Shown here one piece after another: positions 1 to 64,000 of a stretch of 64,000 bases of DNA. The stretch comes from Halanaerobium kushneri. GTDB lineage: Bacteria > Bacillota > Halanaerobiia > Halanaerobiales > Halanaerobiaceae. The notes under the pieces are model-generated. The model did no database searches, had not been told where the DNA came from, and worked only from the letters and a program-made list of their open reading frames with translations. The stretch's first letter is position 1; each line of letters begins with the position of its first letter. The position numbers and the translations under genes are program-made. The stretch covers positions 62,001-126,000 of the forward strand of contig NZ_FTNC01000004.1 in NCBI RefSeq assembly GCF_900156285.1, read 5' to 3'.

Positions 1-1
1 T

Positions 2-1363
2 ATCATTCTTTTAATCTTTTTTGAACGAAAGGATCCGACTGCAACCTGGGCCTGGCTTTTAATTCTAACTCTAATTCCAGTTTTAGGTTTTATTCTTTAT
101 CTTTTTTTAGGTCTAACACCCAAAAAAAGAAAGGTTTTTCAGCGGAAACAGGAAGACGAATTAAAAAAATATGACCGGCAATTGATTACTGCAGAATTAA
201 AAAGAAGAATAAATCATTTTAAACATCTGGAACAGAGTATAATTCGGCTTGCATTTGAAAATGATCTTCCTGCAGGTATAGGTTGTAATCAGCTCGATAT
301 TTATACCAGTGGTCGGGAAAAGTTTGATGATCTATTTGAAGATATAAAAAATGCTAAAGAATTTGTACATGCTAATTATTATATAATTAACAATGATCAG
401 CTGGGAAATCAATTTATGCAGCTTTTAACAAAAAAGGCAGCAGAAGGTGTGGAGGTTAGATTACTTTATGATCGAATGGGATGCAGGAATCTTTCGCGTT
501 ATGCAATTTTCGAACTGGAAGATGCTGGTGGAGAGGTAGTTTCTTTTGCTCCCTTTGTACTTGATATGAACTATCGTAATCATCGCAAAAATGTAGTTAT
601 TGATGGTCAGATCGGCTATCTTGGAGGAATCAATATTGGAGACGAATATCTGGGTGAGAGCCGTAAATTTGGTGACTGGCGTGATACACATCTCCGTTTA
701 AAAGGAGAGAGTGTCGACAGCCTTCAATATCGATTCCTTTTGGACTGGGATTTTGCTACCGGACATGATCTGCTTGGAGAACGCAAATACTTTCCTGACA
801 AAGAATTTAAGGGGGATGTATCAGTCCAGATTGTCAGCAGTGGACCTGACTCTAAAGAAGCAGAGATTAAATCATTATTTCTGAAAATGATTTATGAGGC
901 GGAAAAGTCAATTTATATTCAAACACCTTATTTTATTCCAGATCAATCTGTGCTGGAGGCTTTAAAACTTGCTGCTCGCTCTGGTGTTGATGTTAAAATT
1001 ATGATTCCTTATCGAGGAGATCATCCTTTTGTCTATTCAGCTAATAATTCATTTGTAGGTGAGCTGCTGGATGTTGGAGCCCGCTGTTACCATTATACAG
1101 AGGGGTTTCTGCACAGCAAGACGATCTGTATTGATAGTCGGGTGCTTTCCATCGGAACCACCAATATGGATGTCCGTAGTTTTAAGCTTAATTTTGAAAT
1201 CAATGCTTTTATTTATGACCCTGACGTTGCCAAGCAGCATGATCAAATTTTTATGGATGATTTAGAAAAATCAGAAGAAATAACAAGAGAAGTATATGAA
1301 AACAGAGGCTGGACAATGAAACTGAGGGAATCTGTTTCCAGGCTTTTATCTCCAATTTTATAA
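2..1363 (+). CDS. cls: Cardiolipin synthase, 5'-truncated by window edge
   Basis: Phospholipase-D-type cardiolipin synthase, which condenses phosphatidylglycerol molecules to cardiolipin at the inner membrane. The reading frame is open from base 2, so the gene starts before the window; about 453 residues are visible and probably only the first transmembrane helix is missing. The visible N-terminus carries an ERKDPTATWAWLL stretch running into a hydrophobic helix, which is the usual PLDc_N membrane anchor. Two HKD catalytic motifs follow: HRKNVVID (bases 581-604) and HSKTICID (bases 1112-1135), each followed by a GG/GT-N-D type continuation as in the family. An internal TTG at 182 could be mistaken for a start, but the upstream codons clearly belong to the protein. 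Confidence in the family is high. Confidence 0.95.
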   Translation: MILLIFFERKDPTATWAWLLILTLIPVLGFILYLFLGLTPKKRKVFQRKQEDELKKYDRQLITAELKRRINHFKHLEQSIIRLAFENDLPAGIGCNQLDIYTSGREKFDDLFEDIKNAKEFVHANYYIINNDQLGNQFMQLLTKKAAEGVEVRLLYDRMGCRNLSRYAIFELEDAGGEVVSFAPFVLDMNYRNHRKNVVIDGQIGYLGGINIGDEYLGESRKFGDWRDTHLRLKGESVDSLQYRFLLDWDFATGHDLLGERKYFPDKEFKGDVSVQIVSSGPDSKEAEIKSLFLKMIYEAEKSIYIQTPYFIPDQSVLEALKLAARSGVDVKIMIPYRGDHPFVYSANNSFVGELLDVGARCYHYTEGFLHSKTICIDSRVLSIGTTNMDVRSFKLNFEINAFIYDPDVAKQHDQIFMDDLEKSEEITREVYENRGWTMKLRESVSRLLSPIL

Positions 1364-1446
1364 TCTGCAGCCACCGGGCATGCAACCAATTTTTTTCCGA
1401 TAAATAGAAGCATTTGTGGATTTTTTAACTTTTAAAAGGTTTCTTT

Positions 1447-1475
1447 TTGCAGGAATATGAAAGATTTTGTAGAAT
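1447..1475 (+). promoter_or_regulatory. Sigma-A-like promoter of the mpsC-kaiC-GGDEF operon
   Basis: TTGCAG at 1447-1452 and TAGAAT at 1470-1475 with a 17-base spacer. It lies in the gap after cls and would start a transcript near 1482, giving a leader of about 190 bases before the first gene. Match by eye only. Confidence 0.5.
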
Positions 1476-1619
1476 AATATCTAATAACAACAATAATTAT
1501 GGGCTGGGATGAATGAGATTTGAAAAATTGATTTTTGACCAGTAATACTGAATTTAGGAAGAGAAATGGGCTTAGGCCTGTTTTAAGCCTGAACCAACAC
1601 TATTGAGTGTTGGTTTTTT
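1476..1619 (+). promoter_or_regulatory. Structured leader ending in an intrinsic terminator (attenuator)
   Basis: Between the predicted promoter and the MpsC-like gene lie two hairpins. One pairs GGCTTA (1569-1574) with TAAGCC (1584-1589). The second pairs ACCAACACT (1593-1601) with AGTGTTGGT (1606-1614) and is followed by a T run to 1619, a textbook intrinsic terminator. A terminator inside the leader of its own operon suggests attenuation. The upstream part does not match any riboswitch I recognise; it lacks the GCAAAG core of c-di-GMP-I and the AACCGA core of c-di-GMP-II. Alternatively the terminator ends a transcript from upstream. Confidence 0.55.
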
Positions 1620-1675
1620 CTATTTATTTACATTTTTTTCTATTAAACATACTAAATTGGGGGAGCTGGACATTA

Positions 1676-2017
1676 GTGAACAAATATGCAGCATTGAATC
1701 ATGAATTAAGCAAGCTATACAAAAACATATCTGGAAAGGGGCCTAAATATTTAAAAACAGATGCGGTTGAAAATATATTAATCATAAAAATTAACTGGTA
1801 TCCAGAAAAAATATTTAGTAATTTTACAACAAGTGATGGCCAAACTATCATTAAAAAAACATATAAACACATTTTTAGTAAATGGGGAGAAGAAGCAAAA
1901 GAAATTATTGAAGATGTTTTAAATTATAAAGTAACTGATTTTTATTATGATGAAAATATGGCGTTATCAGAAAACGAGAAAATTATAATTTTCTTATTAG
2001 ATAAGATAATAGAATAA
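1676..2017 (+). CDS. MpsC/DUF2294 family protein
   Basis: Small soluble protein of 113 residues. The N-terminal pattern ALNHELSKLYKNISGKGPK is the DUF2294 signature (helix followed by GKGPK), a family now called MpsC after its link to Na+-dependent membrane-potential-generating systems; its biochemical role is poorly known. I chose GTG at 1676 because GGGGGAG lies at 1659-1665 and because a longer in-frame start at 1607 would fall inside a terminator hairpin. The gene lies 31 bases before the KaiC-like gene and is almost surely in the same operon. Family assignment is from motif recognition, and the role in this operon is unknown. Confidence 0.65.
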   Translation: MNKYAALNHELSKLYKNISGKGPKYLKTDAVENILIIKINWYPEKIFSNFTTSDGQTIIKKTYKHIFSKWGEEAKEIIEDVLNYKVTDFYYDENMALSENEKIIIFLLDKIIE

Positions 2018-2048
2018 ATAACTTTATCTAGTCAGAAAGGAGTAGCTG

Positions 2049-3539
2049 ATGAATAGAGGTAAACGTTTACTTACAGGTGTAGAAGGATTAGATTTAATTT
2101 TAAATGGTGGCTTAATAGCAAACAAAACATATCTATTGCGGGGTGGTCCGGGGACGGGAAAGACAACTCTTGGTATTCATTATCTGGTTGAAGGGGTTAA
2201 AAATGGCGAAAAATCAGCTTTAATTACTTTGACAGAGGACCAAAACAAATTAATTGATGATTTTAAAAGTAGAAATTTTAGTTTAGACAGGATAAGTTTT
2301 ATTGACTTGAGTCCTTCTTCTAATTTGATTGAGAATAGTAAAAGTTATAATGTTTTTCCCGTGGAAGAAGTTGAAAAGAAACCTTTAATTAATCAGATAA
2401 TTACCAGTTTAAATGAAATTAATGCAGATAGAGTTTATTTTGATGGTTTAAAACAGCTCAGATTTTTATCTAAAAATGAATATGAGTTTAGAAAATATAT
2501 GTTATCAATGCTTCAGTTTGCTGCAGATAATAAAATAACCTTACTTGTATCTTCGGAAGCCAGCAAAAATGAGCCTGATGACGACCTGCAATTTTTATCT
2601 GATGGTGTTCTGAACTTAAATTTTGCTGATAAAAATAGGAGATATATTAATATTAGTAAATTTAGAGGCTCAGATTTTATTAAGGGCCAACATTCTTTTA
2701 AGATTAAAAAGAAGGGGCTAGAAGTTTACCCCAAATTAAGGCTGCAGAAAAACAAGACTGATTATCCAGGCGAAATTATTTCTTCTGGAATCTCGGAAGT
2801 AGATCAATTGCTTCATGGTGGTATAGAAAGTGGAACTACGACTGTAATATCAGGGGCCAGCGGGGTAGGGAAAACTACCTTTGGTGTTCAGTTTATGCAG
2901 TCAGCTGCCAAAACAGGGAAAAGATCAGTAATTTATACATTTGAAGAAGATGACAGAACACTTCTCAAAAGATCTGAATCTGTCAGTATTGAATTAGATA
3001 ATTTGATAAGTAATAATAAACTGGAAATTATAAAAGTAGACCCCTTAGAATATACTCCGGGGGAATTTACTCAGTTTTTAATTAAAGAAGCAGAGGAAAA
3101 TAATACCCGGAACATTATGCTGGATAGTGTTTCAGGATATAAGCTGTCTTTTGCCAGTTCTTCAGCAGGCAAAAATGAACTGATAAGAAACTTACACTCT
3201 CTAACTAATTATTTAAATAATATTGGAATTACTGTTCTGTTAATTAACGAAATAGCTAATATCACAGGTGATTTTAAGGTGACAGAGCTTGGTATCAGTT
3301 ATTTAGCAGATAATATAATGTTCTTGCGTTATTTAGAATTTAATGGTGAGTTAAAAAAAGCAATTGGGGTTTTAAAAAAGCGATTAAGTGACTTTGAAAA
3401 ACAGCTGCGCGAATTTCAGATCTGCAGCCAGGGAATCAAAGTTGGGAAACCGTTAACTGAGCTGCGGGGAATTTTAACTGGAAACCCTGAATTTATCAAT
3501 AAAGAGCTTAAGGAAAGTTCAAAAAATGGACTTAAATAA
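2049..3539 (+). CDS. KaiC-like double RecA-domain ATPase
   Basis: A 496-residue protein with two tandem KaiC/RadA-type RecA domains, close to the 519 residues of cyanobacterial KaiC. Each has a Walker A motif: GGPGTGKTT near residue 33 and GASGVGKTT near residue 274. The second domain keeps the paired acidic residues after beta-2 (TFEEDD), the catalytic Glu-Glu of the KaiC superfamily; the first has TLTEDQ, with only one Glu at that spot. Bacterial KaiC homologues outside cyanobacteria are commonly tied to signalling proteins rather than clocks. Here the last 14 bases overlap the start of a receiver-PAS-GGDEF-HD-GYP gene, implying translational coupling and a shared job. No kaiA or kaiB gene is visible. 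The ATPase fold is certain; kinase or clock function is not. Confidence 0.88.
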   Translation: MNRGKRLLTGVEGLDLILNGGLIANKTYLLRGGPGTGKTTLGIHYLVEGVKNGEKSALITLTEDQNKLIDDFKSRNFSLDRISFIDLSPSSNLIENSKSYNVFPVEEVEKKPLINQIITSLNEINADRVYFDGLKQLRFLSKNEYEFRKYMLSMLQFAADNKITLLVSSEASKNEPDDDLQFLSDGVLNLNFADKNRRYINISKFRGSDFIKGQHSFKIKKKGLEVYPKLRLQKNKTDYPGEIISSGISEVDQLLHGGIESGTTTVISGASGVGKTTFGVQFMQSAAKTGKRSVIYTFEEDDRTLLKRSESVSIELDNLISNNKLEIIKVDPLEYTPGEFTQFLIKEAEENNTRNIMLDSVSGYKLSFASSSAGKNELIRNLHSLTNYLNNIGITVLLINEIANITGDFKVTELGISYLADNIMFLRYLEFNGELKKAIGVLKKRLSDFEKQLREFQICSQGIKVGKPLTELRGILTGNPEFINKELKESSKNGLK

Positions 3540-5322
3540 TCCTGGAGAACTAAATAAGATGTTTAAGAAATTTAAATTTAATAGAGTAAATAAAATACTG
3601 ATTCTAAATAATAATAAGCAAAATATTATACTGCTAAAAAAATTTTTAAAAAAAGATTATCAGATTGAGATTTTTAATGATAAAGAACAGTTATTTTCTG
3701 AAGCTGGGGATTTGATCATTATAGATGAATATTATTATCAAAAGTTTAAAGATAAGCTGAGGGAATTAAAAGAAAGAAAAAACCCTATATTCTTACCCGT
3801 AATTCTATTGTCTAACTCAATCAGAAACGAATTTTATTTTGAGAGTTCTGCTGATATATTTGATGATATTTTTGTACTGCCAATAAAAAAACAAATAATG
3901 AAATATCGAATAGATAATTTGTTAAAAATAAGGCACTTATCTTTGAAATCTGAATATAGATATTACGAACTTGCTGAAAAATCCCCTATCGGGATTTTTA
4001 TTTTAAATCAGGGTAAAATAATTTATGCCAATCCAGCTTTTCTAAAGATACTAAAAATTGAATATGAGCAGCTTACCGGTAAAAATCTGATTTCTTTTAT
4101 TCATAAAGAAGATAAAACACGAATTAAAAAAATGTTCAGAGAAAATAAGAATAGAGAGATTAAAAATGAAGAAGTTAGAGTTATGGATAATCACAATCAA
4201 ATTAAATGGCTCAGCTTAAACTGCAGCCAGGTGAATTTTAATAATAAATTTTCGGTACTGATAACAGCCCAAAATATTACTGATAAAAAGCAAAATCAAA
4301 ACAAAATAAAGTTTTTAAACTACCATGATAAGCTGACCGGATTATATAACCGGAATTATTTAGAGGAAGAGATAAAAAGATTGAATACTATTCGCCAGCT
4401 CCCTATTTCAGTGATTATGGGGGATGTTAATGGATTAAAATTAGTTAATGATGCTTTTGGACATCAAAAAGGTAATCAGCTTTTAAAATCAATTGCTGGA
4501 GTTTTTAAAAGTGCCTGTCGCTCCGAAGATATAATTGCCAGATGGGGTGGAGACGAATTTGTTATCTTATTACCCAGGACTTCGATTGGAGACGCCAGAA
4601 AAGTTTCGAACCGGATAAGAAAACTTTGTGCTGAAGCAGATAAAAATCCAATTAAATTGAGTATAGCACTTGGTGTTGCTCAGATAATAGATGAAGATCA
4701 GTCTTATGAAGAAGTCTTTAAAAAAGCTGAAGATAGGATGTATAGAAATAAAATTGCTGGCAGTGAAAGCACAAGCAATTCGATTATTTTGTCGCTGGAG
4801 AATACACTGCTGGAAAAGAGTCATGAAACAAAAGACCATGCAGAACGAATGAATAAATTAGTAATTAGATTTGCTGAGGAATTAGATCTTTCGACAAGCC
4901 AAATTGATAATCTAAAGTTATTAAGCAGATTACATGATATAGGTAAAGTGTCTATTCCTGAAAAAATTTTAAAAAAACCAGATAAATTAACTGAGCAAGA
5001 ATTTAAAACTATTAAAAACCATCCGGAAAGTGGATACAGAATCGTTAAATCGATTCCGGAACTTGCATCTGTAGCCGAAGGGGTATTGTCGCATCATGAG
5101 CGCTGGGATGGCAAAGGTTACCCTCAGGGTTTAGCAGGAGAGGCTATTCCTTATACAGCAAGGATTATAGCAATTATAGATAGTTTCGATGTAATGACAA
5201 ATCAGAGATCATATAAGTCTGCTGTATCTCAAAAGGAAGCTCTCTTTGAAATCGAAAGGTGCTCAGGTAGTCAGTTTGATCCCTATCTGGCAGAGAAATT
5301 TATAGAAATGATTCAAAAATAG
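3526..5322 (+). CDS. Receiver-like/PAS/GGDEF/HD-GYP bifunctional c-di-GMP protein
   Basis: A 598-residue soluble protein. Residues 20-130 resemble a degenerate response-regulator receiver (IIIDE at the phospho-acceptor strand, late conserved K in LPIKKQ). Residues 145-250 are a PAS domain. A diguanylate cyclase domain follows with an intact GGDEF at 341-345 and the inhibitory RxxD (RSED) five residues before it. The C-terminal HD-GYP phosphodiesterase domain has HD at 470-471, HHERWDGKGYP with GYP at 531-533, and the later D-SFDVMT strand. It could therefore both make and break c-di-GMP; which activity dominates cannot be told from sequence. The start overlaps the KaiC-like gene by 14 bases, so the ATPase is likely its partner or regulator. 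Confidence 0.92.
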   Translation: MDLNNPGELNKMFKKFKFNRVNKILILNNNKQNIILLKKFLKKDYQIEIFNDKEQLFSEAGDLIIIDEYYYQKFKDKLRELKERKNPIFLPVILLSNSIRNEFYFESSADIFDDIFVLPIKKQIMKYRIDNLLKIRHLSLKSEYRYYELAEKSPIGIFILNQGKIIYANPAFLKILKIEYEQLTGKNLISFIHKEDKTRIKKMFRENKNREIKNEEVRVMDNHNQIKWLSLNCSQVNFNNKFSVLITAQNITDKKQNQNKIKFLNYHDKLTGLYNRNYLEEEIKRLNTIRQLPISVIMGDVNGLKLVNDAFGHQKGNQLLKSIAGVFKSACRSEDIIARWGGDEFVILLPRTSIGDARKVSNRIRKLCAEADKNPIKLSIALGVAQIIDEDQSYEEVFKKAEDRMYRNKIAGSESTSNSIILSLENTLLEKSHETKDHAERMNKLVIRFAEELDLSTSQIDNLKLLSRLHDIGKVSIPEKILKKPDKLTEQEFKTIKNHPESGYRIVKSIPELASVAEGVLSHHERWDGKGYPQGLAGEAIPYTARIIAIIDSFDVMTNQRSYKSAVSQKEALFEIERCSGSQFDPYLAEKFIEMIQK

Positions 5323-5341
5323 ATAAAATTGGGGGAATTCG

Positions 5342-7285
5342 ATGTTTTTCAAAAAAAGTTTTAAACTTAAATTAATGCTGGTTGTTTTTATTTTAATGCT
5401 TATACCGCTGGGAATATATACTTATGTTACACTCAGCAATAGTGTTAAAAACCAGACTGAGGCAGCTTTTAAAAGCAATCTAGAACTTGCACTTGGTTTT
5501 AAAAGTGAAATAGATAGAATCCTGGATTATGCAGAAGAACCGGTTGATATAGCTGCCAGGACTCAGATTTTAAGTTCTATGCAGACTGAAGAAATGCGAA
5601 ATCTACTCTTAAAAACTGTTGAGTATAACAGTTATATTGATGGGATAGCAGTTTATAACAGTGGTAACGAAGAAATTTTTAGTGAAAATATTAAGGTGAA
5701 AAACGAAAATGATTTGATGGCCCAGGGAAAAGATTATTCAGATATTTTTATTAATGACCGCGGTGAAGCCGAGTTAATTTATCGAGTTCCAGTTAGAAGT
5801 GATGGCGAAAATTCAGGCATGATTTATGCTCAGATAAATTTAAGTGTTTTAAGCAGGATTTCTGATGATTCTAATCTGGGTGAAAACAGTTTTGCTTTTG
5901 TAGTTAATGATCAGGGGCAGGTGATTGGTCATCCAGATTCTGAGCTGGTTCAAAACAAAGAAAATTTGAGTAATATTTCTGTAGTTGCTGAGGTAATAAA
6001 TGGAACCCAGGGAAGTGGAGAATATACATATCAGGGAGAAGACAAGTTTGCCTCTTTTACTCCAGTAGAAAGAACTGGATGGGGAGTTATTGTCCAGCTG
6101 CCTAGGGATCAGGTATTTACAGGTTTGATTGATCAGCTGATAGCAAGTTCGACTGTAATTATTATTTCGCTGGTGATAGCCTTGATTATTACTTATTTTG
6201 CTGCTGGTTATGTAACAAAGCCAATTTTAAATGCAGTTAACTTTGCTAAAAAAATTGCTGCTGGTAAATTAAATATTGAACAGCTACAGGTAAAATCTGC
6301 AGATGAAATTGGTGATTTAAGCAGAGCTCTTAATCTGATGCAGGACAATTTAAGGTCTACAATGACTGAAATTGATAGAATGTCACAGGATATCGCTTCT
6401 TCCAGTCAGGAACTTTCGGCTGCGGGAACCCAGCTCAGCCGTTCCGCTGAAGATGTTGGCTCCTCAGTGCAGAATCTGGCCTCTGGTGCTGAAGAACAGA
6501 CAGCTCAAATTACTGATATGAACCATAATATGGGAGAATTAAATGATCAAATAGAAGATGTGGAAAGTGCCGCATTTGAGATGGATCAGGCTTCAAAAAT
6601 TGTGGTTGAAAATATAGAACAGGGAAATAAAAAAGTTAACCTGACAATTACCAGAGTTAATGAAGTAAAGAGGGATTCTAATGAGGTGGCCAGCACAATT
6701 TCGGCTTTAGACAGACTATCAAAGCAGATTGGTGAGATTGTAGAGTTTATCGGAAATATTTCAGATCAAACAAATCTACTGGCGCTTAATGCAGCCATTG
6801 AGGCTGCTCGCGCGGGAGAAGCTGGCAGAGGTTTTTCTGTGGTGGCTGATGAAATAAGAGAGCTTGCTGAAGAGTCTTCCGGGGCTACAGAGAGAATAAC
6901 TAAAATTATTAATGAAATTCAGTCTGAAGTGGAAAAAGCAGTTTCTAGAATGGAAGAAAATGCGGAAACTGTAGAAGAAAGTGTTGATGCAATCAATAGT
7001 ACTGAGGAAGTATTTGATCAAATAGAAGCAGCATCAGATCAATTTAGAACAATAGTTAAAAGGCTTAAAAGTAATGCTCAAAAAATGGCAGATAATAGTG
7101 AGTATCTAGAAAATTCAATGAGCGAGGTTGCTTCTGTAAGTGAAGAATTTGCTGCCAGCAGTCAGCAGGTTGCAGCAACAGGAGAAGAACAGCTAGCAGC
7201 TACTGAGGAAGTATCAAGCAGTGCAGAAAGGCTGGCTAAAATTGCTGAAAAACTGGAGGCTGATCTGGATCAGTTTGAGTTATAA
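5342..7285 (+). CDS. Methyl-accepting chemotaxis protein with Cache-type sensor
   Basis: A 647-residue transmembrane chemoreceptor. A first membrane helix lies near residues 9-29, then an extracellular Cache-like sensor (residues about 35-265, with the GHPDSELV motif typical of the membrane-proximal Cache half), a second helix near 273-294, a HAMP linker and a long helical signalling hairpin. The hairpin tip ([20 protein letters not shown], near residue 480) is the invariant CheA/CheW contact region, and the C-terminus ends DQFEL. It lies 19 bases behind the GGDEF/HD-GYP gene with an excellent GGGGG ribosome site, so it probably ends the kaiC operon. It is followed by a terminator. Ligand unknown. 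Confidence 0.95.
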
Positions 7286-7370
7286 AATTATTATTTATCC
7301 GGACAGAAAACAGGACTTTTTCGGCTGCTGAGAGATATACTTTGATTTTAACTTAAAACTTGATATATTT

Positions 7371-7397
7371 AACCGTCCTTTTCTGGGGCGGTTTTTC
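7371..7397 (+). terminator. Intrinsic terminator after chemoreceptor gene
   Basis: AACCGTCC pairs with GGGGCGGTT around a short TTTTCT loop and is followed by a T run. It closes the operon that begins with the MpsC-like gene. Confidence 0.75.
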
Positions 7398-7523
7398 TTT
7401 ATTAAAAATTACGGTTAAGACTAAAAAATTACAAATTAAAGAAATAAATACAGGAATTTAAAGGTCTATGAAGAATGAATATTATAAGTATTATCATTAA
7501 AATGATATTTCAGGGGTGAGTTT

Positions 7524-9143
7524 ATGGATTCCATTATTAAATTTGAAAAAGATATAATAAATAGTTTATCTATAGGAATTATAGTAGCCAGTCAACAGGG
7601 AAAAATTATTTTTATTAATAAAGCTATTAGAGAGATGACCGGTTATAAAAGAACTGAGATCAAAACAATGGATGATTGGTATAAAAAAGCTTGTCCCGAT
7701 CCAGAATATAGAAAGAAAGTAAAAGATTATTTTCAATATGATTCAGCAGATAATACCAGCGACAGAACATATAAGATAATAACTGCTGCTGGTGATCATA
7801 AATATTTTAATTTTCGTTATTCAAAATTAGAAAATGAAAAAATGCTTTTTGAGATTATAGATATTTCTCATCGAATAGTACAAAAAAGAAAGTTAGAAAA
7901 CCAAAAATTAATTTTCGAAAATCTATTTACTAATTCACTTGAAGGAATTGTTTTATTAGATCAGAATCTAAAAGTACTTAATGCCAATAAAAAATTTGAA
8001 GAAATATTTGAAGTATCTAAGCCTGATATTCTTAATAAAAATATAAATAAAGTTGCTGTACCAAACATAGATGCGAATGTTTTAAAGCAAGCACAAGAAA
8101 AATTTAAGCATAACCAGGAGTGGGAAAGAGAAATTTCTTATACTGTTAATAATAAGATTAAATATTGTAATGTCCACGTTTTTGCGGTTGAAAATAAGAA
8201 GCATGGTGAGTTAATTTATGTCGCCCTGGATAATATAACAGAAAATAAAAAGAGAGAATTTGAGTTAAAGGAAGTTAAAGAAAGATTAGAGCTGGCTGTT
8301 GAGGGAGCCAATATCGGTGTCTGGGACTGGAATGTAGAAGAAGAATATATTCATTTCAATAAAAGCTGGGCTCAGATGCTGGGATATGAATATTCTAATC
8401 TGGGTAATGATCTTGATACCTGGTTGAAATTAGTCCACCCTGATGACAGGGACCAGGCTTTAAAAGACATAAGAGTTCATCTAAATGGTCAAAGCGAAGA
8501 ATATTTTAATGAACACAGATTAAAAACTAAAAATGGCAACTGGAAGTGGATCAGAGATATCGGGAAAGTAACAGACAGAGATGAAAAAGGAAATGCTGTC
8601 CGAATTGTAGGAATCCATATTGATATAGATCAGGAAAAAAGAGCAGCAGAAGAAATCGAATATCTATCCAATCATGACGAACTGACAGGGCTTTATAATC
8701 GAAGATATTTTAATGAGGAATTAAAAAGACTGCATAATTCCAGGCAGTATCCAATCAGTATAATCATTGGCGATATGAATAAATTAAAAGATATTAATGA
8801 TACTTATGGGCACAGTATGGGAGACAGGTATATTAAGAGAGCTGCTGAAGCTATTAAAAGAACTGTGCGAACCGAGGATGTTGTTGCCAGAATTGGTGGA
8901 GATGAATTTGCAGTCATTTTGCCAGAGACTGATTATTCGAAGGCAGATGATGTAGCAGAAAGAATTTTAGCAAGAATAGAAGAGGGAAATAAAATTGAAG
9001 ATTTACCGGTACCGCTGACTATTGCTCTTGGTTATGAGACTACAGATTGCACCAATCAGAATCACAGCATTAAAAATATTAAGCGATGTTACAATAAAGC
9101 GGATCAGAGGATGTATGAGCAGAAATTTGCTGATAGATGTTGA
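7524..9143 (+). CDS. PAS-PAS-PAS-GGDEF diguanylate cyclase
   Basis: A 539-residue soluble diguanylate cyclase. Three PAS folds stand in a row: residues about 8-115 (INKAIREMTGYKRTEI is the typical PAS core), about 128-245, and about 255-375 (a PAS_3 type with FNKSWAQMLGYE and LVHPDDRD). The catalytic GGDEF is at residues 458-462 and the RxxD product-inhibition site (RTED) precedes it by five residues, so the enzyme should be active and feedback-controlled. It starts after a terminator with a GGGGTGAG ribosome site and looks monocistronic. No membrane helix is present, so the signal is cytoplasmic, perhaps redox, oxygen or a small ligand bound by a PAS domain. Confidence 0.93.
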   Translation: MDSIIKFEKDIINSLSIGIIVASQQGKIIFINKAIREMTGYKRTEIKTMDDWYKKACPDPEYRKKVKDYFQYDSADNTSDRTYKIITAAGDHKYFNFRYSKLENEKMLFEIIDISHRIVQKRKLENQKLIFENLFTNSLEGIVLLDQNLKVLNANKKFEEIFEVSKPDILNKNINKVAVPNIDANVLKQAQEKFKHNQEWEREISYTVNNKIKYCNVHVFAVENKKHGELIYVALDNITENKKREFELKEVKERLELAVEGANIGVWDWNVEEEYIHFNKSWAQMLGYEYSNLGNDLDTWLKLVHPDDRDQALKDIRVHLNGQSEEYFNEHRLKTKNGNWKWIRDIGKVTDRDEKGNAVRIVGIHIDIDQEKRAAEEIEYLSNHDELTGLYNRRYFNEELKRLHNSRQYPISIIIGDMNKLKDINDTYGHSMGDRYIKRAAEAIKRTVRTEDVVARIGGDEFAVILPETDYSKADDVAERILARIEEGNKIEDLPVPLTIALGYETTDCTNQNHSIKNIKRCYNKADQRMYEQKFADRC

Positions 9144-9239
9144 AAATATTTTTGTCGAAAATAGTTACTTTATGACATAAAATAACTATTTAATTTTATA
9201 TATCTATGTTATATAATTAACATAGGCTTGAATTTTAAC

Positions 9240-9326
9240 TAAATATTGGGCAATATTATTGAAAAATAATGGCGCAAAGCTATGGGTCTAAGGAAATTGA
9301 CATCTATGACTGCCAGGTTGCTTTTG
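9240..9326 (+). ncRNA. c-di-GMP-I (GEMM) riboswitch
   Basis: Matches the GEMM-I consensus by eye: GGGCAA at the 5' side of P1, a P2 hairpin (TATTATTGAAAAATAATGG), the invariant core GGCGCAAAGC, then GGGTCTAAGG of the P3 arm and the closing GACTGCCAGGTTGC. It lies in the leader of the chemoreceptor gene at 9527 and is followed by a terminator. This indicates that c-di-GMP level controls how much of this receptor is made. Confidence 0.9.
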
Positions 9327-9348
9327 ATTTTTAAATATCAGAGTATCA

Positions 9349-9390
9349 AATAAATACTGGGCAATAAGTCTTTGGTATTTATTTTTTTAT
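9349..9390 (+). terminator. Riboswitch expression-platform terminator
   Basis: AATAAATAC (9349-9357) pairs perfectly with GTATTTATT (9375-9383), which runs into seven T residues. A competing small hairpin (TTTGAT with ATCAAA, ending at 9350) sits between aptamer and terminator and may be the antiterminator. The sign of control (ON or OFF) cannot be fixed by eye. Confidence 0.8.
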
Positions 9391-9526
9391 TTTAAAAGGA
9401 AAATTATTACTTTTATTAATAAAGATTACTGGTTAGTTATAGGTTTTATATAAATTAAAAGTGGAGAGTACAATTTATTAGCCGTATAATTTTATTTAAT
9501 AAAAACATAAAAAGGGAGAGACAAAA

Positions 9527-11491
9527 ATGTTTACAAGCCTAAAGGGAAAGATGACAATTATTATTGCTGTTATGATTTTAGTTTTGATGGTGGGGACTTC
9601 TATTGCATTTAATAATTTCATTAGCACTCTTATTCAGGATTCCACTGCTGACAGCTCTTTAAATAGTGCGGAGCAGAATGCTCAAATTATTTTTGAGTGG
9701 CTTTCTGGTTTAAAAGTTCAGATAGAGGATTTTGCGAATACAGAAAAAGTAAAATCTATGAACTGGTTAGAACAGACAGAATTTTTATCACAAATTAGCA
9801 ATCCAAATATAGAATCAATTTTGATAGTTGATAAAACAGGAGAAGGTAACATTTTAAATGGGGGTACTATTAATATTTCTGACCGAGAATATTTTCGGGA
9901 AGTAATAAAAACAGAACAGCCAGCTATTTCTATACCGAGAAAAAGTAGAATTTCGGGAGATGAGGTCTTAGTTGTCGCAGCTCCCATTATTAATAACAAT
10001 AAGCTGGCAGGAGTAATTGGAGGTACAGTAAAAAGCCAGTACTTACAGTCTTTAATTAAAAATATGGAGATTGATGGCTTTGGTTATGGCTGGATTATTG
10101 ATCAGCAAAAACGTACAATTGCCCATCCGGATCAACAGTATATTGGTAATACAGATATTTTAACTGGCCAAACTGAGCTTCAAAATTTAACTGATAAAAT
10201 GATAGAAGGGGGTTCTGGAACTGGAGAATATACATATAATGGAGTGGAAAAAGAATTAGCCTATGCCCCAGTTGGTCTCGAGGGTTGGGTCGTAGCTATG
10301 ACTGCAGATGAGGACGATGTTTTAGCAGAATTAGTTACATCCCGAAATATGAGTATCTGGATTGCTGTAATTGCTTTAATTATCGGTATTATTATTAGCT
10401 ATTTTATTGCCCGTTATATTGCCAACCCAATTCTTAAAGCGGCTGAGATGTCAGATAAAATTGCTGAAGGAAATTTGTCAGTTGCAGATATCAAAATAGC
10501 TAGAAAAGATGAAGTTGGAGTTCTGGCTTCCTCACTAAATAAAATGAAAGAGAATTTAAATGAAATAATAACTAAGGTTACAGCTATTGCTGAAAATCTT
10601 TCTGCCTCCAGTGAAGAATTATCTGCTTCCGGTGAGGAAGTGGCAACTGCAGCAGGTCAGGTTGGGCAATCGATTCAACAGGTTGCATCTGGAGCTGAAG
10701 AATAGTCAGCACAGGTAGAAGAAACCAGTGGTAAAATTAATGAGCTGATAGAACAGATAGAAAATGTTACATTGATGTCAGAAGATATGGAAAAACAGGC
10801 TGATAGAGTTATGAATAATATTAATGACGGTAATGATTCAATAGAAAACTCTGTCGATAGGATAGAAAATGTAAGAGGTAATACTAAAGAAGTAGCAAAT
10901 ACTATCAATAATTTAGGAGATCTGTCAAATAAAATTGGTGAGATAGTAGATTTAATTAACAATATAGCAGCTCAGACCAATCTTTTAGCTCTAAATGCTG
11001 CCATTGAGGCTGCTAGAGCAGGAGAAGCTGGTCGTGGATTTTCAGTTGTTGCAGATGAGATAAGGCAGCTGGCCGAAGAATCAGAGGATGCAACAAATCA
11101 GATTGGGGGACTGGTCAAAGAAATTCAGAGTGGAGTTGGTAAAGCTGTAAATAGAATGGATGCTACAGAGGAAGTAGTTAATGGCAGTGTCTCTGCAATC
11201 AGGAATACCGGTAAGGCATTTGAAGAAATTAATTCTGCAGCAGTACAATTAAGAGATTTAATTGAAAATATTAGTGAGAGGTCAGAAAAAGTAAGTGGAA
11301 ATAGTAAAGATGTTGAAGCAACAATTAAAGAAATAGCTTCAGTCAGTGAAGAAGCAGCAAGCAATGCCGAAGAGGTAGCAGCTGCCAGTGAAGAACAGAG
11401 TGCCTCGACTGAAGAAATTGTAAGTGCATCCGAAGATTTAAGCAGAATGGCAGTTGAATTAACAGATTTAATCAATAAGTTTGAACTATGA
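9527..11491 (+). pseudogene. Methyl-accepting chemotaxis protein interrupted by in-frame TAG
   Basis: A 654-codon chemoreceptor reading frame broken by one TAG codon (10703-10705, codon 393) in otherwise perfect frame. Upstream: membrane helix (about 8-32), Cache-type sensor (about 35-260, with IAHPDQQYIGN), second helix (about 282-303) and HAMP. Downstream: the full signalling hairpin with tip [20 protein letters not shown] near codon 485 and the final NKFEL. The closely similar receptor at 17040 reads [12 protein letters not shown] where this one reads SGAEE-stop-SAQVEE, so the ancestral codon was CAG (Gln). If TAG stops translation, the first product keeps the sensor and HAMP but has no CheA/CheW-binding tip and would be silent. 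Other readings are a sequencing error, suppression, or pyrrolysine insertion as known in the relative Acetohalobium. It is controlled by the upstream c-di-GMP-I riboswitch. Confidence 0.85.
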
Positions 11492-11580
11492 TAAATTTAT
11501 TTCATCTTTACCTCCCTTAACTTGAGTGATATAATTATAATTGAATATAATAAATCATAAAAAGGTTAAGGGTGGTAAAA

Positions 11581-12822
11581 GTGCTCTGTAACACACCGTG
11601 TTTTCTAAACGCGCTGGCATATAAAAGTGTGATTTTAAATGAAGATTTAGAAATAATTTTTATAAATGATGACTGGAAAGATTATATTTTAAAAAGTGAG
11701 AAAAATGTCGAGAATAACAGTATAGGATTAAACTATATTCAACTGATTAAACGACTAAATAAATCTGCTGCCGATTATTTTTCAGATATTGAATGCGGAA
11801 TTAAAAATGTTATATTAAATGAAGAGGATAAGTTTGAATTAGAATATCCCGAGTATTCTCCTGCAGAAACAGCCTGGTTTAAGTTGATAGTTACTCCCTT
11901 TGCAGATGGCGCATTAATTATGCATGAAGATATTACTGATAGAAAAAATGCAGAAACTGCTTTAAAAATAAAAGAAGAACAGTATAAAACAATATTTAAT
12001 AGTGCTCCTATCGGGATGCTGGTTGAAGATCCAGAAGGTAATATACTTGAAGTTAATGAAGCACTCTGCAATATGACCGGTTACAGTAAACAAGAATTAG
12101 AAGGAGATAATATTTTTAATCAGTTGGTTGGCCCAGAAAGAGTGGAAGAAGCAAAAAAAGACATTGAAATTATATTGAGTGGACAGGATTTAGAATTTAA
12201 TCTTGATAATACTAATAAAAATGGGAAACATTATTATACCCATTTTAAAGAAACAAAAATTAATCTACCGGATAGTGGGACCGGTATTTTATCAATGCAG
12301 GTTGACTTAACAAGTTTGAGAATAAAGGAAAAAAAATTAGAGTTTTTAAGTTATCATGATCAGCTAACCGGGTTGTATAACAGAGCTTTTTTTGACCAGG
12401 AGCTGAAAAGGCTGGATGAGCAAGAACAGCTCCCCTTAAGCCTGGTGGTTATAGATGTAAATGGTTTAAAGATGATAAATGATGCGCACGGACATCTGAC
12501 AGGAGATAAATTAATAAAAAAGGCAGCAGCTGTGCTTAAGTCAAGCTTGAGAGAGGATGATATTCTGGCCAGATTTGGTGGGGATGAGTTTGCTCTTATA
12601 TTGCCTCAAACTCCGGAAAAGGATGCGGAGAAAATTATAAAAAGAATCAAAGAAAAAAGTGCGAAAGTAAAAATCAGAGACAAAAATCTTTCACTGGGTA
12701 TTGGTTTTGCAACTAAAACTGAGATGAGTCAAGATATTGAAGAAATATTTAATAAAGCAGATGATAATATGTATAAAGATAAAATAAGTAAAAACAAAAA
12801 CAGAGAAGAGTTTAAAAGATAG
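11581..12822 (+). CDS. PAS-PAS-GGDEF diguanylate cyclase
   Basis: About 413 residues. An N-terminal PAS-like fold (residues about 10-120) is followed by a clear PAS domain (FNSAPIGMLVEDPEGNILEV core, NMTGYSKQELEG) and a GGDEF domain with GGDEF at residues 333-337 and REDD as the RxxD inhibitory site. It is soluble and probably an active diguanylate cyclase. Two GTG starts are possible, 11572 and 11581; I prefer 11581 because AAGGGTGG then falls at ribosome-site distance. It follows the interrupted chemoreceptor by 90 bases with no clear terminator between, so it may share the riboswitch-controlled transcript. Confidence 0.9.
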   Translation: MLCNTPCFLNALAYKSVILNEDLEIIFINDDWKDYILKSEKNVENNSIGLNYIQLIKRLNKSAADYFSDIECGIKNVILNEEDKFELEYPEYSPAETAWFKLIVTPFADGALIMHEDITDRKNAETALKIKEEQYKTIFNSAPIGMLVEDPEGNILEVNEALCNMTGYSKQELEGDNIFNQLVGPERVEEAKKDIEIILSGQDLEFNLDNTNKNGKHYYTHFKETKINLPDSGTGILSMQVDLTSLRIKEKKLEFLSYHDQLTGLYNRAFFDQELKRLDEQEQLPLSLVVIDVNGLKMINDAHGHLTGDKLIKKAAAVLKSSLREDDILARFGGDEFALILPQTPEKDAEKIIKRIKEKSAKVKIRDKNLSLGIGFATKTEMSQDIEEIFNKADDNMYKDKISKNKNREEFKR

Positions 12823-12862
12823 TAAAGATAATTAAAACAGTAAAAATAATATTAAATTATTA

Positions 12863-12903
12863 AAGCGGCTAAGTTCTTAAATTCTAAAGAGCTTAGCCGT
12901 TTA
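12863..12903 (+). terminator. Intrinsic terminator
   Basis: AAGCGGCTAAG pairs with CTTAGCCGTTT around a loop of about 17 bases and is followed by TTATTATTTT. It ends the transcript of the 11581 GGDEF gene. Confidence 0.75.
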
Positions 12904-13079
12904 TTATTTTAGATTTATAAATTTTATTTAAACTGATTATAAAAATTAGGTGCAGAGTTTAAATCTCTTTTATTAAATGTGTTGCCAGTTGACAAAGGAA
13001 TTTAGATTTTAGTATCGAATATACTAATAACAATTATTATTATATTCAGGATAAGGAAAACTTATTGAGGTGGAAAAAG

Positions 13080-15125
13080 ATGCTGGAAAATAATAAAGAG
13101 CAGAATATGCTGCTGGACACAATTGAAACACAGGTCTGGTATTTAAAGGATCCTTTTACTTATGGCAAAGCAAATCAGGCACATGCTGATTTTTTAGGTG
13201 TAGATAAGGAGGCCCTAGAAAATAAAAAATTAAATAAGGTTCTCTCTGATAAAGAAACTCAAATATGTAGTCTGAGCAATAAAAAGGTTTTTAAAGAAAA
13301 GAAAAAAATTAAGACGGAAGAATGGTTAAAAAATCATAAAGGTCAGGCAAGATTACTTGCGATAACTAAAAATCCAAAATTAAATAAAAGTGGTCAGGTG
13401 GATTATGTAGTATGTTCTGCCGAAGATATTACAGAACAAAAAGAAAGAGAATATATAGTTAAAGAGCTACATAAAATAGCTGTAGATTTTAAAGAACTAA
13501 AAAGCGAAAAAGAAATATGCGATATGACTGTAAAAGCCGCTGAGAGTCTTTTAGATTTTACCCTCTGTAATGTTATTTTAGCAAAAGGTGGGCAATTTAT
13601 ACCACTGGCTTCTTCCAGCAACTTTAAGCAGGAGCAGATTCCAATAACAGAAAAAAGCATTGCTGCCAGAACATTTCAGGAAGGTAAGAGTATTATAATT
13701 GATGATATTCAAAATAGTTTTGAAGCGGTGGCTATAAAAAACATTTATAAGTCAGGGATAAGTATTCCGATTGGAAACTATGGAGTTTTTCAGGCAGCAG
13801 CATCTAAAAAGAATGCTTTTTGTAAAAATGATCTGGAATTAGCAGAGATTTTAATATCACATGTTACCGCATCATTAGATAGAATATATGCTCAGGAAAG
13901 AATTAAAGAACAGAAAAATTTTCTGTCAACTATCTTAGAGGTGCAGAGCAGTCTTGTTTTATTAATAGATTCGGAGGGTAAAATTATTCGTTTTAATAAG
14001 GCCGCTGAGGAGCTTACAGGTTATAAAGAAAATGAAGTAAAAGGGGAAATTTTTTGGGATTTATTTATAAAAGAAACAGATAAAAAAGATGTTATCGACA
14101 CTTTTTGTCGACTAAAAAATAAGGATTATCCCTATAAATACGAAAATTATCTGCTGACAAAAACTGGGGAAGAAAAATTAATTGTCTGGTCCAATAATGT
14201 TATTTTAAATGATGCAGATGATATTAAATATGTTGTAGCCACCGGTATTGACATAACAAAAAGAAAAAGACAGGAAGAAAAACTAAAAGAACAAAAAGCA
14301 TATTTTGAACAGCTTTTTAATAATTCTACAGAAGCAATAGTTCTTCTAGATAATAAACATCGAGTAATTAAAGTTAATAAAAAATTTGAGTCTCTATTTG
14401 GATTTACACAATCAGAACTTATAAATAAAAATATTGATGATTATATCTTACCGGAGGAATTATTAGAATCAGGACAGGAATATACTGAGGAAGTAAAAGG
14501 AGGTAAAAAAGTTGAAGGTGAGAGTCTAAGAAAAACCAAAAATGGTGATAAAATAAATGTTCATCTGCAGGGTTTTCCCATTAAATTAGAAAATGGGCAG
14601 ATCGGTATCTATGGTTTATATCGAGATATTACGGAAAGAAAGAAGAGAGAAAAAAGAATAGAATATCTTTCTTTTCATGATGAAATGACAGGTCTATATA
14701 ATAGAAGATATTTTGAAAATGAATTAAAAAGACTGAGCTCTTCCCGCCAGCATCCAATAACAATTGTGATTGGAGATTTGGATGGTCTCAAGATCATCAA
14801 TGATACTTATGGCCATAAAAAAGGAGATGAGTATTTAGTTAATACAGCCCAAATACTAAAGGAAACTGCAAGAACTGAAGATATTATTGCTCGTATAGGT
14901 GGAGATGAGTTTGCTATGATTTTACCTGAGTCCAGATACAAAGAAGCAAAAAGTTTTTGCCAGAGATTGGAAAAAAATATTAAAGAATTTAACCAGGATA
15001 GAAACCTGGAGAAACCTTTGTCGATCTCGTTTGGTTTTGAGGTTATGATAGATGACAGCAGCAGTCTGGATAAGATTTTTAATAAAGCAGATCAGAATAT
15101 GTATTTAAATAAAGGTCGAAAATAG
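13080..15125 (+). CDS. PAS-GAF-PAS-PAS-GGDEF diguanylate cyclase
   Basis: A 681-residue multi-sensor cyclase. A short PAS-like domain (VWYLKDPFTYGKANQAH) is followed by a GAF domain (about residues 135-280), two typical PAS domains (about 285-400, IRFNKAAEELTGYKENEV; and about 410-525) and a GGDEF domain. GGDEF is at residues 607-611 with RTED as the RxxD I-site, so activity and product inhibition are both expected. I start at ATG 13080 because GAGGTGG lies six bases before it; an in-frame TTG at 13065 precedes the ribosome site. It stands between terminators and is probably transcribed alone. The cyclase domain is strongly similar to those of the neighbouring genes, pointing to local duplication. 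Confidence 0.92.
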   Translation: MLENNKEQNMLLDTIETQVWYLKDPFTYGKANQAHADFLGVDKEALENKKLNKVLSDKETQICSLSNKKVFKEKKKIKTEEWLKNHKGQARLLAITKNPKLNKSGQVDYVVCSAEDITEQKEREYIVKELHKIAVDFKELKSEKEICDMTVKAAESLLDFTLCNVILAKGGQFIPLASSSNFKQEQIPITEKSIAARTFQEGKSIIIDDIQNSFEAVAIKNIYKSGISIPIGNYGVFQAAASKKNAFCKNDLELAEILISHVTASLDRIYAQERIKEQKNFLSTILEVQSSLVLLIDSEGKIIRFNKAAEELTGYKENEVKGEIFWDLFIKETDKKDVIDTFCRLKNKDYPYKYENYLLTKTGEEKLIVWSNNVILNDADDIKYVVATGIDITKRKRQEEKLKEQKAYFEQLFNNSTEAIVLLDNKHRVIKVNKKFESLFGFTQSELINKNIDDYILPEELLESGQEYTEEVKGGKKVEGESLRKTKNGDKINVHLQGFPIKLENGQIGIYGLYRDITERKKREKRIEYLSFHDEMTGLYNRRYFENELKRLSSSRQHPITIVIGDLDGLKIINDTYGHKKGDEYLVNTAQILKETARTEDIIARIGGDEFAMILPESRYKEAKSFCQRLEKNIKEFNQDRNLEKPLSISFGFEVMIDDSSSLDKIFNKADQNMYLNKGRK

Positions 15126-15536
15126 AAGTTATTAAAGTATTTGATGGCTATAATAGTATAAAAAATTAATATATGTTTTTTTTAGAATCCTCTTCAGGGT
15201 GAAAAGATATCCTGCATAGGGTTCTTTTTTTATTAATAACTGTTTCTAATAAAAGAAAAATTTAACTTTTTTTAAAATATTACAAGGAGAAATTAATTTT
15301 TTCTAGAATCTGATTAATGCCTTATATTATAAAAAAGCAATATTATTTTATAAGCTAAGTAATTAAAAAAATAATTTATAGTGGAGGTGTTTATAAATGA
15401 TGTGACTCCTTTATGGTAGACAGATTAAATAATAAAAAAATTCAGTATTTTAGAAAGATTAAGTTAGCAATTCTAAAGGCTAATTGACTAAATTATAATT
15501 ATAGCTAATATTTTATACTTAAGTTGGTGAGAAAAT
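15126..15536. other. Intergenic region, 411 bases
   Basis: Holds the terminator of the upstream gene at its left end. A GTGGAGGTG ribosome-like site near 15382 precedes only a two-codon frame (ATG ATG TGA). I see no gene, tRNA or known riboswitch in it. Confidence 0.6.
15184..15231 (+). terminator. Intrinsic terminator
   Basis: AGAATCCT (15184-15191) pairs with AGGGTTCT (15218-15225) around an inner CAGG...CCTG stem, followed by a T run. The same hairpin design recurs at 33862. Confidence 0.75.
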
Positions 15537-16958
15537 ATGAATCGTTTTTTAAAACAAAAAAAGATAATAATAATTTATTTGGTAGTAGGTTTTGCCTGGA
15601 TATATTTTTCGGATAAAATTTTGTTATTTTTAATAAGCGATATAGATTACTACAATAAAATTCAGGATTATAAAGGGTTTTTTTATGTTTTATCAAATGC
15701 TATTTTGTTATATTTATTAATTAGTAAGTATACTTATAACATTAACAAAAGAAAAGATGAAGTTGATGCTTTAAATGAGCAGCTTATGGCTAATAATGAG
15801 GAATTAGTTGAATCTTTAGATGAACTTAATCAAATGAATGAAAGATTTATCTCAATGATTAATATTGTTTCTAATTTAAATAAACAGAACATATTTTATG
15901 AAGACGATTTTTTATCACAATTATTAGATGCAGCTGTTAAAATTGTTCCAGAAGCAGACTATGGGAAAATATATATTATAGAAAATGACCTTTGCAGATT
16001 TGTAAATTCTATTGGTCATGATTTTAATGTTCTAAAAAATATAAAAATCAAACAAAAAACTTTATTTGATTATAATAATAAAGGTGTATTTATTTCAGAT
16101 GATTATTCTATAAATATAGATAAAGTATCTAAAAAATATAAAGCTGATCTTTTAAAAGCATTAAAGCCAATAAAAAAATCTCTTTATATTGACATTAATA
16201 TGAACGAATCAATTGTCGGAAGAATTTCTCTTGATATTGCAGCTGGAAGTAATAAACAATTCTGCGAAACAACTAAAAAAGTACTAAATTCTTTTGCAGT
16301 TTTGGCATCATCCTTTTTTGCTTTTAAGTATTATAATAATTTGCAGGAGGAATTTACTAAAGAATTAACTGGCTCAATAATTAAGATTTTAGAAATTTAT
16401 GATCATTACACGAGAGGTCATTCTGAAAATGTGGCAAATTTAACTGTTAAAATTGCAGAAAGAATGGAAGTGTCAAAAAAGATGATTAATGATGCTTATT
16501 GGGCAGGCATGGTACATGATATTGGTAAACTACTGGTTCCTGTTAGTATTTTAAATAAGAAAGGAAAATTGGATGATGAAGAATTTCAATTAGTTAAAAA
16601 ACATCCAATCTGGGGAAATAAATCTTTATCAGATTCTGATGCTTTGAAACATATTTCAAAATATATTTTATATCATCATGAAAGATGGGATGGCAAAGGA
16701 TATCCAGCTGGCTTAAAGAACGAAGAAATTCCATTAATATCTCAAATGATTTGTGTAGCTGACTCCTGGGATGCAATGAGATCAAAAAGAGCATACAGAG
16801 AACCATTAAGTAAAGAAACAGCGTTATCGGAAATAAGAAAAAATAAAGGAACGCAATTTGCGCCAGAAGTAGTTGATGTATTTTTAGATATGATAGGTGA
16901 TGAAATTTCTGAAATAGATAAAGATATTGATACAAAACAATTAAATTTAGTCCGGTGA
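15537..16958 (+). CDS. Membrane-anchored HD-GYP phosphodiesterase
   Basis: A 473-residue protein with two N-terminal membrane helices (about residues 10-32 and 45-62), a coiled-coil linker (NEQLMANNEELVESLDEL), a GAF-like domain (about 105-270) and a C-terminal HD-GYP domain. The HD pair is at residues 327-328 (MVHDIGK) and GYP at 388-390 (HHERWDGKGYPAGL), so the metal-binding residues needed for c-di-GMP hydrolysis to GMP are present. No GGDEF domain is attached. It lies 81 bases before a chemoreceptor gene and may be co-transcribed with it. Its substrate is inferred from the family. Confidence 0.9.
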   Translation: MNRFLKQKKIIIIYLVVGFAWIYFSDKILLFLISDIDYYNKIQDYKGFFYVLSNAILLYLLISKYTYNINKRKDEVDALNEQLMANNEELVESLDELNQMNERFISMINIVSNLNKQNIFYEDDFLSQLLDAAVKIVPEADYGKIYIIENDLCRFVNSIGHDFNVLKNIKIKQKTLFDYNNKGVFISDDYSINIDKVSKKYKADLLKALKPIKKSLYIDINMNESIVGRISLDIAAGSNKQFCETTKKVLNSFAVLASSFFAFKYYNNLQEEFTKELTGSIIKILEIYDHYTRGHSENVANLTVKIAERMEVSKKMINDAYWAGMVHDIGKLLVPVSILNKKGKLDDEEFQLVKKHPIWGNKSLSDSDALKHISKYILYHHERWDGKGYPAGLKNEEIPLISQMICVADSWDAMRSKRAYREPLSKETALSEIRKNKGTQFAPEVVDVFLDMIGDEISEIDKDIDTKQLNLVR

Positions 16959-17039
16959 AAAGTGAATATATACATATTACGTGATTAAAAAATATTAAAT
17001 TTGAAATTTAAGTTATTAGTTTAAGGAGGAAAATTATAA

Positions 17040-19127
17040 ATGGTAAAATTTTATCAGAATTTGAAACTGGGAGTAAAAATTGGTGGTGGATTTACATTGC
17101 TTTTATTAATTAGTATTATATTAACATTTGTAGGATATAATGGATTAAAAAACATAAAATTAGATTTAGCAATAACCAATGATGCGGTATATTATGAGTC
17201 AACTGCTTTAAAAATTAAAGAAAATGAAAAAAATTTGATGTTAAAAAATGATAAGGAATATCTTAAAGAAATTAATAAAATGTTATCCAGTATGCTGAAG
17301 CAGTCTGAGAGTACAAAAAATAAAATGCAGCAGCAAAAAGATAAAAATGATATAAATGAAATGGAAAAGATAGCTTCTCAATATGAAAAAGCAGTAAATA
17401 CATATGCAGAATCATTATTTAAACAGAATGAACTTAGAAATAATTTTTTGAAATCAGAAGAGAATCTTTTGAGCAGTGTAAGTAGGATAGTGGAAGTGCA
17501 AAATGAAGAACTTGATAATATAATGGCTAGTCTTAACAATAATAGTAATAATAGTTCTAACTTTGAAGCAGAAAATTTAGAGAAAAAAATAAATACAATT
17601 AAATATGCAAACCAATTAAAAGAAAATATTAATCAAATTGGTTTACAGGAAAGAAATTATATTATTAACCTGGCTAATTTTGAACAGCAAAAATTATATG
17701 CTGAAAAAATTATAAATAATTTTTCAGAGTCAGAAACTATTGTCAATAATTTAATTCAAGGATTTGATAAAACAAATGATATAGAAATTGGAAAAGAAAT
17801 ATTAGCAGAGATTAAAGCTACAGAAAATACTTTTAGAGAGGTTAATGGTCTGGAACAGATTAAAGATGAAAATAAAGTACTTATGGAAAACAAGGCAGAA
17901 GCATTTATAGAAAGTGCTGATAACTTACAGGAAGATCAGTTGTTGGAGATAGAAATGGAAGAAGTTTCAGCTATTAGAAAGCTTATTATAACAGTAATTA
18001 TTTCTTTAATAGCAGGTGTTTTACTGGCAGTAATTATTACCAAAGGTATAACAAAAGCTATCAATAAAGCAAGTGATATAGCGCAAGAAATAGCATTGGG
18101 AAATTTAAATATAAAGGTTCCTGGTGCATATCTTAATAGAAAAGATGAAGTTGGATTGTTAGCTAAATCGCTTGATAAAATGATTGGTAATTTAAAAGGT
18201 TTGATTGGGAAAGTGGCAGACATATCATCAAATTTATCTGCTTCCAGTGAGGAATTGTCAGCGTCTGGGGAGGAAGTGGCAACTGCTGCTACTCAGGTTG
18301 GAGAGTCTATTCAGCAGGTTGCTTCTGGAGCAGAAGAACAGTCGGCTCAGGTAGAAGAGACAAATACTAAAATTAATGGGTTAATTAAACAAATAAAAAG
18401 TGTTAAGAGAAATTCTGAAGAGATGGATACTCAGGCAGAAAATGTAATGCAAAATATTAATGAAGGGAATGAATCTGTAGATAATTCTGTTAATCAAATA
18501 AAAAAAGTAAAAACAAATTCTAAAGAGGTATTTAAAACGATTAATAACTTGGGAGATTTATCAGATAAAATTGGTGAGATAGTGGGATTAATCAATAATA
18601 TAGCAGCTCAAACAAATCTTTTAGCTTTAAATGCTGCCATTGAAGCCGCAAGAGCTGGAGAAGCAGGACGAGGATTTTCGGTTGTTGCCGATGAAATAAG
18701 ACAGTTGGCAGAGGAATCTGAAGGTGCCACTAATCAAATTGGAGATCTTGTAAAAGAAATACAAAATGGAGTTGGAGATGCAGTAGTAAAGATGGATACG
18801 ACGGAAGAGGTAGTAAATGGAAGTGTCTCTGCAATTCAAAATACAGGTGAATCATTTGGCAAAATAAATAAAGCTGCAATTAAATTAAGAAAACTTATAG
18901 GGCAGATAAACAATAAGTCAAATAAAGTAGATCAAAATGCTGGTGAAGTAGAAACTATAGTAAAAGAAATTGCAAAAGTAAGTGAAGAAGCTGCCAGTAA
19001 TTCTCAGGAGGTAGCAGCCGCCAGTGAAGAACAAAGTGCATCAACTGAGGAAATAGTTAGTGCAGCAGATGAACTTGCAGCTATGGCAAATGATCTAACA
19101 AATGCTGTGAGTCAATTTGAACTTTAA
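17040..19127 (+). CDS. Methyl-accepting chemotaxis protein with helical-bundle sensor
   Basis: A 695-residue chemoreceptor. After a first membrane helix (about residues 14-34) comes an entirely helical, Lys/Glu/Asn-rich extracellular region of about 280 residues, typical of double four-helix-bundle sensors (HBM type), then a second helix (about 316-337), a HAMP domain and the signalling hairpin with tip [20 protein letters not shown] near residue 525; it ends SQFEL. The cytoplasmic part is nearly the same as that of the interrupted receptor at 9527 and gives the intact Gln where the latter has a stop codon. The sensor domains differ, so the two arose by duplication or domain swapping. The ribosome site AAGGAGG is strong. 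Confidence 0.94.
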
Positions 19128-19142
19128 TATTTAATGAAAAAC

Positions 19143-19178
19143 AAATAAAGTGCCAGTATTATATTGGCACTTTATTTA
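19143..19178 (+). terminator. Strong intrinsic terminator
   Basis: A perfect 13-base stem, AAATAAAGTGCCA (19143-19155) with TGGCACTTTATTT (19165-19177). Symmetric A and T tails make it able to work in both directions. Confidence 0.88.
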
Positions 19179-19201
19179 CTTTAACAAAAGTTGTGACAGG
19201 T

Positions 19202-19227
19202 GAGCTTTATATGTTAAAATAAAGCTC
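19202..19227. promoter_or_regulatory. Inverted repeat upstream of GGDEF/HD-GYP gene
   Basis: GAGCTTTAT (19202-19210) is repeated inverted as ATAAAGCTC (19219-19227), 64 bases before the next start codon. There is no T run after it, so an operator or an mRNA hairpin is more likely than a terminator. Function unknown. Confidence 0.4.
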
Positions 19228-19290
19228 GAAGTTAAAAAATTATAAGATATATAATGTTAAACAACTAGATTTCATTTGGGAAGTGTTTTA

Positions 19291-21705
19291 ATGGATAAAT
19301 ATAATATAAATAGGATTATGAAGGTTACTATAATTTCGGTTATTATAATCATTTTGTTTTTTTATCTTGGAATTTTTTCTCCGCTGAAGAGAAGATTAGA
19401 AGATTCTCTTGAAAACAATTTTTATAAACAAGTTTCTATATATGAAATAAGTATAGAAAGTCAGTTTAATGAATATATTGAAGAAAGTAAAAGTCTTTCC
19501 AGTAGAACAATGATAAAAAATAAATTAATTGAGTATGATAACCAGGAAATTACACTAGATGAACTAAAAAAATATACTAAATTTAAATATTTGGATGGTG
19601 TTCAAGTTTCAGATGATATTCTTGCTGCTTATAGAGTAACCAATGAAAATCAGATAGTTGTTCAATATGGAAACTTGGATTTTGATAGAATCAAATCATT
19701 TTATAATCATTTTTCTAATCAATTAAATGTTGGACTAATTAAAAAGAAAAACCTGGTTATCATTGATTCACCAATTTTAGCTAAAAATGGGAAGAGAGTA
19801 GGAAATGATTTAATTGTATTTGATATTAATGAATTTATGCAAAACTTTAATAAGGGTGATATTAAATCAGAAATAATATATAATAAAGGAGAAATTAAAA
19901 AACCTTTTGAAGAAGAAAATTATATATTAGAATATAGAAAAATTTTAAATACTAATTATTGGTTAAAAGTTGTTCAATCCGAATTAGATTTATATGATTC
20001 TTTAGATTTATTAACAGTTCGGATTGGAATTGTTTTTATAGTAATATTGCTGGTAATTTTAATAATTTTTTATAGAACAATTAGTACTGCATTTAATCAG
20101 ATTATTTCTGAATTAAAATTGAAAATCAAAAAGCTAAATGAGACTAAAGTTTTACTAGAAAATCAATATAAGTTTCAAAGAGTTCTTGCTGGAGTTTCTT
20201 CGGATTTAGTAAACTTAAGCACAAATAATTTTGACAAAAAAATAAATGGTTCTTTGGCTGAAATCGGACAGTTTTTTGATATTGATTTCATTCAAATTTT
20301 TAAATTTTCAGATGAGGAAAAGTTTATTTCAAGCATACATAAATGGGCTGATAATAATTTTAAGTTTCATATTAATGATTTGCAAAACTTACCAGTAAAT
20401 AGCCTTAATTGGTTGATAAAGCAAATTAAAGATAATGATTATTTTAAAATTTGTAAGGTCGATAACTTATCTCAAGGAAATAAAATGAAGAAGAAGCTAT
20501 TAAACTCATTAAATATTGAGTCTGCAGTCTTTGTACCAATATATATCGAGAATAGATTGTTTGGCGGCTATATTTTTGGAAACAGTAAAAATGAAATCTG
20601 TCAAAGTAAAAAAATAAAATATATTAATATATTTACAGAAGTTATAACCAGAGCAATTTCTAAGAATTTAGATGATCGTAAAATTGAAAAGTTAACTTAT
20701 TATGATTCACTAACAGGTCTTTACAATCGCAGATTTTTTGAAGAAGAAATGATACGACTGGATACTCCTAGAAAGTTGCCATTTAGTATTTTAGTTGCCG
20801 ACTTAAATGGGTTAAAAATTATTAATGATAGTTATGGACATGATAAAGGTGATGAAATGTTAAAAAAGGCAGCTCAAATAATTAAGAGTTCACTTCGAAA
20901 AGAAGATATATTAGCCCGACAGGGTGGAGATGAATTTGCTGTTTTATTACCTAATACTTCAAAAAATGAGGCAAAACAAATTGTCAGTAGAATAAAAAAG
21001 AAATGTAAAGAAACCAAAAATGATATGCTTCCAATTTCTATTGCTCTTGGCAGGGCTACTAAAAAAAGGTCAGAGCAGAAAATAGAAGAAATATTAAGAG
21101 AAGCTGACGATAAAATGTATAAAAATAAGTTATCTGAAAGTCGTAGTATTAAAAGTAATATAGTTAAGAGATTAATAAATGTTTTAAATGAAAAAAGTAG
21201 TGAAACAGAAGAACATGCTGTTAGAATGACTAAGTTAGCTTTTGAATTTGGAGAAAGTTTAGGGCTTTCAAATTCTGAACAGAATCGACTTTCAATGATA
21301 GCAACTCTGCATGATATTGGTAAGATAAATATTAAGGAAAAAATTTTAAAAAAAGAAGATAAATTAGATACTCAAGAATGGAACATGATTAAAAAGCATC
21401 CTGAATATGGTTATAAAATAGCAAAATCATCAGAAGAATTTGCAGCAGTAGCTGAAGATATTTTAGCACATCATGAACATTGGAATGGTAACGGTTATCC
21501 AAATCAATTAAAGGGAGAAGACATACCATATCTGGCAAGAGTAATTTTTATAATTGATGCTTATGATGTAATGACTCATGAACGTCCTTATTCAAAGGCG
21601 ATATCGAAAGAAGCTGCTTTAGAAGAAATTAAAAATTGTGCTGGTTCTCAATTTGATCCGAGTTTATCAGCTAAATTTATTAAATTTATGCATGAAAAAA
21701 ATTAA
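19291..21705 (+). CDS. Membrane Cache-like/GAF/GGDEF/HD-GYP protein
   Basis: An 804-residue protein that joins both c-di-GMP domains behind a periplasmic sensor. A first membrane helix (about residues 8-30), an extracellular Cache-like sensor region (about 35-230), a second helix (about 238-262) and a GAF-like domain (about 285-460) precede a GGDEF domain (GGDEF at 545-549, RKED as I-site) and an HD-GYP domain (HD at 674-675, HHEHWNGNGYP with GYP at 735-737). It resembles the 3526 protein in its catalytic half. ATG 19291 is preferred over an upstream in-frame TTG because GGGAAG lies eight bases before it. The stop overlaps that of the convergent gene by four bases. Confidence 0.9.
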   Translation: MDKYNINRIMKVTIISVIIIILFFYLGIFSPLKRRLEDSLENNFYKQVSIYEISIESQFNEYIEESKSLSSRTMIKNKLIEYDNQEITLDELKKYTKFKYLDGVQVSDDILAAYRVTNENQIVVQYGNLDFDRIKSFYNHFSNQLNVGLIKKKNLVIIDSPILAKNGKRVGNDLIVFDINEFMQNFNKGDIKSEIIYNKGEIKKPFEEENYILEYRKILNTNYWLKVVQSELDLYDSLDLLTVRIGIVFIVILLVILIIFYRTISTAFNQIISELKLKIKKLNETKVLLENQYKFQRVLAGVSSDLVNLSTNNFDKKINGSLAEIGQFFDIDFIQIFKFSDEEKFISSIHKWADNNFKFHINDLQNLPVNSLNWLIKQIKDNDYFKICKVDNLSQGNKMKKKLLNSLNIESAVFVPIYIENRLFGGYIFGNSKNEICQSKKIKYINIFTEVITRAISKNLDDRKIEKLTYYDSLTGLYNRRFFEEEMIRLDTPRKLPFSILVADLNGLKIINDSYGHDKGDEMLKKAAQIIKSSLRKEDILARQGGDEFAVLLPNTSKNEAKQIVSRIKKKCKETKNDMLPISIALGRATKKRSEQKIEEILREADDKMYKNKLSESRSIKSNIVKRLINVLNEKSSETEEHAVRMTKLAFEFGESLGLSNSEQNRLSMIATLHDIGKINIKEKILKKEDKLDTQEWNMIKKHPEYGYKIAKSSEEFAAVAEDILAHHEHWNGNGYPNQLKGEDIPYLARVIFIIDAYDVMTHERPYSKAISKEAALEEIKNCAGSQFDPSLSAKFIKFMHEKN

Positions 21706-22694
21706 CTAGACAAATAAAGCTTTCCCTGGTTATAAGTGGTTAGGACCACTTCAACAATTTCTGGATCAAATTGGCTATTGGCTGAAAGCTTTAATTCTTT
21801 AATTACCTCCTCAATAGGTTTTGCTTCTTTATATATTCGTCGGGAAATCATAGCATCAATACTATCTGCAACAGAAATTATTCTCGCCCATAGAGGTATA
21901 TCTTTCTCTGCAAGGCCATCTGGATACCCAGATCCATCCCATCGTTCATGGTGATAACGCACCGCCCTGGCTTCTTTTTCTAAACCCGGTATATCTTTAA
22001 TGATTTGATATCCTATTTCCGAATGTTGTTTAATTAAATTATATTCAGCAAGTGAAAGTGAACCTTCTTTATTTAAAATAATATCTGAAATCCCAATTTT
22101 ACCAACATCATGTAGATAAGCAGCTCGTTTAAGTCTATATAATTCTTTTGAAGATAGTCCTAATTCTTTACCTATTGTAAAAGAAATTTGGGCAACATTG
22201 CTAGAATGGTTGCCTGTATATCTGTCCCTACTGTCAAGAGCTTTACTTAACGAGCTTGTAGTTTTAAGTAGAGTTTCTTTAAGCCTATCTTGATTTTGGC
22301 GGGCTGCACGATTTTTTTTAATTAACATATTACTGATTAAAGCTATTAGGAAGTAAATGCTGGTGACAAGAATGACAGCCCATAATTCTATATCTCTATT
22401 ATATTTATCAATATTTAGTATATAACTTCTTAATATCGGATTAACATAAAAACTCATCAATGTCGTCAGTAGGGATACTATAAAACCTATTTTTTGAGAA
22501 ACAAATCCTGCCAGAATAATTGGAAATATGTATAGATAATCTAAGATAAGTTGATCAAATACTCCCCTAACCAGAATATCTAATAATGATATTAGGGCTA
22601 ATAATAAATAAACATTTAACACATTACTGTGAATTCCTCTTCGTTCTCCTACTTCATTAATATAATTCTCAAAAAAATTTTCAAATAAGTTCAT
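21702..22694 (-). CDS. Multi-pass membrane HD-GYP phosphodiesterase
   Basis: About 330 residues, read right to left. The N-terminal 130 residues contain about four or five hydrophobic segments forming a membrane sensor, followed by a short basic linker and an HD-GYP domain: YTGNHS, LHDVGKIGI, the HPxxG-equivalent HSEIGYQI, and HHERWDGSGYPDGL. It should hydrolyse c-di-GMP. A GAGGAG ribosome site suits an ATG at 22694; an upstream GTG at 22706 sits on top of that site. It is convergent with the 19291 gene, the coding regions sharing the four bases TTAA at their ends. It is the only minus-strand gene in the signalling island. Confidence 0.88.
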   Translation of the reverse strand: MNLFENFFENYINEVGERRGIHSNVLNVYLLLALISLLDILVRGVFDQLILDYLYIFPIILAGFVSQKIGFIVSLLTTLMSFYVNPILRSYILNIDKYNRDIELWAVILVTSIYFLIALISNMLIKKNRAARQNQDRLKETLLKTTSSLSKALDSRDRYTGNHSSNVAQISFTIGKELGLSSKELYRLKRAAYLHDVGKIGISDIILNKEGSLSLAEYNLIKQHSEIGYQIIKDIPGLEKEARAVRYHHERWDGSGYPDGLAEKDIPLWARIISVADSIDAMISRRIYKEAKPIEEVIKELKLSANSQFDPEIVEVVLTTYNQGKLYLSS

Positions 22695-22709
22695 TAAAAT
22701 AGACACTCC

Positions 22710-23347
22710 TCAATCATTTCTTTTCCTGCTCTGTTGATTTACTCAGATAAAAATTTACCTATATTTATAATATGATATATCTTCTCATCTTGCAATTTAA
22801 TTCAATAAAAGTTATTAGATTAAATGAACAGTATAAAATGGTTGAAGATATTGTTTGATCTTAAAACTAATTTATTGAAAGAAAAATAGTTAATAAAAGT
22901 AAATCACCCAGGGGTTTAAAAATAATTAGAAAAAATAAGTAATGAAATTGAAAGAAGATAATTATATTTAATAAAAAATTTACTAAAAATTTAGTTTTGA
23001 AAAGATAAACAATCCAATCTTTTTTGAGATAAAAAGGATAAAAATACTAATTAATATTGATAACAAGAATCATTCAATTAATTTAATTAAAAAACACTTA
23101 ATTTTATTAAAAAATAGATAAAATTTTAGTTAAAAAGGCTTGAAATTTAATTTAATTTTATATATAATTTGAGTAAGTCAAAATAAAGGTAAAATTCTAA
23201 AAAAACATTATATTCGAAATAATAAAGAAGAGAATTTGTTTTTGAAAAGGAGTGATTCGTTTACTGAAATATAATAAAAATAATTTTATTTTCTGATATT
23301 GAGCTTAAATATTTTAAAACACAAAAGTAATAACTGGAGGTTGAATA
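22710..23347. other. AT-rich intergenic region with divergent promoters
   Basis: About 640 bases, extremely AT-rich, between the leftward HD-GYP gene and the rightward sugar operon. I find no open frame of note, no tRNA and no known riboswitch; a sigma-A-like promoter for the sugar operon lies at 23140-23168. Confidence 0.6.
23140..23168 (+). promoter_or_regulatory. Promoter of sugar operon 1
   Basis: TTGAAA (23140-23145) and TATAAT (23163-23168) with a 17-base spacer. The leader would be about 170 bases long. Likely target of the LacI-type regulator encoded at the end of the operon, though no clear palindromic operator is visible. Confidence 0.55.
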
Positions 23348-24769
23348 ATGAATAAAATACCAATGGGAGTATTAATAGGTAATAGAGATTTTTTTGCTGA
23401 TGAATTATGTGAGAAAGGAAGAAATTCCCTGCTGCCAATTCTAAAGGAAAAAGGTATCCAACCTATTCTTCTGGATGAAGAAGAGGGAGTATTCGGAAGT
23501 ATACAGGATAGAAGTGATGCTAAAAAAAGTATTGAGCTGTTTAAAAAGAAAAAAGAAAACATTAAAGGAATTATCGTTAGCTTACCAAATTTTGGTGATG
23601 AAAAAAGTATTGTAGAGACAATTAAAGAAAGTGATTTAGATGTGCCTGTTTTAGTTCACGCTTTTCCAGATGAAATTAATAAATTGGATTACATTAATCG
23701 GCGTGATAGTTTTTGTGGTAAGATTTCTGTATGTAATAATTTAAAACAATTTGGAATTGATTTTAGCTTAACTGAGAATCACACTTTAGCACCAGATACT
23801 GAAGAATTTAAGAGAGAAATAGATAAATTTATTGGTGTTTGTAATGTAGTTGATAAATTAAAAGGAGCTCGGCTGGGATTAATAGGAATAAGACCTGCTG
23901 ATTTTAATACTGTAAGGTTTAGTGAAAAGATTTTACAGAGAAATAATATTTCTGTGGAACCAATATCAATGCTTGATTTTGTAAATGCAGTTGAAAAATT
24001 AGATAAAGATAACAAAGATGTGATAAATTCATTGGAAGAATTAACATCATATATGGATACTTCAAAAGTTCCAGAATCAGCCATGTTAAAAATGGCAAAA
24101 TTAAATGTGATCTATAATAATTGGGTTAATGAAAATGAAATTGATGCAGTTGCTTTTCAATGTTGGGATTCTCTTCAAAACTCATTGGGGATCAATCCCT
24201 GTACTGTAATGAGTATTTTTTCAAACAGAGGAATTCCTTCAGCATGTGAAAGTGATGTAATGGGAGCATTGAGTATGCTTGCTTTACAGGCTGCTTCAGA
24301 AAAGCCAAGTGGAATAGTAGATTGGAATAATAATTATGGCGATGATCCTGATAAAGCAATAATTTTTCATTGTGGTAATTTTGCTAAAGATATTTATAGT
24401 TGTAATGGCAATAGCTGTCCCCAGATTAATTATCCAGAAATTTTAGGTTCAACTTTAGGACAGGAAAATACTTATGGTTCTATTGATGGTGAGATTAAAC
24501 CAGATAATATCACTTTTGCCAGAGTTCATACTAATGATAATAGCGGTGAGATTGAAGCATACTTAGCTGAAGGAGAAATTACTGATGATTTATTGGATAC
24601 TTTTGGTTCCAGAGGAGTTGCAAAAGTTGAAGGTCTCCAGAATTTAATGAACTATATTTGTGAAAATGGTTTTGAACATCATGTAGCAATTAATCTTAGT
24701 CTTGTGTCTGATATTTTAGAAGAAGCAATGACAAATTATTTAGGCTGGAAAGTATATAATCACAAATAA
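23348..24769 (+). CDS. L-fucose/L-arabinose isomerase-family protein
   Basis: A 473-residue cytoplasmic protein of the fucose/arabinose ketol-isomerase superfamily, which interconverts aldoses and ketoses with a divalent metal. Recognisable features are the Rossmann-like N-terminal half, the middle region AFQCWDSLQNSLGINPC, the SACESDVMGALSMLAL stretch typical of the family's metal-binding Glu/Asp region, and the late beta-barrel with THTND-like HTNDNSGEIEAYLAEGE. It heads an operon with a split transketolase, an FGGY kinase and a ribose-type ABC transporter, so it probably performs the first step on the imported sugar. The exact substrate cannot be read from sequence; D-apiose is a candidate from the gene set. 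Confidence 0.75.
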   Translation: MNKIPMGVLIGNRDFFADELCEKGRNSLLPILKEKGIQPILLDEEEGVFGSIQDRSDAKKSIELFKKKKENIKGIIVSLPNFGDEKSIVETIKESDLDVPVLVHAFPDEINKLDYINRRDSFCGKISVCNNLKQFGIDFSLTENHTLAPDTEEFKREIDKFIGVCNVVDKLKGARLGLIGIRPADFNTVRFSEKILQRNNISVEPISMLDFVNAVEKLDKDNKDVINSLEELTSYMDTSKVPESAMLKMAKLNVIYNNWVNENEIDAVAFQCWDSLQNSLGINPCTVMSIFSNRGIPSACESDVMGALSMLALQAASEKPSGIVDWNNNYGDDPDKAIIFHCGNFAKDIYSCNGNSCPQINYPEILGSTLGQENTYGSIDGEIKPDNITFARVHTNDNSGEIEAYLAEGEITDDLLDTFGSRGVAKVEGLQNLMNYICENGFEHHVAINLSLVSDILEEAMTNYLGWKVYNHK

Positions 24770-24801
24770 ATTTTGAGTTTTCGATTAAGGGAGGTTTTCT
24801 T

Positions 24802-25629
24802 ATGGATAAAATAGAATTCTTGACTGAAAAAGCAGCCCAGATTCGTAGAGATTTATTAAAGATGATTGTTAATGCAGGGACAGGACATACTGCAGGATCA
24901 TTATCAAATACAGATATAATGACAGTTTTATTCTATGAAGTAATGGATATAAAAGTTGATGATCCAGACTGGGATGATAGAGACAGGTTTATTTTAAGTA
25001 AAGGTCATAGTGTAGAGTCATATTATACTATTTTAGCTGATAAGGGATATTTTGATAAAGAAGAACTAAATACCTTCTGTCAGTATAAATCAAGGTTAAT
25101 TGGGCACCCGAATAATAAAGTTCCGGGAGTTGAAATGAATACTGGGGCTTTAGGTCATGGACTGGCAATTGCAGCAGGAATGGCCAAAGCGGCTAAAATG
25201 AGCAAAAAAAATTATAAAGTGTATACTTTGATGGGAGATGGAGAACTGGCGGAAGGGTCAGTTTGGGAAGCGGCCCTGGCTGCTTCACACTTTAAATTGG
25301 ATAATTTAGTTGGAATAATTGATAGAAATAATTTGCAAATTACAGATAATACAGAAAAAGTAATGGGTTTAGAACCTTTAGCAGAAAAATGGAAAAGTTT
25401 TGGTTGGGAAATAATAGAGGTTGATGGACATAATTATCAGGAACTGATTAATGCATTTACTAAAAGTTCAGAAATCAAGGGAAGACCAACTCTAATTCTT
25501 GCTAATACAATTAAAGGTAAGGGTGTTTCATTTATGGAAAATAAAGCAGAATGGCACCATGGTTTACCATCTGAAGAGGAGCTAGCTCAAGCATTAGAGG
25601 AATTAAGTTCAAAGGGTGAGGTGATATAA
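24802..25629 (+). CDS. Transketolase, N-terminal (TPP-binding) subunit
   Basis: A 275-residue protein equal to the first third of classical transketolase. The thiamine-diphosphate motif is present as MGDGELAEG followed by DRNN about 25 residues later, and HTAGSLS/SKGHSVESYY/TGALGHGL are conserved active-site stretches. It lies two bases before the C-terminal partner, so the two subunits are made together. Split transketolases occur in central metabolism and in dedicated sugar operons. Placement between an isomerase and an FGGY kinase points to a dedicated use, for example the apulose-4-phosphate transketolase reaction (AptA-like). That specificity is inference. Confidence 0.9.
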   Translation: MDKIEFLTEKAAQIRRDLLKMIVNAGTGHTAGSLSNTDIMTVLFYEVMDIKVDDPDWDDRDRFILSKGHSVESYYTILADKGYFDKEELNTFCQYKSRLIGHPNNKVPGVEMNTGALGHGLAIAAGMAKAAKMSKKNYKVYTLMGDGELAEGSVWEAALAASHFKLDNLVGIIDRNNLQITDNTEKVMGLEPLAEKWKSFGWEIIEVDGHNYQELINAFTKSSEIKGRPTLILANTIKGKGVSFMENKAEWHHGLPSEEELAQALEELSSKGEVI

Positions 25630-25630
25630 T

Positions 25631-26563
25631 ATGTCTAAAACTGCCAATAAAAAAGTAGTATGTGAAAAGTTAATAGAATATGGGAAAAAAGATAGAGATA
25701 TTGTGGCTTTAACCAGTGATTCAAGAGGATCAGCATCTATGACTGATTTTGGTAATCAGTTACCAGACCAGCTGGTAGAGGTTGGAATTGCTGAACAAAA
25801 TATTGTAGGTATGGCAGCTGGATTAGCTGCCAGTGGAAAGAAACCTTTTATTACATCCTATGCAGCTTTTGTTACAATGAGAGCAATTGAGCAGGTAAAG
25901 GTAGATGTTGCTTATTCTAATGTAAATGTAAAAATTATTGGAATTAGCGGAGGAGTAAGTTATGGTCCACTTGGCATGTCACATCATGCTTTACATGATA
26001 TTGCTGTTATGCGGGCGATCCCAAACATAAAAATGATTATGCCTGCAGATAGGTATGACACTGAAAAATTAATGGAAGAATTAGTTAATTATGAAGGACC
26101 AGTTTATGTTAGAGTCGGAAGAAATGCTGTAGAAGAGGTTCATCAATCTGCTGATTATGAGTTTGAGATTGGTAAGGCAGATCAGTTAAGCGGGGGTAGT
26201 GATTTGACTATAATAGCGACTGGAGAGCTGGTTTCTACAGCCTTAAAAGCTGCCGAATTATTAGAAGAAGACGATCTAGACTGCAGAGTTATTAATATGC
26301 ATACATTGAAACCAATTGACGAAAAAGCCATTATTAAAGCAGCAGAAGAAACAGGGAAAATAATAACTGTTGAAGAACACAGTGTGTATGGTGGACTTGG
26401 CTCCGCTGTGAGTCAGGTTGTTGCTGAAAATCATCCAGTACCGGTTAAGGTTTTTGCAATTCCAGATGAACCAGCTGTAACAGGTTATCCAGAAGATATT
26501 TTTAAAGAATACGGTTTAACTCCTTCTAATATTGCAGAAAAAGCAAAAGAAATGTTTGATTAA
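25631..26563 (+). CDS. Transketolase, C-terminal subunit
   Basis: A 310-residue protein covering the pyrimidine-binding and C-terminal domains of transketolase. The catalytic Glu that activates thiamine diphosphate sits in EVGIAEQNIVGMAAGLA, followed by the MTxRAIEQVKVD-like MRAIEQVKVD and the GVSYGPLGMSHHALHD loop that contributes substrate-binding His residues. The C-terminal domain ends with EEHSVYGGLGSAV. It is coupled to the N-terminal subunit gene (two-base gap) and would form an alpha2beta2 enzyme. It may act on an apulose phosphate (AptB-like) if the operon is for D-apiose; ordinary pentose-phosphate function is the alternative. Confidence 0.9.
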   Translation: MSKTANKKVVCEKLIEYGKKDRDIVALTSDSRGSASMTDFGNQLPDQLVEVGIAEQNIVGMAAGLAASGKKPFITSYAAFVTMRAIEQVKVDVAYSNVNVKIIGISGGVSYGPLGMSHHALHDIAVMRAIPNIKMIMPADRYDTEKLMEELVNYEGPVYVRVGRNAVEEVHQSADYEFEIGKADQLSGGSDLTIIATGELVSTALKAAELLEEDDLDCRVINMHTLKPIDEKAIIKAAEETGKIITVEEHSVYGGLGSAVSQVVAENHPVPVKVFAIPDEPAVTGYPEDIFKEYGLTPSNIAEKAKEMFD

Positions 26564-26588
26564 TAATATATAAAAAGGGAGACAAACA

Positions 26589-28085
26589 ATGGTGAATCAA
26601 AAAAAACAGTATCTATTGACTGTGGATCAGAGCACTTCTGGAACAAAGGCTTTAATAATTGATAAAACCGGAAAGATTATAGAAAAAAAATTAATAGAAC
26701 ATCAGCAATATTATCCCAAGTCAGGGTGGGTGGAACATGATCCAGTAGAAATATACCAAAATACAATTAAAGTAATTAAAGAGTTAATAAATAATTCTAA
26801 AATTGAATCAAATCAGATTCGATCACTTAGTATTACCAATCAAAGAGAAACAGTAGTAGTTTGGGATAAAAACTCCGGTAAACCAGTATATAATGCTGTT
26901 GTCTGGCAGTGTAAAAGAGGCGAAAAAATTTGTAATGAATTAAAAGAAAAAGGTTATCAAGAACTATTTAGAGAAAAAACGGGTCTTCTAATTGATCCTT
27001 ACTTTTCTGCAACAGGAATCAAATGGATTTTAGATAATGTTGAAGGTGTTAGAGAAAAAGCAGAAAAAGGAGAAGTTCTTTTTGGAACAATTGATAGCTG
27101 GTTAATTTATAATTTAAGTAATAAAAAAGTACATGCCACAGATTACTCGAATGCCTCAAGGACTATGCTATATAATATAAAAGATCTTTGGTGGGATTAC
27201 GAAATCATGGATATTCTAGATATTCCTAAATCTATGGCCCCGGGAGTGAAGTATTCTGATGAAATATTCGCTTATACCAATTTGGATAATCTTTTAGAGG
27301 ATCCAATACCGATTGTTGGAGTACTTGGTGATTCTCATGCCGCTCTGTTTGGACAGAAATGTTTTGAAAAAGGAATGGCAAAAGTTACTTATGGAACTGG
27401 TTCTTCAATAGCAATGAATATTGGAGATGATTATAAAATTTCTGATAAGGGAATTGTAACCTCGATTGGTTGGGGTCTTAACAATAAAATTGAATATATT
27501 TACGAAGGGAATATTCACTCAACAGGAGCTACTATTAAATGGATAGTCCAAAATTTAAAATTGATTTCAAATGAAAAAGATTCGGAAAAAATAGCTGTAA
27601 AACTTAAAAATAATGGTGGAGTATATTTTATACCAGCTTTTGTTGGGTTAGGAGCTCCTTATTGGAAAAATAATATTAATGCAAGCATTGTTGGTATTAC
27701 ATTTGACACCCAAAAAGAGCATATTATAAGAGCTGCCCTGGAATCGATAGCTTATCAGATCAAAGATGTGGTTGATTTAATGGCCAAAGAAGCAAAAGTT
27801 GAGATTAAGAAAATTAAAGTTGATGGTGGTCCTACTCAGAATAAATTTTTAATGCAGTTTCAATCAGATATGCTCGGGGTACCTGTTTATAAAAGTGAGA
27901 TTGAAGAACTTTCTGCAATTGGAGTTGCTTATCTAGGTGGATTAACAACGGGATTTTGGCAATCACAAGATGATTTAAAATTATTAAATGAAAATTCAAT
28001 AGTTTATAAGGATAAAATTGAAAAAAGTACTAGAAAAAGATATTATCAAGGCTGGAAAGATGCAGTAAATATTTTTGTTAAATAG
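26589..28085 (+). CDS. FGGY-family carbohydrate kinase, glycerol-kinase-like
   Basis: A 498-residue FGGY kinase that phosphorylates a polyol or sugar with ATP. The overall look is close to glycerol kinase: DQSTSGTKA phosphate loop, SITNQRETVVVWD with the Arg-Glu that binds glycerol in GlpK, YNAVVWQ, IDPYFSA with the Tyr, and LGDSHAALFGQ with the catalytic Asp; the adenine-side TYGTGSS and GGPTQN motifs are present. Yet it lies in a sugar operon rather than next to glpF/glpD. It may phosphorylate a small ketose with a glycerol-like end, such as apulose, or the dihydroxyacetone a transketolase would release. True glycerol kinase is the plainest alternative. Confidence 0.82.
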   Translation: MVNQKKQYLLTVDQSTSGTKALIIDKTGKIIEKKLIEHQQYYPKSGWVEHDPVEIYQNTIKVIKELINNSKIESNQIRSLSITNQRETVVVWDKNSGKPVYNAVVWQCKRGEKICNELKEKGYQELFREKTGLLIDPYFSATGIKWILDNVEGVREKAEKGEVLFGTIDSWLIYNLSNKKVHATDYSNASRTMLYNIKDLWWDYEIMDILDIPKSMAPGVKYSDEIFAYTNLDNLLEDPIPIVGVLGDSHAALFGQKCFEKGMAKVTYGTGSSIAMNIGDDYKISDKGIVTSIGWGLNNKIEYIYEGNIHSTGATIKWIVQNLKLISNEKDSEKIAVKLKNNGGVYFIPAFVGLGAPYWKNNINASIVGITFDTQKEHIIRAALESIAYQIKDVVDLMAKEAKVEIKKIKVDGGPTQNKFLMQFQSDMLGVPVYKSEIEELSAIGVAYLGGLTTGFWQSQDDLKLLNENSIVYKDKIEKSTRKRYYQGWKDAVNIFVK

Positions 28086-28301
28086 TTGAATCTGTAAAAT
28101 AATGGGCCTATTATCTTGATTGAAATATAACAAATTTTCTGTAATTAATTATCCGAAAAAAGGGGGAGATAGTTTTTGGTTGTAAATTAAAAAGTTTATT
28201 TTTAGAATATTGGGAAAGGGGTGATAACTAAAGGTGTTTAACTAATTTATTAATTGGAATTTAAGGGGTTTAGTTTTTAGAATAGTTATTTATTATTTTA
28301 A

Positions 28302-29279
<978 letters not shown>

Positions 29280-29289
29280 TCATTAAATT

Positions 29290-29319
29290 AACTACCTGCA
29301 GATTGATCTGCAGGTAGTT
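29290..29319 (+). terminator. Perfect hairpin after binding-protein gene
   Basis: AACTACCTGCAGA (29290-29302) and TCTGCAGGTAGTT (29307-29319) form a 13-base stem with a TTGA loop. There is no strong T run behind it, so partial termination or mRNA stabilisation is more likely than a full stop, and it would set binding-protein to transporter stoichiometry. Confidence 0.75.
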
Positions 29320-29368
29320 AGTTAAATATAGATTGAGATATTATATTAAAAATTGAAGGTGATAATAA

Positions 29369-30061
29369 ATGAAAAATAGCAGGAGCTATTTAAAAGTTCT
29401 TATACTTTTAATTACAGCAGTTTCTTTTCTTTTTATACTGTCTGCCTGTAAACCATGGACTGTTGTTAAACTTGATAAAGAGAATACTACTTCAGCCAAT
29501 AACAGTATAAACTTAGATGGAGAAAACACTAATTTATCCGAATATGTTGACCAATTATGGACAGAAAATATTGTGCCCTATATAGTTCAAGAAAGCAAAA
29601 AAAATAAGGCTGGTAAGGTAATAAGTGCAATAAAAAGTGATCAAAAAAGAGCAGGCGAAGAGTATGGAACTAGAGAGAGTTCAGCAGGTACTCCATGGAA
29701 ATATATAATTTCAGGAGAAGCTAAAATTATTTCATTAAATACTGAATCTAGAAACGGTACTGTTGATTTAGATTTAAAACCATATGATGATGAGCCAGAA
29801 CTCAAAATGCAAATTGGACCTGTAATTAGAGGAACCTCAATAAGAGATAGTTTAGATTTTATTTCTTTTGATAATTTTGGTAACCAAATAGAATATGCTC
29901 AATTTTCTAGTGAGCTAAATGACAAAGTAATTAAAGAAGTATTAAATGAATTTAAATTTGAAAATTTGCTGGATCAAGAAATCGATTTTAAAGGAGTAGC
30001 TATAAAAGATTCTTCTGAAATCATTTTGACTCCTGTTGAAATTGATCTATTGGGGGAGTAG
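29369..30061 (+). CDS. DUF2291-family lipoprotein of sugar ABC operon
   Basis: A 230-residue lipoprotein: an N-terminal hydrophobic helix ends in the lipobox LSAC with Cys at about residue 26, followed by KPWTVVKLD. The body (YVDQLWTENIVPYI, GTPWKYIISGEAKI, DFISFDNFGNQIEYA) matches the DUF2291 periplasmic lipoprotein family as I remember it. Members sit next to ribose-type sugar ABC transporters in many bacteria. The molecular role is not established; a transport accessory is the usual guess. It ends seven bases before the ABC ATPase gene. Confidence 0.7.
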   Translation: MKNSRSYLKVLILLITAVSFLFILSACKPWTVVKLDKENTTSANNSINLDGENTNLSEYVDQLWTENIVPYIVQESKKNKAGKVISAIKSDQKRAGEEYGTRESSAGTPWKYIISGEAKIISLNTESRNGTVDLDLKPYDDEPELKMQIGPVIRGTSIRDSLDFISFDNFGNQIEYAQFSSELNDKVIKEVLNEFKFENLLDQEIDFKGVAIKDSSEIILTPVEIDLLGE

Positions 30062-30067
30062 AGAATA

Positions 30068-31615
30068 ATGACTAATGAATTAAAAACTAATGAAATGTCT
30101 GATGTGTGCCTTTCAACAAAGGGTATAAAAAAGATTTATCCAGGTACAATTGCTCTGGATGATGTTGATTTTAATATATACCGGGGGAAAGTTAATGCCC
30201 TGGTAGGAGAAAATGGTGCAGGGAAATCAACTTTAATGAAAATTATCGCAGGTATAGTGGAGCCAAATGAGGGTTCGATTTATCTGAATGATGAAAAAAT
30301 AAAAATGTTAAATACAAGAGATGCTAAAAGAAAAGGGATCGGAATAATCCATCAAGAATTAAATTTATTTAAAGAATTAACTGTTGCTCAAAACTTGTTT
30401 ATGACTGAAGAAAGGGTTAAGTATGGTATTCAGTTAAATCAAAAAGAACATTATAAAAAAGCTAAAGAAATTCTAAATAAATTAAAACAGGATATTGATC
30501 CAAATACAAAGGTTGGAAATCTTAGAGCGGGCCAACAACAGATTGTTGAAATTGCAAAGACTATGCTGCAGGAAAATTTACACGTATTAATAATGGATGA
30601 ACCTACATCTTCTTTAAGTAATTCTGAAGTAGAAATTTTATTTAATATTATTGAAGATTTAAAATCTCAAGGAGTATCTATTGTATATATTTCTCACCGC
30701 CTGGAAGAAATTATGCGAATTTGTGATTATGTTACAATACTCAGAGATGGAGAAAAAATTACAGAAGCAAAAACTAATGATATTAGCATTTCCTGGATAG
30801 TATCAAAAATGTTAGGAAGAGACATGTTAGATATTGAAATGGAACATAAAATTCAGGATAAAAACATACTAAATGCAGAATCTATTACTTTACCTAAATT
30901 ATCAGGTGGATATCTTGTTGATCATGTTTCTTTTTCACTTAAAAGAGGAGAGATTTTAGGTATATATGGTCTGTTGGGAGCAGGTAGAACCGAACTTTTA
31001 GAAACCTTGATGGGTCTTCATCCGGAAGTGGAGAATGAAATTTATCTTGATAACGAAAAAATTAGTATCCGATCTGTGTCTCAACAGATTAAAAATGGGC
31101 TTGCCTTAATACCAGAAAATCGGCAAACAGAAGGTCTGGTCCCTATTTTGTCTGTTAGAAAAAATATGACTTTGTCCAATTTAAAAAGATATACGAAAGG
31201 AATACATTTGGTAACTGATGAAATAGAAAACACAATCAGTGCTATGATTGAAGATCTTTCAATTAAAGTAGCTGATATTGATTTAAATATGGAATCTCTT
31301 AGTGGAGGTAATCAGCAAAAAGTTGTAATAGGAAAAGGTATATTAACTAAGCCAAAGGTTCTTCTGTTGGATGAACCCACAAGAGGCATTGATGTTGGAG
31401 CTAAAGAAGATGTATTTAAGATTATGGATAAACTTGCCGATAGAGGTATTGGAATAATTTATGTAGCTTCAGAATTAAAACAAATAATGGCTGTATCAGA
31501 TAGAGTATTAGTAATGTCAAAAGGTAAAATAACTGGAGAATTCGATAAAAAAGAAATGACAGAAGATAAACTTGTAAAAGCTTCATCAATAGGACATTCT
31601 GTTAAAAATTCATAA
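30068..31615 (+). CDS. Sugar ABC transporter ATPase, RbsA/MglA type
   Basis: A 515-residue fused double ATPase typical of ribose-type importers. The first half has Walker A GENGAGKST, signature LRAGQQQIVEIAK and Walker B VLIMDEPTSSL. The second half has the characteristic degenerate Walker A (GLLGAGRTE) but intact signature LSGGNQQKVVIGK and Walker B LLLDEPTRGIDVGAK. It energises the permease encoded 16 bases downstream. Confidence 0.95.
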   Translation: MTNELKTNEMSDVCLSTKGIKKIYPGTIALDDVDFNIYRGKVNALVGENGAGKSTLMKIIAGIVEPNEGSIYLNDEKIKMLNTRDAKRKGIGIIHQELNLFKELTVAQNLFMTEERVKYGIQLNQKEHYKKAKEILNKLKQDIDPNTKVGNLRAGQQQIVEIAKTMLQENLHVLIMDEPTSSLSNSEVEILFNIIEDLKSQGVSIVYISHRLEEIMRICDYVTILRDGEKITEAKTNDISISWIVSKMLGRDMLDIEMEHKIQDKNILNAESITLPKLSGGYLVDHVSFSLKRGEILGIYGLLGAGRTELLETLMGLHPEVENEIYLDNEKISIRSVSQQIKNGLALIPENRQTEGLVPILSVRKNMTLSNLKRYTKGIHLVTDEIENTISAMIEDLSIKVADIDLNMESLSGGNQQKVVIGKGILTKPKVLLLDEPTRGIDVGAKEDVFKIMDKLADRGIGIIYVASELKQIMAVSDRVLVMSKGKITGEFDKKEMTEDKLVKASSIGHSVKNS

Positions 31616-31630
31616 AAGGGGTATAAAACT

Positions 31631-32689
31631 ATGAAAGATAGCTTAGATAAAAATGGAAAAAATTTATTTAATGATTTAACACTGGGAATGCTTCTATTTA
31701 AGATGCGTACTTTTATAGCTTTAATAGTATTGATATTATTTTTCAGTATTACAGTACCTAATTTTTTCTCAGTTAGAAATATGTTTATTATGACAAGGCA
31801 TGCATCGCAGTATGCATTACTGGCTATTGGTATGACTTTTGTTATAATAAGTGGAGGGATTGACCTATCAGTTGGCTCGATAGTTGGCCTTTCAGCAATG
31901 ATAGCAGGTGGTTTGATTAATGAAGGACTTGTACTTTCTATGTTTGGAGTAACTATTTACTTTAATATATTTATTGTAATTTTAATAACTTTAGCTCTTG
32001 GAATAACAATGGGAGCTTTTAATGGATTTCTTGTAAGTAGATTTAATGTACCTCCCTTTATTGCAACTCTAGGGACTCTCTATATAGCTAGAGGCTTTGC
32101 TCTTTTGAGATCCGGTGGAGAAACTTTTTCAAATTTAACTGGTGAAGAAAGACTAGGAAATACTGGATTTCCCTTTATTGGTTCGGGAAGAATATTAGGT
32201 ATACCTAATCAAATCTGGATTTTAATTGTTATAGCATTGATAGCAGTTTACATAACTAAAAAAACACCATTAGGCTGGCATGTTTATGCTGTTGGTGGTA
32301 ACGAAAAAGCTGCTAAAATTTCAGGGATTAAAGTTAAGAATATTAAGATGTTTGTTTATATGTTTTCTGGTTTGATGTGTGCAATAGTTGGACTAGTTGT
32401 TGCTTCAGAATTAGTTGCTGCTCATCCAGCTACAGGAGAAAGTTGGGAGTTAAATGCAATAGCAGCGACTGTCTTAGGTGGTACTTCCTTAAGTGGAGGG
32501 GTTGGAACTATTGGAGGTACTATAGTGGGGGCTTTTGTTATTGGAGTATTGTCTGATGGACTTGTTATGATGGGAGTTTCAGAGTTCTGGCAAATGGTAA
32601 TTACAGGACTAGTAATCGTTACTGCGGTAATATTTGACCAACTACAGAAACAGGCAGAGAAAAAGGCGGCTATCCAGAGTAACCAGTAG
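31631..32689 (+). CDS. Sugar ABC transporter permease, RbsC type
   Basis: A 352-residue membrane protein with about nine or ten hydrophobic helices and family landmarks: ISGGIDLSVGSIVGLS, FNVPPFIATLGTLYIARG, GGNEKAAKISGIKV (the EAA-like coupling loop) and AIAATVLGGTSLSGG. It forms the transmembrane channel for the sugar and works with the ATPase, binding protein and possibly the DUF2291 lipoprotein encoded just upstream. Confidence 0.94.
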   Translation: MKDSLDKNGKNLFNDLTLGMLLFKMRTFIALIVLILFFSITVPNFFSVRNMFIMTRHASQYALLAIGMTFVIISGGIDLSVGSIVGLSAMIAGGLINEGLVLSMFGVTIYFNIFIVILITLALGITMGAFNGFLVSRFNVPPFIATLGTLYIARGFALLRSGGETFSNLTGEERLGNTGFPFIGSGRILGIPNQIWILIVIALIAVYITKKTPLGWHVYAVGGNEKAAKISGIKVKNIKMFVYMFSGLMCAIVGLVVASELVAAHPATGESWELNAIAATVLGGTSLSGGVGTIGGTIVGAFVIGVLSDGLVMMGVSEFWQMVITGLVIVTAVIFDQLQKQAEKKAAIQSNQ

Positions 32690-32758
32690 TTATTAATAAT
32701 TTTTATATTAACCCTTCCTGGGCAGTTTTAATAAAAAACTAAATTTTTAGTTGAAAAA

Positions 32759-32787
32759 TTGATAAATTTAGTTAATACAGATATAAT
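32759..32787 (+). promoter_or_regulatory. Promoter of lacI-type regulator
   Basis: TTGATA (32759-32764) and TATAAT (32782-32787) with a 17-base spacer, 40 bases before the regulator gene, suggesting that the regulator is transcribed separately from the operon. Confidence 0.55.
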
Positions 32788-32827
32788 AAACTTGTAATAG
32801 AAAAGTTTTAGAAAGTGAGGTTTAAGG

Positions 32828-33853
32828 ATGGCCAAAGTAAAATTAGATGATATTGCAAAATCAGCCGGAGTTTCTAAGGCAACGGTTTCCAATGCTTTAA
32901 ATAATAGAAAAGGCGTAGGTGAGGAAACTAAGGATAAAATTATAAAGATTGCTAAAGACCTGGGCTATAATAAAACGAAGAGCTCTACATCAAAATCTCC
33001 TAAGTCTATAAGAATAATAATTTATAAAAAACATGGTTATGTTGTTTCAGACACGCCATTCTTCTCTAATTTGTTAGAAGGCATACAAAAAGAATGTAGG
33101 GATGAAGGTTATGAAATGATGATTTCTCATTTGTCAAGAAATGAAAAAAATTATAAAGAAATTATAAATAATATAAGTGCTGATAGTTCTTCTGGATATT
33201 TGATACTAGCTACAGAGATGTTAGAAGAAGATTTAGATTATTTTGATCTATTAAATAAACCTGTGGTATTACTTGATAGTTTCTTTAAAAATAGAGATTA
33301 TGATCAAGTAGTGATTGATAATTATAGTGCTTCCTACAAAGGGACTCAAAGACTTATTGAAAATGGTCATAAGAATATTGGTTATCTACACAGCTCTGTG
33401 TATATAAACAATTTTTATTATAGAAAATTGGGCTTTAAAGATGCTATCAGGGAATCAGGGCTTAGAATTAATGAAGATTATCAATTTAGTTTAGAGCCTA
33501 CAATTGAGGGCTCCTATCAGCAAATGAAAGAAATCTTATTTACACAAAATCCCGAACTGCCAACATCATTTTTTGCAGATAATGATATTATAGCTTTTGG
33601 TGCTGTAAAAGCACTAAAAGAATATGGTGTTAAGATTCCTGAAGAAGTGTCTATAATAGGATTTGATGATATGCCATATTGTGAAATATGTGAACCTAAA
33701 ATGTCTACAGTTAAGGTGCATAAACAGTATTTAGGAGAAGTTGCAGTAAAAAGATTAATCGAAAAGATAGAATATGATGATTATGTTAATCAGAAAATAG
33801 AAATAAGTACAGAACTTGTTGAAAGGAATAGTATAAAAAAAGTAGATATTTAA
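32828..33853 (+). CDS. LacI-family transcriptional regulator
   Basis: A 341-residue regulator. The first 50 residues are a LacI helix-turn-helix and hinge (LDDIAKSAGVSKATVSNALN). The rest is a periplasmic-binding-protein-like effector domain ending GFDDMPYCEICEPKMSTV, with the usual dimer and effector stations. It lies directly after the sugar transporter genes, so it most likely represses this operon and is released by the sugar or a phosphorylated intermediate. It is followed by a strong terminator. Confidence 0.93.
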   Translation: MAKVKLDDIAKSAGVSKATVSNALNNRKGVGEETKDKIIKIAKDLGYNKTKSSTSKSPKSIRIIIYKKHGYVVSDTPFFSNLLEGIQKECRDEGYEMMISHLSRNEKNYKEIINNISADSSSGYLILATEMLEEDLDYFDLLNKPVVLLDSFFKNRDYDQVVIDNYSASYKGTQRLIENGHKNIGYLHSSVYINNFYYRKLGFKDAIRESGLRINEDYQFSLEPTIEGSYQQMKEILFTQNPELPTSFFADNDIIAFGAVKALKEYGVKIPEEVSIIGFDDMPYCEICEPKMSTVKVHKQYLGEVAVKRLIEKIEYDDYVNQKIEISTELVERNSIKKVDI

Positions 33854-33861
33854 ATGTTTTT

Positions 33862-33904
33862 AGAATCTTCTTCAGGGGGACAGCCTGGGGAAGATTCTTT
33901 TTTT
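33862..33904 (+). terminator. Strong intrinsic terminator ending sugar operon 1
   Basis: AGAATCTTC (33862-33870) pairs with GAAGATTCT (33890-33898) with an inner CAGG/CCTG stem, then a run of T. Confidence 0.9.
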
Positions 33905-34061
33905 GCTTTTATTAATTCTTCAAGTTCTAAGTTATTGGACTTCTAAAAAAATTGTCGATTTGTAGATGAAGGAAAAACCATATATTCCAAGAAATATATA
34001 ATTAGATATTTAAATATATTTTGAATTAAATCTATTACTTTTAGAGAGGTTGTGAACTGCT

Positions 34062-34361
34062 ATGAATAACTATAAAGTTGGTGAATTTTATAAAGCTAAG
34101 TCTTATAAAGAAAGTGGATTTAATTTTCCAGACGGTGAGTATAAACTTAAGATAATTAGAGAAGGTTTTCCTGAAGATCCTGTTAATGATGAAGATGAAT
34201 TAATCATTGCAGAAGAACAGTGGCTTGAGGGTCTAGAAGGCAGTGATCAGTATAAAACAGATTTAGATGGTAACTGGTATTACTTCGAGTTTCCTATCAA
34301 TGATGAAGGAATTAACTATATGTGGGTACCTGAGTCAGTAGTGGTAGAAGTTTTTAATTAG
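34062..34361 (+). CDS. Small, very acidic protein of unknown function
   Basis: A 99-residue protein with no signal peptide or membrane helix and about 23 Asp/Glu against about 8 Lys/Arg. AGAGAGG lies about 14 bases before the ATG. Aromatic residues are frequent near the end (NWYYFEFP, NYMWVPES). I do not recognise the family. It sits between a terminator and the type I restriction operon, 61 bases before hsdR, so it may belong to that operon or to the defence island. Acidic, compact proteins next to restriction genes recall DNA-mimic antirestriction proteins, but that is only a suggestion. Confidence 0.65.
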   Translation: MNNYKVGEFYKAKSYKESGFNFPDGEYKLKIIREGFPEDPVNDEDELIIAEEQWLEGLEGSDQYKTDLDGNWYYFEFPINDEGINYMWVPESVVVEVFN

Positions 34362-34422
34362 ACTTTATTGGAAATAAGTTGATATAATAGGCTTGAGTTT
34401 TCTTCTTTTAGGGGGCGAGTTA

Positions 34423-36738
34423 ATGACAGATAAAAAATCAATGACCGAATCTGAAATATGTATGAATTACATAACTCCAGCTATAAAAAGAGCTGGCTGG
34501 GATAAAAAAAGACAAATAAGAAGAGAATATTATTTTACAGCTGGTAGAATTGTGGTTAGAGGTAAAGCAACTGCAAGAAAAAAAGGAAAGAAAGCTGATT
34601 ATCTACTGGAATACAAGTCTAATTTCCCTTTAGCTGTAGTTGAGGCAAAAAGCAATCAACATTCTATTGGGTCAGGTATGCAGCAGGCTCTTGATTACGC
34701 AGAGATTTTAGATGTGCCTTTTGTTTATGCTTCAAATGGTGATGCTTTTATTGAACATGATAGGACGACCGGTAAGGTTAGAGAAATTTCTTTGTCAAAT
34801 TTCCCGTCTCCAAAAAAATTATGGGATAGATATAGCGACTATAAGAATTATACTGAAGAAGAAGAAGAGATTGTAACTCAAGATTACTATTATGCTCAAG
34901 GAGGAAAAACTCCAAGATATTATCAAAGAGTTGCTATTAATAGGACTGTTGAAGCTATTGCCAAGGGTCAAGATAGAATAATGCTAGTAATGGCTACTGG
35001 AACAGGTAAAACTTTTACTGCTTTTCAAATAATACATAGATTATGGAAAGCTAGAGAGAAAAAAAGGATTTTATTTTTAGCTGATAGAAATATTTTAATT
35101 GATCAGGCTATGGTTAATGATTTTAATCCTTTCAAAGATATTATGCAAAAAGTTGATAGAAAAACTGTTGATAAAGCTCACGAAATATATATGGCTTTAT
35201 ATCAGTCTATGACCGGCAGTGAAGAGTGGCAGGAAACATACAGACAGTTTAGCTCAGATTTTTTTGATTTGGTTGTCATTGATGAGTGTCATAGAGGTTC
35301 TGCTAGAGCGGACTCTGCCTGGAGAGAAGTCTTAGATTATTTTGATGATGCTACCCATATAGGACTAACAGCAACTCCTAAGGAAACAAATAAGGTTTCC
35401 AATACTCATTACTTTGGAGAACCTATTTATACATATTCATTAAAGCAGGGTATTGATGATGGTTATTTAGCCCCTTATAAAGTAGTTAGAGTAAATTTAG
35501 ATAAAGATCTAGAAGGATATAGGCCTACAAAAGACAAGTTAGATAAATATGGTCTACCTGTCGAGGATAGAGAATATAATATTAAGGATTATGATAGGAG
35601 TTTAGTATTAGAAAAAAGAACAGAATTGGTAGCAAAAGAAGTAAGTGATTATCTAAAGCCAAATAGCAGGTATAATAAGTCTATAGTTTTTTGTGTTGAT
35701 ATTGATCATGCTGAAAGAATGCGTCAATCTTTAATTAATGAAAACTCTGATTTAGTAAAGAAAAATAGTAAATATGTAATGGCTATAACTAGTGAACATC
35801 AAAGAGGCAAGGAACAGCTTACTAATTTCACTGATCCAGCTGAAAAATATCCTACACTGGTTACTACTTCTAAATTGCTTACTACCGGAGTTGATGCCCA
35901 GACCTGTAAGTTGATAGTTTTAGATGCTAATATTAATTCTATGACTGAATTTAAGCAAATTATTGGTAGAGGAACTAGAATAAATGAAGATTATAATAAA
36001 AGATTTTTTACTATAATGGATTTCAGAGGTGTTACAAGAAAGTTTGCGGATCCAGAATTCGATGGAGAACCTGTACAGGAAGATGAATTTGAACCTGGTG
36101 ATTTAACTGGTTCTTATGATGGGAATGACGAAGATGAAGATATCATAATAGATCCAGAAGGTTCAGATGATAATAATAGCAGTGTAAAATACTATTTAGA
36201 TGATGTAGAGGTTCATTTGATTAGCGAAAAAGTCCAATATTACGATAAAGATGGAAAGTTAGTAACTGAATCTTTGATTGATTATACTAGAAAAAATGTC
36301 AGAGAGCATTATGATACTTTAAATGATTTTATTAGAAAATGGAATAGTAAAGATAAAAAACAGGCAATAATAAAAGAATTAGAGAATCAGGGTATATTTT
36401 TAGAAGAGTTAAAGGAAGAAGTCGGTAAAGATATGGATGAATTTGACTTAATATGTCATATTGCTTATGATAAACCACCTCTCACTAGACAGGAAAGAGC
36501 AGATAAAGTTGAAAAAAGTGATTATTTTGCTAAATATGAAGAGGAAGCAAGAGAAGTTATAAAAGCTTTATTAGATAAGTATAGAGATGATGGTGTGACA
36601 AATATTGAGGACATGAAAGTTCTTCAGTTAGAAGAATTTAGAAAGATCGGTTCTCCTAAAAAAATAATTAAATCATTTGGTAGCCGGAAAAAATATGAAG
36701 CGGCAATTAAAGAACTAGAAAATAAATTATATGCTTAA
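34423..36738 (+). CDS. hsdR: Type I restriction enzyme, R (motor/nuclease) subunit
   Basis: A 771-residue HsdR. The N-terminal nuclease has the PD-(D/E)xK pattern: ADYLLEYKS then VVEAKSN. The superfamily 2 helicase motor follows with ATGTGKTFTAF (Walker A), DECHRGS (motif II), GLTATPKETN (motif III) and the late TGVDAQTC and QIIGRGTRINED motifs. It pumps and cuts unmethylated foreign DNA together with HsdM and HsdS. ATG 34423 is chosen because GGGGGCGAG precedes it; an in-frame TTG at 34393 lies upstream of that site. It is followed at once by hsdM and hsdS in one operon. Confidence 0.95.
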   Translation: MTDKKSMTESEICMNYITPAIKRAGWDKKRQIRREYYFTAGRIVVRGKATARKKGKKADYLLEYKSNFPLAVVEAKSNQHSIGSGMQQALDYAEILDVPFVYASNGDAFIEHDRTTGKVREISLSNFPSPKKLWDRYSDYKNYTEEEEEIVTQDYYYAQGGKTPRYYQRVAINRTVEAIAKGQDRIMLVMATGTGKTFTAFQIIHRLWKAREKKRILFLADRNILIDQAMVNDFNPFKDIMQKVDRKTVDKAHEIYMALYQSMTGSEEWQETYRQFSSDFFDLVVIDECHRGSARADSAWREVLDYFDDATHIGLTATPKETNKVSNTHYFGEPIYTYSLKQGIDDGYLAPYKVVRVNLDKDLEGYRPTKDKLDKYGLPVEDREYNIKDYDRSLVLEKRTELVAKEVSDYLKPNSRYNKSIVFCVDIDHAERMRQSLINENSDLVKKNSKYVMAITSEHQRGKEQLTNFTDPAEKYPTLVTTSKLLTTGVDAQTCKLIVLDANINSMTEFKQIIGRGTRINEDYNKRFFTIMDFRGVTRKFADPEFDGEPVQEDEFEPGDLTGSYDGNDEDEDIIIDPEGSDDNNSSVKYYLDDVEVHLISEKVQYYDKDGKLVTESLIDYTRKNVREHYDTLNDFIRKWNSKDKKQAIIKELENQGIFLEELKEEVGKDMDEFDLICHIAYDKPPLTRQERADKVEKSDYFAKYEEEAREVIKALLDKYRDDGVTNIEDMKVLQLEEFRKIGSPKKIIKSFGSRKKYEAAIKELENKLYA

Positions 36739-36763
36739 TTTTTTGAAAGGATGTTTTTAAATA

Positions 36764-38203
36764 ATGACAATATCTAATTTTGTTAGAAGTATACAGAATA
36801 TTATGCGTCAAGATGCTGGTGTCGATGGAGATGCTCAAAGAATTTCACAGTTAGTCTGGATGCTCTTCTTGAAAGTGTTCGATACTAAAGAAGAAGAATG
36901 GGAAGTAGTTGAAGACGATTATACTCCGATCATTCCAGAAAAATATCAGTGGAGGAACTGGGCTGGAGATGAAGAGGGTATGACTGGAAATGAATTATTA
37001 GAGTTTGTTGATAATGAATTATTTGTTGAATTAAGTAACCTTGAAATAGATGAATATACTGATGAAAGAAAAATTTTGGTTAAAGAAGTTTTTGCTGATT
37101 CCTATAATTACATGAAATCCGGTACTTTAATGAGAAAAGTTATAAATAGAATTAACCAGGTTGATTTTGATAATTATAAAGAAAGACATGCATTCAATGA
37201 GATATATGAAACTATATTAAAAGACTTACAAAGTGCTGGTAATTCAGGAGAGTATTATACTCCACGTGCAGTTACTGATTTTGTTATCGAAATGTTGGAT
37301 CCTAAAATTGAAGAGTCTGTGGCTGATTTTGCCTGTGGTACTGGTGGGTTTTTAGTTAGTTCTTTAGAATATAGAAGGAATAAATATGATCTCTCAGTTG
37401 AGGACAGAGAGAATCTGCAAAATGGACTCCATGGTGTCGAAAAAAAACCTATGCCTTATATGCTTGGAGTAACAAATTTAATCTTGCACGACATAGACAC
37501 TCCAGATATTTTACATGGTAATTCATTAAATAAAAGTTTAAGAGAGTTTACTGAAAAAGATAAATTTGATGTTATAGCAATGAATCCTCCTTTTGGTGGA
37601 ACTGAGCAGGATATTATTCAGATGAATTTTCCTAAACCTTTTCAAACATCTGAAACAGCAGATTTATTTATGACATTAATTATGTACAGGTTAAAAGAAG
37701 ATGGTAGAGCTGGAGTTGTTTTACCAGATGGGTTCTTTTTTGGAACTGATAATGCTAAATTAGAGATAAAAAAGAAATTATTTGATGAATTTAATTTACA
37801 TACAATCGTTAGATTACCTGGTAGTGTTTTTGCTCCTTATACTTCTATTGCTACTAATCTTTTATTTTTTAATAAAAATGTTGAGGGAACAGATAAAGTC
37901 TGGTATTATGAATTACCTCTACCAGAAGGTTATAAGGCATTTTCTAAGACTAAACCAATGCAATCTAAACACTTTGAAGAAGTTAGAAACTGGTGGAATG
38001 ATAGAGAAGAAACTGAAAGAGCTTGGCAGGTTGAAAAAGAAGAAATTGTTGGAAGTGATTATAATCTAGATATAAATAATCCTAATGTTATAGAAGAGGA
38101 TAATCATGACCCTAAAGAACTACTTAGGAAATATAATGAGGTTCAAAATGAGATTACAGGATTACAGGAATTAATTAAAGAAGAACTTAAAGAAGTACTG
38201 TAG
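36764..38203 (+). CDS. hsdM: Type I DNA methyltransferase, M subunit
   Basis: A 479-residue N6-adenine methyltransferase. The N-terminal helical HsdM domain is followed by the AdoMet-binding motif FACGTGGFL and the catalytic NPPF (MNPPFGG). GEYYTPRAVTDF and GVVLPDGFFFG are further family landmarks. It methylates the HsdS-specified site to protect host DNA. It lies between hsdR and hsdS, with gaps of 25 and 11 bases, in one operon. Confidence 0.96.
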   Translation: MTISNFVRSIQNIMRQDAGVDGDAQRISQLVWMLFLKVFDTKEEEWEVVEDDYTPIIPEKYQWRNWAGDEEGMTGNELLEFVDNELFVELSNLEIDEYTDERKILVKEVFADSYNYMKSGTLMRKVINRINQVDFDNYKERHAFNEIYETILKDLQSAGNSGEYYTPRAVTDFVIEMLDPKIEESVADFACGTGGFLVSSLEYRRNKYDLSVEDRENLQNGLHGVEKKPMPYMLGVTNLILHDIDTPDILHGNSLNKSLREFTEKDKFDVIAMNPPFGGTEQDIIQMNFPKPFQTSETADLFMTLIMYRLKEDGRAGVVLPDGFFFGTDNAKLEIKKKLFDEFNLHTIVRLPGSVFAPYTSIATNLLFFNKNVEGTDKVWYYELPLPEGYKAFSKTKPMQSKHFEEVRNWWNDREETERAWQVEKEEIVGSDYNLDINNPNVIEEDNHDPKELLRKYNEVQNEITGLQELIKEELKEVL

Positions 38204-38214
38204 GAGGTCTTAAT

Positions 38215-39894
38215 GTGAGTATATATTTAGATGAATTTGAAACACTATATGGAATATCAGATAATATCGAAAAATTAAGGAAGAAAATTTTAGATTTTGC
38301 TCTTGAAGGCAAGTTATCTTATCAAAGTGAGGAAGAAAAATCAGGAGAAGATATTATTGAAAAAATAGCTAAATTAAAAGAAGATTTATTATCAAAAGGG
38401 TTAGTAAAAACTCCAAGAGGAAAACTAAAAAAAATAAGTAAAGAAGATATACCATCATTTGAAATTCCTGAAAATTGGGAATGGACTAGATTAGGTTCAT
38501 TAGGAGAAACTAAAACTGGTAAGACTCCTAAAAGAAGTAATGACGAATATTATTTTGGAAATATTCCTTTTATAAAACCGGATAATATTTATTATAATAA
38601 AATTGATTATAATACAAAGTTAAAATTAACAGAAGAGGGTGCAGAAAAAAGTAGATTGGTTCCTGAAAATACAATTTTAATGGTTTGTATAGGTACAGTT
38701 GGAAAGGCTTATATAACTGACCGTGAAAGTTGTTTTAATCAGCAAATTAATTCACTTACCCTATATTCAGATAAATTATTAGAGCCAAAATTATTTTTAT
38801 ACTTTATGCAGAGTAGTTATTTTAATAATAGAGCATTAGAATTATCTTCAAAAACTACTATTCCAATAATAAATAAAACTAAATGGAAAAATATTTTAGT
38901 TCCAGTTCCTCCATTAGAAGAACAAAAAAGAATTGTAGAAAAAATAGAAAAGTTAATGAAAGAAGTTGATAAATTAGAAGATAAACTTAATCAAAAAGAA
39001 AGTATTTCTCAAAATCTTTCAGAATCAATTGTTATTGCAATAAAAGACAGCAAGAATGCTGAAGAATTAAAAGATAATATAAATTTTATTATTGAAAATT
39101 TTGATGTTATTTTTAAGACTTCAGAATCAATGGATGAAATGAGAAATATTGTTTTGCAGTTAGCCATTGAAGGTAAATTAGTACCGCAGGATGAAAGTGA
39201 TGAGCCAGCTTTAGAATTGATTAATAAAATTGAAGAAGAGAAAAAAGAATTAATTAAAAAAGGAGAGATTAAAAAATCAAGATTAAAAATAGAAGAAAAA
39301 AACAATAATAAAACACATTATATTATTCCAAAAAATTGGAAATGGGAAAAACTTGGCAATATTTGTTTCAAAATTACCGATGGCTCCCATAATCCTCCTA
39401 AGGGAATAAGTGGTGAAGGTTATGAAATGTTAAGTGCAACGAATATTTTAAATGATAAGATTGATTTTAAAAAACCTTCTAGAATAATAAAAGAAAAAGA
39501 TTTTAAAAAAGAGCATAAAAGAACACAAATCGAGAAGGGAGATTTATTATTAACAATAGTTGGTACACTTGGTCGTTCCTTAGTAGTTGATACAGATAAA
39601 TTATTTACAGTTCAAAGAAGTGTAGCTGTACTTAAGACAGGAATTAATGTTCATTATTTAAGATATGTTATGCTTAGTCCTTACATAAAGCAAACCATGG
39701 AGGAAGAGGCAAAAGGAACAGCTCAAAAGGGAATATATTTAGGCCAATTAGCTAACTTATTAATTCCGATACCTTCCCTTAGTGAGCAAGAACGAATTGT
39801 AAAAACAGTAGATGCTTTAATGGAAATGATAGATAAATTAAAAAGAAAATTAGAAAAAAGAGACTATATAATTGAAAGGCTTGGAACAATTTAA
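38215..39894 (+). CDS. hsdS: Type I specificity subunit
   Basis: A 559-residue HsdS with the classical two-half design. Each half begins with an RxxxLxxALEGKL-type helix (KILDFALEGKLS; NIVLQLAIEGKLV), then a target-recognition domain opening with an IPENWEW/IPKNWKW motif, and closes with a long coiled helix after EEQKRIVEKI and SEQERIVKTV. The two recognition domains differ in sequence, as expected for a bipartite target. The start is GTG 38215 behind TAGGAGG. The gene appears intact; I see no second hsdS or partial recognition domain nearby. Confidence 0.93.
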   Translation: MSIYLDEFETLYGISDNIEKLRKKILDFALEGKLSYQSEEEKSGEDIIEKIAKLKEDLLSKGLVKTPRGKLKKISKEDIPSFEIPENWEWTRLGSLGETKTGKTPKRSNDEYYFGNIPFIKPDNIYYNKIDYNTKLKLTEEGAEKSRLVPENTILMVCIGTVGKAYITDRESCFNQQINSLTLYSDKLLEPKLFLYFMQSSYFNNRALELSSKTTIPIINKTKWKNILVPVPPLEEQKRIVEKIEKLMKEVDKLEDKLNQKESISQNLSESIVIAIKDSKNAEELKDNINFIIENFDVIFKTSESMDEMRNIVLQLAIEGKLVPQDESDEPALELINKIEEEKKELIKKGEIKKSRLKIEEKNNNKTHYIIPKNWKWEKLGNICFKITDGSHNPPKGISGEGYEMLSATNILNDKIDFKKPSRIIKEKDFKKEHKRTQIEKGDLLLTIVGTLGRSLVVDTDKLFTVQRSVAVLKTGINVHYLRYVMLSPYIKQTMEEEAKGTAQKGIYLGQLANLLIPIPSLSEQERIVKTVDALMEMIDKLKRKLEKRDYIIERLGTI

Positions 39895-39972
39895 TCTTTT
39901 ACTCAGATTCAAGCAGCCAGTATGTAAGTCATAATTTTTATAAATGTATTAAAAAATTAAGGAGGCTTTATA

Positions 39973-42900
39973 ATGGCAAAAGTGAATATTGGTCTTGTTC
40001 AAATGAAAGCCCATCCAGCTTTTTCAGATAAAATGACTAACCAACTTTCTGAACCGATAACAATATTTGATGGTATAAAGCTAGGAGATTTATTATTAGA
40101 TGAAAATGGGTATAATATTAGAGATAATATTCGAAAGACTTATATTAAGTATGTTGAAGAAAAAGTTAATAAGATTTTAAAATATATTTCCAAACAAGAC
40201 ATCGATATATTAATATTTCCTGAATACTCTGTTCCGGCAAAACTATTGGAAAAGTTAAAAACTTTTTCTTCAAGATATAATGTTATTATAATAGCAGGTA
40301 GCCATACTATTTTAGATAAATATAAAGAAATATATTCTAATATCGGGATAAATTTTAATCTTGATAGAAATGATAGTAAAAGTGATATTAGAAAATCAAT
40401 TTCTCCAATATTTTTCCCAAATAAAACTGAATATATTGAAAAGATAAATAAATCTAGTTGGGAAAGTAGTAATATTTTAGGAGAAACAAAAAAATATTTT
40501 GAGTATGAAATAGGTGGAGAAGAAATAAAGTTTCTTGTTCAAATATGTATAGATGCTTTAATCAATGATCATAAGGTGGATGCAAATACTGATTTTATCA
40601 TTATACCTTCTTGGTCTCCTAAAACATCTCCTTTTCTCGATATAGCTAGTATAGATCTTTTGAATGAAAAAAGCGTTATTTATTGTAATATTGCACAACA
40701 TGGTAATTCATTTATTTCTACTCAGGTTGATCAAAGAACTAGTGATTATCATATAAAAAATAATAGGATCGAGCCTATAAAAAAAGAAGAAGAAGCCATT
40801 ATTATTACAAAAATAAATACAAATTCGCAATATATAAAAAGGGCTACAGTTAAAAGTAGTGAAGGACCACAAGTATTAAATTATAGTCCTTTAATCTATC
40901 TAGATAAGAATTCTGAAGATGAATTAAAACAAGAAATTGAAAATAATCAAGAACATGAAAATATAATGGAATTTATAGAAAAACATTCAAGCATATTACC
41001 TGAAATTTATATAGAAAAATTAAAATTACTAATGCGAGGAATAGACAATGGTTCATTAAATAAAGAAGATATTAGATATTTAATAGATTTTTGTCCTGTA
41101 AATAAAATGAGAACTTTCGAAGAACTAGAACTAGATTTAGTTAATTATACTATTGAAAAATTACAAGATGTTTTAGTGAATAATAATATTAATGATTTAG
41201 ATAAATTAGCTAAATACATTCAAAAATTAGGAAAAGAGAGGAAAAAACTTGAGAAAATAGTAAATAGTGATTACAATATTTCGAATATTGATATATCAGA
41301 AAATAGATTTACTAAATTAAAAGATCAAAAATTGGAAAAAGAGGTTGGTTCTTTTCAAAATAGAGGACAGGAATTAGTTGAAATTAGAGAATTCATGGAT
41401 AATGGGAAACTTAGATTTTTAGGTATATATGGTATGAGAGGTATAGGAAAGACTTCGTTATTATCTCAAGCGTTTATAAAAATGTTTCCAGATATAAAAA
41501 AATATCGATTAGAATTAACTCCTGGCTCTGGATTTACAAAACTACTTGGTGAAATTGCAAATTCTTTAGATATTTCAGTAAATGAAGAAGACTTAATTGA
41601 TCCAAGTGAAGATTTATTTTTAGAAATTAGAAGTAAATGGGATACAAAAGAAAAGAGTTGTTTAATAATCGACAATTGGAGTTATTTATTAGATCATAAA
41701 AGGGAACTGGATCCTAAAATAATAAAATTTCTAGAGATTTTATCTAGTTCTGAAGCTGAAAAGATAGTTAATAAAATAATTATTTTATCAGATCAACGGG
41801 TTAAATTTCCATTTGATTTAGAGAATGATATTAACATTTTAAAACTTAAAGGTTTTAAAGATCCTAAATATACTATAAGATTATATGATTACTGGATGAG
41901 GTCAAGTGGGTTAGATACCACTGAAATTAACATTCCTGATAGGTTAGTTGAATTTTTAGATGGTCATCCTTTAGCAATTAAGATTGCTTCATCCTTGTCT
42001 AAATACTATCCTCCTAAAGAAATTTTAGACAATGTAACTATTTTTAGTAAATTCCAAGATAAAGTTATTAATTTGTTTTTAGAAAAAATTGATTTAAATA
42101 AAAAAGAAAAAGATTTTATTAAGTATGCTTCTATATATAGAATACCGGTTTCTTTAGACGCTTACAGAAAATTTGGGGGTGATGAAGTTGTTTTTATTTT
42201 GGAAGATTTAATCGATAAATTTCTGATTGAACTTAATGGAGAAAAATATAAACTACATCCGTCAATTAAAAGTTTTTATTATAATAAATTAAGTGAAAAA
42301 ACTAAAGATAAATATAATGAAATGGCCTTTGAATATTTTAATCAATGGGAAGAAGATTATATAAAAAAACCTATCATTGGAGCTGAAGCATTTCATCATG
42401 CCGTATCAGCTAATAAACTTAAAAAAATGAGAGAATTGTATAATTTTTTTCATACAGAATTGAGGCCTATTGCAAAAGAGGCTTATAAGAATCGTAATAA
42501 TGAGAAATCAATAAAATTGTATAAGTTAATATATGAAATTGAAAAAAACGATTATGATGCTTTATTTCATATAAGTATGTGTCAAGGACGATTAGGTAGA
42601 TGGAAAAAAAGTAATGAAAATTTTATTAAATCGTTGGAAATGGCTAAAGATGAAAATATTAAGCCATGGTGGATGCTCCAAGGATATGGAAGTATTTTAT
42701 TAAAAGATAGAAAGTTTGGCCAATCCGAAGGAATGTTTATGGAGGCTTTAGAATTAGTAGAGGAAGAAGGAAATAAATGCTCAATATATGAAGGATTGGG
42801 AAGATTAAGAGCCCGAGAAGGAGATACTAATAAAGCGGAAGAATTTTTTAAAAAAGGAATAGATATATGCCCAAATGATACATACTTATTGGGATCATAT

Positions 42901-43032
42901 ATAGTTTTTTTAAAAAAAGAGGAACGATATAGTGAAGCAATGAAGTATGCTAATAAGGCATTAAAAATTGATCCAACAAATAAATTTATAATAAAACAGA
43001 AAAAAGAAATTGAAAGAATTAAACAGGGATAA
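39973..43032 (+). CDS. Nitrilase-STAND ATPase-TPR fusion protein (candidate defence protein)
   Basis: A 1019-residue, three-part protein. Residues 1-310 look like a carbon-nitrogen hydrolase (nitrilase) with the Glu-Lys-Cys catalytic set: FPEYS (E84), FFPNK (K151) and VQICIDA (C192). Residues about 455-700 form a STAND/NB-ARC-type ATPase: FQNRGQELVEI before the P-loop, GMRGIGKTS (487-495), Walker B LIIDN (D567) and GHPLAIKIASSL, the GxP motif. A winged-helix-like segment follows, and residues about 850-1019 are tetratricopeptide repeats (LGRWKKSNENFIKSL, EGDTNKAEEFFKKGI, EERYSEAMKYANKAL). This is the plan of a sensor (TPR), switch (STAND) and effector (nitrilase). It follows hsdS by 78 bases and precedes a recombinase gene, inside a defence island. 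The biochemical activity is unproven. Confidence 0.85.
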   Translation: MAKVNIGLVQMKAHPAFSDKMTNQLSEPITIFDGIKLGDLLLDENGYNIRDNIRKTYIKYVEEKVNKILKYISKQDIDILIFPEYSVPAKLLEKLKTFSSRYNVIIIAGSHTILDKYKEIYSNIGINFNLDRNDSKSDIRKSISPIFFPNKTEYIEKINKSSWESSNILGETKKYFEYEIGGEEIKFLVQICIDALINDHKVDANTDFIIIPSWSPKTSPFLDIASIDLLNEKSVIYCNIAQHGNSFISTQVDQRTSDYHIKNNRIEPIKKEEEAIIITKINTNSQYIKRATVKSSEGPQVLNYSPLIYLDKNSEDELKQEIENNQEHENIMEFIEKHSSILPEIYIEKLKLLMRGIDNGSLNKEDIRYLIDFCPVNKMRTFEELELDLVNYTIEKLQDVLVNNNINDLDKLAKYIQKLGKERKKLEKIVNSDYNISNIDISENRFTKLKDQKLEKEVGSFQNRGQELVEIREFMDNGKLRFLGIYGMRGIGKTSLLSQAFIKMFPDIKKYRLELTPGSGFTKLLGEIANSLDISVNEEDLIDPSEDLFLEIRSKWDTKEKSCLIIDNWSYLLDHKRELDPKIIKFLEILSSSEAEKIVNKIIILSDQRVKFPFDLENDINILKLKGFKDPKYTIRLYDYWMRSSGLDTTEINIPDRLVEFLDGHPLAIKIASSLSKYYPPKEILDNVTIFSKFQDKVINLFLEKIDLNKKEKDFIKYASIYRIPVSLDAYRKFGGDEVVFILEDLIDKFLIELNGEKYKLHPSIKSFYYNKLSEKTKDKYNEMAFEYFNQWEEDYIKKPIIGAEAFHHAVSANKLKKMRELYNFFHTELRPIAKEAYKNRNNEKSIKLYKLIYEIEKNDYDALFHISMCQGRLGRWKKSNENFIKSLEMAKDENIKPWWMLQGYGSILLKDRKFGQSEGMFMEALELVEEEGNKCSIYEGLGRLRAREGDTNKAEEFFKKGIDICPNDTYLLGSYIVFLKKEERYSEAMKYANKALKIDPTNKFIIKQKKEIERIKQG

Positions 43033-43291
43033 TAATGAATCTCAAAATGATTATTTTGGTAAAGAAAAAACTATAATTTAAGAAAATAATTAAGCTTAAG
43101 TAAAAATTTATGAATACAACAAATTCTATCTTAAGTCGCATTGGTTATAAGTGTAGATATTGCTGTTATTAAAGTGTTTAATTAAGTTTTTGAGTATTGC
43201 TTAAGTTTTCAATGAACTTTATCATATATACTTTTCCTATTTAATAGTGTATAATGGATCTAAATTATATTTATGATAGGAGATGGGTTTA

Positions 43292-43837
43292 ATGAATAAA
43301 GTCGATCCAATCAGAGATAAAAGTTTAATTGAAGAAATTAAGACTGAGCTACTAAAGGATAATTACCGCAACTATTTGCTTTTTGTTTTAGGAATAAACA
43401 CAGGATTAAGAATTGGTGATATCTTAAAGCTAAAAGTTCTGGATGTAAGAAATAAAACTCATATCATTTTAAAAGAGCAGAAGACAGGAAAGACTAAGAA
43501 GTTCTTTATAAATTCTGTTTTACGAGAAGCTTTGGACAGATATATTAAAAACATGTCTGACTATGAATATTTATTTCAGAGTAGAAATGGAACCAATCAG
43601 CCATTATCCCGCAGCCAGGCATACAGGGTGCTAAATAAAGCAGGAGAAACTGTAGGACTAGATAATATAGGGTGTCACTCTACTCGTAAAACATTTGGTT
43701 ATCATCATTATAAACAGTACAAAGATGTGGCCCTGTTGCAGGAGCTGTTTAATCATTCTGCTCCCAGTATTACTTTAGATTATATTGGCATTAATCAGGA
43801 TGTTATGGATAATTCAATGAAGAACTTTTCATTGTAA
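43292..43837 (+). CDS. Short tyrosine recombinase
   Basis: A 181-residue protein consisting almost only of the catalytic domain of a tyrosine recombinase. The first Arg is in NTGLRIGD, the Lys in EQKTGKTKK, the box II HxxR in HSTRKTFGYH, a later His in LFNHSAPS and the nucleophile Tyr in TLDYIGI. The N-terminal SAM-like DNA-binding domain of full-size integrases is absent. ATG 43292 suits the AGGAGA site; an ATG at 43283 lies within that site. It stands alone after the defence genes, as solo recombinases often do near variable islands or phase-variable hsdS loci. No attachment site is obvious. Confidence 0.88.
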   Translation: MNKVDPIRDKSLIEEIKTELLKDNYRNYLLFVLGINTGLRIGDILKLKVLDVRNKTHIILKEQKTGKTKKFFINSVLREALDRYIKNMSDYEYLFQSRNGTNQPLSRSQAYRVLNKAGETVGLDNIGCHSTRKTFGYHHYKQYKDVALLQELFNHSAPSITLDYIGINQDVMDNSMKNFSL

Positions 43838-44300
43838 CCAATTCTATTTTTTAAAGCATACTATAAATGTCTTGTTTACTTTCACCAAATGATTCTTGCT
43901 GGATTAATTTGATGAGTAACAAGATTGAGAAAATGAATATATTATTAAAAAAAATAATTGAATTTTCATTTATGAAAAATCTATTTTGATTTGTAAGTAT
44001 AGTTTAAGCAGCTTATAAATTGGAATAGATTTTTTGTGTATAAAAAAGACCATTGTTTTTGAATTTCAAGAATAATAAAACAACTTGAAATTATAATCTG
44101 AAATATTTATATTATAAATTATAAGTATTTTTTTATTTTTAAATAATTCATATATATTTACATAAAGTCAAATATAATAGAATAACTATGAAAATAAATG
44201 AATAAAAATGAAAACTTATTAAAATATATAAAAAGATTTGACAAATAGTGAAAAAAGAGCTATAATAAATTTAACATAAGATATTGAGGAGAGATAAAAA
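43838..44300. other. Intergenic region, 463 bases
   Basis: AT-rich. Apart from the promoter at 44238-44266 I see no gene, RNA or repeat. Confidence 0.6.
44238..44266 (+). promoter_or_regulatory. Strong promoter of sugar operon 2
   Basis: Consensus TTGACA (44238-44243) and TATAAT (44261-44266) with a 17-base spacer, 34 bases before the first start codon. Such a perfect promoter implies control by a repressor, most likely the DeoR-type protein encoded at the operon end. Confidence 0.85.
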
Positions 44301-45227
44301 ATGAAATTAGCTACAAGGATCAATTCATTTTTAAGAACAGAAAAAAATGTTCTAGATGTTTTTGAAAAATTACATAATGTAGACGGATTAAATTATGTGG
44401 ATCTAAATTATCCGGAACATTTTGATGGAGTAACTGTAGAAGAAGTAAAAAAAAGTATGGAAAAAAACGGTTTAAAATTGAATGGTTTAGCTTTAAGATT
44501 TAAAGATGACTTTATTAATGGAGAACTTGCAAATAAGAAAGATAAAATTGCAGATGCTGCTTTGAACTTGTGCAAAGAAGCTATTGATTTAACTGAAAAA
44601 TTAGGAGGGAGTCAAATAACTATCTGGTTAGGATATGATGGTTTTGATTATTCTTTCCAAATTAATTATTCAGAATCTTGGAAAAAACTTGTTAAAAGTT
44701 TTCAGACTTTAGCAGATTATAATAGGAAAATGGATATAAGTATTGAATATAAACCCTATGAGCCAAGATCATTTTCTTTATTAGCTGACGCTGGTACGAC
44801 CTTATTAATGTTGGAGGATATTGATAAAGATAATTTTGGTATTACATTAGATTTTTGTCATATGTTAATGAAGGGTGAAAATCCAGCTTATGGATTGGAC
44901 CTGGCTTTTGATAGAGATAAACTATTTGGAATACATTTAAATGATGGGCATGGTTTACAGGATGATGGTATGATAGTAGGATCAGTAAATTTTATTAAAA
45001 CTTTAGAGTTCTTGTATTATGTAAAAAAGTACAATTATAAAGGTATAATATATTTTGACACCTTCCCTATTAGAGAATCAGCAATGGAAGAAGCAGATAT
45101 CAATGTAAAAATGATTAATAAGCACTTTGAAATAATTGAAAAAGTAGGAATGAAAAGAATTGAAAATATTATTGAAATGAATGATGCAGTTAAAGCTCAG
45201 AGGATTTTTCTAGAAGCTCTTAAATAA
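44301..45227 (+). CDS. Xylose-isomerase-like TIM-barrel sugar isomerase/epimerase
   Basis: A 308-residue AP-endonuclease-2-fold protein of the sugar phosphate isomerase/epimerase superfamily. The expected metal ligands are visible: Glu in SIEYKPYEPR, Asp and His in TLDFCHML, His in FGIHLNDGH, and an acidic residue in YFDTFP. It is the first gene of the second sugar operon and probably interconverts the imported sugar to a form the PfkB-type kinase can phosphorylate. Relatives include L-rhamnose isomerase-like enzymes and ketose 3-epimerases. Substrate not determinable. Confidence 0.8.
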   Translation: MKLATRINSFLRTEKNVLDVFEKLHNVDGLNYVDLNYPEHFDGVTVEEVKKSMEKNGLKLNGLALRFKDDFINGELANKKDKIADAALNLCKEAIDLTEKLGGSQITIWLGYDGFDYSFQINYSESWKKLVKSFQTLADYNRKMDISIEYKPYEPRSFSLLADAGTTLLMLEDIDKDNFGITLDFCHMLMKGENPAYGLDLAFDRDKLFGIHLNDGHGLQDDGMIVGSVNFIKTLEFLYYVKKYNYKGIIYFDTFPIRESAMEEADINVKMINKHFEIIEKVGMKRIENIIEMNDAVKAQRIFLEALK

Positions 45228-45291
45228 AAAATAAAAGTTTTGGATTATATCCAAAAAATAATAATTAATAAAAATAATTAGGAGGAGAATC

Positions 45292-46326
45292 ATGAAAAAA
45301 GTTTTAGCTTTACTTAGTGTTTGTTTATTGGTTTTTGGTCTTGCTGGTAATGTTATGGCGTTTAATCCAGACTCTGCAGATGGTATAACATTTTATGAAA
45401 TGAGAGATCAGTTTGGAGAAGTTCCTAATATTGAAACAGAACTAAGATTAGGGGCAGTTGCTAAAGCATTTGAAAATGAGTATTGGCGAACATTGAGAAC
45501 TGGTTATGAGGCAATGGAAGAAAAATTAAATAATAAAGGTATGGATGTTGAAATTGATGTTAGAGCTGCCCAAGGAGAAAATGATGAACAAGGACAGCTT
45601 TCAATCGTCCAGAATATGATAAACAATGAATATTCAGCTTTATTATTATCACCTATTTCTGATGGTAATTTAGTACCAGGTGTAGAATCAGCTAATGAGA
45701 AAGGAATTCCAGTAGTTAATGTTAATGATGGAATTATTGAAAATGCACCAAATTATGTAGGACCAAGAGCTATTCAGAACGGAGAACTTGCAGCAGAATG
45801 GATTTCAGAAAAACTTAATGGTGAAGGTGAAGTTGCCATAGTTGTAGGTATGCCAAAAGCTTTTGCAGCTCGACAGAGAACAATTGGGTTTGAGAATTGG
45901 ATGGAAGAAAATGCACCAGGGATTGATATTGTTGAGAGACAGAATGCTGACTGGGACAGATTGAAAGCAATGGATTTAGCTAATATCTGGCTCAAAACAC
46001 ATCCAAATTTAAAAGCGATATTCTGTAATAATGATACAATGGCTTTAGGTGTACAAGAAGCAGTTAATAATGCAGGAAAAGATATTCTTGTTGTAGGTGT
46101 AGATGGAATTGGTGAAGCTTATGATTCCATAAGAAATGGTGAAATGGATGCAACAATTGATTCATTCCCATTTTATAAAGCACAGGTAGCTGTAGAAGCA
46201 ACTCTTAGAGTAATGGGAGGTCAAGATATTCCTCGCGTAGTATGGACTCCACAGGCTTTAATTGATAGTTCCAATGTGGATGCATCCGCTGAAGAAATCA
46301 TTGATTGGAAAGACCCAGAATTTTAA
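45292..46326 (+). CDS. Sugar ABC transporter substrate-binding protein
   Basis: A 344-residue secreted binding protein of the ribose/galactose type. The signal peptide MKKVLALLSVCLLVFGLAG ends near VMAFN. Family stations: NNEYSALLLSPISDGN, GIPVVNVNDGI, AIFCNNDTMALGVQEA and VVGVDGIGEAYDSIRNGEMDATI. It captures the sugar for the ATPase/permease pair downstream. A terminator hairpin lies between it and the ATPase gene, so it is probably expressed more strongly than the rest. Confidence 0.92.
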   Translation: MKKVLALLSVCLLVFGLAGNVMAFNPDSADGITFYEMRDQFGEVPNIETELRLGAVAKAFENEYWRTLRTGYEAMEEKLNNKGMDVEIDVRAAQGENDEQGQLSIVQNMINNEYSALLLSPISDGNLVPGVESANEKGIPVVNVNDGIIENAPNYVGPRAIQNGELAAEWISEKLNGEGEVAIVVGMPKAFAARQRTIGFENWMEENAPGIDIVERQNADWDRLKAMDLANIWLKTHPNLKAIFCNNDTMALGVQEAVNNAGKDILVVGVDGIGEAYDSIRNGEMDATIDSFPFYKAQVAVEATLRVMGGQDIPRVVWTPQALIDSSNVDASAEEIIDWKDPEF

Positions 46327-46341
46327 ACCATATTTAAAATC

Positions 46342-46375
46342 AAAGGGTAGTGATTATAAAATTACTACCCTTTTT
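46342..46375 (+). terminator. Intra-operon terminator after binding protein
   Basis: AAAGGGTAGT (46342-46351) pairs with ACTACCCTTT (46364-46373), then T residues. It lies just before the ribosome site of the ATPase gene and likely lets through only part of the transcripts. Confidence 0.8.
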
Positions 46376-46394
46376 AATGGAGAGGAGATATAAG

Positions 46395-47912
46395 ATGAGT
46401 GATCAGGAAATAATTCAATTTAACAATGTAACAAAGGTTTTTCCTGGTGTAAAAGCCCTTGATAAAGTTAGTTTTAAAATTAATAAAGGAGAAGTTCATG
46501 CTCTATTGGGTGAGAATGGAGCTGGAAAATCAACTCTTTTAAATATTTTGCATGGAGTTTATCAGGGATATGAAGGAAAAGTACTTATAAAAAACGATGT
46601 AATTAAATTTGGAAATCCACATGAAGCAATCCAATTTGGAATATCCAAAGTTCATCAAGAGGTAAGTCTTATACCAGAGTTGACAGTAGGTCAAAATATA
46701 ACTCTCAATTATGAACCAAAAAAGAAATTATTAATTGATTATGATAAGATGCATGAAGAAGCTAATAAAATTTTGGATAAATTGCATTGTAATTTTAGAA
46801 GTAAAGACTTGGTTAAAAATCTCAGCATTGGTGAGATGCAGATGATTTCTATTGCAAAAGCTTTATTTCATGATGCAAAAGTGATTTCTTTGGATGAGCC
46901 TACTGCATCATTAACTAGTTCAGAAACCGAAACTCTTTTTCGAATAATTAGAGAGCTAAAAGCAAATGGAATTACTATTATTTATGTGAGCCATCGTCTT
47001 GAAGAAATATTTAAAATAGCAGATAAGGCAACTGTTTTAAGAGATGGTAAATTTATTCGAACTTTTGATGTTGAAGATACAACAAAAGATGAGCTGATAA
47101 AAAGTATGGTAGGTAGAGATGTTTCTTCATTTGCTAAAAGAAATAAACCAAGACGATTTTCAGAAGAGGTAGTTTTAGAGATAAACAATTTAACTTTAGA
47201 ACCGCATTTTAAGGATATTAGTTTTAAGTTAAGAAAAGGCGAAATTTTAGGTTTTGCTGGATTGGTTGGGGCAAAAAGAACTGATGTAGTTAGAACAATT
47301 TTTGGAGCTGACCATAAGGATGAAGGAGAAATAATTGTGCATGGTAATAATGTTGATATTAAAAGTCCTTTGGATGGGTTAGAAAATGGTATAGGATTGA
47401 TTCCAGAAAATAGAAAAACTCAGGGATTTGTAAAAAATCTAAATAATGCTAATAATATAGGTTTGGCTTGCCTAGAAAATTTCAAAGATTTAATCTTTTT
47501 AGATCATGAAGAAAAAATAGAAAATAGCAAAGTTTTTATTGATAAAATTAATTTAAAACCAAAAGATCCATTGTATTTAACAAGAGAATTGAGTGGTGGA
47601 AATCAACAAAAAGTGGTTTTAGCAAAATGGTTATCTACAAATGTTGATATATTTATTTTTGATGAGCCTACCAAAGGTGTAGATGTTGGTGCTAAACAGG
47701 AGATATATAAATTGTTAGAAGATTTAGTTGCTCAGGGGAAATCAATAATAATGGTATCTTCAGAACTTCCTGAAGTAATTGGAATGAGTGATCGGATAGT
47801 AGTAATGAAAGAAGGTAGACTCACAAAAATTTTAGATTATAAAGAGTTTAGTGAAGAAAAAATTATGCATTATGCTATGGAGGGGACAGATGTTGAAGAT
47901 AAAGAAGTTTAA
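46395..47912 (+). CDS. Sugar ABC transporter ATPase, RbsA/MglA type
   Basis: A 505-residue double ATPase. The first half has GENGAGKST, LSIGEMQMISIAK and VISLDEPTASL; the second has the degenerate P-loop GLVGAKRTD, intact LSGGNQQKVVLAK and IFDEPTKGVDVGAK. ATG 46395 is chosen because GAGGAGA precedes it; longer in-frame starts overlap the terminator hairpin. Its 3' end overlaps the start of the permease gene, so the two are translationally coupled. Confidence 0.94.
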   Translation: MSDQEIIQFNNVTKVFPGVKALDKVSFKINKGEVHALLGENGAGKSTLLNILHGVYQGYEGKVLIKNDVIKFGNPHEAIQFGISKVHQEVSLIPELTVGQNITLNYEPKKKLLIDYDKMHEEANKILDKLHCNFRSKDLVKNLSIGEMQMISIAKALFHDAKVISLDEPTASLTSSETETLFRIIRELKANGITIIYVSHRLEEIFKIADKATVLRDGKFIRTFDVEDTTKDELIKSMVGRDVSSFAKRNKPRRFSEEVVLEINNLTLEPHFKDISFKLRKGEILGFAGLVGAKRTDVVRTIFGADHKDEGEIIVHGNNVDIKSPLDGLENGIGLIPENRKTQGFVKNLNNANNIGLACLENFKDLIFLDHEEKIENSKVFIDKINLKPKDPLYLTRELSGGNQQKVVLAKWLSTNVDIFIFDEPTKGVDVGAKQEIYKLLEDLVAQGKSIIMVSSELPEVIGMSDRIVVMKEGRLTKILDYKEFSEEKIMHYAMEGTDVEDKEV

Positions 47913-48840
47913 GATATTTAGAGAATTTGGAATTTTAGTAGCTCTTTTTGCAATGGTAATTATATTTACAGCCCTAAACCCTATTTATATTAGTTTTAAT
48001 AACATAATAGATATTATTCAACAGAGTGCAATAAATGGACTGATAGCAATAGGTATTACTTTTGCTATTTTGACAGCTGGGATTGACTTGTCAGTTGGAT
48101 CTACCCTTGCAATAGTTATTGTTGTGGTAGGTAAATTTTTAACCTCTGGTTTAAATCCAATTATTGCTATATTCATTGGAATTTTAATAGGATTTTTATT
48201 AGGGGTATTTAATGGTCTTTTAATAACAAAACTGAAAATACAACCATTTGTAGCAACATTAGGAACCATGAGTGTCTATAGAGGAATAGCTTATGTAATA
48301 ACAGGTGGTTGGCCCGTTTTGAATATGCCTAGAGATTTCAGAAACTTAGTAAGTGGAAGAGTATTCAATATTATTCCAATCCCGATATTTATATTAATTG
48401 GCTTTGCTATAATTACCCATATATTATTAAATCACACTAGATTTGGTACTTATGTTTATTCAATAGGAGGTAATGAGGAAGCAACCAGATTGTCAGGTGT
48501 AAACGTTGAAAAAAATAAAGTTTTAGCTTATGGATTGGTTGGTGTTGGAGCAGCATTAGCTGCATTGGTATTATTAGCTAGATTAGGAACAGGTGAGCCA
48601 ACAGCTGGACAGGGATATGAGTTAGATGCAATTGCTGCAGCTGCAATTGGTGGAACCAGCCTGGCTGGAGGTAAAGGTAGTGTTTTAGGTACCTTTTTAG
48701 GTGCAATATTATTATCAGCCTTAAAAGTTGGATTAATAGTTACTGGTGTAGATACATTTTGGCAATTCATTGCTACAGGTAGTATAATTATAATTGCTGT
48801 TTATCTTGAACATGTACAATCTCAATTATATAAAAAGTAA
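47890..48840 (+). CDS. Sugar ABC transporter permease, RbsC type
   Basis: A membrane protein of about 316 residues and some nine helices with the landmarks LTAGIDLSVGSTLAIV, LKIQPFVATLGTMSVYRG, GGNEEATRLSGVNV and AIAAAAIGGTSLAGG. I place the start at ATG 47890 behind GAGGGG, inside the end of the ATPase gene (23-base overlap); an ATG at 47851 would give a poorly hydrophobic extension. It completes the importer of operon 2. Confidence 0.92.
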   Translation: MLKIKKFKIFREFGILVALFAMVIIFTALNPIYISFNNIIDIIQQSAINGLIAIGITFAILTAGIDLSVGSTLAIVIVVVGKFLTSGLNPIIAIFIGILIGFLLGVFNGLLITKLKIQPFVATLGTMSVYRGIAYVITGGWPVLNMPRDFRNLVSGRVFNIIPIPIFILIGFAIITHILLNHTRFGTYVYSIGGNEEATRLSGVNVEKNKVLAYGLVGVGAALAALVLLARLGTGEPTAGQGYELDAIAAAAIGGTSLAGGKGSVLGTFLGAILLSALKVGLIVTGVDTFWQFIATGSIIIIAVYLEHVQSQLYKK

Positions 48841-48867
48841 TAAAAATTATAGAGAGGTTCGATAAAT

Positions 48868-49812
48868 ATGAAAAAAGATAATAGTATAGTGGTTATTGGA
48901 AGTTTGAATTATGATATTTTATTAAAACAAAAACGATTACCGAAATTGGGAGAGACATATACAGTAGATTCTGTAAAAACTGGTGGTGGTGGAGAAGGGG
49001 CTAATCAGGCTGTTCAATGTAGAAAAATGGGAATCGAAACATATATGTTAGGATCTGTAGGGAAAGATGTATTCGGTGATTACCTGGTTAATAAACTTAA
49101 AAATTATAATGTTAATATTGATTACATTAAAAGAAATTCTAAGATTACAGGGTTAGGGATTAATAATATATTAGATGATGGTAGTCTTTATGCTAATATT
49201 GTTCAGGGTGCTAATTTTTCATTAAAAAAAAATGACCTTGAGAAATTTGAAAATCAAATCAAAAAAAGTAAAGTAATGCTCTTGCAACTTGAGATTCCAA
49301 CTTCTATTGTTGAATTAGCTATTGATTTAGCTGCAAAACATGATTGCTATATTATATTAAATGCAGCACCAGCAAAAGAAGTTTCAAAAGACACTTTAAA
49401 AAAAGTTGATTGCTTGATAGTAAATGAAGTAGAGGCTTCCTATTATTGCAATAAAGATATTGAAGATATAAAATCTGCAATGGAAAAACATCATGAGTTA
49501 TTAAATATGATAAAAGAAGTTTTAATTATTACAATGGGAAGTAAGGGGTCCTGTCTTTTCTATGAAGATAATAAAATTCATATTCCAGCATTAAAAGTTA
49601 AAGCTGTTGACACTACTGGAGCTGGAGATACATTTGTTGGTGTTTTTGCATCTAAATTAATTGAAGGCTATAATTATGTAGAAGCTATAAAATATGCATC
49701 TGCAGCTTCCTCAATTACAGTTCAGAAACATGGGGCACAAGAAATTATGCCTTATAAATCAGATATTGATAATATTTTTAGCAATAATAAGTTTGAAATA
49801 AAAAAATATTAA
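48868..49812 (+). CDS. PfkB-family sugar kinase, ribokinase-like
   Basis: A 314-residue ribokinase-fold kinase. The N-terminal signature is GSLNYDILLKQKRLP and GGGGEGANQAVQCRKMG; the C-terminal signature DTTGAGDTFVGVF holds the catalytic Asp and anion hole. LNAAPAKEV and VNEVEA are typical of ribokinases. It phosphorylates the sugar delivered by the operon's transporter, perhaps after the TIM-barrel isomerase has acted. Ribose is the default guess, but other pentoses or ketohexoses are equally possible. Confidence 0.9.
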   Translation: MKKDNSIVVIGSLNYDILLKQKRLPKLGETYTVDSVKTGGGGEGANQAVQCRKMGIETYMLGSVGKDVFGDYLVNKLKNYNVNIDYIKRNSKITGLGINNILDDGSLYANIVQGANFSLKKNDLEKFENQIKKSKVMLLQLEIPTSIVELAIDLAAKHDCYIILNAAPAKEVSKDTLKKVDCLIVNEVEASYYCNKDIEDIKSAMEKHHELLNMIKEVLIITMGSKGSCLFYEDNKIHIPALKVKAVDTTGAGDTFVGVFASKLIEGYNYVEAIKYASAASSITVQKHGAQEIMPYKSDIDNIFSNNKFEIKKY

Positions 49813-49927
49813 CAAAAGTAATACAAAAATTATTGTGAAGTAATTAAATTTGACTAATTAATTTTTTATAAATGTCCTGATTATAATATTATTTGACATT
49901 CACAGGCAGTTAAGAAAGGATATAAAA

Positions 49928-50398
49928 ATGATAACTTTAAAAGATAAAATCAGAGAAATTACTGGAGCAGAAACTGATTTTGAGGTTCATCATATTTTTA
50001 AAGAGATAGTTACTAAGCAAACTGTTATTAATGAAAAAGAAGAAATAGTTGATTTGATTTTTATAAAGCGAAGTCATATAGATGATAGAGATACTGAATC
50101 ACCAGTTGAAAGCCCTGCTAAAATAATAGTAGCTACAACTTATGGATTGATTTTTGCAGAAGAAGGATTTAAGGAAATTACCGAAGATTATTATGGTTAC
50201 AAAATGAAAAACATATATTATGATAAGATAAGTAGTGCTGAACTTGATATTTGTATGCTGCAGGGGGAATTCAAAGTAGTTGCAAATTCTTCCAAAGAAC
50301 CTGAAATAAATATAAGTTTTAATACGGCTATATATTATGAAGAATTTGAAAAGATTTTTGAAATCATAAGAAAAAAGAGGATTGAATTTACCCAATAA
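49928..50398 (+). CDS. Possible bacterial PH-domain protein, function unknown
   Basis: A 156-residue soluble protein. The central part (KIIVATTYGLIFAEEG, then YDKISSAELDI with a GEFKVV strand and a final helix YYEEFEKIFEIIRK) has the strand pattern of YokE/bPH-type pleckstrin-homology-like domains: a ligand-free beta barrel closed by one helix. This is a guess from pattern, not a family match. It lies between the ribokinase-like and DeoR-type genes, 115 bases after the former and 47 before the latter. No signal peptide or membrane helix is present. Confidence 0.5.
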   Translation: MITLKDKIREITGAETDFEVHHIFKEIVTKQTVINEKEEIVDLIFIKRSHIDDRDTESPVESPAKIIVATTYGLIFAEEGFKEITEDYYGYKMKNIYYDKISSAELDICMLQGEFKVVANSSKEPEINISFNTAIYYEEFEKIFEIIRKKRIEFTQ

Positions 50399-50445
50399 AA
50401 CAATTATAATTATTATATAATAAAATAATATTTGGGGGTGTTAAT

Positions 50446-51189
50446 ATGATACCTTATGTTAGAAGAAAAAAAATATTGAATGATCTTAATAAAAATGAGC
50501 TTATATATATTGAAGATTTAATAAATAAGTTTTCAGAAGTGTCAGAATCAACAATTAGAAGGGATTTAAAACAACTAGAAGAAGATGGATATCTAGATTA
50601 TTTAAGTGGTGGGGCTGTAAAACTTAGAACTACCTCATATGATATGCCTTTGCAAAAAAAACAGGAACTTCATACTAAAGAGAAAAAAGCCATAGCTAGG
50701 TACGCAGCTTCTTTAGTACAGGAAGGAGAAGTCATATATATAGATTCAGGAACAACAACTCTGGAAATGATTGATTATCTAAAAGATAAAAAAATAAAAA
50801 TTGTTACTTCAAATACAGTTTTTATTAATAATATTCATGAGTATAAGTTTGATTGTATACTTTTAGGTGGAGAGATTTCTTCAGATTTAGGATCTGTTGG
50901 AGGTCCTATAACTGAAAGACAACTACAGGAATTATATTTTGACAAAGCTTTTATTGGAGCAAGTGGTTATTCTCTTGAAAGTGGAATAAATACACCCGAT
51001 ACTAGAGAAGCCACGAAAAAAAGAATTGTAAAAGAACACTCAAAAAAGACGTATGTCCTTGTTGATGGTTCGAAAGCCTATAAACAAACTTTTTGTAAAG
51101 CTTTTGATATTGATGAATGTGTTATTATTACTAATGAAGAAAACAGTATTTTAAAAGAAAATGCTGAATATGTAATAGTTGAAGATTAA
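50446..51189 (+). CDS. DeoR-family transcriptional regulator
   Basis: A 247-residue regulator. The N-terminal winged helix-turn-helix has the DeoR signature (EVSESTIRRDLKQLEEDGYL); the C-terminal domain binds phosphorylated sugars, with YIDSGTTTLEMIDYL, TSNTVFI, LLGGEISSDLGSVGG and KAFIGASGYSLESGINTPD as landmarks. As last gene of sugar operon 2 it likely represses the promoter at 44238 and is released by the kinase product. A GGGGG ribosome site precedes it, and a terminator follows. Confidence 0.93.
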   Translation: MIPYVRRKKILNDLNKNELIYIEDLINKFSEVSESTIRRDLKQLEEDGYLDYLSGGAVKLRTTSYDMPLQKKQELHTKEKKAIARYAASLVQEGEVIYIDSGTTTLEMIDYLKDKKIKIVTSNTVFINNIHEYKFDCILLGGEISSDLGSVGGPITERQLQELYFDKAFIGASGYSLESGINTPDTREATKKRIVKEHSKKTYVLVDGSKAYKQTFCKAFDIDECVIITNEENSILKENAEYVIVED

Positions 51190-51236
51190 ATTCAAATAAT
51201 ATTTCAGAAAATAAAAATTAATGACATATTAATTCT

Positions 51237-51269
51237 AAAGCCAGAGTTTATATTGCTTTGGCTTTTTTT
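51237..51269 (+). terminator. Terminator of sugar operon 2
   Basis: AAAGCCA (51237-51243) pairs with TGGCTTT (51259-51265), followed by more T. Confidence 0.75.
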
Positions 51270-51648
51270 GTTAAATAAAGAAAAAAATAAGCATAAAAAT
51301 AAATACTAAATATAACTACTAAAATTCCATCCTAACAGGAATAAAAAATCTTGACTTTTCAACCTTAATAATGTAATCTAAATACATGTAGGGATAATCG
51401 AATCAGAAGTGTTGATACCTAAAAGATCAGATGCTTTTCAAATTTTAATACTGGAAATTTGACTTAAATAACTCTAAATATTTTCTAAAAAAGGTCTTTT
51501 TTATTGTCGTCAGGTCACTTGATTTATGAACACTAACAGTTCACAAAGGCTGTCAGATCAATGAATTATAATTTTTCTCAAAAAATCCTTGACGATAATA
51601 GAAGTAGCTGTTATAATATTTATTGTTGCTTAAGAAAAGTAACAGCGT
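51270..51648. other. Intergenic region before tRNA-Arg
   Basis: About 380 bases without an open frame. It holds the tRNA promoter at 51589-51617; nothing else is recognisable. Confidence 0.55.
51589..51617 (+). promoter_or_regulatory. Promoter of tRNA-Arg
   Basis: TTGACG (51589-51594) and TATAAT (51612-51617), 17-base spacer with a TG extended -10. The block AGTAGCTGTTATAAT closely matches AGCAGCTGTTATAAT in the tadA promoter at 61316. Confidence 0.8.
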
Positions 51649-51725
<77 letters not shown>

Positions 51726-51792
51726 TTTAAAACATTAAGCCGTAGAAGAGATTGAAAAACGGTTATAATAATATATTTTAATTTCATTTAAG

Positions 51793-51825
51793 AAGAGCAG
51801 CTGGTTTTATGCCGGCTGCTCTTTT
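51793..51825. terminator. Terminator between tRNA-Arg and convergent gene
   Basis: AAGAGCAGCTGG pairs with CCGGCTGCTCTT, followed by T residues. It ends the tRNA transcript, and its A-rich left side may also serve the leftward gene at 51837. Confidence 0.85.
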
Positions 51826-51836
51826 TGCAATCTAAA

Positions 51837-52592
51837 TTATTCATATTTAATTTCCACATCATTTTCCTTTAATTTTTTGATATCTTTCATATCCTGGTCT
51901 TTGTCCCCAAGTTCCAGATTGTTATATCTGAGATTTACATAGTCACCAGAATTTATCCCGTTGTTTTTGACTAGTGGTGAAATATTTTCGATTTTATTGC
52001 CGCTTAAATCCAGATAATTGAGATTAATTAGATTCGATATTGGACTTAAATCTTTAATTATATTATAATTCCAGCCACCATCTTTCCACTTTCTACCCAG
52101 ATCTAAATATGTTAAAGAAGTTAGATTTTCTATCCCCTTTAAATTCTGAATTCCTTTTCCTGCAGCTTCCAATTTTTGAATATCATTAACCTCACTTTTA
52201 TATAATGGTCCAGATGGTTTATTTAATGCTTTTCTTACCGCTAATTCTAAACTTGAGTCATTAAAATTTACTATTTCAGTTTTTTTCTTAAAAACAGCAG
52301 TAATTGTTTTATTGCTGTCCATGGTGATCTCAACTGTTTCTTTTTCGCTTTCAAAATCACCTGTCCATTTAACGAAAGTTGAGTTATTACCAGCTTCTGC
52401 TGCAAGTGCTACTTTCTTTTCCGGAAGATATTTTGTCTTTTCTGGGTTTATATTTACCCTTCCATTTCCCTCAGCATTTACATTTAAATTGAATTCATCT
52501 TTTTGAGCATTAAAAAAGTTCCAACTTGTGGCTACCAGAATAAAAATTATTAATAATAAGAGACCAAACTTTTGTGATCTAGTTCCTAACAT
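51837..52592 (-). CDS. Membrane-anchored protein with bacterial-repeat and leucine-rich-repeat domains
   Basis: A 251-residue protein on the minus strand. One N-terminal hydrophobic helix (LLLIIFILVATSW) may be an uncleaved anchor or signal. Residues about 30-95 form an InlB-B/Flg_new-type bacterial repeat domain (NAEGNGRVNINPEKTKYLPE, FVKWTGDFES, DSNKTITAVFKK). The rest is leucine-rich repeats of the internalin type (LKGIENLTSLTYLDLG, LSPISNLINLNYLDLSGNKI). It is probably exported and faces the envelope or outside, with a role in protein binding. It may form an operon with the upstream membrane-protein gene (43-base gap). Confidence 0.75.
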   Translation of the reverse strand: MLGTRSQKFGLLLLIIFILVATSWNFFNAQKDEFNLNVNAEGNGRVNINPEKTKYLPEKKVALAAEAGNNSTFVKWTGDFESEKETVEITMDSNKTITAVFKKKTEIVNFNDSSLELAVRKALNKPSGPLYKSEVNDIQKLEAAGKGIQNLKGIENLTSLTYLDLGRKWKDGGWNYNIIKDLSPISNLINLNYLDLSGNKIENISPLVKNNGINSGDYVNLRYNNLELGDKDQDMKDIKKLKENDVEIKYE

Positions 52593-52634
52593 TTTATCAA
52601 CTCCAGAATAATATTTGATAATAATTAACAGTTT

Positions 52635-53414
52635 TTACGAATTTACTTTTTCAGGAATAGATCCAGTAGTATTCATATATGAAGATATTTCTTCTGGCAT
52701 TTTTACCTCACTATATATTAAATAAAGATAAATTATCAAAACAGAAATACTCGAAAACAAACCCGAATAATTTCCCCAGGCTGGGTTTATTAAGCTTTCA
52801 ACTGGAAATCCAAAAAAAGTTAGCAAGGTATATGCTAATAAGATAAAAACCAAATTTATTAAAACTCGCCTGTGTGATCCCCTGGGACCATTACCATTCT
52901 TTTCCGATAAGGACTTTATTTTAACACCTTTAATTTTCCCGATAAATTTTACATCCTTCAGCGATTTACTTGTATGAAGTAAATTGACTACTGCTCCATC
53001 ATTTTTTTCTAAAAAATCGAATGATAAAATAACTTCATTTTCATTTTGCTGTTCAATCTCAAAATTAATTGAATTAGAGGTGGTGGTGACAATCTCTTTA
53101 TCCAGAATCTTTCCTTTAGGAAAAACAACTCTCAATTTTTCTGTTTGAGAAATATCATTTTTATTAATTACTTCACCACCGTTATTCCAGAAGGCAACAT
53201 TAGTTGAAAAAACATTTGACACAGGTTTATCTTTATAGTAAACTTCCAGTCCTCCAATTTTATTGTATAAGTCACCGATTAAATTGATACTCCGAATACA
53301 AAACATAGGTTTCTTTTCTTTCTTGGATCTTAAGAACAAATATATACTTACAACTGCTAAAATAAAACTCAATAAACCAAATAAAGCAGAAAACTCCTCG
53401 ATAAGTGCCAGCAT
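52635..53414 (-). CDS. Membrane protein of unknown function
   Basis: A 259-residue protein, not recognised. It has one hydrophobic helix at the N-terminus (FGLLSFILAVVSIYLFL), a soluble middle of about 140 residues that looks beta-rich, and two further helices near residues 185-205 and 215-240. The start ATG at 53414 has a good GAGGTG site. The middle part could be an extracytoplasmic or cytoplasmic sensor fold; orientation cannot be told. It lies upstream of the leucine-rich-repeat gene in the same direction. Confidence 0.6.
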   Translation of the reverse strand: MLALIEEFSALFGLLSFILAVVSIYLFLRSKKEKKPMFCIRSINLIGDLYNKIGGLEVYYKDKPVSNVFSTNVAFWNNGGEVINKNDISQTEKLRVVFPKGKILDKEIVTTTSNSINFEIEQQNENEVILSFDFLEKNDGAVVNLLHTSKSLKDVKFIGKIKGVKIKSLSEKNGNGPRGSHRRVLINLVFILLAYTLLTFFGFPVESLINPAWGNYSGLFSSISVLIIYLYLIYSEVKMPEEISSYMNTTGSIPEKVNS

Positions 53415-53645
53415 ATTTTCACCTCAAAATTTAATTTGTACTGTATATTTATAATAAAGGTTTAAGATTAAATTGAGCTTAGATATTCATTATAATTCGA
53501 TTATTTTAGCAGCGGCTAAAAATAAAATTCGAGTTAGTTTGGAGATTGTGCTGGTAAAATTATAATATAAAAATAAAATATTGCATAATAGTAAACTCTA
53601 ATAATTAATGTGAAATCATACGCAACTAAAGGGGGAGAGCAGAAT

Positions 53646-54422
53646 ATGAAGTTTTTAAAAAGTTCAAAATACTGGGCTCTGGTTTTGGGGGTAATTATTG
53701 GACTGTTTTTCCTGACTGGGTGTTCTAATGATGCAACAGATACTCTGGCAACAGAAAAATATGATGTTAATTTTACTGTAGTTGATAAAATGAGTACTTA
53801 TCCAGTTAGCGGTGCTGAAATAACTCTGGCTGGAGAGAAAGAAATCACAAATTTGGATGGTAAAGTTTCTTTTAAAAGGGAAGACGGTAGCTATGATTAT
53901 AATGTTAAAGCAATAAGATATAATCAACTGCAGGGTAAAATTGTTGTTAATGGTGAAAATACATTTAAAGACCTTGAATTAGAAATTACAGCTTCTGGTG
54001 ATGATGGAGATAGTATTCCAGCAGAAGATATAACTCCTCCTGTTTTTCAGAATTTATATGCAGTTGTAGGAGGCAGTGTTTATGGGGTTGTAGATCCAGA
54101 AATTAATATTAAAAAAATTACCGAAAGTGATCAGTGTGTAATTTTACATTTTAGTGAACCGGTTATTTTTGGAAGCTTTGACCGATTAGAGGATTTCGAG
54201 ATACAAATTATTGCTGATGATTCGGAAAAATCGGTCAATATAAAAAGTTTTGCCGAAGTTTCTAATTATCCGGATTATTTAGTAATAGAAATTGAAGCAA
54301 TCGAAAAAACTGGAGTTATTATTAAAGTAACTATTAGTAATAGTGGTCGTCAAAAAATATCTGATCTGGCAAATAATCTTTTAGAAGAGGTTCCAGAATT
54401 TCAAACTGTAAATATTTTATAA
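53646..54422 (+). CDS. Lipoprotein with carboxypeptidase-regulatory-like domain
   Basis: A 258-residue exported lipoprotein. The signal ends in LTGC with the lipidated Cys near residue 26. Residues about 45-115 resemble a CarboxypepD_reg/Cna-B-like beta sandwich (VDKMSTYPVSGAEITLAG, TNLDGKVSFKREDGSYDYNV), a fold common in surface and usher-associated proteins. The remaining C-terminal half, with VILHFSEPVIFGSF, looks like a Big_5-type bacterial Ig domain. ATG 53646 follows GGGGGAG; an in-frame GTG at 53610 lies upstream of that site. It precedes the surface-appendage operon but has its own transcription, since a promoter lies behind it. Confidence 0.7.
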   Translation: MKFLKSSKYWALVLGVIIGLFFLTGCSNDATDTLATEKYDVNFTVVDKMSTYPVSGAEITLAGEKEITNLDGKVSFKREDGSYDYNVKAIRYNQLQGKIVVNGENTFKDLELEITASGDDGDSIPAEDITPPVFQNLYAVVGGSVYGVVDPEINIKKITESDQCVILHFSEPVIFGSFDRLEDFEIQIIADDSEKSVNIKSFAEVSNYPDYLVIEIEAIEKTGVIIKVTISNSGRQKISDLANNLLEEVPEFQTVNIL

Positions 54423-54471
54423 GTTAATTATAAAAATTTATATAAATTTTAACAAAAAATGAAAAAAGCTA

Positions 54472-54500
54472 TTGACAACCTTTCTCAACAGGAATATAAT
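54472..54500 (+). promoter_or_regulatory. Strong promoter of the appendage operon
   Basis: Consensus TTGACA (54472-54477) and TATAAT (54495-54500) with a 17-base spacer. It would start a transcript near 54507 with a leader of about 335 bases that contains a riboswitch. Confidence 0.85.
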
Positions 54501-54606
54501 GTAACCAGAAGAAAGAAGATTGTTAATTTTGTTTATTTAAACAATTTTGTTATAAAAAGTTTTAATTTCTAAATTTGTAGTGGAAAATTTAAAAGTAACA
54601 AAACAA

Positions 54607-54684
54607 TAAAGGAAGCTATGACCATCTGTTTTTCGATATGGACACCTTATAACAGATGCGAGCCAATGGTGTAACCGACCCTTA
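54607..54684 (+). ncRNA. c-di-GMP-II riboswitch
   Basis: It matches the architecture of the class II c-di-GMP aptamer. P1 pairs TAAAGG (54607-54612) with CCCTTA (54679-54684). Inside it lie an AAGC purine stretch, the hairpin CATCTGTT/AACAGATG (54623-54630 with 54651-54658), the pseudoknot ACACC/GGTGT (54642-54646 with 54668-54672) and the invariant GTAACCGA core. The last bases are shared with the terminator that follows, so ligand binding should block termination. It controls the DUF4402 subunit gene at 54842. Confidence 0.88.
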
Positions 54685-54697
54685 GGGGCCGGTTTTT
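54673..54697 (+). terminator. c-di-GMP-II expression-platform terminator
   Basis: AACCG-CCC pairs with GGG-CCGGTT around TTAG, followed by five T. Its left arm contains CCCTTA, the 3' strand of the aptamer's P1 helix; the two structures exclude each other. Confidence 0.85.
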
Positions 54698-54728
54698 GCT
54701 TTTTATAGAGAAAAAATATTAAATTTTC

Positions 54729-54786
54729 ATTGCTCAGTCTTTAAAGCAGTTAACTGCTTTAAAAACGCAAAAATTATATTTTGCGT
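54729..54786 (+). other. Hairpins in appendage-operon leader
   Basis: Downstream of the riboswitch are a palindrome TAAAGCAGTTAACTGCTTTA and a hairpin AACGCAAAA/TTTTGCGTT. They may stabilise the highly expressed subunit mRNA or act as operators. Function unknown. Confidence 0.45.
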
Positions 54787-54841
54787 TAGATAACAATTGT
54801 TTGTTGACTTATTTGTACACTTTAAGAAGGAGGTATATATT

Positions 54842-55432
54842 ATGAAAAATGCTGGTAAAATAATTCTTATTGTGGTGGTAGCGATTTTATTTTTTGGTTC
54901 ATCGGTACAGGCTCAACTAGATGCAAGTGAGGATGTTAATGTATATGCCGAAATATTAGATACAATTACAATTGATCCAGGTGATATGGGTGTTCAGGAT
55001 ATGGACTTTAGTTTTGGTACTTCTCCTACTGGAGGAAATGCAAGAATAATTTTAGGAACTGATGGAAGTCTAACAGTTGATGCTGATTCAGGTGCAAATA
55101 TTTTCTGGAATGATACTGGAACACCAGCAGTTGTTCAGGTTGGTGGAACTCCTGATCGTGCCTATGTAGTAAGTATTGAAGATTTTGAAGTAACTCCCAG
55201 TCAGTCTACCAGCTCAGGTGATGTGTCCATTGCTCTGGCTGACAGTGTATCTGGAGATTCTTTAACTGTAGATCAATTCCTGGTAGAAGGAACAAATATA
55301 GTGGATAGTGCCTTTAGTCTCGACGGCGATGGTTTTGATGAACTTACTATTGGAGCTGTTCTGACAGTGACAGATGGTATTTCTGTTGGCAACTATACTG
55401 GTCAGTTTAGCTTAACAGTTGCTTATGAATAA
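54842..55432 (+). CDS. DUF4402 major surface (pilin-like) subunit
   Basis: A 196-residue secreted protein behind a superb AAGGAGG site. A signal peptide (MKNAGKIILIVVVAILFFG) is cleaved near VQAQ. The mature part has the DUF4402 pattern: LDTITIDPGDMGVQDMDFSFG, a central VDADSG stretch, YVVSIEDF and the closing GAVLTVTD...GNYTGQFSLTVAYE strands. DUF4402 proteins are beta-sandwich subunits found with chaperone/usher-type genes. As the first gene after the riboswitch, small and followed by a terminator, it is the likely bulk subunit of a surface fibre. It is exported over the inner membrane and presumably guided by the chaperone encoded next. Confidence 0.85.
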   Translation: MKNAGKIILIVVVAILFFGSSVQAQLDASEDVNVYAEILDTITIDPGDMGVQDMDFSFGTSPTGGNARIILGTDGSLTVDADSGANIFWNDTGTPAVVQVGGTPDRAYVVSIEDFEVTPSQSTSSGDVSIALADSVSGDSLTVDQFLVEGTNIVDSAFSLDGDGFDELTIGAVLTVTDGISVGNYTGQFSLTVAYE

Positions 55433-55448
55433 TAAAATTAAGCATAAA

Positions 55449-55480
55449 GGGGCCAGATTTGATTTCTGGTCCCAATTTTA
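55449..55480 (+). terminator. Hairpin after major subunit gene
   Basis: GGGGCCAGA pairs with TCTGGTCCC, then AATTTTAA. A leaky terminator here would give more subunit than chaperone and usher. Confidence 0.7.
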
Positions 55481-55578
55481 ACTTTAAATTTTTTCTTCCC
55501 AGCTGCAGAATAGAATTTTCTGCCAGCTAAAGCTAAAGGTATATTCGTTTTAGTGGAAGAGCTAAGGGGGGTTATACT

Positions 55579-56445
55579 TTGGATATTACAAAAGTAAGAA
55601 TAAAAGCAATAAATTATTATGTTTTATCATTAATATTTTTGATTATCTTATTAAGTTTGACTCTAGAAGTGGAGGCAAATGTAACTGTCAATCCTACCCG
55701 TCTTATTTTAGAAAACGGACAAAGATCAGCAACGATTAAATTAATCAACCCTGACCAGGAAACAGCCACTTATAGAATTTCTTTGATTAACCTGGAGATG
55801 AAACAAACAGGTGATATAGAAGAACTTGCTATTGCCGATAATAGAGAAGAAAGAATTGAATCCCATTTTGCCAGAGATTTGATTCGTTATTCTCCCCGAC
55901 AGGTTGTTCTTCCTCCGAGACAGGCTCAGGTTGTTAGAATCCAATTAATGATTCCACCCGACCTGAATTCTGGAGAATATAGAGCTCACATGCTGTTTCA
56001 GGAGATTCCGGATCAGGGTGAGCAGGGAAATGGAGATAACGCTGAAACAGGAATCAATATAGCCTTAAAAACGGTTTATGGGGTTTCTATTCCAATTATT
56101 ATTCGTCATGGTGAAACCGGGGCTGAATTAGAAATTACAGATCTAGAGCTAAGTAACAACCTGGAGACAAAAATACCAGAACTTGCTCTGACTATTATAA
56201 GAACCGGTAATCAGTCTGAATATGGAGATATTGAAGTTAGCTATTTTGATGATAGTGGAGAAAAGAAATTAGTCGGTGCAATTAGAGGAACAGCTATTTA
56301 TACTGATATTGAGAAAAGAAAGTATAAAATAAGCCTTAAAAATATCGACAGTTTAAATCTTGACAAAGGAGTTCTGGAGGTTATTTATAAAAAAATATCC
56401 GCAGAGGGAGGAGAAATTCTGGCCAGAAATGAATTAAAACTTTGA
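55579..56445 (+). CDS. PapD-like fimbrial chaperone
   Basis: A 288-residue exported protein. After a signal helix the mature part starts VTVNPTRLILENGQRSATIKL, the Ig-like strand pattern of archaic/alternate fimbrial chaperones, and continues with RYSPRQVVLPPRQAQVVRI and SGEYRAHMLFQE, the conserved second half of domain 1. Such chaperones hold pilus subunits in the periplasm by donor-strand complementation and deliver them to an outer-membrane usher, so the gene implies a diderm cell. The start is TTG 55579 with AAGGGGGG before it. It lies between the DUF4402 subunit and usher genes. Confidence 0.85.
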   Translation: MDITKVRIKAINYYVLSLIFLIILLSLTLEVEANVTVNPTRLILENGQRSATIKLINPDQETATYRISLINLEMKQTGDIEELAIADNREERIESHFARDLIRYSPRQVVLPPRQAQVVRIQLMIPPDLNSGEYRAHMLFQEIPDQGEQGNGDNAETGINIALKTVYGVSIPIIIRHGETGAELEITDLELSNNLETKIPELALTIIRTGNQSEYGDIEVSYFDDSGEKKLVGAIRGTAIYTDIEKRKYKISLKNIDSLNLDKGVLEVIYKKISAEGGEILARNELKL

Positions 56446-56475
56446 TCTTGCTTTTAAAGTGAGGTGTTATCACAA

Positions 56476-59043
56476 ATGAAAAAAATTGTAGTGGGTTTAT
56501 TTTTAGTGTTTTTAATCTTTATTTTTGTTAGTCCTCTTAATGCTCAGGAAAAAACAGAGGGAAATTTAGTTCTTAAAGATGAAAATTTAATTCTGCTTGA
56601 GGTAGAGTTAAATAATTTGGGATTAAAAGACGAGTTTCTGACAGCTTATCGCTTTAACGAAACTGTTCTGCTTCCAATCGGACAGCTGCTGGCATTTTTG
56701 GAGCTGCCATTTAAAATAATTCCGGAGCAGGGATTGGTCGAAGGTTTTATCTGGGAAGAAGCCGAAAAATACAGTTTAAATCTTAATCAGGGAATTGCTA
56801 TCTCTAATGGGCGCGAATTTTCCTTAAATAAATATAAAACAGAAGTGGACTGGGATGATATTTATCTGGAGACAGAATTAATATCAGAATGGCTTCCATT
56901 TAGTCTGGAACTTGATTTATTTAGGGCGACTTTGACTGTGGAAACAGAAAAGCCGCTTCCCATTCAGGAAAAGATAGACAGGCGCTATCGCTGGGACAGG
57001 CTCTCTAATCGGACGGGTAGAGCTGAGCGACCTATTTATCCAGCGGTTGAAAATCCATACAGTCTTTTTAATGGCCCTTTTGTTGATCACAGACTTTATT
57101 TTTCTGGTGATTCGACTCCCAGACATTATACAAATCTAGCTGGAGATATATTTTATCTAAATGGCAGACTTTTTATTTCGGGGCCCCTGGATGATCCACT
57201 GGAAGATGTTAGTGGGAGGCTGGGGCGTCGCTCACCGGATCCAGATCTCCTGGGACCATTAAACGCTCATGAGTTCTGGCTTGGAGACCTGAGTCAGTCA
57301 GCGGTTAGCGATATTTCTTCCTGGGAATCAGTGCAGGGGATTTCAGTTAGTAGTTATCCCTACAGCCGCTCCCGAGACTTTTATTCGCATAGTTTAGAGG
57401 GCGAATTACCTGAAAACTGGGAAGTTGAGCTTTATGATAATGGAAATTTAATTGATTATCAGACTTCAAATGAAGAGGAACGATATCGATTTGAAAACAT
57501 TCCTATTAGTTATGGAATCAATGAATTTACTCTGGTTTTTTATGATGAATTTGGTCGTAAGTACGAAGAAGTTAAGAAAATAAGGGTTGATTCTACTTTG
57601 ATTCCCCCCGGCGAAAATCGCTATCAGTTTGAAATAGGCAGTGATGATCAGGATCAGAATCGGATATCTGTTGAGTTTAGCCGGGGAATAAATCCGAATC
57701 TTTCTCTAGTTACAAATTATGTTCGACTACCCATATCTGATCAAACAGAAGATTTTCTTCGTCTGGGTTTAAGAACATCCTTAAGTCAGATTTATCTGGA
57801 AGCTAATTATTTGAATGCTCTTGATGGAGGTCAGGGAGCTGAGTTAGGATTTTCCACTGATCTTTCTGGCACCAGAATTAATTTAACCCATGCTGAATTT
57901 GATGACTATAGGAGTGAGACAGTTTCGAATCTTAATCGGAGAACCAGTCTTGATTTGAGAAGAAACTTTCCTTTCCTCTCAAATTCCAGCCTGGGTGTCC
58001 GCCTTGATCTGACCAGAGAAGAAAATTATAATGGAGATATTTTAACTGAAGTCTATAATTGACTTTCAACTTCCTATAAAAAATATTCTTTTATAAATAG
58101 GTTAAATCTGCAGCTGCAGGAAGATGAGACTGAAGGTAGTGGAGATTTTGCAGTTCGAACCAGGATGAGGGATTATCGTTTACAGGGAAATCTGGGTTAT
58201 GATATTAATCCCTTTGACTTAGAAACAGTGTCAGCAGATCTCTCGGGTTATTTAAATGCAGATCATCGTTTTAATCTGGGTTTCACCAGAAATCTTGACC
58301 GGAGCGAAAATACCTATTCTGCAGGTATAGTACAGGATGTCGACTATTACTCCTGGGGTATAAATACCAGTTACCGGGATGATGGTGATTTTACAGTGGC
58401 CGTTAGTTTTTCAACCAGTTTTGGCCGCGATGATTTTAAAGAAGATCCTTATCATTTAGCACTTGGTCCTTCTGCTCGTGAGGGTGCTGTTCTGGTGACA
58501 AGTTATCTGGATACAGGTGAGGAGAAAAAACCTGTAGAGGCTGTTGCTTTTAAAATAAATGGTCGCACAGCTGATGTCAGAACTAATGAAAATGGAAAAG
58601 CATTTATTTATGGATTGAGACCTGATCTAAAAACTGATATTGCGATAGATCTTGAATCTTTAACCGATCCATTTCTGGTCAGTGACCCTGAGGGAGTTAG
58701 CTTTGTTCCCCGGGCCGGACAGACTTTTTATTTAGAACTACCAGTTATAATGACTGGAGAACTTGGTGGTTATGTTTATTTAGACAGAGGAGAAAGTACA
58801 AGCGGTATCAGAAATATTGAAGTTCAGCTTTTAGACAGTGAAAATAATGTTGTCAGAAGTACGCTAACAGCATATGACGGCTATTTTTATCTGGCTGAGC
58901 TGAGACCGGGTAACTATCTACTGAGGATTTCACCTGAAGCACTTGCTAGAAGAGAGTTAGTCGAGAATGAAGTTCAGGAGATAAGTATTCCTAAAAGTGG
59001 TGGATATCTTAATGATCTGCAGGTTATATTAAAAAGAAAGTAG
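56476..59043 (+). pseudogene. Outer-membrane usher-like protein interrupted by in-frame TGA
   Basis: An 855-codon reading frame with one TGA at 58060-58062 (codon 529). The start ATG 56476 has GAGGTG before it and a signal peptide ending LNAQE. The N-terminal part (LNNLGLKDEFLTAYRF) and middle (GDLSQSAVSDISSWESVQGI, YDNGNLIDYQTSNEEERY) look like an alternate-type usher periplasmic domain and plug; the region around the stop is rich in alternating beta-barrel strands (LSLVTNYVRL, TRINLTHAEFDDY, LGVRLDLTREE). After the stop the frame continues with more strands and ends in a Cna-B/carboxypeptidase-regulatory-like domain (VQLLDSENNVVRSTLTAYDG). The ancestral codon was probably TGG. If the stop is real, the barrel is incomplete and the appendage cannot assemble; sequencing error or suppression are alternatives. 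Confidence 0.78.
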
Positions 59044-59052
59044 TTAAAATAA

Positions 59053-59088
59053 TTTCAGGAAAGGGACCGATTGGTTCTTTTCCTGAAA
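59053..59088 (+). terminator. Hairpin after usher gene
   Basis: TTTCAGGAAAGGGACC pairs with GGTTCTTTTCCTGAAA around GATT, a 16-base stem with a few G-T pairs or mismatches. No long T run follows, so it may be a stabiliser or partial terminator. Confidence 0.65.
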
Positions 59089-59141
59089 CCCTCGAAAGTA
59101 TAATTGTTTTAACTGACTAATGAAGGAAGGGGGAGTATGAG

Positions 59142-60218
59142 ATGAGAAAAAGTAAAATGCTTGCTGTTGTATTAAGTATTAGCATTTTTTCAATAATAAT
59201 ATACTCTTTATTTGCATCTGCAACAGTTATGGAAAACGCTGGCTGTTTAAAAGTTAGCAAGAGCTGGGATGGGGATGATTTGCTGGCGCCTGAGTTGGTA
59301 ATAGTCGATATTTATAATTCCTCTGATAATAAAGTTGTCGGTATACTTTATTTGAATGAGCAAAACAACTGGGCGGATACTTTTTGTAATTTAGCTCTGG
59401 GAGAGTATTATGTTAAAGAGCGGCCGGTTTCTGGTTTTGATACTTTTTATCCAGCCGGTAACAGGGTGCAGATTACTGATCTAAATGACAGCGAAAATCC
59501 GGTGGAGTTAGAAATAGTAAATGAATATGCTTATCCACCCAGAACTTTTAAACTTAGTATTTATGAGGTTACGATTGTAGATGATATCTATCGAGTAACT
59601 GTTACTGTCTGCGCCGATCAGGATGGTAGTATCGAACGGGATATTTACTTCAATGATCAAAAAAGCGAAGTTGATTATATAGATTCTAAACCAATAACTC
59701 TTTTGAATAAAGGAGAATGTCAGCAGATTACTTTTGAAATAAATGTTGGTGACTTAGATTTATCACAACCTTATTATGTAGGTTATACTCAGCCGAATCA
59801 GTGGATAGAAATTGGCGAGCCCCGACAGTTTATACCGGTATCAATTGCAAAATTGGAAGATCTTTATTTTGGTTCATTTACAGCAGCTGATGGCACAATA
59901 ACAGTTGACCCCGCTGGTGTTTTAACAACGGGAAATGGTTATTCTGGCTATCATGATGGTAATCAGCAGTCTGCTGTTATTGAAGTGATCTGGCTTCCAT
60001 ATACTCAGTATAATATTAATTTTACTGATCAGACTATTATAAGCCATGATGCAAATAATAAGATGACTGTCAGCACTTTTGTAACTGACAATGATAGCAA
60101 AACCCTGGATGGAAATGGTTATGGTATTTTTAATATCGGAGCAACTCTGGATGTTAATGCTAATTTAGATCCTGGTTTATATAGTGGACAATTTTTTGTT
60201 ACCGTTACTTTTGAGTAA
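59142..60218 (+). CDS. Cna-B/DUF4402 two-domain surface subunit, possible tip adhesin
   Basis: A 358-residue secreted protein with signal peptide (MRKSKMLAVVLSISIFSIII). Residues about 30-130 look like a Cna-B/SpaA-type domain (GCLKVSKSWDGDD, LALGEYYVKERPVSGF). A middle domain of about 100 residues follows. The C-terminal 130 residues have the DUF4402 pattern (YFGSFTAADGTITVDPAGV, IFNIGATLDVNANLDPGLYSGQFFVTVTFE). A subunit-type pilin domain joined to extra N-terminal domains is the usual plan of a tip adhesin. It is the last gene of the usher cluster, behind GAAGGGGGAG, and is followed by a terminator. Binding target unknown. Confidence 0.78.
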   Translation: MRKSKMLAVVLSISIFSIIIYSLFASATVMENAGCLKVSKSWDGDDLLAPELVIVDIYNSSDNKVVGILYLNEQNNWADTFCNLALGEYYVKERPVSGFDTFYPAGNRVQITDLNDSENPVELEIVNEYAYPPRTFKLSIYEVTIVDDIYRVTVTVCADQDGSIERDIYFNDQKSEVDYIDSKPITLLNKGECQQITFEINVGDLDLSQPYYVGYTQPNQWIEIGEPRQFIPVSIAKLEDLYFGSFTAADGTITVDPAGVLTTGNGYSGYHDGNQQSAVIEVIWLPYTQYNINFTDQTIISHDANNKMTVSTFVTDNDSKTLDGNGYGIFNIGATLDVNANLDPGLYSGQFFVTVTFE

Positions 60219-60245
60219 TGTTTCAGCTTGTAATAATTATTATAG

Positions 60246-60283
60246 AAAGGGTCTATGATAATTTGATTTGTAGACCCTTTATA
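60246..60283 (+). terminator. Terminator of appendage operon
   Basis: AAAGGGTCTA pairs with TAGACCCTTT around 15 bases, at the end of the adhesin-like gene. Confidence 0.78.
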
Positions 60284-60382
60284 ATGAGAGTTTGTGGCTT
60301 CTTTATAATAAGAGGTAGAAAGATAGGATGGTTTTGTTTTTAAAGTCGGCTTTGAAGGAGCTTTTATCATCTTTAAAAGTTC

Positions 60383-60412
60383 TTGACAAAGAAGATTAAT
60401 TTGTAGTAGAAT
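60383..60412 (+). promoter_or_regulatory. Promoter before tandem riboswitches
   Basis: TTGACA (60383-60388) and TAGAAT (60407-60412), 18-base spacer. The transcript would start near 60419, just before the first riboswitch. Confidence 0.75.
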
Positions 60413-60439
60413 TAAGTTAAAGTAAATAATCACCCTGGC

Positions 60440-60530
60440 AGAGAAGGGCTACTTTTTCCGAAAGGTTAGAGGCGCAAAGTTGGAACCTAAGGTTTAATAA
60501 CTACGGTTGACTGACTACCTAAGTAGGGTT
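60440..60530 (+). ncRNA. c-di-GMP-I-type riboswitch, first of a tandem pair
   Basis: Shows the GEMM core in order: CCGAAAGG tetraloop stem, GGCGCAAAGTT, ACCTAAGG, then GACTGACTACCT with a CTAC/GTAG closing pair. The closing part deviates from the usual GCCAGGTTGCC, so this could be a variant aptamer. A terminator follows at 60540. Confidence 0.7.
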
Positions 60531-60539
60531 ATATGTCTT

Positions 60540-60572
60540 CCTGCTGTCATTATGACTGCAGGTTTTATATTT
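60540..60572 (+). terminator. Terminator between the tandem riboswitches
   Basis: CCTGC (60540-60544) pairs with GCAGG (60558-60562) with an inner TCAT/ATGA stem, then TTTTATATTTT. It is the expression platform of the first riboswitch. Confidence 0.75.
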
Positions 60573-60576
60573 TGTG

Positions 60577-60663
60577 CTCTCCTTGAAGGGGTAAACCTAT
60601 TGTGAAGTAGGGACACAAAGCTAAGGGTCTGAGCAAATCAGACTGCCTGGCTGCAAAAGGAGG
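60577..60663 (+). ncRNA. c-di-GMP-I riboswitch, second of a tandem pair
   Basis: GEMM-I match: GGGTAAACCTA, TGTGAAG hairpin, GGGACACAAAGC, TAAGGGTCTGAG, GACTGCCTGGCTGC. An outer stem can pair CTCCTT (60579-60584) with AAGGAG (60657-60662), which is the ribosome site of the gene at 60669; this suggests control of translation by hiding the site. Confidence 0.82.
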
Positions 60664-60668
60664 AAAAA

Positions 60669-61127
60669 ATGTTAAAAAAAATTAGTTTAATTGTTCTTTT
60701 TCTAGTTTTAAGTTTAAGTCTACAGGTGGCGGCGGATAGTGCTAGAGTTGGAATGTCAGTGACTATTATCGAACCTACACAGAAATTAGAAACTAGAAGA
60801 GCAGTTAATTTTGAAAGTGAATTTGCTAATAAAAATATAGATGCAGATCAAAAGGTAATGAAAATCGAAGCTGCAGGCGAGACAGTTATCAGCTCTAATC
60901 TTCCCTGGGAAATATATGCTGAAACACCCGAGCTTAATGGGGTGGATGTCTATGTTAGAAATAATTTAAATAAAAATTGGGTAAAAGTTAGTCAAAGCCG
61001 ACCAGTTTTAACAAATAGGACACTGGATAGGGCCAATTTAACCTGGGATGTTAAAGTAGTTGCAGCTGTGGATAAAGAAGTAAAACCATTTGCGGTTGAT
61101 TTTAAAATCGACTGGCCCAAAAATTAA
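60669..61127 (+). CDS. Secreted protein under tandem c-di-GMP riboswitches
   Basis: A 152-residue exported protein. Signal peptide MLKKISLIVLFLVLSLSLQ, cleavage near VAADS. The mature part is beta-rich (MSVTIIEPTQKLETRRAVNF, LTWDVKVVAAVDKEVKPFAVDFKIDW) and without cysteines; I do not recognise a family. The ribosome site AAGGAGG is five bases before ATG and is paired within the upstream riboswitch. Its place behind the appendage operon and its c-di-GMP control suggest a minor subunit or accessory protein of the same surface structure. Confidence 0.75.
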   Translation: MLKKISLIVLFLVLSLSLQVAADSARVGMSVTIIEPTQKLETRRAVNFESEFANKNIDADQKVMKIEAAGETVISSNLPWEIYAETPELNGVDVYVRNNLNKNWVKVSQSRPVLTNRTLDRANLTWDVKVVAAVDKEVKPFAVDFKIDWPKN

Positions 61128-61204
61128 TTATAATATCTGAGAGTAAAGTGCACTTTTTTGCAATATAGTAAATATAATAGATTTTTATAAAAGAAAAAGT
61201 ACTT

Positions 61205-61230
61205 AACGTCTGCTTCTGCAGGCGTTTTCT
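61205..61230 (+). terminator. Intrinsic terminator
   Basis: AACGTCTGC pairs with GCAGGCGTT around TTCT, then TTTCTTTTG. It ends the riboswitch-controlled gene. Confidence 0.8.
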
Positions 61231-61315
61231 TTTGCTTTTAAAGTTGAAAATAGAGCTGATTGAGGGAAGTGTCTATTAGCTGCTTGAAGTCAGATAAATT
61301 TTTCGGAGAAAATGC

Positions 61316-61344
61316 TTGCAAAAATTATGAGCAGCTGTTATAAT
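61316..61344 (+). promoter_or_regulatory. Promoter of tadA
   Basis: TTGCAA (61316-61321) and TATAAT (61339-61344) with a 17-base spacer and TG extended -10. Its -10 block nearly repeats that of the tRNA-Arg(ACG) promoter. Confidence 0.75.
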
Positions 61345-61391
61345 AGTTGATGTTGCAAGTTGAAATATTGTATTTTTGCAGGAGTTATTCT

Positions 61392-61856
61392 ATGGAAGAT
61401 GATATAAAATATATGAAGATGGCCCTGGCAGAAGCCAGGAAGGCTTATCAAAGAGCTGAAGTTCCAATCGGTGCAGTTGTTGTCTGTGATGATCAGGTTG
61501 TTGGCCGTGGGTTTAATCTCCGGGAGCAAACTCAGGACCCAACTTCTCACGCTGAAATGATTGCTCTGAGAGAAGCTGCCGCAAATGAGGCTAGCTGGCG
61601 CCTGGAAGATTGCCAGCTTTATGTGACTCTTGAGCCCTGTCCCATGTGTGCAGGAGCAATTTTGCAGTCTCGGATTAAGCGCCTTGTTTACGGAGCCAGC
61701 GATCCCAAAGCCGGAGCTGTCAAAAGTCTCTATCAGCTTTTAAATGATGAACGCTTTAATCATCAGGTGGAAGTTGAAGCAGGAGTAATGGAAGCAGAAT
61801 CAGCTCAGCTTTTAAAAGATTTTTTCCGTGATTTAAGAAAACGGAAGGATGGGTGA
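61392..61856 (+). CDS. tadA: tRNA-specific adenosine deaminase
   Basis: A 154-residue zinc deaminase that converts A34 of tRNA-Arg(ACG) to inosine. The zinc ligands and catalytic Glu are in SHAEM and EPCPMCAGA; VPIGAVVV and DPKAGAVKSLYQLL are further TadA landmarks. ATG 61392 has AGGAG before it; an in-frame TTG at 61347 is too close to the promoter. The last 14 bases, including the stop codon, overlap the 5' acceptor arm of tRNA-Ser(CGA), so mRNA and tRNA come from one transcript and are mutually exclusive products of each molecule unless processing spares the stop. Its substrate tRNA is at 51649. Confidence 0.95.
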   Translation: MEDDIKYMKMALAEARKAYQRAEVPIGAVVVCDDQVVGRGFNLREQTQDPTSHAEMIALREAAANEASWRLEDCQLYVTLEPCPMCAGAILQSRIKRLVYGASDPKAGAVKSLYQLLNDERFNHQVEVEAGVMEAESAQLLKDFFRDLRKRKDG

Positions 61857-61935
61857 GTCTGGCTGAAACCGCTCGACTCGAAATCGAGTAGACAGTTTTG
61901 CTGTCTCGGGGGTTCAAATCCCTCTCCTTCCGCCA
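61843..61935 (+). tRNA. tRNA-Ser (anticodon CGA)
   Basis: A 93-base class II tRNA: acceptor GGAAGGA pairs with TCCTTCC, anticodon stem CTCGA/TCGAG with loop CTCGAAA, a long variable arm (GACAG/CTGTC), T arm with GGTTCAAATCC, encoded CCA. Its first 14 bases overlap tadA. Confidence 0.96.
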
Positions 61936-61984
61936 TTAGATTTTATCGTCCATAGATTGTATATAAATTTTCAAAGTAGAGACT

Positions 61985-62104
61985 TAGAATTGGAGTAATT
62001 GAGTTAGTTAACTAACTTCTGACGGCCTCGATGGCCAAATACTGAAACTAACCTTGCGTAATATTAAAGAAAGTTTCAGTGCAATTACCAACCTCCAATC
62101 TCTA
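61985..62104. repeat. Structured inverted-repeat element between two tRNA-Ser genes
   Basis: The left arm TAGAATTGGAGTAATTG (61985-62001) matches, inverted with small gaps, the right arm CAATTACC-CTCCAATCTCTA (62082-62104). Inside are a 16-base palindrome AGTTAGTTAACTAACT (62002-62017), a GGCC/GGCC hairpin (62024-62036) and ACTGAAACT/AGTTTCAGT (62041-62049 with 62072-62080). No coding frame. It could be a miniature repeat element or a folded spacer RNA. Confidence 0.6.
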
Positions 62105-62115
62105 ACCTCCAAAAC

Positions 62116-62209
<94 letters not shown>

Positions 62210-62237
62210 AAAATTTTATAATTTTTGCTTAAGATTT

Positions 62238-62508
62238 GGCCGCACTAAATGGGGTGGTAGCGGTGCCCTGTAACCTGCAAACCGCTAGAGCAGGATTGAC
62301 GCCGTGGCTGAGGATTTTTTCTTTCAGGGTCTGGCCCTGATAAGTAGTGTTGACAATTGGGTCTCGCGCAATGAAGTCTTGTGAACCCCGTCAGGTCCGG
62401 GAGGAAGCAGCGGTAAGCAAGTCGCTTCATGTGCCGCGAGGGTGCCTGGTTCGAGCCAACTGTCAGGGTAACGCCTGGGAGAAAATCTTCGAAGCTCGGT
62501 GTGCGGCC
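62238..62508 (+). ncRNA. ffs: Signal recognition particle RNA, long Gram-positive type
   Basis: About 271 bases. The ends GGCCGCAC and GTGCGGCC pair. The S-domain tip is unmistakable: GTCAGGTCCGGGAGGAAGCA followed by GCGGTAAG. The long 5' part with GGTGCCCTGTAACC is the Alu domain found in Bacillus/Clostridium SRP RNA. It assembles with Ffh to target membrane and secreted proteins. Confidence 0.95.
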
Positions 62509-62516
62509 ACTTTTTT

Positions 62517-62541
62517 AAAACACCCGGAATAGGGTGTTTTT
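62517..62541 (+). terminator. Terminator after SRP RNA
   Basis: AAAACACCC pairs with GGGTGTTTT around GGAATA, ending in T residues. Confidence 0.88.
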
Positions 62542-62572
62542 GTTATATAATACTATTTTTGAGGTGAAAAAA

Positions 62573-64000
62573 ATGTCCTTTCTCTCTCTTTATCGAAAAT
62601 ACAGGCCAGAAAATTTCAATGATCTGATCGGTCAGGATCAGGTCAAAATAACGTTGAAAAATGCTTTAAAAAATGACAGAGTAGCACACGCTTATCTTTT
62701 TGCTGGTCCCAGAGGAACGGGAAAAACTTCAACAGCGAAAGTTTTTGCCAAGTCACTAAACTGTGCTAATCCTTCAGCTGAGTTCGAACCCTGTGGAGAG
62801 TGTAATTCCTGTCAGAGAATTGAAAAAGGCAATTCGCTTGATGTAATTGAAATCGATGCGGCTTCTAATCGTGGTATTGATGAGATAAGAGAGTTGAGAG
62901 AAAAGGTCAAATTTTACCCGGGTGAGGGACAGTATAAAGTTTATATCATTGATGAGGTGCATATGCTGACCAAAGGAGCCTTTAATGCCCTTTTAAAAAC
63001 TCTCGAAGAGCCACCTGAGAGTGTAGTTTTTATTCTGGCAACAACAGAGCCCCACGAAGTTATTACAACTATTATGTCCCGCTGTCAGCGTTTTGATTTT
63101 ACTTTATTAACCTTATCTGATTTAAAAAAACGTCTGCAATATATTGCAGAGGCGGAAGGTTATGAAATAGACAGAGAAGCTCTGGATATTTTAGCTCGAA
63201 GTGCCCGGGGTGGAATGAGAGATGCAATTAGTCTTCTGGATCAGGCCATTTCTTTTAGTGATGGTCGGTTAAGTGCTGATGAGATTTCCAGGATGCTGGG
63301 CAGAATTGATAAATCGGATTTAAAAGAATTTTTACTTTATTTAAGCAGGGAGCAGAGTCAGCAGGCTCTCCAATTATTGAATAAACAGCTGGATTCAGGT
63401 CTTGGAATCGAGCGGTTCAGTGAAGAATTAATAGAATACTGCCGCGAACTACTTCTGATTAAAGAATGTGGGATTGATTCCGGAATTTTAGAGTATTCTC
63501 GTAGCTATTTAGAAGAAATCGCTTCTGTTGCTGCTAATTTGAGTACCAAAAAGATAACTCGAATTATAGATGAGTTTGCTTCTTTAAAGCAAAAGCTGCG
63601 CTCAAGTGCCAGACCCCGTTTACAATTGGAGATAAGTGTTATAAAATTAAGTAGTAGGGGAAGCAGTGGCAGCTCACTGGAGGCCCGTCTTTCTGAACTG
63701 GAGTTTAAATTAGATAATTTCTTAACCGGGAATGATAGTTCTGATTTTAAGCAGAAAATTAAGACTAAAAAATCTGCTGCCCAAATGGAAACAGTTAATC
63801 AGCCTGAGTCAATAAATAAAGCTGAGCAAAAAACAGCTGAGGAGCAAAAAGAAAGCGAAAATCTGGAACAAAAAAATGAACAAAAAAATGAACAAAAAAG
63901 TGAGCAGAAAAATGAACAGAAACCGACTGTAGCAGGAAGTCAGAACGATGATAAAATTGCTCAGGAGGAAACAACAGCCCAAAAAGAAGTTTCAGACGAA
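62573..64000 (+). CDS. dnaX: DNA polymerase III subunits gamma/tau, 3'-truncated by window edge
   Basis: 476 codons are visible and open to the last base, so the gene runs out of the window. MSFLSLYRKYRPENFNDLIG is the classic start; then Walker A GPRGTGKTS, four zinc-binding Cys (from the second Cys region CGECNSC), YIIDEVHML (Walker B) and the SRC sensor motif (MSRCQRF). Domain III ends near residue 370 and an unstructured Glu/Lys/Gln-rich linker follows, with EQKNEQKNEQKSEQKNEQK repeats. It is the clamp-loader ATPase. In the linker, A7 runs at 63870-63876 and 63882-63888 are each followed by TGA in the -1 frame, which could generate a short gamma form of about 435 residues. GAGGTG precedes the ATG. 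Confidence 0.96.
   Translation, partial: MSFLSLYRKYRPENFNDLIGQDQVKITLKNALKNDRVAHAYLFAGPRGTGKTSTAKVFAKSLNCANPSAEFEPCGECNSCQRIEKGNSLDVIEIDAASNRGIDEIRELREKVKFYPGEGQYKVYIIDEVHMLTKGAFNALLKTLEEPPESVVFILATTEPHEVITTIMSRCQRFDFTLLTLSDLKKRLQYIAEAEGYEIDREALDILARSARGGMRDAISLLDQAISFSDGRLSADEISRMLGRIDKSDLKEFLLYLSREQSQQALQLLNKQLDSGLGIERFSEELIEYCRELLLIKECGIDSGILEYSRSYLEEIASVAANLSTKKITRIIDEFASLKQKLRSSARPRLQLEISVIKLSSRGSSGSSLEARLSELEFKLDNFLTGNDSSDFKQKIKTKKSAAQMETVNQPESINKAEQKTAEEQKESENLEQKNEQKNEQKSEQKNEQKPTVAGSQNDDKIAQEETTAQKEVSDE

Follow-up and report, generated by a model that had tools for sequence, protein, structure and literature searches.

Does a diderm Firmicute place a chaperone-usher pilus operon directly under a c-di-GMP riboswitch? 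The question arises from a locus in a 64,000-nt stretch of the Halanaerobium kushneri genome (3.2 Mb, order Halanaerobiales), hereafter called the window, for which the initial annotation had proposed that a class II c-di-GMP aptamer turns on genes for a pilus subunit, a chaperone and an usher. Our best reading, to which we assign a probability of about three in four, is that the locus is a conserved c-di-GMP-controlled chaperone-usher pilus operon of the Halanaerobiales in which ligand binding would switch expression on by antitermination. The features of the locus are collected in Table 1.

Table 1. Features of the riboswitch-led locus, in window coordinates
Feature	Position	Strand	Basis or detail
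Sigma-70-type promoter, TTGACA-17-TATAAT	54472..54500	+	Consensus match 12/12
c-di-GMP class II riboswitch aptamer	54602..54689	+	RF01786, 56.6 bits
Intrinsic terminator (expression platform), overlapping the aptamer 3' strand	54673..54694, U-rich tail to 54697	+	-10.9 kcal/mol
DUF4402 pilin subunit (putative major subunit)	54842..55432	+	PF14352, E 2e-11
Possible attenuator, a hairpin resembling a terminator, after the subunit gene and before the chaperone gene	55449..55473	+	Pattern scan only
PapD-like periplasmic chaperone	55579..56445	+	PapD_N 27.7 bits, cut-off 23
Usher, first frame, ending at in-frame TGA 58060-58062	56476..58062	+	Open frame 56476-58059
Usher, remainder past the TGA (last part of the barrel, CTD1 and CTD2)	58063..59043	+	Open frame 58063-59040; fold matches to FimD
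Second subunit, putative tip adhesin, with a C-terminal DUF4402 pilin domain behind an N-terminal domain	59142..60218	+	PF14352
Promoter of the tandem class I leader, TTGACA-18-TAGAAT	60383..60412	+	Consensus match 11/12
c-di-GMP class I aptamer 1, then hairpin CCTGC...GCAGG-TTTT	60437..60522	+	RF01051, 36.0 bits, gathering cut-off 35
c-di-GMP class I aptamer 2 (GGC variant)	60581..60659	+	RF03167, 60.4 bits, gathering cut-off 59
Small secreted protein, 152 aa, class-I-riboswitch-linked family	60669..61127	+	Homologues in seven loci (phmmer)

A class II aptamer and its overlapping terminator

The promoter at the head of the locus ranked top of 33 in the region and bears out the strong promoter of the initial annotation. 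The Rfam check for a c-di-GMP-II aptamer was likewise positive, with a score above the gathering cut-off of 53.5 bits (E 7e-10 in the window). The P1 helix, formed by the pairs U54607-A54684, A54608-U54683, A54609-U54682, G54611-C54680 and G54612-C54679, is weak and carries one A.C mismatch. The terminator reads AACCGACCC-UUAG-GGGCCGGUU, with a U-rich stretch after it, and shares positions 54673-54681 with the 3' strand of the aptamer; its strength was matched by 2 of 500 dinucleotide shuffles. The terminator had been described as reusing the P1 strand CCCTTA in its left arm, which holds for the CCC, joined there to AACCG, but not for the TTA, which lies in the loop.

Since the terminator takes the 3' strand of the aptamer, the leader reads most simply as a ligand-ON antitermination switch. 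With little c-di-GMP, the AACCG-ACCC strand of the RNA that starts at 54500 would fold into the terminator, halting transcription ahead of the pilin gene. With ample c-di-GMP, that strand would be held by the class II aptamer and P1, the terminator would be prevented, and the subunit, chaperone, usher and tip-like subunit would be transcribed. Of this logic, which had been put forward from the outset, the overlapping terminator was found in all three loci compared, and all four class II switches of Clostridioides difficile act as ON switches (PMC6200980); the ligand response itself is a prediction, as are its sign and the co-transcription of the genes.

Probable pilins, a PapD-like chaperone and a divergent usher homologue

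The DUF4402 subunit and the PapD-like chaperone named in the initial annotation were both recovered by profile searches. When the model of the DUF4402 subunit was compared with known structures, chaperone-usher pilins accounted for 50 of the 50 matches listed, albeit at modest Z scores of 4.7-6.5, and the best match, level with other pilins at Z 6.5, was 7zl4 of the archaic Csu pilus. Each Foldseek match was weak (E of at least 0.04), and the model has an unfolded N-terminal stretch (20-40). A pilin fold for the modelled subunit is supported by these comparisons. In the second subunit, PF14352 covers residues 234-356 (E 2e-18) and Cna_B matches weakly at residues 37-112; this layout, with an additional domain ahead of the pilin domain, recalls the two-domain tip adhesins. 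The matches of the terminator pattern scan in the region, including the hairpin between the subunit and chaperone genes, were not above those of shuffles.

The chaperone exceeded the PapD_N cut-off with an E value of 3e-6, and its profile matched those of the K-12 chaperones with P=1.9e-5, shuffle controls having been run. We also considered a WxLIP assignment, as the WxLIP_PGBD scores of the corresponding chaperones in G033 and G036, two genomes from another family of the order, were about equal or better. Both assignments lie near their cut-offs, but the K-12 chaperone profile comparison and the company of the gene favour the PapD-like one.

The usher-like gene, 855 codons in length, was not recognized as an usher by Pfam, NCBIfam or PDB sequence searches, and PF00577, PapC_N and PapC_C all failed to match the window protein. 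Its identity was therefore drawn from profile-profile and fold comparison. We gathered two intact full-length relatives and one partial relative from the order, and five from plasmids of Proteobacteria. A comparison with FimD alone in hhalign was too weak, but the result became clear after the five plasmid relatives were added: the joint profile aligned with the five ushers of E. coli K-12 over 472 collinear columns spanning the plug to CTD1 (P=3e-5), with a score of 53.8 compared to 22.6 for the reversed control and at most 25.3 for shuffled ones. In the fold search, chains of FimD and PapC were among the best PDB matches, and FimD aligned to the model from the plug through CTD2, the latter being a CarboxypepD/SdrD_B-like domain. 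By profile comparison, the third gene is homologous to the FimD-family ushers, with a barrel that is not confidently modelled (mean pLDDT of the model 46.5), and the protein is a divergent usher homologue rather than a PF00577 usher. PF00577 itself was found in 0 of 38 genomes of the order and 0 of 299 in a sample of the phylum; the initial annotation had called chaperone-usher assembly classically proteobacterial.

The five plasmid relatives are ushers of DUF4402 - chaperone - usher cassettes of Alpha-, Beta- and Gammaproteobacteria (Polaromonas, Pseudoalteromonas, Sphingopyxis, Novosphingobium). These cassettes match the window in their three families and in gene order, with ushers 22-28% identical to the window usher over its length and labelled 'carboxypeptidase-like regulatory domain' rather than usher. 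An Rfam scan of the cassettes produced no riboswitch or other match. The operon may plausibly have been transferred from Proteobacteria and have acquired its riboswitches afterwards.

The usher claimed at the start stands as a homologue, but it is split into two frames by an in-frame TGA. The tyrosine codon of the intact relatives in G033 and G036 is replaced by this TGA, while the frames of all three relatives from the order, the partial one included, are open. Beyond the TGA, 326 codons remain open (chance about 3e-11), and the identity to the G033 usher is 47% after the stop compared to 50% before it. As the distal part is both open and equally conserved, the change is either recent or a base error. 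Selenocysteine and stop-codon reassignment were considered and rejected, as the relatives have Tyr and not Cys at this position and the TGA is the only one in the frame. A plain error or read-through may account for the TGA; otherwise the pilus is probably not assembled in this genome. With the usher frame whole in G033 and G036 but interrupted in the window, it is doubtful that this strain forms a surface structure.

Two alternatives bear on what the operon makes. The stronger, to which we give somewhat less than even odds, is that an intact switch controls, in this strain, a pseudo-operon in decay, such that the usher ends mid-barrel and c-di-GMP drives only a chaperone and subunits that could not be exported. 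The TGA, at a tyrosine of both intact relatives, speaks for decay, as does a second gene of the window, a chemoreceptor-like one at 9527-11491, which also has a single in-frame stop. Set against this, the conservation past the stop would make any decay very recent, if it is not a base error, and the remaining genes of the operon are open. It is improbable, by comparison, that the 855-aa protein is another kind of outer-membrane barrel with Ig/CarboxypepD-like ends and that the chaperone and the DUF4402 proteins build a surface layer instead of a pilus. The missing Pfam domains, a barrel region below pLDDT 50 and the resemblance of CTD2 to CnaB-like domains as well would suit such a protein; the collinear plug-to-CTD1 match with its clean controls, the FimD alignment reaching CTD2, and a PapD-like chaperone and DUF4402 pilins as constant neighbours, in Proteobacteria too, argue for the pilus usher, whose predicted assembly of a pilus is part of our preferred reading.

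The tandem class I leader and conservation of the locus

The last gene, which encodes the small secreted protein, has a leader of its own that contains two class I aptamers. Neither this pair (60437-60659) nor the TGA in the usher appeared in the initial annotation. Aptamer 1 was detected by a local scan and not by the whole-window scan. The P1 partner of aptamer 2 is the Shine-Dalgarno (SD) sequence of the next gene (CTCCTT/AAGGAG), and in 3/3 chaperone-usher loci the small-gene SD pairs with the 5' strand of P1 in the second class I aptamer. The class I leader is thus predicted to be an OFF switch, in which P1 of the second aptamer, once formed on ligand binding, would hide the ribosome-binding site of the small protein. 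An antiterminator pairing in the linker of aptamer 1 was weakly above chance (p 0.07-0.09 each).

G033 and G036 were the only other genomes found with a contig that reaches the leader, giving three loci with the window. All three are arranged alike, as class II - DUF4402 - chaperone - usher - DUF4402 subunit - tandem class I - small protein, with the class II aptamer and overlapping terminator leading the operon each time; shuffles as strong as the terminator numbered 3 of 500 for G033 and 1 of 500 for G036. The window-type usher profile matched 2 of the 299 sampled phylum genomes, and a broader profile retrieved longer usher-like frames (about 1,015-1,096 aa) in further Halanaerobiales.

Across the order, 28 class II aptamers were found in 22 of 38 genomes. 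Their expression platforms include an overlapping terminator in 8 cases and a 5' P1 strand able to pair with the SD region in 17 (p at most 0.02); the overlapping-terminator and SD-sequestering designs are both predicted from sequence to act as ON switches. Curli operons follow about 7 of these aptamers; Pfam curlin repeats mark 6 of the operons, and one has CsgG together with repeats resembling curlin. Type IV pilus genes follow 4 aptamers, chaperone/secretin operons 3 and the window-type chaperone-usher operon 3, and most of the others precede secreted proteins. Members of the small-protein family also follow class I aptamers next to genes led by class II aptamers in G004, G009 and a curli locus (G017:C18), and the class I and small-protein unit is also present at C20 of the window's own genome. 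In G006 and G021, class II and class I aptamers lie on one strand at one locus, in G021 ahead of a curlin-like gene.

The signs and ligands of the two leaders could also be read otherwise. That the class II aptamer senses a different ligand or none, or works as an OFF switch, seems to us a slim prospect: its score is just 3 bits above the cut-off, its P1 is weak and the order also has divergent clan members such as c-di-GMP-II-GAG, but its core aligned with posterior near 1 and genes of the same window carry GGDEF and HD-GYP motifs. Moreover, as the terminator captures an aptamer strand in 3/3 loci, binding should counter termination. The class I leader leaves more room for doubt, and an ON response of the small protein, or another ligand for aptamer 2, is unlikely but to be taken seriously. 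The weak antiterminator pairing and the membership of aptamer 2 in a named variant family count in its favour, against the SD pairing shared by the three loci and the report that 6 of 7 responsive class I switches of C. difficile reduce transcript levels (PMC6200980). We retain ON for the class II leader and OFF for the class I leader.

Relation to known systems and significance

The class II riboswitches of C. difficile lie ahead of adhesin genes and of pilA1, a gene for type IV pili (PMC6200980), and the window shares with them the class II aptamer, the ON logic (predicted here), a surface-appendage target and a place in the Firmicutes. However, the C. difficile targets are type IV pili or sortase-type adhesins of a monoderm, whereas the window belongs to a diderm lineage and has a chaperone-usher operon with a tandem class I leader downstream. 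As in the archaic Csu pili of Acinetobacter, the subunit, chaperone and usher genes lie together and there is a two-domain subunit, although the archaic likeness comes only from the subunit's best structural match, itself tied. Unlike Csu, the window has an usher beyond the reach of Pfam Usher, PapC_N and PapC_C, a CarboxypepD/SdrD_B-like CTD2 and riboswitch control.

According to the portions of the tandem-riboswitch report consulted (PMC9481103), class I aptamers often occur as doublets, of which 347 are reported, and a glycine/c-di-GMP-I tandem precedes curlin-related genes; those portions describe no class II and class I pair on one appendage locus and no chaperone-usher targets. Within the portions of the literature covered, our search retrieved no precedent for a riboswitch with a chaperone-usher system or for Halanaerobiales with an usher, and no paper in which DUF4402 and usher occur together. 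The locus points to direct riboswitch control, probably of two signs, over a chaperone-usher lineage in an order of diderm Firmicutes.

A published survey of secretion systems was made without chaperone-usher models (PMC4793230). Given this and the absence of PF00577 from the phylum sample, a Pfam-invisible usher lineage with DUF4402 pilins suggests that the chaperone-usher pathway has gone unnoticed outside Proteobacteria. DUF4402 gains a concrete likely role as a pilin domain, and a surface pilus is predicted to stand directly under a c-di-GMP riboswitch. The pairing of class II and class I leaders offers the testable idea that a single second messenger drives two outputs of one locus in opposite directions through RNA only.

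We tentatively extend this to a reciprocal module of the Halanaerobiales, a proposal that we hold to be possible rather than probable, in which a class II riboswitch would turn on a surface-fibre operon (chaperone-usher pili, curli or other secreted subunits) and the adjoining class I leader, often tandem, would turn off a small secreted protein of one family. This protein may be an assembly inhibitor, a terminator of assembly or an anti-adhesive counterpart. If the proposal is true, one signal would flip the cell envelope between two states with no dedicated protein regulator.

Class II riboswitches at curli and other surface genes

Curli operons lie immediately 3' of c-di-GMP-II riboswitches at seven loci (L057, L058, L065, L066, L070, L072 and L075) in five Halanaerobiales genomes. 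At these riboswitches the strand that would sequester the ribosome-binding sequence is complementary to the 5' strand of P1, and expression is predicted to be ON with c-di-GMP bound. In the window's own genome (G000), the second class II riboswitch is flanked by a curli operon (CsgG, CsgF and curlin repeats) and by a large operon. The latter encodes a secretin, subunits, an usher-like protein of 1016 aa and two chaperones, one WxLIP-like and one PapD-like. The class II riboswitch at L056 (genome G031) has a strong terminator and is located upstream of genes for a small subunit, for an Ig-like protein of 492 aa and for a surface or outer-membrane-like protein of 1248 aa.

Class I aptamers and other features of the window

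Genes for a family of small secreted proteins are found 3' of class I c-di-GMP aptamers in the window and at L017, L060, L064, L066, L027 and L028; the members scanned had no Pfam match.

Side features of the window and its genome
Feature	Position	Remark
GGDEF and HD-GYP motif genes	window 3526-21705	clustered, upstream in window; motif search only
Class I c-di-GMP riboswitch	window 9239-9325	precedes chemoreceptor-like gene
Chemoreceptor-like gene	window 9527-11491	one in-frame stop
Class I aptamers and small secreted protein gene	window 60437-61127	
Bacterial large SRP RNA	window 62240-62506	206 bits; neighbours: tRNA genes, a DNA polymerase III gamma/tau-like gene
Second c-di-GMP-II riboswitch	11563-11648 (-)	locus L013 (G000:C42:8000-25328)

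A second usher-like lineage

Usher-like frames of about 1,015-1,096 aa, which align with the usher profile in its plug or its C-terminal portions, were recovered at L092-L095 and on contigs G025:C211, G007:C92, G024:C2, G037:C89 and G016:C16. These frames represent a second, commoner usher-like lineage of the Halanaerobiales.
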